A DNA stretch of 35,507 nucleotides, taken from a virus. Position numbers and translations under genes: made by a program. The notes beneath the pieces are model-generated. The model had not been told where the DNA came from. It saw only the letters and a program-made list of their open reading frames with translations, and made no database searches. Position 1 is the first letter of the stretch; each line of letters starts with the position of its first letter. Positions 1-35,507 of this stretch are shown here, piece after piece. Where the stretch lies: IMG/VR virus record IMGVR_UViG_3300033571_029332, positions 1-35,507 of that record; one strand, written 5' to 3'.

Positions 1-263
1 CCATTACATATAGTAGCGACAGGCACAGGAGATGATTTGATAAGAGAAATCATCTCTAAAAGACAATATACTTCACCACCATATGAATCTATTACTATCG
101 GTATAATCTTTGCATTTTTATCTAAGCAATAATTAAAATCCTTGACAAAGTTTTCAACCATGTCGTAATCAAAGGCTTTATTGACCCTGATAACTGGGGC
201 TGAAACATCAAGATCTGTTAATTTTGCACGAATTCTGTTATCTACACGAATATAGTTTTTCAT
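1..263 (-). CDS. ClpP-fold serine protease, N-terminal part (cut by window edge)
   Basis: This is a leftward partial gene whose ATG is at 261-263; the first 87 codons are visible and the rest lies outside the window. Residues about 57-87 read IPIVIDSYGGEV followed by a helix and VPVATICNG. This matches the ClpP/SppA-type fold, in which a strand leads into an (S/N)SPGG-like oxyanion turn, then a helix, then a strand ending in G before the catalytic Gly-x-Ser region. The catalytic Ser and His would lie beyond the left edge, so activity cannot be judged. In phages, ClpP-fold enzymes often act as prohead or scaffold proteases, but a role in protein turnover is equally possible. No clear ribosome binding site precedes the start. 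The gene follows the nucleotidyltransferase gene with a 14-nt gap and is probably co-transcribed with it. Confidence 0.72.
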   Translation of the reverse strand, partial: MKNYIRVDNRIRAKLTDLDVSAPVIRVNKAFDYDMVENFVKDFNYCLDKNAKIIPIVIDSYGGEVYCLLEMISLIKSSPVPVATICN

Positions 264-277
264 GTAGAATTCTATTA

Positions 278-1726
278 TTATTCGATGTCTAATGCAAGAA
301 GTTTTTTGACTTCATGAGCAAATAATTTTTTTCTAACTTCTTCCATTTCGTCTGGTCTTGGTGCTCTACCAAATGCTTGTTTGTAGATAGGATTAACAAA
401 CCTTTGACCATCATGCTCAACATATTTTTTCATGATCTTTGAAAAGTCATGCATGAAAACTTTATCATACAATTCTGGACATTTAATAACTTGTAGAAAG
501 TTTTTAATATATGAGTTTGGCATAGAAAATGGCTTGCTAAAGAAGTCGTAAATGAGAGATGGATTTAGATAATTATTTTCGCAGAATCTAGCAAGCTTTG
601 CAAACTTTACAATATTTTCAATATCAATCTTAGACCATCCACGCATTTCTAGAACTTGTGCTATTTTGCTTCCTAAATTTTCTTGCAGAATATATGCAGT
701 TGCAAGAATTTTGTTGTTAGGCAAATCTGCAACTGGATGTGTAATGACACAATCAGGAAATATTTTCTTTATAAGATGCGAATTTATTAAGTTATCAATA
801 TAAGCATCAGTTGCTACATTTATATTTTCAATAGCAGCAATATAATACCTTTTTAAAAGCATTTTATCTTCATGATGCTCATGTTCAAAATTATGAATTT
901 TAGTCAATATGCTTGGTGGAATCTTTTTGTCGCTAGCATATCTTGCTGCTGTGTATGCTATTCTATATGGCAGATACGGATCCTTATCAAAAGGACTTTC
1001 CTTTTCAGTAATCAGCACTATCTTTCCATTTTTAAGGTCAAATACACCACCTTGAGGATCGAGTAGTTCAGCGTTCTCACCCTCATCATTTTTAAGATTA
1101 AGATACAAGGCATTAATTGTCAGATCCCTGTTTTGTGAATCTTCTTCAGGTGTTGTTGCAAACATTCTCTTCTTTGGTGTCAACATTCTGTTCTTAGGAT
1201 TCAAATTGAATGTTGCAATAAAAGTTTTTTGACCATCTATTTCAGCTGTGAATTCCATTTCCTTCTGTTCAGAATCCCATCTACTTGCGTAGAAAATTCT
1301 CTTTTTGTTTTCTCCATCTGGCAGTTTTTTGTAATGTGCTAAAATTTCCAGATCATGGGTCTTTGGCTTAACCTCAACCAAATCTGCGAAATTCGTGCTC
1401 AGTATCATCCTTATTTCATCTGGGGATGCATCTGTAGCACAATCGTATTCCACTACTGTTTGATTTTTAAGATGGTCACGAAGAGAGCCCCCTGTCAAAT
1501 AAAGGCTCTTCCTCTTCATGGTGGGCTCTTGAATACCCTTGCCTTTGACAACAGTTGAGTATCCAAGTTTGATCTGATTAGAATTCGTAAAAGCTTTTAC
1601 AATTCCTCGTAATGAGGGATTTGATTTGTAATCAACGATAAGAGGTCTAAATTCATGATTTTTATCGTTTTCTTTCAGACGAACTTTTGAAACAATATGA
1701 TGAACATCATTCTCTTCGTTTTCCAT
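278..1726 (-). CDS. CCA-adding enzyme / poly(A) polymerase-like nucleotidyltransferase
   Basis: The 482-residue protein has the motifs of class II pol-beta-type tRNA nucleotidyltransferases and poly(A) polymerases. These are LTGGSLRD (flexible loop GGxxRD), EYDCATDA (the metal-binding DxD position), NRDLTINALY (equivalent of RRDFTINA), then a D-x-x-GG-x-x-DL turn and SPFDKDPYLPYR (equivalent of EDPxRxxR). Such enzymes add or repair the 3'-CCA end of tRNAs or add A tails to RNA. Two positions deviate: the first acidic residue of DxD is Glu, and the first Arg of RRD is Asn. The stretch between the DxD and RRD motifs is longer than usual by my estimate. A ribosome binding site (AGAGG) lies 5 nt before the ATG. 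Large phages often carry such a gene with their own tRNAs, but no tRNA was seen here. CCA-adding versus poly(A) activity cannot be decided from sequence alone. Confidence 0.82.
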   Translation of the reverse strand: MENEENDVHHIVSKVRLKENDKNHEFRPLIVDYKSNPSLRGIVKAFTNSNQIKLGYSTVVKGKGIQEPTMKRKSLYLTGGSLRDHLKNQTVVEYDCATDASPDEIRMILSTNFADLVEVKPKTHDLEILAHYKKLPDGENKKRIFYASRWDSEQKEMEFTAEIDGQKTFIATFNLNPKNRMLTPKKRMFATTPEEDSQNRDLTINALYLNLKNDEGENAELLDPQGGVFDLKNGKIVLITEKESPFDKDPYLPYRIAYTAARYASDKKIPPSILTKIHNFEHEHHEDKMLLKRYYIAAIENINVATDAYIDNLINSHLIKKIFPDCVITHPVADLPNNKILATAYILQENLGSKIAQVLEMRGWSKIDIENIVKFAKLARFCENNYLNPSLIYDFFSKPFSMPNSYIKNFLQVIKCPELYDKVFMHDFSKIMKKYVEHDGQRFVNPIYKQAFGRAPRPDEMEEVRKKLFAHEVKKLLALDIE

Positions 1727-1734
1727 TTTTCCTC

Positions 1735-2235
1735 TTATTGCGCTTGGAAGCCTAACTTATATGCTATGTAGCCCATAAATATTCCTGTTATTATTTGAGC
1801 AACAACTTGCAAAATTGTTGACATTTTAAATTCTGTTGATTTTTTGAAGATGCCCATATGGACACCTTGTATTTCAAGTTCACGAAATTTTGCCTCGCTT
1901 TGCTCCTTGTAAACCAACAATGAATTTATCCTCTTGTCCATGTCCTGCAATGTTTGTTTTATAGAAATAACAGTACTTGCTAATTCCTCTAAGCTTTCAG
2001 CAATACCTTCCACATCCTGAGCCTCTATGTTTATGACTCTTTCTAGCAAAGTATTATAATTGTCAAGCAATTTCTCAAATCTTGTTGCAAGTTGGGTTTG
2101 GTTGGTAACGGCTGTAGTGAGCTTTTCTTCTAAACGAATAGTTGCCTGACTCACTTCGGATAGTGAATTAGTTACAGAATTATGAAAAATACCAGATGGT
2201 GTATTTTCATCCTTATTAGGTTTAGCAGGAGCCAT
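1735..2235 (-). CDS. coiled-coil protein with C-terminal membrane segment, unknown function
   Basis: This 166-residue protein is not a family I recognise. Residues about 20-125 are rich in heptad-like Leu/Ile/Glu/Lys patterns (predicted coiled coil). Residues about 140-161 form one hydrophobic segment (ILQVVAQIITGIFMGYIAYK) with only a few residues after it. The likely topology is a tail-anchored or C-terminally anchored membrane protein with its coiled coil in the cytoplasm or periplasm. With a single membrane pass and a long coil it does not look like a classical holin. A membrane-associated scaffold or lysis accessory role is possible but speculative. It is the first gene of the leftward block and ends 8 nt before the next ATG. 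Its start lacks a Shine-Dalgarno sequence and is preceded by a TAAATA motif. Confidence 0.7.
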   Translation of the reverse strand: MAPAKPNKDENTPSGIFHNSVTNSLSEVSQATIRLEEKLTTAVTNQTQLATRFEKLLDNYNTLLERVINIEAQDVEGIAESLEELASTVISIKQTLQDMDKRINSLLVYKEQSEAKFRELEIQGVHMGIFKKSTEFKMSTILQVVAQIITGIFMGYIAYKLGFQAQ

Positions 2236-2240
2236 AAATA

Positions 2241-2247
2241 TATTTAG
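2241..2247 (-). promoter_or_regulatory. TAAATA motif upstream of leftward gene (candidate late promoter)
   Basis: On the minus strand CTAAATA lies with its first base 12 nt before the ATG of the coiled-coil membrane protein. The core TAAATA equals the last six bases of the T4 late promoter box TATAAATA. If it works the same way, transcription would begin at or next to the start codon. No ribosome binding site is present between the motif and the ATG. The gap is very AT-rich, so chance is a real alternative; the support comes from recurrence at other starts. Confidence 0.35.
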
Positions 2248-2271
2248 ATTTATAAAAACAAAAATGAATAC

Positions 2272-2278
2272 TTAAATA
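2272..2278 (+). promoter_or_regulatory. TAAATA motif upstream of first rightward gene (candidate late promoter)
   Basis: TTAAATA starts 11 nt before the ATG at 2283, the first gene of the 32-kb rightward block. There is no Shine-Dalgarno sequence in front of this ATG. The spacing and the following ATG-G context match the sites at 4572 and, on the other strand, 2247. This would be the natural place for a promoter driving the structural genes, but function is inferred only from motif and position. Confidence 0.4.
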
Positions 2279-2282
2279 ATAT

Positions 2283-2717
2283 ATGGATAAAAATGTTGCA
2301 AATATTCCTGTTCCTCCCATGAATTTAATGGTTGGAAATCCTTCGAATGGTGAAAATCCAATTACCGATGCAGATCTTTTGAATATATATTCAGAAATTA
2401 TGGGTGATTTAAGAAGTGATAGAAAAGAAATAGATTGTCTTCTGAATAATTTTGTAGAAATGGTAATGAACGAAGGAGATAGTAGTTCTGCTTCTAAGGA
2501 AGCTGTTGTTAATCTGATTAAAGTTAAATCTGATATTGCCGACAAAAAAACAAAAATAGCAGACCTTATGACAACTCTTAGATTAAAGGACAAATCTGTT
2601 TCTAAGCTTACAGCTAATCAAACGAATCACATACATATAACAGATAAGCGTAATTTGCTGGAGACGATAAATAATATTAAGAAGGTGAAAGATGAGCGCA
2701 CATTGGATACTAATTGA
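2283..2717 (+). CDS. hypothetical protein at the head of the structural operon
   Basis: This is a 144-residue protein of unknown function. The N-terminus is short and proline-containing (NIPVPPMNLMVG). Residues about 25-110 are mainly helical and charged, and the Lys-rich C-terminus includes the dipeptide-like HIHIT. No enzyme motif was seen. It is the first gene of the rightward block, starts without a recognisable ribosome binding site behind a TAAATA motif, and overlaps the next gene by 26 bp, indicating translational coupling. Its position beside structural genes suggests a virion or assembly role, which is inference only. Confidence 0.72.
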   Translation: MDKNVANIPVPPMNLMVGNPSNGENPITDADLLNIYSEIMGDLRSDRKEIDCLLNNFVEMVMNEGDSSSASKEAVVNLIKVKSDIADKKTKIADLMTTLRLKDKSVSKLTANQTNHIHITDKRNLLETINNIKKVKDERTLDTN

Positions 2718-4017
2718 TGATTGGCTTCTCAAGGAAGAGGATGTTTTAGCTCCAGCTATGGACCCCTCTGCTGGTGGTCCTCCAGCAGATGCTATGCCTC
2801 CCGGTATGCCCGGAGCAGGGGCGGCTGGACCTCCAGCCGATATGCCACAAGAACCCAATCCTATGACACAGCCAGCGCCAAGTGCTGGAAATACACCACC
2901 GGCCATGCCTGCTTCTGTTATGGATGACCCTGAAAATCCAGACATGCCTGAGCAGAAAGAAAATCTAAATTTTGATCAATGGAAGGCAAAGTTCTTCAAG
3001 GAAACAATCAAAGGCGATGTTAATGGATTAATTGATATGGTTCAAAGTGTAAGAAACGATGACTTAGATCCATATCCAAGAAAGTTTGTTGAAGATAATC
3101 TCCAAATTCTTTTCCTAAGACAAAATGCCAATATTGAAAAAGCAAGCCAATCTGTCAGGAAGCAAATCCGTGAACAGTTAGACAAAAACAACCCATCTGT
3201 CAGCATGACACAGTATCTGGTTTCCAATCTGCAAACCATGCCAGAACTTTCACAAGTATTCATCAAAATGATGGGCCTCTACAGCAATAAAGCAGATATG
3301 CATAGGAAATATATTGCTGCATTACTTGGTGCTGTGCAAGTTGGAAGCGGTGGTCATAGTGAGGATCTTATTCTCAACCAGCGTGAGTACTCAGTAAAAA
3401 TATCAACTCGTTGTAATTCTAAATTTGGAATGATTGATATTGGCCGTTGGTCTTTGAAATTAGAAGATCAAGAACAGTATCTTAGTGAACCAGAGCAGGA
3501 GAGGCTTCAAGATGGGAGCCCAGAGGAACGAGAAGTATTAAGGAAGCGTGTGATTCTTGAAAGCATTGCAGAATTTTTCAGAATGCGTGCTTTTATGATC
3601 AATGTTGTTTATACCGATGGAACAGTCTACTTCCTAGGTCTTGATCTTTCAAACTCCTTGAAAGAAGCTTACACAAGTGGAAAGCTTACCGTTCATATTA
3701 TCGAATCTGATAATTCACAAGCCATGTATGATACTGATGGAAATTTGGTTCCATTGGTTGATGTGAAAATCATGTACGAGAAGGAAACTGGCAAGGTAGA
3801 TGCCAATGGCAAACCCATGACTGAGGAATTGGAATTTATTGCAAGGAAAGATGGCATATTATTTTTCACCGCAAGCTTGGAAACAATTAAAGAAGCAAGC
3901 GACTCTTTCCAAGGACTTATTGTCAAGGAAGTACCTTATACAGGAAACCCAAGCGATCTTCAAAGTTTGATGAGATGTGTTCCAAGCAGCACTGAAATAT
4001 TACTTAGGTCTTGCTAG
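2692..4017 (+). CDS. putative virion structural protein, frame-1 part of a probable +1-shifted gene
   Basis: This 441-residue frame starts at an ATG preceded by AAGGTG. Residues about 23-85 are a low-complexity Pro/Gly/Ala/Met stretch (repeated GGPPAD- and PGMPG-like pieces). Residues about 95-215 are helical, and 215-425 look like a mixed alpha/beta domain including strands such as FMINVVYTDGTVYFLGLDL. I do not recognise the family, and no catalytic motif is evident. The final 15 or so residues, after the SDLQSLM segment, look unlike the rest. The +1 frame, open from 3974, continues with a helix-rich sequence over the 193-residue region at 3977-4558. The two parts together would give a protein of about 620 residues. 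Given its place before the tape measure and baseplate genes, a structural role is likely but unproven. Confidence 0.68.
   Translation: MSAHWILIDDWLLKEEDVLAPAMDPSAGGPPADAMPPGMPGAGAAGPPADMPQEPNPMTQPAPSAGNTPPAMPASVMDDPENPDMPEQKENLNFDQWKAKFFKETIKGDVNGLIDMVQSVRNDDLDPYPRKFVEDNLQILFLRQNANIEKASQSVRKQIREQLDKNNPSVSMTQYLVSNLQTMPELSQVFIKMMGLYSNKADMHRKYIAALLGAVQVGSGGHSEDLILNQREYSVKISTRCNSKFGMIDIGRWSLKLEDQEQYLSEPEQERLQDGSPEEREVLRKRVILESIAEFFRMRAFMINVVYTDGTVYFLGLDLSNSLKEAYTSGKLTVHIIESDNSQAMYDTDGNLVPLVDVKIMYEKETGKVDANGKPMTEELEFIARKDGILFFTASLETIKEASDSFQGLIVKEVPYTGNPSDLQSLMRCVPSSTEILLRSC
3974..4014 (+). other. candidate +1 frameshift window joining the two halves
   Basis: Frame 1 is open up to the TAG at 4015-4017. 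The frame containing 3977-4558 is open from 3974, after a TGA at 3971-3973. A +1 change anywhere in this 41-nt overlap would fuse the frames. The heptamer CTT AGG T at 4003-4009 resembles the CUU-AGG-C +1 slippery site known from yeast Ty1, where CUU can re-pair as UUA. An earlier shift near AGA-T-GTG (3973-3979) would instead give a smoother-looking helix (VFQAALKYYLGLASS). No long homopolymer is present that would make a sequencing indel likely. A sequencing error, or two separately translated genes, remain possible. Confidence 0.4.
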
Positions 4018-4558
4018 CTCGGAAAATGTAAAAAGGGATATAAATAATTTTATGAAAACATTTAACGAATACAAGACCGTACTAGATGATCAAACAAAGA
4101 GCAATCTTGAATTGCTCACGGTCATATTTAAAAACGATGGTTTAAAAGTTCATGAATTCTTGGACCAAAAAAAAGACCCATATATTTATGTTTTCAATCC
4201 TTTAGATGATCTTAGTTTTCAAGGTGTTGCCGTTTACAAAAGAGGCAACATCTTGGCATACAGACCACAAAGGTATGAGGATTCACAACCATATGGCGCT
4301 GCTTATATGATACCAATCCAAGATATTTATGAGGATTACATCTATCAGAAAAAAGATAAAAAAGAAGCCTTAAAAATGTTGTGCACAAAATTGTGTAAAG
4401 ACATGAGATCTTTTTTCAGGGATTCCAAAAAAGCAGAAGATGCAGTTATGCAATCCCAATTGAGAGATCCAAAAGATATTGATGGTGCTGGACAAATTAT
4501 TATTAGAAATACTGGCACAGATTATTCTAATACAATTTATAGCACTAATCGAAGATAA
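3977..4558 (+). CDS. putative virion structural protein, downstream part (+1 frame)
   Basis: This 193-residue frame has only a GTG at 3977 as a possible independent start, without a convincing ribosome binding site, and it overlaps the previous frame by 41 nt. It begins with a helix (VFQAALKYYLGLASS). A compact alpha/beta part follows (YIYVFNPLDDLSFQGVAVYK, then AYMIPIQDIYEDYIYQ) and then a helical Lys-rich segment, ending in a polar tail. The family was not recognised. The absence of good start signals and the abrupt change in the upstream frame suggest that it is the C-terminal third of the protein starting at 2692. If translated separately, it would be a small soluble structural component. 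Confidence 0.6.
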   Translation: MFQAALKYYLGLASSENVKRDINNFMKTFNEYKTVLDDQTKSNLELLTVIFKNDGLKVHEFLDQKKDPYIYVFNPLDDLSFQGVAVYKRGNILAYRPQRYEDSQPYGAAYMIPIQDIYEDYIYQKKDKKEALKMLCTKLCKDMRSFFRDSKKAEDAVMQSQLRDPKDIDGAGQIIIRNTGTDYSNTIYSTNRR

Positions 4559-4571
4559 TAGGATTAGTCTG

Positions 4572-4578
4572 CTAAATA
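4572..4578 (+). promoter_or_regulatory. TAAATA motif before the 174-residue protein gene
   Basis: CTAAATA starts 11 nt before the ATG at 4583 in a 24-bp intergenic gap. The nearest AGGA is about 20 nt upstream of the ATG, too far to act as a normal ribosome binding site. The arrangement (motif, four A/T bases, ATGG) repeats that at 2272 and 2247. It is a candidate T4-like late promoter giving a leaderless mRNA; alternatively it is simply AT-rich spacer. Confidence 0.4.
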
Positions 4579-4582
4579 AATT

Positions 4583-5107
4583 ATGGCTAACGATGCTGCA
4601 AGTCTATTTACTGAGATAAATACTAACCTAGGAGCCACAATTGGTGCGAATCAATTTGGACCTAGTGTTAAAAGACTTGCTACCGGCAGTTTAGTCCAGT
4701 TTACATATGGCTTCGTTAAGCCCGGACCATCACACGACAAAACACCGTTGGTAATTGTAACTGATGTAAATGCAAAATTCATTCGTGGAATCAACCTGCA
4801 TTATTTGAATTACAAAGAAATCAAAAGGATATTGCAAAAAAGTGGCATGAATGCCTGTGGCAATCCTATGTTTTCATATCAAAATAATATAAAATCAAAC
4901 GAATATATAAAAACAGCATTCAGAAGATACAAAAGAATTGGTGTTCGTAGACTAAAATTATTAAATTGCGACTTTGTGCTAAATGTGATGAATTCTGTTA
5001 GAGCTATTGATCCACAAGAACTAGAAGCAATTCGGGACACTATCAAAGAGCAACTAGAAAAGACAGTTACCCAATCAATGCCAGATATGCCACAGGTTGA
5101 GACATGA
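4583..5107 (+). CDS. conserved phage structural-type protein with RGINLHYL motif
   Basis: This 174-residue protein has a beta-rich core containing the phrases GSLVQFTYGF, PLVIVTDVN and RGINLHYL. A basic region follows (about 110-135, RRYKRIGVRRLK), and then an acidic, Gln-rich helix to the end. I recall small proteins in T4-like phages with a similar 'FxGLNLHYL' phrase after an aromatic strand, usually unannotated or loosely linked to tail or DNA-end functions. I cannot assign a function with confidence. It lies directly before the tape measure gene, with a 4-nt ATGA overlap, so co-translation with that gene is likely. The start lacks a Shine-Dalgarno sequence. Confidence 0.68.
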   Translation: MANDAASLFTEINTNLGATIGANQFGPSVKRLATGSLVQFTYGFVKPGPSHDKTPLVIVTDVNAKFIRGINLHYLNYKEIKRILQKSGMNACGNPMFSYQNNIKSNEYIKTAFRRYKRIGVRRLKLLNCDFVLNVMNSVRAIDPQELEAIRDTIKEQLEKTVTQSMPDMPQVET

Positions 5108-8100
5108 TAGAAGATTCATTAGGAAGAATGGTTGATGCTGGTAATGCTACATTAGCAGATCTTAAATCTATGTTGAATAGCTTGATGTCTTCTAAGGTCA
5201 GTACCCAGCCATTACCAAAAACAACAGAAACAAAAACTACAGATACTGCAAAGACAAAAGAAATATTCGATCTAATGAAACAGTTGAACCAAAACATCGG
5301 TTCACAATTTTCCGAATCTAAAAAATACTTAGATCAGGTTGTCGATCTGGTAAAACAATCGACTGCAAAAACAGCAGCGAATACTGACAACAAAGTAATG
5401 TCAGACATTAATAACAGTCTTAAAAAGATGAGCGATACTATTTCTTCTATGCCTAATGGCTTTGACAAGCTAAGTTCAAATATTTCAACCGCAGTATCAA
5501 ACAGTCTTTCAGCAACACAAACCACAGGTATGCCCAACTTCAAAAATTTGGAAGGCATGTTGGTTTCATTGAATAATGCTATTAAGACAATCAACAAAGG
5601 AAGTGGTAAAAATACCGGATCAGAATTTTCTAAAAAAGGCATGGATGAAATACAAAGTCTTAACAAACTTTCTAAAGCAGATAGTGTTTTAAGAAAAAAA
5701 AGTGCTGATAAATCCGATAAATTAGCAGAAGCTGGTTTGAAAAAAGGTAGTATTTACACATTTGATGAACACACATACCAATTGTTGGTTGAAATACTAA
5801 AATTAACTGCACAAACAACACGAAGCAGTGCCCAACAAGCTGATTTGGATAAAAAGCTTGTCGATTTGACCGACAGGGCTGCTAAGGGCAAAGGTATTAC
5901 TAAGCAAAGTGGCACAAGTGCTGGCTATTTTGGCGCAGATGATGCAAAAACTGCTCTTACTACATTTGAAAAAATAGATAAATCTGTAACATCAAGCGTC
6001 AAAAGAAATTTAAGTGAACTTTCTGGAGTTGTTACAGAAATCGGTGGCCAGACCGTTATGGATGGCATATTGGGTCCGGGCTCATATTATAAAGGTTTGA
6101 CTGGATCTTTAATTGATATTGCCAAGCATGAAAACAACATTGCTTTACAATCCAAGCAAATTGCATTTCAAACCGAAGGAATTACAGCGGCAAATTACGA
6201 ACAGCAGAAACAATATTTAGTTCTTGAGGAAACAGCATATAGAACAGGTGTGAGTAGAAATAAATTTCAAGAAGTATTTTTACAAAATCAGAAAAAAGGT
6301 ATTAGAAACCAGAACGATCTTAAAGAAATCACAACAGCACAGCTATTTGCTGAAAAACAAATTGGTTTGGAAGCTGGTTCTCTTGGTGATGATTTTGTAA
6401 AGCTTAAACAACAGTCAGGCTTTACAAACATACAAATAAATCAAGTGGCGATGGGCTTAAAAGAGGCAGCGAGATTTAGTGGTCTAACTGGCCAAGAACT
6501 TAAAGCAGCATATGATAGTAGCAAAGGCATTTTAGAGAATATGAGAAATGCTGCAACATTAACTGCTGATTCTGTTAAGAATATTACAACAACGATGGCT
6601 GAGGCACAGAAGCTAGGTGTTGATAAGCAGGTTGGAAATCTGCTTGATACAGCGAGTGCTTCTTCGAAATTACTTCTTTCTGGTGCAAGTGGTACTAAGA
6701 CACTTCTATTCCAAGCAGCAAGTAGCGTTGGCAAAGTTGCCGAATTACAAAATGGTGTTTTAATACAAACAAAACAAGGCCAAAAAGCCTTGGCAGAAGG
6801 CATGCAAAATGTTCTAAAAAGATTTGGTGTCAGCAGCGCAGAGGAAATAGATAAACTTTCCGATAGTGCCAAGATGCAGCTAAATCTAAGATTAAAAGCT
6901 GCTTATGATATGGATATTGGAGAATTTAAAAACAGCTTAAAATCTATACAAGAAGGATCAAAAGGATACTCAGATAGGATAGCAGATATTAATAAAGAAT
7001 TGGCAAATGTTTCCTTGACTGCCGAGGAAAGACTTGATCTAGAAACAAAACGAAGCAAACTAGAAAAAGAAAAATATCAAGACAGCGTTGGTTTCTTAGT
7101 AAAACTAGATGAAACAACAAAAAAACTTGGAAAAGATGGCAAGGATATGAATACTGTTTTTGCCGAATTTGGCAAAGACTTGAATTTAGAAAAAAATAAA
7201 GAACTGCAACTAAGAATTAATGAGCTTGCACAAGAAAGAGGAATGGATATAACAAAACTTAGTGCTAAAGAAAAAACGGAACTAGCTCTTACCGATGCGA
7301 TAACAAATATTAATAAAGGACTTGAAGAGGCTGGTAAAGCTGACAGGAAAATAGATCCAGCAAAAATACAGCAAGCTTTAGCTGGTGGTCCAGCAGCCAT
7401 GCGTACATTAACTGCTGAAATACAAAAGGGACAACAGGAACTAGCCACCCAAGAGGCAGCTAAGGCTGATCCTCAATTAGAAATACAACAAAAAATGCTA
7501 GAACTAAATGATAAAGTTCAAACTAACACAGCCAAAGCATTAAATTACCTGTTGGCTAGTTTGGGAAAATATGGAATTATGATTGGCCTATTGGCATCGA
7601 TAGCAGCCAATACTTTAGGTGGTCCTAGTTCATTATTGGAATCCGCTGCTGATTTAATACCCGGCAAAAAAACAAAAAGACTCAAAGGCGCAGCAAGGGC
7701 AAGATCTGTTGGCAAAGATATGGCCACAAGACGAGCGGAAATGGGAGCAAGAGCCGCTGCAAGAAGAGCAGGTAAATCTGGAGGCATAATAACCAAAGCC
7801 TCAGCTTTGGCTAGAGGAGCAGGCAGTAAAGTAGCTGGTTTTGGTTCGAAAGTATTAGGCGGTATCGCAGGTGTAGCATCAACGACACTATCAGGTGGAA
7901 AATCATTGCTTACCAGCGGTGCTTCTGCTCTAGGAAAAGGGGCACAACTAGCAGGTGGCTTGATGAAAGGGCTTCCTGTTGTTGGAGCATTATTGGGTGG
8001 TGGTGTTGAATTTGCTACTAGAAAAGCGGAGGGACAAAGCACATCAAAAGCCCTTGTTGGTACTGCTGCTGGCGCAGCCGGTGGTGTAGGCGGGGCACTA

Positions 8101-8988
8101 GCAGGCACAGCAGCAGGCGCTGCTATTGGCTCTGTAGTTCCTGTGGTTGGCACTGCAATCGGAGGAATTATTGGAGGTTTAATTGGTGGCTTTGGTGGCG
8201 GCTGGTTCGGTGGAAAAATTGCAGATGTCACACATGACAAACTAGTCAAACCTGTGAAAGATGAAATTAAAAAAGGAAATACTGCTCAAGTAACTCAAGA
8301 CAATTTGGTCAAGCCAATACAAGATGGTATGAACCAGATTGGGTCTAGTGCAGATGCCTTGAAGGAAAAGCAGGCAGCACTTGAGGAAGCTAACCGTCAG
8401 GCTGCTAAAGCAGCAGAAGAATCGCTAAAATCGACAGTTCCTTCCATAACATCTGAATCCATGATGCCAAGACCCAGCGTGATTAATCCGGAACAGATCA
8501 TGGAATCTGCAAAACCACCAATTAGCCCTTCCAGATCATATCCAGCACTCATGAGACCAAATGAGTTTGGAATAGCTGCGCCATCTCCATCACCATCTGT
8601 CTCATACCCACCCCTACAACGACCAACAGCAACTCCATACACGGCAACTCCAGCCCCGATGGTGCAGCCAGTTCCAAGTGCTGCAAGCCCCATGATGCCT
8701 GCTGCACAAAATATGCAGGCAAATAAGGCTGGAACATCTGCTGCTACAGGTGATCCAAATCAAGGTTTCTTGAAAAACCTAGACAAAACAAGTCAGCAAG
8801 AAATTAGCTTGATAGAGCAACAGTTGAATGTTTTAATTAAGATACAACAGTCACTTGAGATAGAAAAAGGCAGAGTAGCACCTGATAATACTGTCAGGGG
8901 AAATCGGTCAGGTGGCCAGATATCATACAACAAACTGCCAACTGGTAATTTTAATGAAAGTAGTATAAGAGAAGTAACTAATTTATAG
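5104..8988 (+). CDS. tail tape measure protein
   Basis: At 1294 residues this is the long tail protein of the series and sits where tape measure genes normally lie, just before the baseplate genes. The N-terminal two thirds are Lys/Glu/Gln/Ala-rich, helical and coiled-coil-like, with many short repeats. A hydrophobic segment at about 823-840 (YGIMIGLLASIAANTL) is followed by a basic Ala/Arg stretch (870-905). Gly/Ala-rich, gly-zipper-like hydrophobic stretches occur at about 950-1040, typical of membrane-interacting tape measure regions. Residues about 1120-1220 are Pro/Ser-rich with a near-duplicate SRSYPALMRP and SVSYPPLQRP. At about 1.5 angstrom per residue the length predicts a tail of roughly 190 nm. 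It overlaps the upstream gene by 4 nt. No peptidase or lysozyme motif was noticed. Confidence 0.82.
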   Translation: MIEDSLGRMVDAGNATLADLKSMLNSLMSSKVSTQPLPKTTETKTTDTAKTKEIFDLMKQLNQNIGSQFSESKKYLDQVVDLVKQSTAKTAANTDNKVMSDINNSLKKMSDTISSMPNGFDKLSSNISTAVSNSLSATQTTGMPNFKNLEGMLVSLNNAIKTINKGSGKNTGSEFSKKGMDEIQSLNKLSKADSVLRKKSADKSDKLAEAGLKKGSIYTFDEHTYQLLVEILKLTAQTTRSSAQQADLDKKLVDLTDRAAKGKGITKQSGTSAGYFGADDAKTALTTFEKIDKSVTSSVKRNLSELSGVVTEIGGQTVMDGILGPGSYYKGLTGSLIDIAKHENNIALQSKQIAFQTEGITAANYEQQKQYLVLEETAYRTGVSRNKFQEVFLQNQKKGIRNQNDLKEITTAQLFAEKQIGLEAGSLGDDFVKLKQQSGFTNIQINQVAMGLKEAARFSGLTGQELKAAYDSSKGILENMRNAATLTADSVKNITTTMAEAQKLGVDKQVGNLLDTASASSKLLLSGASGTKTLLFQAASSVGKVAELQNGVLIQTKQGQKALAEGMQNVLKRFGVSSAEEIDKLSDSAKMQLNLRLKAAYDMDIGEFKNSLKSIQEGSKGYSDRIADINKELANVSLTAEERLDLETKRSKLEKEKYQDSVGFLVKLDETTKKLGKDGKDMNTVFAEFGKDLNLEKNKELQLRINELAQERGMDITKLSAKEKTELALTDAITNINKGLEEAGKADRKIDPAKIQQALAGGPAAMRTLTAEIQKGQQELATQEAAKADPQLEIQQKMLELNDKVQTNTAKALNYLLASLGKYGIMIGLLASIAANTLGGPSSLLESAADLIPGKKTKRLKGAARARSVGKDMATRRAEMGARAAARRAGKSGGIITKASALARGAGSKVAGFGSKVLGGIAGVASTTLSGGKSLLTSGASALGKGAQLAGGLMKGLPVVGALLGGGVEFATRKAEGQSTSKALVGTAAGAAGGVGGALAGTAAGAAIGSVVPVVGTAIGGIIGGLIGGFGGGWFGGKIADVTHDKLVKPVKDEIKKGNTAQVTQDNLVKPIQDGMNQIGSSADALKEKQAALEEANRQAAKAAEESLKSTVPSITSESMMPRPSVINPEQIMESAKPPISPSRSYPALMRPNEFGIAAPSPSPSVSYPPLQRPTATPYTATPAPMVQPVPSAASPMMPAAQNMQANKAGTSAATGDPNQGFLKNLDKTSQQEISLIEQQLNVLIKIQQSLEIEKGRVAPDNTVRGNRSGGQISYNKLPTGNFNESSIREVTNL

Positions 8989-8998
8989 TTGGTGAACT

Positions 8999-9541
8999 AT
9001 GGCTAGAGCAACGAATTTAATAGGTAATCTTGAGAAAATTGAGGATTGTTATATCCGTATCGGAGAGGATATAATATATGCTTATGTTTTGCCGACTATT
9101 GGAGATAGCCATGGAGCACAATACAATTCTGAGAATGGGATCGGACGCTCAATACCAACTAAAACATTTCAAAGTGGTAACGATAGGAACATCAATCTTG
9201 AATGGCAGTTTTTTGCAGAAGGAGAAGGCAAGCTTCTAGCCAATCTTTATTATTATCGTTTGTTGATGAGTTGTACCTACCCTGTAGACACACCGCAAGG
9301 AGGAAGTGTTCCATTTCTTCCACCAAAAATTGTCAAGGTCAAATGTGGAAGACTTTTGGCTGATGAAGAACTTTGTTGTGTTGTAAATAATGTGAGTGTT
9401 AACTGGGCAAAGGAAGGTCCGTGGTCAAGCTTGGAATATGGATATGTTCCATACAATTTCAATGTAAGCTTGCAATTATCAGTAGTTTACAACTCTGCTG
9501 ATCTACCGGGGCAGTCAAGAATATTGAGCTTAGGAAGGTAA
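8999..9541 (+). CDS. tail tube initiator / CIS tube-like baseplate protein
   Basis: This 180-residue, beta-rich protein is similar in pattern to the tail tube fold shared by tube caps and initiators (T4 gp48/gp54) and contractile injection system tube proteins. Residues about 100-160 give FLPPKIVKVKCG, then a turn with CCVVNNVSVNWAKEGPWS, and finally PYNFNVSLQLSVVY, the alternating strand layout of that fold. It follows the tape measure gene by 10 nt and precedes the gp53-like gene by a single base, in line with a role at the tube-baseplate junction. No LysM domain is present. The assignment rests on fold-like pattern and gene order, so the exact T4 counterpart is uncertain. Confidence 0.6.
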   Translation: MARATNLIGNLEKIEDCYIRIGEDIIYAYVLPTIGDSHGAQYNSENGIGRSIPTKTFQSGNDRNINLEWQFFAEGEGKLLANLYYYRLLMSCTYPVDTPQGGSVPFLPPKIVKVKCGRLLADEELCCVVNNVSVNWAKEGPWSSLEYGYVPYNFNVSLQLSVVYNSADLPGQSRILSLGR

Positions 9542-9542
9542 T

Positions 9543-9869
9543 ATGGCAAACACAGTAGATTACAATACAAAGCTTACAGCAGCCAGCTATGTTCCTTTTA
9601 CAAGCAGATACAGGACATCAAGCGTAATTTTTTATGGTGATGACAGAAAAATAACTTTTTCCACTTATAAAAGAACACCCATTGAAGCAAGTGAAACAGA
9701 CACTTTTTTAACTGTCACAAAACCTTTTGAATTCAGACCAGATTTGGTGAGCTACAGGGTATACGGCACGGCTGATTATTGGTGGAAAATATTACAATTT
9801 AACCAAATAAACGATATATTTGGTTTCAAAGCTGGACTAAATATTAGGATACCAACGAACTTGGTTTAA
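9543..9869 (+). CDS. gp53-like baseplate wedge protein
   Basis: The C-terminal half of this 108-residue protein reads FEFRPDLVSYRVYGTADYWWKI, then an Asn-Asp-Ile-Phe segment, and ends in GLNIRIPTNLV. This is the layout of the T4 gp53 family of baseplate wedge proteins: PDLIS, YG, WW, a 'N.I.DPF' turn and 'G..L.IP', a LysM-like fold. Family members bridge wedges to the hub during baseplate closure. AGGAAGG overlapping the previous stop codon supplies a strong ribosome binding site, one base separates the genes, and the product is probably made in step with the tube initiator-like protein. Confidence 0.82.
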   Translation: MANTVDYNTKLTAASYVPFTSRYRTSSVIFYGDDRKITFSTYKRTPIEASETDTFLTVTKPFEFRPDLVSYRVYGTADYWWKILQFNQINDIFGFKAGLNIRIPTNLV

Positions 9870-9877
9870 GGAGATTA

Positions 9878-11509
9878 ATGGCAACATGCAATTTACCATT
9901 TGATGCTAGAAAATATGCCTGTGGGCCAATTGCACAGCCTATGCCGGGTGCCGTAAAAACTCCATTTGTCAATATGATTTTTTTTCAAGGACAACGACAA
10001 GTAACAGTAGGAAACAGATCATCAAATTCATCATCAGTTCAAGGTCTTGAAGATATAGCAAATATTGGAACAGCATTTGTTAAGTCATTTGAATATTCTT
10101 TTTCAAACGGTGTTGGTTGTAAGGCGACTATTGTTGACACCTCAGGAAGCGATTTTGCTAATTTTCTATCGATTATACCGGGAAAAGAATGCAACCAATT
10201 CCAAAGAGATTACGGACAGGTTGCAGTTGAATTTGGTTGGATTTTTCAAGATTGCAATGGTGTCTATCAGAAGTACGGAACAATTGAAGCTTCTTATGAT
10301 GACGCTTTGATCGATGTGACAACTGGTCAAGGGTTTGTTCAAGCTGGAGATTACCTTTGGTTTTTGCTTATGGGCGTTGAAGTGGTTGAAGCTAGAGGAA
10401 TCTGGGAATATCGTCTTAACTTGATTGGGCCAGTAGATGGAAGCGCTCCAAATACTAAGGATGCAAAGCCTATCGGATCAGATGACAACAAAGTTCCTTT
10501 GAAACAAGCTTGTCAAGAAATATTGAAGGAATCTTGCAAGAATTATTTTACACAAAACTCTATAGCAAGAGTTGTTGGTGATGCAGTTGTAAAGTTTGTA
10601 AGAGTGACCAAAAATTTTGTTACAGGTGGCGGTGGAGCAAGCACACAAAGAGTACTTTCAACATTTCAGTTTAAAGGATCAGACGGTGGTGCAGATGGTC
10701 CAAAAAGCGTTTGGGCTCCAGAGCAACAAGATCCACTTAGCGCAATTAGAAAATGGCTAAACTCATTTGAAACTGACAGGAACTTGGGAACATATCTTAT
10801 AACTGATGCAAAAAGTAAAACACCTTCTTTGTATATTATGGAAAATCCAAACGATCCATGTGTATTGACAACTGAATGTGTTGGGCAACAATTCAAGCCA
10901 AAAAAAGTTTATATTGTAAATGGTGGAAATTGCTCACCTGTTATTAGTTTCAACCCATCAATACAGATTTTGTTTTCAGAACCAACGACTAATATCGGTG
11001 CTAACCCAACCGGAATGCAAACTACAAACGGCCAGCCAAACACTGCTACAGGTCCAAATGCGAGTTCCAGTGTAAGTGAAAATAAATGTTACAAAGCTGA
11101 AATGAATCGCAAGGGTCTGGAAACAGCAATGTCAGTGCCCGGATCTAATTTGAACTTTAGGGCTCCAAGTCAAGCCAACCAAAAAGAATTCAAAAGTATT
11201 TGGGCTAATTCGACAGCAAGCAAAATGTATGAAATTACAAACCCTGTTGAAGCCGATTTGGAAATTGAAGGCGATCCAAGATATCTTAATGTTTTAAACA
11301 TGCAGGGTGTTTTCATAGGGATAATTTATCTAAACCCATATGCAATTAGAAATAATCTTGGGGATTGTGATTGGATTGCTTATCCTAATGTCAATGAATT
11401 CTTTTCAAGAACAACATATATGATTCAGGGAGTTTCTCATTCTGTTTCAGAAAGTGGATTTAAGACTACTTTAAAATTATCTTCCGCAATTGCTAACCAG
11501 AGATCATAA
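9878..11509 (+). CDS. baseplate hub protein, gp27-like
   Basis: This 543-residue protein would be the hub connecting the tail tube to the central spike. The C-terminal 90 residues carry the best signature: LEIEGDPRYLNV, then VFIGIIYLNPY, DCDWIAYPNVNEFFS and IQGVSHSVSESGFKTTLKL. This resembles the closing tube-like domain of T4 gp27 and related phage hub proteins. The N-terminal part (residues 60-190) also looks like a tube-type beta domain (FEYSFSNGVGCKATIVD). A Gly/Ser/Asn-rich linker lies at about 370-400. GGAG 5 nt before the ATG is the ribosome binding site. The position directly before the gp5-like spike gene supports the call. It is longer than T4 gp27 (about 390 residues). Confidence 0.78.
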   Translation: MATCNLPFDARKYACGPIAQPMPGAVKTPFVNMIFFQGQRQVTVGNRSSNSSSVQGLEDIANIGTAFVKSFEYSFSNGVGCKATIVDTSGSDFANFLSIIPGKECNQFQRDYGQVAVEFGWIFQDCNGVYQKYGTIEASYDDALIDVTTGQGFVQAGDYLWFLLMGVEVVEARGIWEYRLNLIGPVDGSAPNTKDAKPIGSDDNKVPLKQACQEILKESCKNYFTQNSIARVVGDAVVKFVRVTKNFVTGGGGASTQRVLSTFQFKGSDGGADGPKSVWAPEQQDPLSAIRKWLNSFETDRNLGTYLITDAKSKTPSLYIMENPNDPCVLTTECVGQQFKPKKVYIVNGGNCSPVISFNPSIQILFSEPTTNIGANPTGMQTTNGQPNTATGPNASSSVSENKCYKAEMNRKGLETAMSVPGSNLNFRAPSQANQKEFKSIWANSTASKMYEITNPVEADLEIEGDPRYLNVLNMQGVFIGIIYLNPYAIRNNLGDCDWIAYPNVNEFFSRTTYMIQGVSHSVSESGFKTTLKLSSAIANQRS

Positions 11510-11511
11510 CC

Positions 11512-13548
11512 ATGGCAGATCAAAAAGGTCAAAAAGTTTTAAAACAAAAACAGTCAATCTACGGCATATATCCTGCTTTGTGTATTGATACTATTGATAT
11601 CTATAAACAAAACAGAATTAGATATTTTAGCCCACAGTTGCATGATCCGAATGCACCGTACAAGTCATTGCCATTTGCTTTTCCAATTTCTACTTTTGGT
11701 GGGTTTGATGATAGTGGCTCAACATGGGTTCCACCTGCTGGCAGTACGGTCATGTTGCTATTTGAAGCTGGCAATAGATCTGTAGCATATTATTTAGGCA
11801 CGACTTGGAGCCGTGATCGTGGGCCTGATGGAAGAAACAGGTTTCCGATTCCAATACCTGAATACGCACAGCTTTACCAAGGCAAAAGGAATGGCTATCT
11901 TTGTGGCCCAAACAATGGCTCCCAAGTTTTGCCACCTTGGAATACTGAAAGTTATAATGGATTTGATATAACCAGTGTCGCTGATTTAGAGCGATCTCCA
12001 AATGCTGCGGCGAGAATAACATATCCCAACATTTATGGTTTCAAAACACCTGAAAAGCATATGGTCAAAATGGTTGACGGAGATGCTAAATGTAACCGTA
12101 AGTGGAAGCGCCTTGAGATAATGTCGGGAAATGGCAACTGGATGATATTCAAGGATGATCATTTACACTATGCAGGTCAATGGGCACATCCAGATTGTGG
12201 TGTCAGAAATGGAGATACAAGCTGTATTGCTGGACTTCCAAATCCAGAGCCACGAAGTACAGAAGATATTACGGCTATCGCAACATATGTGAATGCAGAC
12301 ATAGTAGAACAGCCAGTTGACATTTTAAATTTCAATGGACAACAAATTGTCGAAACAACTCCCGGTTCCTCGGTGTGTGGAGGAACAACTATAGGTGGCA
12401 ATCCTGATTATCCCGGCAAAGAATCGCAGGTTGGATCTAATCCTTTTTTCAAAAACATGAATGAGTGTAGGCCTTATAAAGGTCCGCAAACTCCACAAAA
12501 CAACAGATGTGATCTGCCACAGACAGGCATACAATTGCTTTCAATATCTGGCCATACTTTTGTTATGGACGATTCTGTAAAAGATCCACAGGGTAACATG
12601 GAGTGGTCAAGAAGCACAAGGCCATTTGATTTTGGCTGCACAGACATGTATCTCGGCAGAAGTTATTGGAAATCAGCAACCGGCCACAGCATCGAGTTAA
12701 ATGACATGGAAAAGGGTGGAGACACCAAGCAGGTTAGAGGCCCAAATAATGGCATCAAGCTAAAGACAGCTTTGGGTAATGAAATATTCATGTGTGATGA
12801 TAGTGAGGGACCGCAGTGTCCTTCTCCTGCAACTCCAAATCAAGGGATTTTGATTAGGAGTACCAGCAATAATTTCCTAAGAATGTCCGATGGTGGAAAC
12901 AAGAGGCAGATTCCTTGCAGAAAAGAAGGTGGAGTGCCTATTAACAGGGCAAGCAAAGCTTATATAGTCATGCGTACTGGCTACGGTCTTTCATTTGACA
13001 TGGTCGATAATGGAACGCAGGAAAAAACAGCCAACCAATATATGAGACTTGTTTCTCCACAGACTGATAATAAAGAAAGAGGTCCGCACTTTCTTTTATT
13101 CAGTGAAAATCCATCTGGACCGGGTACTGTTTATTTGAGAAGTGGTGGAAACTTTATCAATATTACAACGGATACGAGTGTTGAATATGTTGGTTATAAG
13201 CAAAAAGACGGAAAACTTGAGGAAGCAAAAAGCAGTAAGGTTACATTTATTTCAGACACCCAGTATGAGAGTGTTAAAAATCTTAGTTACAAAGCTGCCA
13301 ACAGGATCTTTTGCAACGCTGAACAGGATATTATGTTGCTTTCTGGCAGGGATTATCAATTACCTCCAGACAAAGATGGGAAACCACAAGGCAAAGGGCC
13401 GGGTATTTTCCCTGTCGTAATATTTGCTCCTAGTAAAGATGGTGGTGGTGTACTCAAAATAAGCGATAGATTATTTGCGAGTTGTTCTCCAGATGCGCCA
13501 ACAGTTTCCATATATAACCTAAGACCATATGTTAATCCGAAAAAATAA
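11512..13548 (+). CDS. central spike protein, gp5/VgrG-like, without visible lysozyme domain
   Basis: This is a 678-residue cell-puncturing spike. Residues about 10-105 form the OB-fold domain of gp5, gpV and VgrG, with the pattern LPFAFPISTFGG, WVPPAGSTVMLLFEAGN and YYLGTTW. Further on there are repeated beta-hairpin units in which Gly-His/Asn is followed by a hydrophobic strand and Asp: GHTFVMDD (about 347), GHSIELND (about 392), GNEIFMCDD (about 423). These resemble the needle-like beta-helix or OB repeats of spike proteins. No glycosidase domain like that of T4 gp5 (E-x8-D/C-x5-T) was recognised, so cell-wall opening may rely on another protein. It starts 2 nt after the hub gene stop. Confidence 0.8.
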   Translation: MADQKGQKVLKQKQSIYGIYPALCIDTIDIYKQNRIRYFSPQLHDPNAPYKSLPFAFPISTFGGFDDSGSTWVPPAGSTVMLLFEAGNRSVAYYLGTTWSRDRGPDGRNRFPIPIPEYAQLYQGKRNGYLCGPNNGSQVLPPWNTESYNGFDITSVADLERSPNAAARITYPNIYGFKTPEKHMVKMVDGDAKCNRKWKRLEIMSGNGNWMIFKDDHLHYAGQWAHPDCGVRNGDTSCIAGLPNPEPRSTEDITAIATYVNADIVEQPVDILNFNGQQIVETTPGSSVCGGTTIGGNPDYPGKESQVGSNPFFKNMNECRPYKGPQTPQNNRCDLPQTGIQLLSISGHTFVMDDSVKDPQGNMEWSRSTRPFDFGCTDMYLGRSYWKSATGHSIELNDMEKGGDTKQVRGPNNGIKLKTALGNEIFMCDDSEGPQCPSPATPNQGILIRSTSNNFLRMSDGGNKRQIPCRKEGGVPINRASKAYIVMRTGYGLSFDMVDNGTQEKTANQYMRLVSPQTDNKERGPHFLLFSENPSGPGTVYLRSGGNFINITTDTSVEYVGYKQKDGKLEEAKSSKVTFISDTQYESVKNLSYKAANRIFCNAEQDIMLLSGRDYQLPPDKDGKPQGKGPGIFPVVIFAPSKDGGGVLKISDRLFASCSPDAPTVSIYNLRPYVNPKK

Positions 13549-13556
13549 GAGGTTTT

Positions 13557-13976
13557 ATGGATTTATTAGCGGCACCTTTTCCTATTGTAAAAAAACCACA
13601 AGGCTTGTTGACACCAGTTACAGGTTTGACAGGCATCAAAGGAGATTTGCTGCAACTTTTATTGACTAATCCCGGTGATAGGGTGATGCTTCCAACATAT
13701 GGAACTCCTCTTAGAGCGTTGTTGTTTCAGCCAAACACAAGTGTTTTGACAGAGACAATTAAGCAGGCAATATCAAACGCTATATCGCAATGGGAGCCTA
13801 GAATAGTTGTAAAATCTATAGATGTTCAGAATAATGCCACGCAAGCCAGCCTGCCAGCTACTGATCCTAGGCAAAATTTAGAAAACTTTTTATCAGTAAA
13901 AATTAGGTTTGCCACATTTAATAATATAGATGTAGTTGAAGATCTAGTTTTACAAATACCTATAGGCGAGGGATAA
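13557..13976 (+). CDS. gp25-like baseplate wedge protein
   Basis: This 139-residue protein shows the gp25/GpW lysozyme-like family pattern (not enzymatic in phage baseplates). An N-terminal helix is followed by GDLLQLLLTNPGDRVMLPTYG, LRALLFQ, then a helix with IKQAISNAISQWEPRIVV and strands to the C-terminus. The 'LTNPGER...P.(F/Y)G' and 'WEPRI' phrases are the hallmark. Family members help hold the wedge around the hub and connect to the sheath start. The ribosome binding site is GAGG 5 nt before the ATG. The gene lies between the spike and gp6-like genes, the standard gpV-gpW-gpJ order. Confidence 0.88.
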   Translation: MDLLAAPFPIVKKPQGLLTPVTGLTGIKGDLLQLLLTNPGDRVMLPTYGTPLRALLFQPNTSVLTETIKQAISNAISQWEPRIVVKSIDVQNNATQASLPATDPRQNLENFLSVKIRFATFNNIDVVEDLVLQIPIGEG

Positions 13977-13977
13977 G

Positions 13978-15531
13978 ATGGCAGATACATGTCCGTTTGA
14001 GGTTTTACCGTACAAGTCGAGTAACATACAAAATCGTCCTACTCCTGTTAATCTCAACTATACAAACCAAGATTTCTGGTCTATGAAATCCAGACTTATT
14101 TCCTTCATGAAGGAAAAGTTTGGCAATGACTTCAACGATTTTGTTGAATCAAGTCTTGCCATCATGCTTATAGAGAACTGGTCTTTCATAGCTGACACAT
14201 TATCGTTTAAGATCGATCAAATAGCAAATGAAGTTTTTATTGATACTGTAACCGAATTAGAAAATGCTTTTAGACTTGCCAAGCTTGTAGGATATCAACC
14301 ACAACCTCCAATAGCAGCAAAGTGCATGTGGACTGCAAGAATAAATGCTCCTCAAACCTTGGACCTTGTCATTCCAACTCCGTTTGATGTAAGTTTGGTA
14401 AACAATGGCGCAGGCATTAATTACGAACTTTTCCCAGCAGACATATACAACAGGCCGATATATGATCAGAACATAATTATAAGTGCTGGTTCAATAACAA
14501 ACTCCAATATTGTTGGTGTTGAAGGACAAACTTTTACAGATACATTTATTGGAACTGGGGAAATAAACCAAAGTAATCTACTTAATTTCACTCCTGTTTT
14601 ATATGATTCAATTCGTGTTGATGTGGATGGTCAACGGTGGGAAAAGGTTGAGTTTTTCACTGATTCACAACCAAGAAGAGAATACAGAGTAGAGTATAAC
14701 TCCGATTACAGCGCATTTATTATTTTCGGCAATAATCGTGCAGGATTGTTGCCTGCTGTAGGTGCTGTAATAACTGTGACATACCGAGTTGGTGGTGGCA
14801 CAGTTGGAAACATCGTTACCAATTTTGCAAATGTTGAAACTCTGATTCCAATTGAAGGACAAGATTTTAGCGTTTTAGTTAATTTAACAAATTATACCAA
14901 AGGTGAATTTGGATATAATGGTGATACAGTTGAAGACATTAGAAGAAAACTTCCTGTTTACAATAGATCACAAAATAGATGTGTAACTGGTTCTGATTAC
15001 AAAGGTTTGTGTGATTTGTTTGCAACACCTTATAATGGTGTTATGGGTAAATCTGCAATAGCATTAAGGCATGCTGGCTGTGCTGCAAATATTATCGATG
15101 TTTATGCATTGGTAAAAGAAGGCGATAATGGTCTTGCAATCGCAAGCTCACAATTTAAAGCAGAATTAACATCATATTTAGATACAAAAAAAATGCTTAC
15201 TGATTTTATTTGTATCAAAGATGGAGTTGTAATACTTACCGCTATTTCCATAGATGTCGTTTTGGATAAGTATTATCGAACTTTTGAAGAGAATATAAAG
15301 GCAAAAATACTAAGAAACTTAACGATATTTTTTAACCTGAACAACTGGGATTATGGACAAACACTAAGGACAACTGATATTGTGAAAGCATTGTCAAGTG
15401 TACAGGAACCATATCGTTATGAAATTAATCTTACCACAGATGATCCAAACAATAGTGGATCGCAAGTGCTGGCAAATTATTATGAAATAATTAGGCCTTT
15501 GTCTACAGAAATTTTATTCCAGTATGAATGA
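13978..15531 (+). CDS. gp6/baseplate J-like wedge protein
   Basis: This 517-residue protein belongs to the gp6/gpJ group that forms the baseplate ring. The N-terminal region (FGNDFNDFVESSLAIMLIENWSFIADTLSFKIDQIANE in outline) is the helical segment seen at the start of these proteins, where a Y/F-D-F-x-E-S motif precedes a long helix. The middle region (about 215-290) has the alternating 'VRVDGQRWEKV...' and 'IIFGNNRAG..P..G..ITVTYRVGGG' strands typical of baseplate J proteins. The C-terminal part has IDVV and ILRNL segments found in the gpJ tail domain. It starts 1 nt after the gp25-like gene stop and 6 nt separate its stop from the next gene. Confidence 0.85.
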   Translation: MADTCPFEVLPYKSSNIQNRPTPVNLNYTNQDFWSMKSRLISFMKEKFGNDFNDFVESSLAIMLIENWSFIADTLSFKIDQIANEVFIDTVTELENAFRLAKLVGYQPQPPIAAKCMWTARINAPQTLDLVIPTPFDVSLVNNGAGINYELFPADIYNRPIYDQNIIISAGSITNSNIVGVEGQTFTDTFIGTGEINQSNLLNFTPVLYDSIRVDVDGQRWEKVEFFTDSQPRREYRVEYNSDYSAFIIFGNNRAGLLPAVGAVITVTYRVGGGTVGNIVTNFANVETLIPIEGQDFSVLVNLTNYTKGEFGYNGDTVEDIRRKLPVYNRSQNRCVTGSDYKGLCDLFATPYNGVMGKSAIALRHAGCAANIIDVYALVKEGDNGLAIASSQFKAELTSYLDTKKMLTDFICIKDGVVILTAISIDVVLDKYYRTFEENIKAKILRNLTIFFNLNNWDYGQTLRTTDIVKALSSVQEPYRYEINLTTDDPNNSGSQVLANYYEIIRPLSTEILFQYE

Positions 15532-15540
15532 TGAGGAATG

Positions 15541-18500
15541 ATGGCAGTAAAATTTTATGAAAATCCAAAAGTTACGGATGATATTGAAATCGATTTCTAT
15601 ACCCCAGATGCGGATGGGTGCTTTAATGCCGATCCGTGCAGAATAGATAATGTAAAAATTTATTTCATAGTAAGGGATCTAAACGGAGCAAAAGATTCTC
15701 AAAATCTTGTAGATCAATTCAGTATTGAAAAACAAAGGGAATATCTTGAGGCTCAGCAGCTTGCTTGCGAGTATCCAAATGATGCAGAAATAGTTGCAAC
15801 AGCAGAACAGTTAAAAAGAGAATTTTTTGCTTCGAGCATTTTCAATAGCACTTACTACACAGTTTCAAATGTTGTTTATAACATTGGAGATTCAAATAAT
15901 CCTGCATGGGTTGATCCAACTATAATCAATCCTAATGATAATGCAAATTCACCAATAACCAAAGTGACAGATGACCAGCAGATACAATTTGGTCATTTTA
16001 AATTCATATGGTCACCTAACGGTAGCATAAGGGAAGGAGACTACTATGTTTGTTGGACATGGTCTCCATCATGCGTTGGAGAATCTTACTCATCATATCA
16101 ACATTTCTATGTTTCAACAAATATAGCAAATGAAGTTACAAATCCATCACATATTATAAATAGTTCACAATATAAAACACTACTAGATAGTTACCTTCCT
16201 GAAATGTATAAGTTATCTTATGCAAAAGATGACTACACAGTACAGACTATGGAGAGTCTAAATGCATCAGTAGCTGAAGGATTTACAGTACTTGATAATT
16301 TGGGAACCCAATTACAAGACATTACTGATGCAAATGCAACTCAAGAGCCAATTCTTGGTTATTTGGCTGGCTTTTTTGGAATGCCTTTAAGATCATCAGA
16401 TGTCACTTTGTGGAGAAGGCAGATCAAGGATGCTATCCCAAATTTAAAGAAAAAAGGTACTCTTGAAGGTCTAACTGAAGCTTTGGCAAATGCTGGAATT
16501 GGTTTAACTAAATTTACACAATTTTGGCAGTGTGGCACTGATAATGTATACACAGAAACTTTCGAATATACAGGATCGTTAACATTTGAACTTTTTTATG
16601 TAAGCTTAGATCCTACTAATATTTTATATACTCCATACTTTTCTCTTGAAAAAAGGTCGGCAACTGGATCATATACTGATTTAACATCATTTTTAAACAC
16701 ATATTTAACTTTTAGCACAGTTGGTGGAGTTACAACCATTACATGGATAGGGCCGTCTCTAACTGTTGGTGACTTTATAAAGCTCACTTATCAGATTAAG
16801 CCTTTTGGGATGGGAGAGCTTGCAATATACAACATAGTAATGTCTTTACCCTTAGCAGACCAAAGAGATGATAAGGATTTTACATATCCTCCAAAAGACT
16901 GGAACACTAGACTCATATCGGAAGATGATTCAAACTTTAGTACAGTAATATCACAAAAGAATCCATTTGTAGACTATTTGTACTTTGGAAAAGTAAGAAC
17001 AAAATTCCCTTATTCAGAAAATGTTTATAACATGGATGAATATAACGGATCGTTGAGAGACAGTCAGAACCCTTGTGATATAGATAAAATGTTTATTGAG
17101 CCATGTAGAGGTGGTATAAGCCCATACTACATGCTTGATGTTGAATTAGGTGATTTATCAGATGATAGAATTACGGAATGCAAACAAATAGTTGCAGAAT
17201 TTACTCCATTTCATGCCATACTTCATACTTTAAATTTCACTGGTAGATTTGAAGATTTCATTTTGCCTCCAGTAGAGCAAGTAAATGCTTTAGTTCAATA
17301 CAAGATAAATGAATTTATGATTGCAGGCATGGCACAAGTTGTTTTTAACAGAGCTATGTACTTGGGATTAGATGCAAACATGGTTTTGAGAGATCAACTT
17401 GCGACTCAGATTGGTTCTGTACAGACTGCGACAACAGATGCTTACAATAAAAAAATTATGTTGTTCTGTCCTGAAGTAAATTTCGCAACAGTTGGTCTCA
17501 TAGATGATCCTGCTAGAAATCTTCTGGAGATATTGACAGGAACAAATGCCAACGAATATGCAATTTTATCTGTTGATGGATATTATGCAGAATTATCTCC
17601 TACAACTCCTGCAAGTGAGAGTCCAAGTCTTGATACAGCGCCTTTTACATTCAATTTGTCAAATATAACACTTCAGGATCCAAATTTTACCGCAGCACAA
17701 GCCAATTCATATAGTCTACGAGATTCTACTGAAAATCTTTTGGATTATTCTATTAAAACAGTCTGGGATGTAAACAACGGTTATGCAGGAACAGCTTGGC
17801 AGATTCAACTTCCTATTGGCACATATGATATTTTAGACTTCAGAGATTCAATAATTTACATAGATGATTCTGGGGCGTTTAGCAATGTGGATGTTACAGG
17901 TGTAACTTATACGCTACTAGATGAAACCGCAACTCCTGTTCTAACATCCAGCACAGGAGATTATCGTGTCAAAGTGTTAGGAAAAATTACTGTAAGCACT
18001 CTGTATGATGTAAAGGAGTACATATCAGACGGTGGTTATTTCTATTACGATGCAACTTCGGATCAATATCCATTTTACAGTTATGTTGAAGGAGATCTTT
18101 TTTCATTTCTAATATCCGACTGGGATGGGGTAAATGGCACGGTTGCAGGAAAAACATTGATGAGACTTGTTGATGGGCAGGTTGGTAATTTTGGATACAG
18201 AGGCATGAAGCTTCTTTGGAATAGTCCTTTGCCTGTTTTTGATGATCCAAATACGCCGGGAATAGCCGATGATCAAAATTTCACATGGAACTACTTGATT
18301 ATGTACAACTCCCAACCGTACTGCATCACAGATGTCGAAACAGTTGGGCTTGACACATATGTGACAATTGATGGTGTTCTGCAAAGCTTTGGTTATGCAG
18401 CGCCATCATCAATAAGCATAGATGTGTATAGATATGGTAAAGAAAGTATTATGCTTTTTGGTGAAACTTTGATAGATGTAAGTAGAAATGGACAAGATGT

Positions 18501-18657
18501 ATTTGATGCATTAATACAAATGCCTTTTGCCCCCACATACATGGACAACCCTGATGCAAACAAGCCCAATGCAAATGACAACATCAATCAAACGGAATCT
18601 ATTAGTATAAAAATTGAGTATGCCGATGGAAGAATTGAGACAGGAGAAATAAAATGA
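15541..18657 (+). CDS. large baseplate wedge protein, gp7-like with tail protein I-type domain
   Basis: Two adjacent ATG codons at 15538 and 15541 could start this gene. The second is chosen because GAGG at 15533-15536 leaves a 4-nt spacer to it but only 1 nt to the first. The product is about 1038 residues, close to T4 gp7 (1032). Residues about 210-340 match the tail protein I layout: LPEMYKLSY, then LGYLAGFFGMPL, WRRQIKDAIPNLKKKGTLEGLTEALANAGI. This domain joins gp6-like proteins in the wedge. The long C-terminal part (about 350-1038) is beta-rich with many Tyr/Asp/Thr, probably peripheral domains contacting fibres. It follows the gp6-like gene and ends in an ATGA overlap with the next gene. 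Confidence 0.75.
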   Translation: MAVKFYENPKVTDDIEIDFYTPDADGCFNADPCRIDNVKIYFIVRDLNGAKDSQNLVDQFSIEKQREYLEAQQLACEYPNDAEIVATAEQLKREFFASSIFNSTYYTVSNVVYNIGDSNNPAWVDPTIINPNDNANSPITKVTDDQQIQFGHFKFIWSPNGSIREGDYYVCWTWSPSCVGESYSSYQHFYVSTNIANEVTNPSHIINSSQYKTLLDSYLPEMYKLSYAKDDYTVQTMESLNASVAEGFTVLDNLGTQLQDITDANATQEPILGYLAGFFGMPLRSSDVTLWRRQIKDAIPNLKKKGTLEGLTEALANAGIGLTKFTQFWQCGTDNVYTETFEYTGSLTFELFYVSLDPTNILYTPYFSLEKRSATGSYTDLTSFLNTYLTFSTVGGVTTITWIGPSLTVGDFIKLTYQIKPFGMGELAIYNIVMSLPLADQRDDKDFTYPPKDWNTRLISEDDSNFSTVISQKNPFVDYLYFGKVRTKFPYSENVYNMDEYNGSLRDSQNPCDIDKMFIEPCRGGISPYYMLDVELGDLSDDRITECKQIVAEFTPFHAILHTLNFTGRFEDFILPPVEQVNALVQYKINEFMIAGMAQVVFNRAMYLGLDANMVLRDQLATQIGSVQTATTDAYNKKIMLFCPEVNFATVGLIDDPARNLLEILTGTNANEYAILSVDGYYAELSPTTPASESPSLDTAPFTFNLSNITLQDPNFTAAQANSYSLRDSTENLLDYSIKTVWDVNNGYAGTAWQIQLPIGTYDILDFRDSIIYIDDSGAFSNVDVTGVTYTLLDETATPVLTSSTGDYRVKVLGKITVSTLYDVKEYISDGGYFYYDATSDQYPFYSYVEGDLFSFLISDWDGVNGTVAGKTLMRLVDGQVGNFGYRGMKLLWNSPLPVFDDPNTPGIADDQNFTWNYLIMYNSQPYCITDVETVGLDTYVTIDGVLQSFGYAAPSSISIDVYRYGKESIMLFGETLIDVSRNGQDVFDALIQMPFAPTYMDNPDANKPNANDNINQTESISIKIEYADGRIETGEIK

Positions 18658-19130
18658 GTTATGAAAGCAATTTGAAGGTACTAGGTTCTGTGTCGGCTGA
18701 TATTGAATTCAGCAATGGCAAAAGTTTGAAGATTGAGGTTCCGAATACTGTTTTGATTCTTGGAAGAAATGCCATAGTCAATGCTCTCATCAACAATACT
18801 GGGGCATATCCAAATTTTTATGTGAACAGGATGGTATTTGGTGATGCTGGCACAGACGGTTATAGTCCAAAAATTGTAACTCCTAATAGAACTGGTCTGT
18901 TTGGTACAGTTAGAGCTACAAAATCAGTGGTAGCAGTTGCCAACCCAAACAACACCACACAGGCTATATTCACTTCTGTTTTGACCTATGATGATGCTAA
19001 TGGGTTTGACCTTAGTGAAATGGCATTGGTTCTTAATAACAACGATTACTTCAGCATGGTAACTTTTCCGCAGATAGCAAAAACAAGTAGCATGCAAATA
19101 ACTTGGAATTGGTCTGTTTCGATGATATAA
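18654..19130 (+). CDS. baseplate/fibre-associated structural protein
   Basis: This 158-residue beta-rich protein has the phrases VNRMVFGDAGTDGYSPKIV, RTGLFGTVRA, IFTSVLTYDDANGFDLSEMALV and ITWNWSVSMI. This series (gly-rich turn, 'FTSVL..DDANG..L.EM.L', closing 'WNW') is familiar to me from small tail-associated proteins encoded beside baseplate wedges in various myoviruses, with poorly defined function. It may be an adaptor that carries fibres on the wedge, comparable in position to T4 gp8/gp9. It overlaps the gp7-like gene by 4 nt. Confidence 0.6.
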   Translation: MSYESNLKVLGSVSADIEFSNGKSLKIEVPNTVLILGRNAIVNALINNTGAYPNFYVNRMVFGDAGTDGYSPKIVTPNRTGLFGTVRATKSVVAVANPNNTTQAIFTSVLTYDDANGFDLSEMALVLNNNDYFSMVTFPQIAKTSSMQITWNWSVSMI

Positions 19131-19146
19131 AATAAATTACAATAAG

Positions 19147-19153
19147 GTAAATA
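19147..19153 (+). promoter_or_regulatory. TAAATA motif before the 277-residue protein gene
   Basis: GTAAATA starts 11 nt before the ATG at 19158, the same spacing as at 2272 and 4572. An AAGG lies at 19144-19147, about 10 nt from the ATG, so a conventional ribosome binding site is also possible here and the motif may be fortuitous. Confidence 0.3.
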
Positions 19154-19157
19154 TAAT

Positions 19158-19991
19158 ATGCCAGACATTTCAAATATCCCAGTACCGCAATATCAACCTA
19201 ATCAGCCATATCACTGGTCATATGATAATTTGCCTTTTGAATCATTGGTAACCCGTGAAAACATAATTAATTCCGCAGTTGATTCCAACACTACTGCAAT
19301 TACAGCAGCTGCTGGTAGTGCAGGTACGATTGCTGCACGATTGAATCAAGCTTTGGAAAGCAATGGCGATATCAAGGTTACGGCTATTGATAATGCTATG
19401 CATAATATTGGTGCACATGACGATGGTACTTTTACTGTAAGCAGCGGGGAACTGACAGCGTTTCAAGCTGATTATCCGTTAGTAACCAATCCTGTTCCTT
19501 TTGTAAGAATGCTTGAGGCAGAAAGACAAAAGTTAGCACTTATAGATGATTCTGCTACAAACACTTCCATAGCATTCAACATTCCTTCAACAGCTTTGTT
19601 TTTTGATAGTGGAACTGTTACTTTTGAGGATTCTACCACTATTACATGGACATCAACAGGAGGCCAGTCTGTTCGTGCTGATTTGGTGGCTAGTTTATCA
19701 AATGCTCACCAACATTATGATGGAATTGTTCCTACTTCTGCTACTTTAACACCTGACTATCAAACTTATTTAACAGGATATCCTACAGCTTTTACAACTG
19801 GCTCATTAAAGGTTTATATAAATGGTGTAAGGATATTTGCTACACCTACTACAGTTTATTATCCAACAACAAATCCTTTGTCATCTTGGGCTGCAAATAA
19901 TTTTACTGAAAACGCTGGTTTAGGATTTACTTTATTGAATCCAATTACTTCAAATGATATTATTGTGATTGACTTCGAGATTCCACTTTAA
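19158..19991 (+). CDS. tail fibre/baseplate attachment protein
   Basis: This 277-residue protein has an N-terminal signature YHWSYDNLPFESLVTRENIIN, followed by an Ala/Thr-rich helix (AGTIAARLNQALESNGDIKVTAIDNAMHNIGAHDDG in outline). I associate this arrangement with fibre-proximal structural proteins in several phages ('YHY..DNLPL..I..R..LIN'). The rest is beta-rich with Thr/Ser/Pro and ends in a strand-rich domain containing ITWTS and KVYINGVRIF, compatible with a carbohydrate-binding or connector domain. It could be a short fibre or a collar for the fibres that follow. The stop lies just before the glycosyltransferase-like gene. Confidence 0.55.
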   Translation: MPDISNIPVPQYQPNQPYHWSYDNLPFESLVTRENIINSAVDSNTTAITAAAGSAGTIAARLNQALESNGDIKVTAIDNAMHNIGAHDDGTFTVSSGELTAFQADYPLVTNPVPFVRMLEAERQKLALIDDSATNTSIAFNIPSTALFFDSGTVTFEDSTTITWTSTGGQSVRADLVASLSNAHQHYDGIVPTSATLTPDYQTYLTGYPTAFTTGSLKVYINGVRIFATPTTVYYPTTNPLSSWAANNFTENAGLGFTLLNPITSNDIIVIDFEIPL

Positions 19992-20010
19992 ATTCCAGTT
20001 TGAGATAATC

Positions 20011-20529
20011 ATGCTATATCGTGAAAAAGACTTAGATCTTACGGTTTGCATAATTTCTTTGGATGGTGAATCTGGAAAAATTGAAAAAACCAGAAAAACA
20101 TCTGAATTTTTAACAAAAAATTATCCTTGCTTGGCAGTCATTCCTGAAAGCAGGGAAATTATTCCTGCATCCTGCCCTGTTTATCAAGGTGGTGACTGTG
20201 TTACATCGATGATTGACAAAGCTATACAAGAATGTATGACAGACTGGTCGTATATCGTTTTTGCTGGGTCGGTTATTAAAAAGAATATTGATAAAAAACT
20301 CGGATTGTATGTTGAATCCAACAGGGATGTTTTGTTCCCAGTAGTGGATAGAATTTTTAATTTCATAAATGGTTCTATGAATGGCATATTGATTAACAAA
20401 GATTTTCATAAAGAAGTTGGCGCATTTGGATCAGGAAATAATCTCCAAGATACTAAGGTATTATGGGCAGACAGGGCATTGACTAAGGGTGTCAAATTTA
20501 AAGCCATAGTAAATGCTGCGAATATATGA
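20011..20529 (+). CDS. small glycosyltransferase-like (GT-A fold) protein
   Basis: The start is placed at the ATG at 20011 (GAGA upstream), not the in-frame TTG at 19969 inside the previous gene. The 172-residue product begins with DLTVCIISLDGES, typical of the first strand of family 2 glycosyltransferases. It has a strand YIVFAGSVIKKNI where such enzymes carry the DxD region, and ends with GILINKDFHKEVGAFGSG and DTKVLWADRALTKGVKF, like the acceptor-side 'D..L..R....G' segment. The DxD motif itself is not evident (AGS at that place), so it may be inactive or a structural relative. At 172 residues it is shorter than usual GT2 enzymes. It sits between fibre genes, suggesting a link to fibre or surface sugar modification. 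Confidence 0.5.
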   Translation: MLYREKDLDLTVCIISLDGESGKIEKTRKTSEFLTKNYPCLAVIPESREIIPASCPVYQGGDCVTSMIDKAIQECMTDWSYIVFAGSVIKKNIDKKLGLYVESNRDVLFPVVDRIFNFINGSMNGILINKDFHKEVGAFGSGNNLQDTKVLWADRALTKGVKFKAIVNAANI

Positions 20530-20536
20530 GGAATAG

Positions 20537-21193
20537 ATGTCAGATACACAACTTATAGAAAAAGAAATAACTGAATTCAGCAAAAAACATCATATTTTGC
20601 CTAAGCATACTGATTTTCAAATAGAACATTTCATGATTGGTAAAGAATGTACAACCAATGCTAAAATTTGGCAATGTGTAAGAGAAATTAATTCTAGAAA
20701 TGATATTTTAGAAAGTCTTAATCTTGAAATAGACCAAACCAAAGATAATTTAGAACTGGCGAAAATAAAGTTGGAATCTATAAAACTAAAGAAAACATTT
20801 AATAAAAATAAAGATCAAGAAATTCTTAATAAAAGAAAAAAAGAAATTACTGTCAGAAAACAAGAGAGGGTTATTTTTAGCACTGAAAGTAATTTGTTGA
20901 AATTACAAGAAAGAAAAAAAAGCGTTTTATTGGAATGCAAAAAACTAATTGAAATATTTCATATTTACAATCCAAACAACGATGTAATAGATATTGATAG
21001 CAAAGAATTACAAATTGAGTATTGGAATAGAAAGCTTTTGGAAGAGGTCAATCTTAACACGATGTTAGGAATGCCTGTTGGTATTGAAGTAGTACGATCA
21101 ATTCTAGCCCTTCCTGATGAATCACAAGTTAAAAAACAACTTGTAAATGCAATGGTAAATAATGGTAAAAAACTAATCGATTCAACTAACTAA
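20537..21193 (+). CDS. coiled-coil protein of unknown function
   Basis: This 218-residue, strongly charged protein is Lys/Glu/Ile-rich. Residues about 50-145 form a long predicted antiparallel coiled coil (repeated Leu/Ile with Lys and Glu). The C-terminal 45 residues include GMPVGIEVVRSILALPDESQV. No known motif was seen. AGGA with an 8-nt spacer to ATG provides the ribosome binding site. It lies directly before the four fibre genes. A fibre chaperone or assembly factor role, as for T4 gp57A/gp38, is one possibility but rests on position alone. Confidence 0.65.
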   Translation: MSDTQLIEKEITEFSKKHHILPKHTDFQIEHFMIGKECTTNAKIWQCVREINSRNDILESLNLEIDQTKDNLELAKIKLESIKLKKTFNKNKDQEILNKRKKEITVRKQERVIFSTESNLLKLQERKKSVLLECKKLIEIFHIYNPNNDVIDIDSKELQIEYWNRKLLEEVNLNTMLGMPVGIEVVRSILALPDESQVKKQLVNAMVNNGKKLIDSTN

Positions 21194-21196
21194 CTT

Positions 21197-22189
21197 ATGG
21201 CAAAAAGTAAATTAACATCATACGATCTTGGATATGTTTCTGGTGATCTATCAATCTATCCACAAGCTATTGATAGCTATGAAAATTTGTATGAAGCAAA
21301 AAATTTAGCAGCTACAAAATTAACACAAAATTTTGGCTTTAATAGTACAATCATGGTTGTTGATGATACAACCAACTTTCCACCGCAAGGCATAGTTCGT
21401 TTGGCTTCATCAACAGCAGAGGGTCTTACAACCGAACTGGTTTATTATTACAAGAAAACAAATAATACATTTCAAGATTTGCTTCGTGGATTTTGTTCAA
21501 CCAGACAAAGCCCTTGGCCTGCAAATACCAAGGTTGAAGCAGGTGTTATGGCTGAACATCATAACGCTTTGAAAGATTCTATCCTGCAATTAGAAGCCAA
21601 CCTTGGCACAGCAGATGAAATATCAACAACTACATTAAATGGTTTGTTGAAGCAACAGGAAGCAAGATATCTAAGTCCTAAAGCTTTATTTAGGGGATTC
21701 CCCTTGCGTGGAACAGCCCCGCTCACTGTTAATTTTCACAACTTCAGTTCTTCTGTTGCAACCCGATTTTTCTGGGACTTTGGAGATGGTGGAACTTCTT
21801 TTGAAAAAAACCCAACGCATACTTATCTTACTGAAGGAAATTTCAGCGTACAGCTAAGAGTTATCACAGAACTTGGTGGACAGGGTTTTTCAACTAAAAG
21901 TAGTTACATACAGGTTTCCAATGAATATGTAGAACCTTTCTTTTATGTGACTCCAACTACTGGTACAACTTCAACTGTTTTTACTTTTGTTGATCAAACA
22001 GAAGCAAGAATATCAAACAGATTGTGGCAATTTGATGATGGAACAAATTATTTTGCTGTCGATCCAAACGAACATGTAACAACACATACTTACAGCAAAA
22101 AAGGCACTTACAATCCTTCAATATTGATTGGCTTGGAAGGGCAGCAAGTACTTAGAGTCTTTACTACGCAGTCAATTACGGTGAATTGA
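21197..22189 (+). CDS. fibre paralogue 1: attachment module plus two PKD domains
   Basis: This 330-residue protein is the first of four consecutive paralogues. Residues about 8-128 are the shared N-terminal module: YENLYEAKN, a strand region TIMVVDDTTNFPPQGIVRL, YYYKKTNN, then VMAEHHNALKDSI. A PKD domain follows at about 160-240 (PLTVNFHNFSS, FFWDFGDGG at 191-199, HTY near 208). A second, more divergent one lies at 248-330 (WQFDDG at 277-282, HTY near 297). PKD domains are Ig-like beta-sandwiches used as spacers or adhesins in surface proteins. It probably lacks a distal receptor domain, so it may be a base or linker fibre. No ribosome binding site is obvious. Confidence 0.72.
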   Translation: MAKSKLTSYDLGYVSGDLSIYPQAIDSYENLYEAKNLAATKLTQNFGFNSTIMVVDDTTNFPPQGIVRLASSTAEGLTTELVYYYKKTNNTFQDLLRGFCSTRQSPWPANTKVEAGVMAEHHNALKDSILQLEANLGTADEISTTTLNGLLKQQEARYLSPKALFRGFPLRGTAPLTVNFHNFSSSVATRFFWDFGDGGTSFEKNPTHTYLTEGNFSVQLRVITELGGQGFSTKSSYIQVSNEYVEPFFYVTPTTGTTSTVFTFVDQTEARISNRLWQFDDGTNYFAVDPNEHVTTHTYSKKGTYNPSILIGLEGQQVLRVFTTQSITVN

Positions 22190-22190
22190 G

Positions 22191-24428
22191 ATGATACCAG
22201 AAATCACTTTTCCTAGTGCATATGATACAGACACAACTCTTTACACTGTAAAAGACTCTGCCTATCTTGTTTTAGCCCAAGATTACAATCCGGGTGATAC
22301 AACAATAACCGTTGAGCTAGATACACAAAAAATACAACTTTTTCCACAGACAGGAATAATAACACTAACAGAACAATGCTCGGATCCAAAATATAGGGCT
22401 TTATCTTTTTATTATACCAGTAGAACTGATACGGTTTTTTCAGGTTTAACAATTTTAGACAGCAGTTTAGATCATTACAAACCAAGCCGTATGACAACCG
22501 TTGTCATGAATGTCATGGCACAGCACCACAACAATATAAAAGATGCAGTAATTGCTATTGAAAATTTTGTTGGCAAAAAAGATCTTCCCGGTAGTTATTC
22601 TACAGTCAATACAGGAAAGCTTGAGGAAAGAACAAACTTTCTGATTACCAAGGCTTTCGAACCAAAAGCATGGTTTTCGGTTGACAAAAGAATAGGATTA
22701 GCTCCTTTTACCGTAACATTCAATAATTTATCTGTCAGGCTTGGGGATAATATACCAAACAATAATGTTGAGTTTTTTTGGGATTTTGGAGATAATACTT
22801 GTAGTGTAATAAATTACTATCAAGCAACAGATGTTGTCCCATCAAATGTTGATTGCGTAATTGTTGAGGATCTTGATGGTGGAACTATAACAAAAACATA
22901 TACACAACCGGGAACCTATACTGTCAAATTGACAGCCGTAAATAATTATGGATCAGATACTGTAACATTCACAGATCTAATTAATGCGAAATATACCGCT
23001 CCCGATGATGCTGTTGTTCAATACACTCCTCAACAAATACAACAAGTTGTAAATGGAACATTTAAAACTCCGACAAATCTTGCTGTCATCTTAGGTATTC
23101 CTGCTGGGATAAACCCATCAACCGGCAGGACATATTCAGGTGAAGAGGTTGATGGACAAGGAAATCCAATAGACCCTGTAATTAAATGGACATGGTTATT
23201 GTCAGATGATACAAATCATGGCAATGATCAGAATACTACAGCTTTCTATACAATAGGAGGAATTTACGATGTTGTTGTTCGTGTTGACACAGAAAGTCAA
23301 GCGTTCAGGATTACAACATACAATTCATATCTTAATGTTATAGAAAGACAAAACCTTTGGTTGTCAACATTTTTGGGAAGCTCGAACACAACAATTCAAA
23401 GTTCAGAATTTGGCATAATAAGTGAAACATTCAAGGCAAAACAACTCACACCATATGGCCTTGATAGAACTACTGTTTTTCTTAATTCGGAGAGCAATAA
23501 AGATCAACTGATACGAGAGTTCAAAAAGAATACCACATTTGCTTCCAAGGCAAATATTGTTTCAGGACTATCTGGTACAGCAATTATGCATTACGCTACT
23601 GGACGAAGCAGCGGTGTGATTGCAGATGAAAAAATTAAAGCTGTTGAATATAATGGATTTTTAGAAACATATTCTTTGTTTGCTACAATTACAAGACCTT
23701 GGAACTGGGTTGGATTTAATTTTTTAAACAAGGTTTATTTTATTCTTGGTAATTTAACTACTGCTCAAACTCCATTCAATTCTCTTACAAATCTTAATTT
23801 ACAAACTCATGATTTAATTAATAACACAGTTGCTAGTACAACACTCTCTGCTGGAGATTTTATTGGTGGTGCCTCTGCATTACTAAGTAATGCTGCTGAT
23901 TTTGATGGCTCTGGCAATCCAATATATGGTAATTTCAGTGCCTACCGATATGCTTGGAGAAACCGTAAGGGATATGTTATTAAAAATAATGGTGTTGGGT
24001 CTTTTTTCCAGATTAAATCATTTTTCTCTACGAATGAGTCTCCAACTAATGCTGTAGCAAGTTTTAATAAGTTGCCTGATATTCTAGGTCCAACAAAATA
24101 CGAAGGGAATCTTGTTAATCTTGCAAGTGGACTGTTCTTTTTCAACAACACAGGAGCCATATCTTCATTTGATACGACAACAAATGTGTGGAAAACAGGT
24201 GGTCCGGGTCTTAACTCAAATACTTTTTTAGCACTTCAAGATACAACCAAGACAGATTTTGACAATGATACAAATACTCTGCTTGCAACAACAGATTTAG
24301 ATAGAAAAGCATATCTGAGTTTTGACTACACAGATGATTCTTTTATAAAATTCAATGATTTGGATCTAACATTTACTAAATTACCTGCAAGACCTTCCGG
24401 AAATCAATGGAATTTTGGTACTTTTTGA
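22191..24428 (+). CDS. fibre paralogue 2: attachment module, PKD domains and beta-rich C-terminus
   Basis: This is a 745-residue protein. Residues about 8-128 are the shared module: SAYDTDTTLYTVKDSA, the G-I-I-T-L strand, YYTSRTD, AQHHNNIKDAVIAIENFVG. A PKD domain at about 160-270 carries an insertion (FFWDFGDN at 205-212, TKTYTQPGTYTVKLTAVN). A second PKD-like region at about 310-400 contains WTWLLSDD and GGIYDVVVRV. The C-terminal 350 residues are beta-rich with Asn/Phe/Thr repeats such as KVYFILGN and GLFFFNNTGAIS, possibly a beta-propeller, but no Kelch GG pair repeats are clear. It starts 1 nt after the preceding stop. The N-terminal similarity to its neighbours supports a common attachment site on the virion. 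Confidence 0.72.
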   Translation: MIPEITFPSAYDTDTTLYTVKDSAYLVLAQDYNPGDTTITVELDTQKIQLFPQTGIITLTEQCSDPKYRALSFYYTSRTDTVFSGLTILDSSLDHYKPSRMTTVVMNVMAQHHNNIKDAVIAIENFVGKKDLPGSYSTVNTGKLEERTNFLITKAFEPKAWFSVDKRIGLAPFTVTFNNLSVRLGDNIPNNNVEFFWDFGDNTCSVINYYQATDVVPSNVDCVIVEDLDGGTITKTYTQPGTYTVKLTAVNNYGSDTVTFTDLINAKYTAPDDAVVQYTPQQIQQVVNGTFKTPTNLAVILGIPAGINPSTGRTYSGEEVDGQGNPIDPVIKWTWLLSDDTNHGNDQNTTAFYTIGGIYDVVVRVDTESQAFRITTYNSYLNVIERQNLWLSTFLGSSNTTIQSSEFGIISETFKAKQLTPYGLDRTTVFLNSESNKDQLIREFKKNTTFASKANIVSGLSGTAIMHYATGRSSGVIADEKIKAVEYNGFLETYSLFATITRPWNWVGFNFLNKVYFILGNLTTAQTPFNSLTNLNLQTHDLINNTVASTTLSAGDFIGGASALLSNAADFDGSGNPIYGNFSAYRYAWRNRKGYVIKNNGVGSFFQIKSFFSTNESPTNAVASFNKLPDILGPTKYEGNLVNLASGLFFFNNTGAISSFDTTTNVWKTGGPGLNSNTFLALQDTTKTDFDNDTNTLLATTDLDRKAYLSFDYTDDSFIKFNDLDLTFTKLPARPSGNQWNFGTF

Positions 24429-24430
24429 GC

Positions 24431-24437
24431 CTAAATA
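24431..24437 (+). promoter_or_regulatory. TAAATA motif upstream of the giant fibre gene
   Basis: CTAAATA lies 25 nt before the TTG start at 24456 and just after the previous stop codon. With T4-type spacing, transcription would begin near 24443, giving a short leader that still contains the AAGGAT ribosome binding site. It is a candidate promoter for the two largest fibre genes; evidence is motif and position only. Confidence 0.3.
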
Positions 24438-24455
24438 AAATAAAAAGGATAAAAA

Positions 24456-27400
24456 TTGGCTGCTCTGTTTCCACCTCAAGTAAAGTACCCTCAAGATTAC
24501 GACACAAATCGTACCTTGTATGAAGTATTCAACACAGCAGAAACAGTTCTTTCAGCTGACCTAGAAACATGGGCGACATCAATACAGATAGTTCCTGTTG
24601 CTGCCACAGAAGATGATCTTTGGTCGGACAATGGCTTTATTACAATTAGCGATGAGCTTATTTATTATGATGCAGTTTCAAGGGATGGCAACGGCAAGGT
24701 TGTTGCCTTATGGGACTGCATAAGAAACCTAGGTGGCAAACCGCCACAATACAACTCTGCCGGAACAGATGTTCGTGGATTTGTTATTGCAGAACACCAT
24801 AACCAGATTGCAAGAGCAATAGTCAATGCAGAAAATTTTGTAGGAATAAACTTATCAGAAGATAAAAAAACTCTTGATTGGAGAATAAGAAATCTTGCCA
24901 ATCAAGGTCCAATAATTGACGACTATGGTTGTCCAGAAGTGGATTTCAGCTATTACATTATTTCACAAGATCCGTCCGCTGGAACAACCATTCAATACAG
25001 CCTGAATATTACAGGTGTTTTTGATAGTTTCATTATCGATTTTGGTGATGAGCAAACAACAACGACAGTTACAGGCGGTACACATACTTACGCAGCAAAT
25101 GCTTTTGTTGATCCAATCGTCACAGTAACTGCAACAAACTGTGAAACGGTTATAAGCGGCATAAAAAGAGACCAAATAAATAAGCCTTTGAACCAACAAG
25201 TTGCCATTGACTTCAATGTCGTTGTTCCAACAGTTCCAGATGCTCCTGTTTTAGAAACGCCTTTTGTAAACACAGTAAATAATCAGCTTGTATTGCCGCC
25301 AATTGTATTCCCTTGCATAGACGCAAGTTTTGGTCCAATTAGTGTGCCTTCCGTAATTAACATAACTCCCCCATTAGTTGTCCCAAGTGTTGTTAATTTC
25401 GTAAACTCTCCTCAAATACCAAGCAATATTGTAATAAGCCCTGTAAGCATTCAATTGCCTAGTTTAATCTATGTTGAAGGCGTTTGCTCACCAATACCTC
25501 CAACACCTCTGCCACCTATACCAGTTCCTCCTGTCCCGCCTGTGCCACCTACACCGCCTACACCCGTACCTCCTACACCCGTACCTCCTACGCCTATACC
25601 TCCTACACCCGTTCCTCCAACACCTATAACTCCAACGCCTATAACTCCAACGCCTATAACTCCAACGCCTATAACTCCAACGCCTGTTCCTCCTACGCCT
25701 GTACCGCCAACGCCAGAACCAGTGCCGCCAAGTCCTGTACCTCCAGCACCCGGTCCTCCGTTCCCTCCAAGTCCTGTGGCTCCGGGTCCATTCCCAACGC
25801 CAGTACCTTGGCCACCGGCTGTCCCACCACCGTACCCTCCATCACCAATACCTCCATCACCGCCTGTTGGTGCACCATATAGCTGTTATCAGTATGGTTA
25901 CTTTGCTGCCGGTTCATCGGACGGCACAAACTGTGTAACATCTGTTTACAGGATTAATTTCGCAGATGATTCTATTAGCAGCAGCATGGGAAGTCTAAGT
26001 GTTGCAAGACAAGCCATGGCTAGTGTTTGCGGTGCAATTACAAGAGGATATTTTATTGGTGGCATAAAAACTGATACAACAATAATAAAAACAACAGATA
26101 TTTTCAATTATTCAACTGAAAATTCTGGTGCCAAAACTACTGCCGATCTTGTAACACAAAGGTATGGAACAGCTGGTATATCTAATGGTTTATATGCTGG
26201 GTATATTGGTGGTGGTAATACTGCTGCTGGACAATATGTAAGTTCAATTGAAAGGCTTTTGTACAGCACAAATACCATGAGCACAGGCCAAACACCTACT
26301 CTAACAGATCCAAGAGTTGGTTTGTTTGGCTCAGATGGAAGTTATCGATACGGATATTTTGCTGGAGGCTTGTCTTCAGCATATACGAGTAGATATGAAT
26401 ATATTGCTTATCAATCTGAGACTCCAATTAACTTGGGACCATCTGTTTTAGGTGGAGCAAGAGCATATGCGGGTGGCTGTTCAGGAACAGAAGGCAAAGG
26501 ATATTTCAGCGGAGGATATTCTTCGACATATTCAAATTATACAGATATTTTATTCCATGCAAACGCAACAATAAATGCAAAAACTACTGCGCTTCTTGCG
26601 AGAGCCGTTACGGGCGCTGCTGGAATGACAAACCGTGATAGCCGTGGTTATTTTGCTGGAGGAGAAACAACAGGAGTTGTTGTAACAAATGCTACAGATA
26701 TCATGATGTATGATATTGATGCTGCATTTGCCGGTCTTACTACATTGGTTGCAAACAGAGTAAACATGGGTGCAATATCCAAATTGTGCCGTTATCTTCC
26801 CGGTACTGCTGGATATTTTGCTGGTGGGTCTTACGATTATGACGGATTTACATCATCTTATTCAAGTACGACAGACAAGATAGTTTTTGATTATGATACA
26901 ACTTTGGCTATGACTACAGCCAATCTTTCAATCCCAAGAGAAGCAGTTGCAAGCGTATCTGGCAACGATTATCGTGGTTATTGGAGTGGTGGTTATCTAG
27001 ACAGTTTCTCTCAAATTACAGACAGGATTTTCTACAGTACGGAATATACTGGAGCAGTTGGCAGTGCAGCATTAACTGAAGGAACACATGGTGCATGTGG
27101 TGTAACACAAGGCGACTTTAAAGGATTTATATCTGGCGGTTATAGAAAATCTGGCTCTGTAACAACAGATAAAACATTTAAAATAACTTATGCATCTCCA
27201 GAAGCTATTTCTGCTGTTACTACTGCAAATTTGGATGAACCTATTTCCTACATGGCATCAATAACAAACAACCTTTATAAGGGCTACTTTGCCGGTGGCA
27301 TTAACGAAGTTGTAAGATATGGAAGTGTAAGAGTTTTAGTTTATTCCAACAATACACTTTATGCGTTGGCATCTAAAAATCTTACAAGGACAGTATCAGA

Positions 27401-30400
27401 ACTTGCAGGATTAGATGCAGACAATACTAAAGGATATTTTGCAGGTGGAGATACAAGTCCTTATGGATCATCTACAAGAATAGACAAGTTTGATTTTTCA
27501 ACTGACACAATATCTGCATCAACTAATAGTGATCAAAATTTGCCAGCACCAAGGACAGGCTTAGGTGCTGTTTCAGAAAGGGTTTCCAAGGGTTATTTTG
27601 CTGGCGGATCCTCATCAGTTTTAGTTGATAGTTCTACATGTAGCAAAATTACTTTCTCCACAGATGTTGTATCAGCAAATGATAAAGGTAATCTAACACA
27701 AGCAAGAACTTATGTTGGCTCAGTATCTCCAGTTATTCGACCAGCTTTGTCAGGACCGGGAGCCTACTTTACTGGCGGTTACAGCAGTACTTTGCCAACA
27801 ACACTGACTGAGAAAATAGTATATCAAGATGATATAAGTTTTTATATTGCAAGTGCCAATCTTACTAGAAGAAGAGCGTTTTCTGCAAGCGTTAGTGAAA
27901 GTGAATATTATGGTTATTTTTGCACTGGCAACATGGCTGAGTGGGGTAGCAATTTAAATACAATAACATTAGAATATATTGACTATTCTACGGATGTAAG
28001 CGGACAAATTACATCAACATTCATAGGACAAAAAAGATCAGCTTTAGCTGGATGTACTGGTAATGACAGTTTTGGTTATTTTGCTGGTGGACAGACAAAC
28101 ATATTCAGTAGCAGGCTAGACAAATTTACTTACGATACAAACATATGTTCAGCAGTATCAACAGAAGAACTTGATCCAGCTAGAGCTTACTTGGCTGGTC
28201 TATCAGACGGTTACGCTAAAGGATATTTTGCCGGTGGCGTAAGCACAAATCCTGTCGCATCTGTGAATCAAATTCAGTTTGCAACTGATACATTGGATCT
28301 TCTTGACACCACATCCCTTTTAGCTGGTCCTAGATGGGGTCTGGCTGGGAGTGATGGTGATAATAGTACTGGATATTTGGCTGGTGGTGTTTTAGGTGGA
28401 AATATTGCTGGGACATTAGAGGGTATTTCTTATTCAGGAGGTGTTGTTGTAAATCTTGGATCAGCTTCTCTTTCAACTCCAAGATACAATCTTGCAGCAG
28501 CAACTGATGGAGAATCCAAAGGATATTTTTCTGGTGGTTCGACTAGCCGTTATGATCCTACAGGGATGGTAAAAATAACTGATAGAATATTTTATGGAAG
28601 CGATATAGTTGATGCTGTAGGACCGGCAACTCTTACTATTGGTCGATCTGGACTTGTTGCTGCTTCTGGAGCAAGAAATCTGTTGCCACCACCACAATGC
28701 GGCGATTTGCAATTATCTAAAGATAAATCCTATGACGCAAGAACATTTGATTACATTTCTGCCGAAGGTTACATAGATTTCGCATATAATTCATACACAA
28801 GTCCTGACAGGTTTGTTGTAGCTGATTCAAATGGAACTGTTTACTTTGATAGTGGATATGCAGGAACAACTCTTGCAGATTGTCCGGGTTCTATTAGCGG
28901 CCTTTCCAGAGCTAGCGCAACGGTTACATTCAAAAAACCTTCTGGTGTAAAAAGAATAGTAGTCACGGTATATTCACCTTGTATATCTAAAGGATGGGAA
29001 TATACACTTAGCTGCTTGGAAACAAATGTTTACATAGCAGGTTCTGATTATACCAATACCTTGTCACAATACGGCAAGTACGGTGTTTTCACGGAATTAG
29101 CACCAACAAAAACAAATCTACAAAACCATTATGCAATAGATGCAGATGGTAATTTATATTTAAGCGCTTATTTGGCTTCAGGTGATGATAAGTGGACATT
29201 TTTAGATAGTGGTGTGTGGACTAGTATCGCAGTTGGAGAAACTCATTTTTGTGGAATTAAAAATGTTATAAATGGACCTGATAGTCAATGCTATGTGCAA
29301 GGTGGTAATGTTTACGGTCAACTTGGTTTGGGAACCAATGAAGATAGACAAAGTCTTACTGGTGCTGGAGGTGGATCTAGAGCACACTGCGGAGATTTTT
29401 CAACAGCTTTGATTTACACTGATGGAAGTTTAGCAGTTACTGGTTTGAACAACTACGGTCAGCTAGGTATTGGAAGCACACAAAATATCAATCAATTTCA
29501 AACTGGTATTTTAGGTGGATTATTATTTGTGTCTGCTAGTGGATTTACTACATTTATCATTAATAGTACATACAAACTTTATGCTACTGGAGTTAACTCA
29601 GCAGGGCAACTTGGTCTAAACAGTACTGATAATCAAAGCGAACTAACACAAGTTGGATCTAAAGATTGGTTGTTTGTTTCCGCTGGTAATGTTCACACTA
29701 TGGCAATTGATACATCTGGCAAATTGTGGGCTACAGGTGGAAATGCACAAGGACAGCTAGGATTAAACGATACAAATGCAAGAAGCGCCTTTACACAGGT
29801 TGGCACAGCTACTAATTGGAAATGGGTGTCTTGTGGTGATCAGTTTACTATGGCAATTAAGAACGATGGATCATTATGGGCTACTGGAAACAATACAAGT
29901 GGTCAATTTGGAAATGGCTCAACTGCTAGCACAAGCAATTTTGTTCAAGTCGGCAATAAAAAATGGTTGAAAGTTTATGCATTAACAAGTAAAACCATGG
30001 CTATTAGAGATGTTGGTGCAATAGATTACACAATTCCTCCTGCTCCTTCACCGACATTTGTTTGTATCATGAAGCCACTTAATATTGAACCTGAAACTTA
30101 TAGTGGTGTGACATATAGTGTTTCTTCTTATAACAATACATCGTTTAGTAAAGATGGGTATACTGATACATTACTTCTTGGATGGTATCAAGCCGGTTAC
30201 TTCACAATAAGCTTTAGTTCTCCACAAAATAATGTAATTATAAGATGGTCAGGATCCGGATATGCGGGTGCAGATTGTAGAGAACAGTTTATTTTTACTA
30301 CTTCTTCGGGAAATCCAATACTTGAATTAATTCCTACAGATCTTTGGTATTCTGAAGCAAATGGAAACAGTTTGGTTTCAGGAATTAATGTTCCTTTAAA

Positions 30401-31079
30401 TGAGCCAGATCCAAGCTGGTATGGCTGTGGAAGAGGTTATGTTCGTGTAAAAGCAACATCGTCATATACATCTATAACCATAACTACAGGATATGGTGTT
30501 AACTGTTATGGTTCAATTTTTTATCTTTGTGTAGATTCTTTAAGAGATCCCCAAGTAGGATTTGCAGCAGCCCAAAACATTTTATCAATCGAAAATCATC
30601 AAACAACAGAAACGGTTCTCCCTGTAGAAATAACAAGAACTCAGGTTTGCCGTCATGCTCACAAGGTGCCTTTACAGATGGTTAATAGCTATCATGGTGA
30701 GATTCCAATTAGGCGTTGTGACATTTATGGATTCTGTTCCCATACTGCCAAGCTTCCTGAAAGGCCAGAAGTTTATTGCTGCCAAAATTGTCCAGATTAC
30801 TCCGCAGATGAATACAACAACCAACTTGTTTATGCAGTTGACAACAAGGAAAAAACTGTAAGTGTCACACCTATAAATAACAATTTGGAACCAGAAGAAA
30901 AATCTATTAGCAAAGAAATACCATACAAAAAAATAAATAACTTTGATATTCCAACTCCACAAACAGTTGAATTGGAATATAAAGATTTGAATGATGAAGC
31001 CATCAGGGAAATAAATGGGTTTAAAATTGTTCCTAAAGAAGAAATAAAACCTGATGTAGATGAATTGCTTGGAGAATAA
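24456..31079 (+). CDS. giant fibre paralogue 3: PKD, proline stalk, three six-bladed Kelch-like propellers, RCC1-like repeats, Cys/His domain
   Basis: This is a 2207-residue fibre or adhesin. The TTG start is supported by AAGGAT 6 nt upstream and by alignment with paralogue 4 (start AALFPPQVKYPQDYDTNRTL against PIFPPNSVYPIDYDTNRTL). Domains in order: shared module 10-130 (AEHHN at 112-116); PKD-like 150-235 (FIIDFGDE, HTYAANA); a VPS/IPS beta repeat 265-345; a proline-rich stalk 345-472; 18 Kelch-like repeats with GYFAGG-type turns 481-1404; a beta domain 1408-1522; RCC1-like repeats 1523-1856 (five GQLG/GQFG turns and one variant); another beta domain 1870-2015; a Cys/His-rich segment about 2062-2115; and a charged tail. 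The propellers and RCC1 repeats probably bind host surface structures. Its stop shares its last base with the next start. Confidence 0.8.
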   Translation: MAALFPPQVKYPQDYDTNRTLYEVFNTAETVLSADLETWATSIQIVPVAATEDDLWSDNGFITISDELIYYDAVSRDGNGKVVALWDCIRNLGGKPPQYNSAGTDVRGFVIAEHHNQIARAIVNAENFVGINLSEDKKTLDWRIRNLANQGPIIDDYGCPEVDFSYYIISQDPSAGTTIQYSLNITGVFDSFIIDFGDEQTTTTVTGGTHTYAANAFVDPIVTVTATNCETVISGIKRDQINKPLNQQVAIDFNVVVPTVPDAPVLETPFVNTVNNQLVLPPIVFPCIDASFGPISVPSVINITPPLVVPSVVNFVNSPQIPSNIVISPVSIQLPSLIYVEGVCSPIPPTPLPPIPVPPVPPVPPTPPTPVPPTPVPPTPIPPTPVPPTPITPTPITPTPITPTPITPTPVPPTPVPPTPEPVPPSPVPPAPGPPFPPSPVAPGPFPTPVPWPPAVPPPYPPSPIPPSPPVGAPYSCYQYGYFAAGSSDGTNCVTSVYRINFADDSISSSMGSLSVARQAMASVCGAITRGYFIGGIKTDTTIIKTTDIFNYSTENSGAKTTADLVTQRYGTAGISNGLYAGYIGGGNTAAGQYVSSIERLLYSTNTMSTGQTPTLTDPRVGLFGSDGSYRYGYFAGGLSSAYTSRYEYIAYQSETPINLGPSVLGGARAYAGGCSGTEGKGYFSGGYSSTYSNYTDILFHANATINAKTTALLARAVTGAAGMTNRDSRGYFAGGETTGVVVTNATDIMMYDIDAAFAGLTTLVANRVNMGAISKLCRYLPGTAGYFAGGSYDYDGFTSSYSSTTDKIVFDYDTTLAMTTANLSIPREAVASVSGNDYRGYWSGGYLDSFSQITDRIFYSTEYTGAVGSAALTEGTHGACGVTQGDFKGFISGGYRKSGSVTTDKTFKITYASPEAISAVTTANLDEPISYMASITNNLYKGYFAGGINEVVRYGSVRVLVYSNNTLYALASKNLTRTVSELAGLDADNTKGYFAGGDTSPYGSSTRIDKFDFSTDTISASTNSDQNLPAPRTGLGAVSERVSKGYFAGGSSSVLVDSSTCSKITFSTDVVSANDKGNLTQARTYVGSVSPVIRPALSGPGAYFTGGYSSTLPTTLTEKIVYQDDISFYIASANLTRRRAFSASVSESEYYGYFCTGNMAEWGSNLNTITLEYIDYSTDVSGQITSTFIGQKRSALAGCTGNDSFGYFAGGQTNIFSSRLDKFTYDTNICSAVSTEELDPARAYLAGLSDGYAKGYFAGGVSTNPVASVNQIQFATDTLDLLDTTSLLAGPRWGLAGSDGDNSTGYLAGGVLGGNIAGTLEGISYSGGVVVNLGSASLSTPRYNLAAATDGESKGYFSGGSTSRYDPTGMVKITDRIFYGSDIVDAVGPATLTIGRSGLVAASGARNLLPPPQCGDLQLSKDKSYDARTFDYISAEGYIDFAYNSYTSPDRFVVADSNGTVYFDSGYAGTTLADCPGSISGLSRASATVTFKKPSGVKRIVVTVYSPCISKGWEYTLSCLETNVYIAGSDYTNTLSQYGKYGVFTELAPTKTNLQNHYAIDADGNLYLSAYLASGDDKWTFLDSGVWTSIAVGETHFCGIKNVINGPDSQCYVQGGNVYGQLGLGTNEDRQSLTGAGGGSRAHCGDFSTALIYTDGSLAVTGLNNYGQLGIGSTQNINQFQTGILGGLLFVSASGFTTFIINSTYKLYATGVNSAGQLGLNSTDNQSELTQVGSKDWLFVSAGNVHTMAIDTSGKLWATGGNAQGQLGLNDTNARSAFTQVGTATNWKWVSCGDQFTMAIKNDGSLWATGNNTSGQFGNGSTASTSNFVQVGNKKWLKVYALTSKTMAIRDVGAIDYTIPPAPSPTFVCIMKPLNIEPETYSGVTYSVSSYNNTSFSKDGYTDTLLLGWYQAGYFTISFSSPQNNVIIRWSGSGYAGADCREQFIFTTSSGNPILELIPTDLWYSEANGNSLVSGINVPLNEPDPSWYGCGRGYVRVKATSSYTSITITTGYGVNCYGSIFYLCVDSLRDPQVGFAAAQNILSIENHQTTETVLPVEITRTQVCRHAHKVPLQMVNSYHGEIPIRRCDIYGFCSHTAKLPERPEVYCCQNCPDYSADEYNNQLVYAVDNKEKTVSVTPINNNLEPEEKSISKEIPYKKINNFDIPTPQTVELEYKDLNDEAIREINGFKIVPKEEIKPDVDELLGE
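25563..25712 (+). repeat. 15-bp tandem repeats encoding P-(V/I)-(P/T)-P-T units
   Basis: Ten consecutive 15-bp units encode pentapeptides PVPPT, PIPPT or PITPT. The four central units (25623-25682) are identical at DNA level (CCTATAACTCCAACG); the outer ones differ at third positions and in V/I and P/T choice. They form the core of the proline-rich stalk (25490-25875). Identical central copies point to recent expansion by slippage or recombination, and any change in copy number stays in frame. Confidence 0.9.
25896..28665 (+). repeat. 18 coding Kelch-like repeats (three blocks of six)
   Basis: This region of the giant fibre gene holds 18 repeats of roughly 48-53 codons, each opening with a GYFAGG-type turn and containing a T-D-x-I strand and an L-x-x-x-R-x-x-x-A/G helix-turn. 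Blocks start at 25896, 26811 and 27762. After repeats 6 and 12 the usual K-G-Y-F join is replaced by linkers (SKLCRYLPGTA and SPVIRPALSGPGA), and after repeat 18 by ARNLLPPPQ. They are coding repeats, diverged at DNA level, not a CRISPR array. Confidence 0.8.
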
Positions 31080-33340
31080 TGCCTATATTTCCACCAAATA
31101 GTGTTTATCCAATAGATTACGATACAAATCGTACATTGTTTCAGGTTTATAACACTACTGAAACTACAATTACATCTGATTTAGCAGCATGGGCAACGAC
31201 AATTTACATTGAACCAGTTAATGCTACAGACGAAGAACTATGGGCCACAAATGGATTTGCAACAATCAGCGGTGAACTTGTTTATTACGATGATGTTTCA
31301 ACTGATGCTAATGGAAAAATTGATACATTATTGAATTGTGTCAGAAATCTTGGTGGCAAACCACCACAGTTTAACCCTTCTGGAACAGATATCAGAAGTT
31401 TTGTTTTGGCTGAACATCACAATAATCTTGCTAGATCAATTGTAAATCTGCAAAACTTTGTAGGAATAAATTTTTCTGAGAACAAAATAACATTAGATTG
31501 GAGAATTAGAAACCTCGTCAATCAACCAGATATTTCTGATGATTATGGATGCCCTCAAGTAAACTTTACATATTACACAACTAGCACTGATCCTCTTTTC
31601 GGAACAGTTATAGAATATCAATTAGAAATTATTGGAGTATACGAATCTTTTACAATAGAATTTGGCGATAATACCATAGAAACTGCAAATTTAACAGGAA
31701 CACATACCTATCCTCCAAACAGCACAATAGATCCTACAGTATCAGTAATTTCTTCTGTTTGCACAACGACAAATAGTGGAATTGCCCGTGATGCAACAAA
31801 TGAACCTGTTCTTGGTGCTGGTCCAGAAGAGCTTAATGTGACATTATCAGATATACCACCAATTCAGGATCTAAATGTACAGTTTGCAGAGGACATATCT
31901 GCCAATGTAAACTTACCTCCAATTGTTTTTCCATGTTTAGACATTGGTCCTTTTGGTCCAATTTCCATTCCATCAACAATTGTTATTGATCCACCTGTTA
32001 TTATTCCTAGCGAGGTTGTATTCAGCAATATTCCTGTAATACCATCACTTATATCCGTGAGTCCTGTAAGTGTTGTTGTTAGTGGAGATCAGTTTATTGA
32101 CTTGGTTTGTGTTCCTATAGGTGGAGCAGGTTTGAATTATTATGGTTTTTTAGTTGGTGGTGCTATAAACAATGTGCAAACAGCTATTGCTGACAAAGTT
32201 GCTTATAAAACTGATACCGTAAGTTCTTCAACAACTGCTGCAATAACAGGAAGCCCAAGATTTGGTGCAGGAACCTTTAGCAATTCTACACATGGTTATA
32301 TTTGTGGAGGAAATACATCTTCCTCTAACACGGCATCAAGCGTATATAGACTAATTTTTGCAACGGAAACCACTGAGTCTTATGGAAGCATAAACCTAAG
32401 TCAAGCGAGAACATATTCATCTGGCTTGTCTAATAACGATTCAAAAGGATATATTGCAGGAGGTATATCTGGTGGAAGCGTAAGTAGAATCATCGACAAA
32501 CTAATTTATTCAACTAATAGCATGGGTGCTAGCACAAGCTTGCAGCTTGCAACCGCAAGATATGTCCATGCAAGTGTATCACAAAGAAGTGATAAGGGTT
32601 ATTTTTCTGGCGGTATAACAGGCTCCAATGCTGCAATTGTTAATACGGAATTATTACAATTTGCAAGTGACACTTTGTTAGGCAAAACAACGGATGAGCT
32701 TAAGGTTGGCCGAGAAAGACATACAGGTCTGGATGGAAATAACGAACAGGGATATTATGGTGGTGGTAGAACAAATGTTGTTTCAACAACAATTTTAAAA
32801 AGCTTGGAAAAAATGCATTTCCCAAGTGATTCTACTGTAGCTTTATATGTTGAATTAACTGCTGGAAGAATTAATGCTGGCGGTTTGAATGAAGGTAGTA
32901 GCAAAGGTTATTTTGCTGGGGGCAACACAGCTGCATCTACAACAGCAACAACAAATTCTCTAGAAACGCTTCATTACTTGACAGATACCTTTACATCTGT
33001 TGCAACCACATTAAGTTCTGCTAGAACCAACATGGCTTGTTTGTCGCATGTTTATGTCCCTACAGATATTGTGCCGACAGCCTTGAATATTCTAGATACA
33101 GCAGGATTTGTTCCTGCAAACAATGGTTATGAAATGCCGAATGAAGCTTACATGGCTGATGGAGCACAACAGTTTTCAATCAGTTATAATGGTTATGAAG
33201 TGCCTTCGGAGTTTAACCCCATGCCACCAACACCAAATAACGATTTTCAGAAGAGTATGAACGATGTATTCAGAACAGTTAAGGTAAGACTAAAAGATGA
33301 TCAGATACTTCCAAATTTAGTAGATTTAATGGATGATTGA
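31079..33340 (+). CDS. fibre paralogue 4: attachment module, PKD-like domain, one six-bladed Kelch-like propeller
   Basis: This 753-residue protein is the closest relative of the giant fibre. Residues 8-130 are the shared module (YPIDYDTNRTLFQVYNT, LVYYDD, AEHHNNLARSIVNLQNFVG). A PKD-like domain lies at 150-235 (FTIEFGDN, HTYPPNS). At 255-350 there is the VPS/IPS strand repeat, including PPIVFPC and FGPISIPS, also present in the giant fibre. Six GY-x-x-GG repeats span residues about 356-658 (GFLVGG, GYICGG, GYIAGG, GYFSGG, GYYGGG, GYFAGG), one complete propeller. The proline stalk, RCC1-like repeats and Cys/His domain are missing. The C-terminal 95 residues contain two similar NGYEMPNEA and NGYEVPSEF pieces and an acidic end. 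GGAG 4 nt before the ATG is the ribosome binding site. Confidence 0.78.
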   Translation: MPIFPPNSVYPIDYDTNRTLFQVYNTTETTITSDLAAWATTIYIEPVNATDEELWATNGFATISGELVYYDDVSTDANGKIDTLLNCVRNLGGKPPQFNPSGTDIRSFVLAEHHNNLARSIVNLQNFVGINFSENKITLDWRIRNLVNQPDISDDYGCPQVNFTYYTTSTDPLFGTVIEYQLEIIGVYESFTIEFGDNTIETANLTGTHTYPPNSTIDPTVSVISSVCTTTNSGIARDATNEPVLGAGPEELNVTLSDIPPIQDLNVQFAEDISANVNLPPIVFPCLDIGPFGPISIPSTIVIDPPVIIPSEVVFSNIPVIPSLISVSPVSVVVSGDQFIDLVCVPIGGAGLNYYGFLVGGAINNVQTAIADKVAYKTDTVSSSTTAAITGSPRFGAGTFSNSTHGYICGGNTSSSNTASSVYRLIFATETTESYGSINLSQARTYSSGLSNNDSKGYIAGGISGGSVSRIIDKLIYSTNSMGASTSLQLATARYVHASVSQRSDKGYFSGGITGSNAAIVNTELLQFASDTLLGKTTDELKVGRERHTGLDGNNEQGYYGGGRTNVVSTTILKSLEKMHFPSDSTVALYVELTAGRINAGGLNEGSSKGYFAGGNTAASTTATTNSLETLHYLTDTFTSVATTLSSARTNMACLSHVYVPTDIVPTALNILDTAGFVPANNGYEMPNEAYMADGAQQFSISYNGYEVPSEFNPMPPTPNNDFQKSMNDVFRTVKVRLKDDQILPNLVDLMDD

Positions 33341-33372
33341 GTAAAATTAAATCACATTTATTAGGTTAAAAA

Positions 33373-34266
33373 ATGAGCACACATAAAGCAACTATAAGAA
33401 GGTTGCCTGTACTTAATGCCCAAGGAAAAAGGGAAGATGTTGTTTTAAGAATTGATTCAAATAAAAATGAATACATGAAAGTTGATAATTACTGGATCAG
33501 GAATTTTTCAAAAACAAATGTTGTTCCAAAAGATATAAACAATCTTTATGATGATTCAGATATCAAAGTAATAATAGAAAATGAAATTAAAAATGAAAAA
33601 TTAACAGCACCAAATCTTCTTGAAGAAAATATTTATTTTGATGATGTTTTAATTATTTCTGATGGATTGGGATTTAATGATCATAAAAATTTACTACAAG
33701 ACATTAGGAGCAATGTTTGTGTTATTGCGCTTAACAAAACTATGGTTTTTTGGGAAGCTATAAAATTCCCAGATTTTTATTTAATATCAAGTCCGTTTGA
33801 AAATTGTTTGGCAGATATACCGAAAAAAGGATATCCAAAATTAATTGCTAGCAGAAGAACATGTCATAAATTCATAAGTGCATACAGAAATGTAATATAT
33901 TTTTATGATCCTACATGCGATGATAAATATAAAAGCCCAGTAGCAAAAAATTCATCAATTTACATAGATGAATATAGAAATCCAATATGTGCAGCCCTGA
34001 ATTGTTCTTTTAATTTTAGAGCAAAAAACATATATTTAGCATATTGTTCTGATGGGTACAAAGCTCACAGACCGGGCTGTATCAGTGTTGATGAAAATTC
34101 ATTTTGTTATCCACAGCAACAGTTAGCAAATAATATTGTCAACGCAAATATTTTTTGGAATAAATTTTCTAATCCAAACAATAACATTTATTACACAGGA
34201 ATTAAAAATTCATTTTCATTTGCTAAATATGTTGAAAGTGATGATTTTAGGAAACTAATAAGTTAG
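33373..34266 (+). CDS. DUF115/Maf-like protein (possible glycosyltransferase-type enzyme)
   Basis: In this 297-residue protein, residues about 90-230 resemble the DUF115/motility accessory factor group. They contain DVLIISDGLGFNDHKNLL (a G-x-G-type first loop), VCVIALNKTMVFWEAIKFPDFYLI (the 'ALN...PDFYL' part), then KLIASRRTC and NIYLAYCSDGYK. Such proteins are linked to glycan transfer onto flagella and capsules or to pterin chemistry. The N-terminal 60 residues are a separate small basic domain. Gly-Pro-Ser, usual in the first loop of DUF115, is replaced here by DGLGF. It lies just after the fibre array, so modification of fibres or host sugars is a possible role. The upstream TTAGG may be a weak ribosome binding site. 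Confidence 0.42.
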   Translation: MSTHKATIRRLPVLNAQGKREDVVLRIDSNKNEYMKVDNYWIRNFSKTNVVPKDINNLYDDSDIKVIIENEIKNEKLTAPNLLEENIYFDDVLIISDGLGFNDHKNLLQDIRSNVCVIALNKTMVFWEAIKFPDFYLISSPFENCLADIPKKGYPKLIASRRTCHKFISAYRNVIYFYDPTCDDKYKSPVAKNSSIYIDEYRNPICAALNCSFNFRAKNIYLAYCSDGYKAHRPGCISVDENSFCYPQQQLANNIVNANIFWNKFSNPNNNIYYTGIKNSFSFAKYVESDDFRKLIS

Positions 34267-34272
34267 AAGTAT

Positions 34273-34575
34273 ATGAAACAGGATAAAAATTCAAAACTTT
34301 GGTCACATAATTTTCTGAATGATTTCAAACATTGGGTTGAAGAATCAGAAAAAAATGGTAATTTATACAAAGGCATTCATGTGGTTCCAAACGGATCATA
34401 TGAAAACATTTTAGAAAATATTGATTGCCCATTCCATCCTGATGATAGGAAATGTATTGCTAAAAGTTTTATGAAACATGGAGCAGTCATTAAAGAAGTG
34501 TTTGATGATTTGTATCTTTTGAAAACAAAAAAAGGCAAATTTTATATTAAAAAAGATTTAGCCAAAGAAGCCTAA
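34273..34575 (+). CDS. small hypothetical protein ending the rightward block
   Basis: This 100-residue, Lys-rich soluble protein is not a family I recognise. It is predicted to be mixed alpha/beta, with a helical start (FLNDFKHWVEESEK), a CPFHPDDRKC segment in the middle and a C-terminal strand pair (DLYLLKTKKGKFYIKKDL). It follows the DUF115-like gene by 6 nt with only a weak AGAAG ribosome binding site. Its stop codon directly abuts the stop codon of the convergent gene on the other strand. Confidence 0.65.
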   Translation: MKQDKNSKLWSHNFLNDFKHWVEESEKNGNLYKGIHVVPNGSYENILENIDCPFHPDDRKCIAKSFMKHGAVIKEVFDDLYLLKTKKGKFYIKKDLAKEA

Positions 34576-34917
34576 TCATTTTTTTGGTGGAATTATTTTT
34601 TGCTCATTAGTATCTTGGATCTGTAAAACAGATCCAGTTGCTGGGCATTGAATATCTTCAGTTGCTTTGTGATATCCATCTTCATATGCTTTCGTGGTAT
34701 CCTTTTCAGCCTCTTCTATTCCTTTTGCATATCCAGCCAAGAAAACATCATTGTTTTTAACATTTTGGGGATATTGCTCACAGAGACTGTTAACAGTGCG
34801 CTGTATTTCATGATGTGAGTTTGTCAAATTTGTTATAGAAATTATTGTAAAGGTGCTAACAGTCACACTAAAAAGTGAAAGTACAACTATTGAATAGTCA
34901 AAAAATTTATTTTGCAT
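34576..34917 (-). CDS. small protein with N-terminal membrane anchor or signal peptide
   Basis: This is a 113-residue protein. Residues about 8-30 are hydrophobic (YSIVVLSLFSVTVSTFTIIS), acting as signal anchor or signal peptide. The remaining 80 residues are polar and acidic, probably outside the cytoplasm, with two Cys (CEQYPQ and QCPATG) that could form a disulfide. No lipobox (L-x-x-C) was seen at the end of the hydrophobic stretch. A strong ribosome binding site (AGGAGG) lies 5 nt before the ATG. A role in lysis or superinfection exclusion is conceivable but nothing specific supports it. Confidence 0.68.
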   Translation of the reverse strand: MQNKFFDYSIVVLSLFSVTVSTFTIISITNLTNSHHEIQRTVNSLCEQYPQNVKNNDVFLAGYAKGIEEAEKDTTKAYEDGYHKATEDIQCPATGSVLQIQDTNEQKIIPPKK

Positions 34918-34967
34918 AGCAGCCTCCTGTGCCTGTTACTGTATCGACAAAATTCTCAAAATCAAAC

Positions 34968-35270
34968 TTATTTTATAAATTTTTCATCAGACTTGGGCCA
35001 TAGATGAGTGAAGCCACCCGGAACAAATTTGTAACCTCTTTTTTTAAGGTTTTCTCGTAAAGAAGCATAGCTTGGGGCTTCTTCTACTATAAGTTCCCAA
35101 TCCATGCGATTTGGAAAATAATGGCTATCTAACTGAAATTTTTTATCATTATTAAGGTTGATGCTGTTTGTTTGTAGATTTCTTTTGTAAATGCTTTTGC
35201 CATCTGATTCTGCAACAGCTAATACTTCTGCTATTTTTTTATCTCTTCTTGCCATGTACAAAAATTGCAT
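34968..35270 (-). CDS. small hypothetical protein
   Basis: This is a 100-residue protein of unknown function. The ATG at 35268-35270 is preferred over the GTG one codon upstream because AAGGA then has a 5-nt spacer; a third option, ATG at 35255 (MARRDKK), has no better signal. The N-terminus is basic, and the middle has ELIVEEAPSYASLRENLKKRGYKFVPGG, a helix-loop pattern without a known motif. Its ribosome binding site lies inside the end of the upstream gene, so the two genes are translationally coupled. A 50-bp gap follows before the membrane-anchored protein gene. Confidence 0.62.
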   Translation of the reverse strand: MQFLYMARRDKKIAEVLAVAESDGKSIYKRNLQTNSINLNNDKKFQLDSHYFPNRMDWELIVEEAPSYASLRENLKKRGYKFVPGGFTHLWPKSDEKFIK

Positions 35271-35272
35271 CA

Positions 35273-35507
35273 CTATCCTTTACGATTCAGTAAAATTTTA
35301 AACAGTTCTTCCAAAAATATTTGTTTGTAGATACTGTTTTCTCCCAAGGAATCAATAAAAGCAGAAACGCCTTCATTTGACTCTTTTAAAATATCTTTAT
35401 CATCAAAAGGTTCTATGTTTTCCATAAAGTATTTATATGAAATTAGAAATAACTTTGCAATATTATATTGTGGAGAAGATAATAATATAATACAAAACCT
35501 ACATGAC
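35273..35507 (-). CDS. partial hypothetical gene running off the right edge
   Basis: A leftward frame is open from the right edge to a TAG at 35273-35275. It could start at the ATG at 35425, giving 50 residues beginning MENIEPFDDKDIL, but no ribosome binding site precedes that ATG. The frame stays open for 27 codons upstream with protein-like content (SSPQYNIAKLFLISYKYF), so a longer gene cut by the window edge is more likely. The function is unknown; the visible part is helical and acidic. The end of the gene supplies the ribosome binding site of the next one. Confidence 0.5.
   Translation of the reverse strand, partial: SCRFCIILLSSPQYNIAKLFLISYKYFMENIEPFDDKDILKESNEGVSAFIDSLGENSIYKQIFLEELFKILLNRKG

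Follow-up and report, generated by a model that had tools for sequence, protein, structure and literature searches.

Predicted tandem six-bladed Kelch-like propellers in a putative giant tail appendage protein of a phage

Introduction

Kelch and RCC1 proteins are already known in phages. The virions of vB_PcaM_CBB, a jumbo phage and large myovirus, contain the Kelch protein CBB_552 (PMC5259590); RCC1-like proteins (phrog_4219) were found by mass spectrometry in virions of phage W70 (PMC11370258); and the phi11 receptor-binding protein and PhiKZ gp131C are baseplate proteins with beta-propellers whose receptor role is known or has been proposed (PMC4901313). The Kelch domains of KLHL3, KLHL12 and Keap1 (PDB 5nkp, 6ttk, 1zgk) and the designed SAKe6 proteins have six blades, each of about 50 aa and with a GG turn.

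Here, we analyzed a 35,507-nt stretch of viral DNA (IMG/VR record IMGVR_UViG_3300033571_029332; hereafter the window) that encodes a giant protein, G, and a shorter paralogue, P. G is a variant within phrog_19111 (PHROGs v4), whose profile, labelled ‘unknown function’, matches G at 7.1e-57 and P at 3.8e-19; the same repeats are matched in Synechococcus phage S-SKS1 (8e-245) and in the related locus L155 (3e-261). The family itself has no assigned function or fold, and we read it here as six-bladed Kelch-like propeller arrays.

A Kelch-type propeller is common to G and CBB_552, for which the accessible part of the published account (PMC5259590) reports neither a tandem triplet nor a shared anchor; the Kelch-like CBB entries in BFVD are 265–285 aa long and match at 14–16% identity. 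The W70 RCC1-like proteins are separate polypeptides, whereas in G the RCC1 part is fused behind three Kelch-like blocks, and the phi11 and PhiKZ propellers are five- and seven-bladed and form no six-bladed triplet such as that predicted in G. The predicted fold resembles KLHL3, KLHL12, Keap1 and SAKe6 (TM about 0.9); unlike those domains, the window repeats lack the conserved Trp, are only 16–21% identical to them, lie in a viral tail context and form three propellers in tandem. The marine viruses AG-345-O18 and AG-345-L05 likewise have 6+6+6 repeats, in proteins of about 1000 aa, and one array of S-SKS1, a phage grown on Synechococcus WH7803, can be read as 6+6 repeats across a frame break; these three are distant (25–29% identity), and no RCC1 part or AEHHN anchor was seen in them.

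Results

Organization of the locus

The features of the window that bear on the propeller proteins are as follows.

13978..15531, + strand: baseplate wedge protein (gp6/J-like); phrog_219 1.7e-33, 47% to huge phage LR756511
21197..22189, + strand: neighbouring gene with PKD domains and the anchor domain found in G; the anchor matches phrog_2885 ‘baseplate wedge subunit’ at 1.8e-6
22191..24428, + strand: second neighbouring gene with PKD domains and this anchor domain
24456..31079, + strand: giant propeller protein G, 2207 aa, TTG start (ORF call; AAGGA upstream of the TTG)
24456..24905, + strand: N-terminal anchor domain of G with AEHHN motif, common to three neighbouring genes
24918..25160, + strand: PKD-like domain of G (sequence motif FGD...THTY)
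25491..25886, + strand: proline-rich stalk of G, PTP/PPT repeats, 72 Pro in the stretch (15-nt DNA repeat)
25896..26795, + strand: Kelch-like block K1, six repeats, aa 481–780 (repeat turns, HMM; low model confidence)
26811..27743, + strand: Kelch-like block K2, six repeats, aa 786–1096 (repeat turns, HMM; pLDDT about 89; PDB Kelch matches)
27762..28676, + strand: Kelch-like block K3, six repeats, aa 1103–1407 (repeat turns, HMM; pLDDT about 77)
28695..29024, + strand: spacer domain between the Kelch and RCC1 parts of G (position; 43%/28% identity to L125/L127)
29028..30041, + strand: RCC1-like propeller of G, about seven repeats by eye (PF25390 8e-38, PF13540, PF00415; phrog_7220 1.8e-42)
30063..30575, + strand: variable C-terminal module of G (20–25% identity to relatives)
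30633..31079, + strand: Cys-rich conserved C-terminal tail of G, ending in DELLGE (45% identical in L127)
31079..33340, + strand: paralogue P, 753 aa, with anchor, PKD-like domain, one Kelch-like block and a short conserved C-tail (ORF call)
32144..33058, + strand: Kelch-like block of P, six repeats, aa 356–660 (repeat turns, HMM; pLDDT about 92; TM 0.91 to KLHL3 Kelch)

The context of the TTG start is also present in the related locus L125, and in L116 the Cys-rich C-terminal tail sits on a separate ORF. The PKD-like domain is modelled in P as a beta domain (aa 160–233, pLDDT about 90). An RCC1-like propeller downstream of the Kelch-like blocks, proposed in the initial annotation, is borne out by Pfam (8e-38): PF13540 and PF00415 score above their cut-offs (66.5 vs 22 and 66.3 vs 21.7), and PF25390 falls slightly under its own (131 vs 150). 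Nothing in the parts of G examined pointed to a trimeric fibre fold, and ‘tail arm’ or ‘appendage’ is therefore a safer name for it than ‘fibre’.

Repeat number and spacing

The initial annotation had counted 18 repeats in G and six in its neighbour, and the turns and a profile agree on both numbers. The 18 GYFAGG-type turns of G run from aa 481 to 1356 and start at aa 481, 531, 582, 633, 682 and 731 in K1, at aa 786, 841, 890, 943, 993 and 1046 in K2, and at aa 1103, 1153, 1207, 1256, 1306 and 1356 in K3; P has exactly six turns (aa 356–610). A repeat HMM, built from the 24 window repeats and iterated over relatives, recovers the identical 18 and 6 repeats at 25–53 bits each; a common repeat unit is supported. 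The block starts originally given for G are correct, and the span given for its repeats, 25896–28665 (aa 481–1403), is accurate to a few residues. Inside the blocks, the gap between successive HMM matches is 3 residues throughout; it widens to 9 at the joint between repeats 6 and 7 of G and to about 10 at that between repeats 12 and 13, and the join is widened only after repeats 6, 12 and 18, which is where it had been described as broken.

The window repeats are spaced 49–57 residues apart, in agreement with a Kelch repeat of about 44–56 aa in which a hydrophobic strand is followed by a double-glycine turn. The double glycine is kept in 22 of the 24, one Gly being changed in YFAAG (repeat 1) and in YFCTG (repeat 14). 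A whole-block repeat was looked for at the DNA level and is absent; the block repeats are visible at the protein level only.

Predicted fold and Kelch membership

An AlphaFold model of the 753-aa P, computed from 37 alignment rows, gives its Kelch-like block a pLDDT of about 92. In Foldseek, this block matched the Kelch domains of KLHL3, KLHL12 and Keap1 and the designed SAKe6, mostly with TM scores (target) of 0.85–0.92 over about 310 columns. The triple block of G (residues 476–1412) was modelled from an alignment in which the majority of rows fell on block 2, and its pLDDT is about 89 for K2, about 77 for K3 and about 55 for K1; the low confidence of K1 is probably due to this concentration of rows. 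Here too, most PDB matches of the triple-block model are individual Kelch domains. Matches among viral structures include proteins named ‘virion structural protein’ in PhiPA3, Noxifer and Phabio. Closed six-bladed propellers, as had been proposed for these blocks, are thus well supported as predictions: with high confidence for the P block and K2 and with moderate confidence for K3, whereas K1 is assigned by inference.

Membership of the Kelch family was also approached without structures; a sequence profile of the four blocks found human KLHL12 in the PDB at 3e-7. The best Kelch Pfam score in the window is 22.8 bits, below the curated profile cut-off of 50, and an NCBIfam search gave no match. 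The canonical Tyr/Trp pair after the double glycine is not found: an aromatic residue (Y/F/H) is kept at column 21, and Trp is absent from columns 24–30 in all 24 window repeats and in 99.7% of the relatives’ repeats. Three relatives do pass Pfam cut-offs (L155 with PF24681, 87 vs 50; L006 and L190 with Kelch_3, 36 and 25.6 vs 22). Because the window repeats score below the cut-offs and lack the canonical Trp, though relatives pass, we call the repeats ‘Kelch-like’.

Repeat counts in related viruses

The strongest evidence for a putative six-blade unit is comparative and lies in the repeat counts of relatives. An IMG/VR search with the alignment of the four window blocks (query A6) returned 65 loci; searches with the whole P protein and with the L116 block added nothing new, and a scan of genome contigs gave a single weak match, in a Patescibacteria MAG. 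We counted repeats in complete, non-redundant viral-contig ORFs with at least five of them (n=70), and in 63 the total is divisible by six: 6 repeats in ten ORFs, 12 in 37, 18 in ten, 24 in five and 30 in one. The start-to-start gap in relatives after every sixth repeat has a median of 61.5 and a minimum of 54, compared with 49 elsewhere. The multiples of six, together with the wider gap at every sixth repeat, exclude chance as the source of the numbers 18 and 6.

The seven exceptions comprise (i) two ORFs that together make up a single gene broken across two frames (L126; 8 and 9 visible repeats), (ii) L181 and L188, where a gap of about 100 looks like a missed repeat, (iii) L144 and L154, one repeat short at the C-terminal end, which again looks like a missed repeat, and (iv) L145, which is irregular. 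Six-repeat blocks are isolated by long proline-/threonine-rich linkers or by other domains in L065, L118, L121, L128 and L135.

The layout of G had been regarded as unusual; three propellers are in fact a recurrent arrangement, as one search yielded ten complete, non-redundant ORFs with 18 repeats. L117 has two RCC1-like and three Kelch-like blocks, the last partly assigned by eye.

The propeller slot in a tail operon

A gp6/J-like baseplate wedge protein is encoded upstream, and we therefore place the cassette in a contractile-tail operon. The AEHHN-motif domain is common to four consecutive genes, starting at 21197, 22191, 24456 and 31079, and this shared anchor together with the gene order suggests a position of G at the baseplate. 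Many viral contigs have this gene order, as does the 595-kb uncultured phage LR756511, where the slot is occupied by a single 674-aa anchor protein without propellers; propellers are thus not essential to the slot, as anchor-bearing homologues in LR756511 and in other relatives have none. In L116/L125 and L127, two close relatives, the same gene pair carries 18 and 6 repeats. In more distant relatives the slot holds Asp-box-like repeats and Kelch blocks (L048, L065) or the RCC1-like and Kelch-like blocks of L117. The slot is a site for exchangeable propeller modules.

Conservation along G is uneven. Identity to L125/L127 is 72/63% for the anchor, 71/50% for K2, 45/40% for K1, 55/36% for K3, 52/31% for the RCC1 part and 20/25% for the C-terminal module; between orthologues, turn and core residues are conserved and the remaining positions vary. 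This pattern fits an adhesin with host-contacting loops in which K2 is a more constrained disc, and relaxed constraint fits it too.

Discussion

Proposed function

We consider it likely that G is a baseplate-anchored adhesin with rigid propellers on a proline-rich stalk. G would then serve a contractile-tailed phage as a giant tail appendage and dock on the baseplate with its N-terminal domain, as sharing of that domain by four genes and its match to a baseplate PHROG would suggest; the stalk of about 130 residues would present three closed six-bladed Kelch-like propellers, followed by the spacer, one RCC1-like propeller and the C-terminal module, and P would be a shorter arm with a single Kelch-like propeller. 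As the loops between the strands of rigid discs can presumably vary while the fold stays intact, the propellers are most likely multivalent host-surface binding modules. Precedents for such a role are the phi11 and PhiKZ propeller proteins, the Kelch and RCC1 proteins of the CBB and W70 virions, and the virion structural proteins among the viral structure matches.

The main alternative is that the arms are whisker-like structural or protective decoration, spacing or shielding the tail without specific receptor binding. The CBB virion, in which a Kelch protein occurs, bears whisker-like tail structures (PMC5259590), and the conservation of K2 comes close to that of the anchor, as would be expected of a scaffold. 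Against this stand the fast divergence of K1, K3 and the C-terminal modules and the swapping of modules among relatives at the same slot, both more typical of host contact, and we regard decoration as unlikely.

Origin of the blocks

The initial annotation had one propeller duplicated as a unit, G gaining two copies relative to its neighbour, and had expected repeats to cluster according to their place in the block. The four window blocks show no such grouping: in-register similarity is not above chance for single sequences (p=0.15), nor with three orthologues per repeat (p=0.17, rank 47 of 216 rotations), and centring, also tried in this test, left little or no signal. Some register is visible in the post hoc subset of K2, K3 and the P block (nominal p=0.007; p=0.21 after correction for rotations), and among 108 block pairs from 68 related ORFs the in-register alignment is best in 28, with 18 expected (p=0.01); the mean in-register excess over those pairs is only 0.5% identity. 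Between G and P, the anchors are 54% identical (64% over the first 150 columns), yet identity in the Kelch parts is no higher than the background of about 28%. Moreover, K1, K2 and K3 each pair one-to-one with a block of L116/L125 at 100% support, and L127 too has the triplet. The triplet therefore predates the split of these genomes, a gain of two copies by G is not supported, and we find duplication of the propeller as a unit doubtful.

The blades appear instead to turn over one by one, their total remaining a multiple of six; in L118, two blades are about 65% identical whether they lie in the same block or in different ones, and whatever their position. Blades may be gained, lost and homogenised singly over time, with only whole sets of six persisting because each ring must close.

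Less probable readings

Galactose-oxidase-like or polysaccharide-degrading activity of the Kelch-like propellers is suggested by the name of the nearest short Pfam repeat models, ‘Galactose oxidase, central domain’, and by the galactose oxidase annotation on some phage relatives. The best structural matches are binding domains (KLHL3, KLHL12, Keap1) rather than galactose oxidase, and the non-core residues differ between orthologues, among which a conserved catalytic set was not seen; an enzyme is thus quite improbable. A single large ring or open solenoid of 18 blades, for which the near-continuity of the repeats and the poor model of K1 could be cited, is hardly credible in view of the joins that widen every six repeats, the strict multiples of six and the separate six-repeat blocks of relatives.

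Distribution and meaning

In a literature search that was thin on subscription journals, we found no report of strict six-repeat arrays of up to five rings, of a fused arm of three Kelch propellers and RCC1, of tandem propellers in phage tails, or of phrog_19111 read as six-bladed propellers. These proteins may well form a widespread, unrecognised class of phage adhesins with one to five tandem six-bladed propellers, in which blades turn over singly and ring closure fixes multiples of six, G being a fused Kelch-Kelch-Kelch-RCC1 arm in a huge-phage-related lineage. The analysis offers a fold and a plausible role for phrog_19111, a phage family annotated as unknown, and suggests that tail arms with several propellers occur repeatedly among phages, a cyanophage and relatives of the 595-kb huge phage among them. 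For studying the evolution of closed repeat proteins in which whole rings are required, the arrays provide six-bladed rings in a natural gradation, with blade identity falling from 80% in near-symmetric rings to about 27% in diverged ones.

Termini and neighbourhood of the giant propeller gene

The giant propeller gene G appears to start at a TTG codon at position 24456 of the window; its orthologue starts with TTG at the matching position in L125 and with ATG in L127, two loci from close relatives that carry the same gene pair. At their C-termini, G (30633-31079), the adjoining paralogue P (33250-33340) and their orthologues have similar short acidic ends (DELLGE, DLMDD and DLLGD), and this shared tail might serve as an assembly or processing signal. 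In L116, the closest relative, the Cys-rich conserved C-terminal tail of G is carried by a separate ORF (10230-12764, 844 aa), the N-terminal half of which contains, as judged by eye, a GDSG trypsin-like motif; this trypsin-like part has no Pfam match. Beyond the paralogue lies:

33373-34266, MptE-like protein, adjoining the fibre genes

An MptE-like gene is also kept beside the fibre gene in LR756511, a 595-kb uncultured huge phage, and in locus L015.

Kelch-like blocks in related loci

Natural six-repeat blocks in three related loci (L164, L141 and L174) resemble designed symmetric propellers, with roughly 80% identity between blades. Downstream of the PKD gene, four other loci (L048, L052, L057 and L065) encode proteins rich in YGNGKFVAV / SxDGxxW (Asp-box-like) repeats, which precede the Kelch blocks and apparently form several additional propellers. 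In the public record of Synechococcus phage S-SKS1, the Kelch arrays at 1657-3416 and 4343-6192 are interrupted by apparent frame shifts; one array comprises 6+6 repeats when the frames are joined, and the annotated hypothetical proteins may therefore be fragments. The sole match in the genome-contig scan was a Patescibacteria MAG contig (JAOZKL010000002), possibly a viral contig binned into that MAG, with short ORFs containing four and three Kelch-like repeats of the window type.
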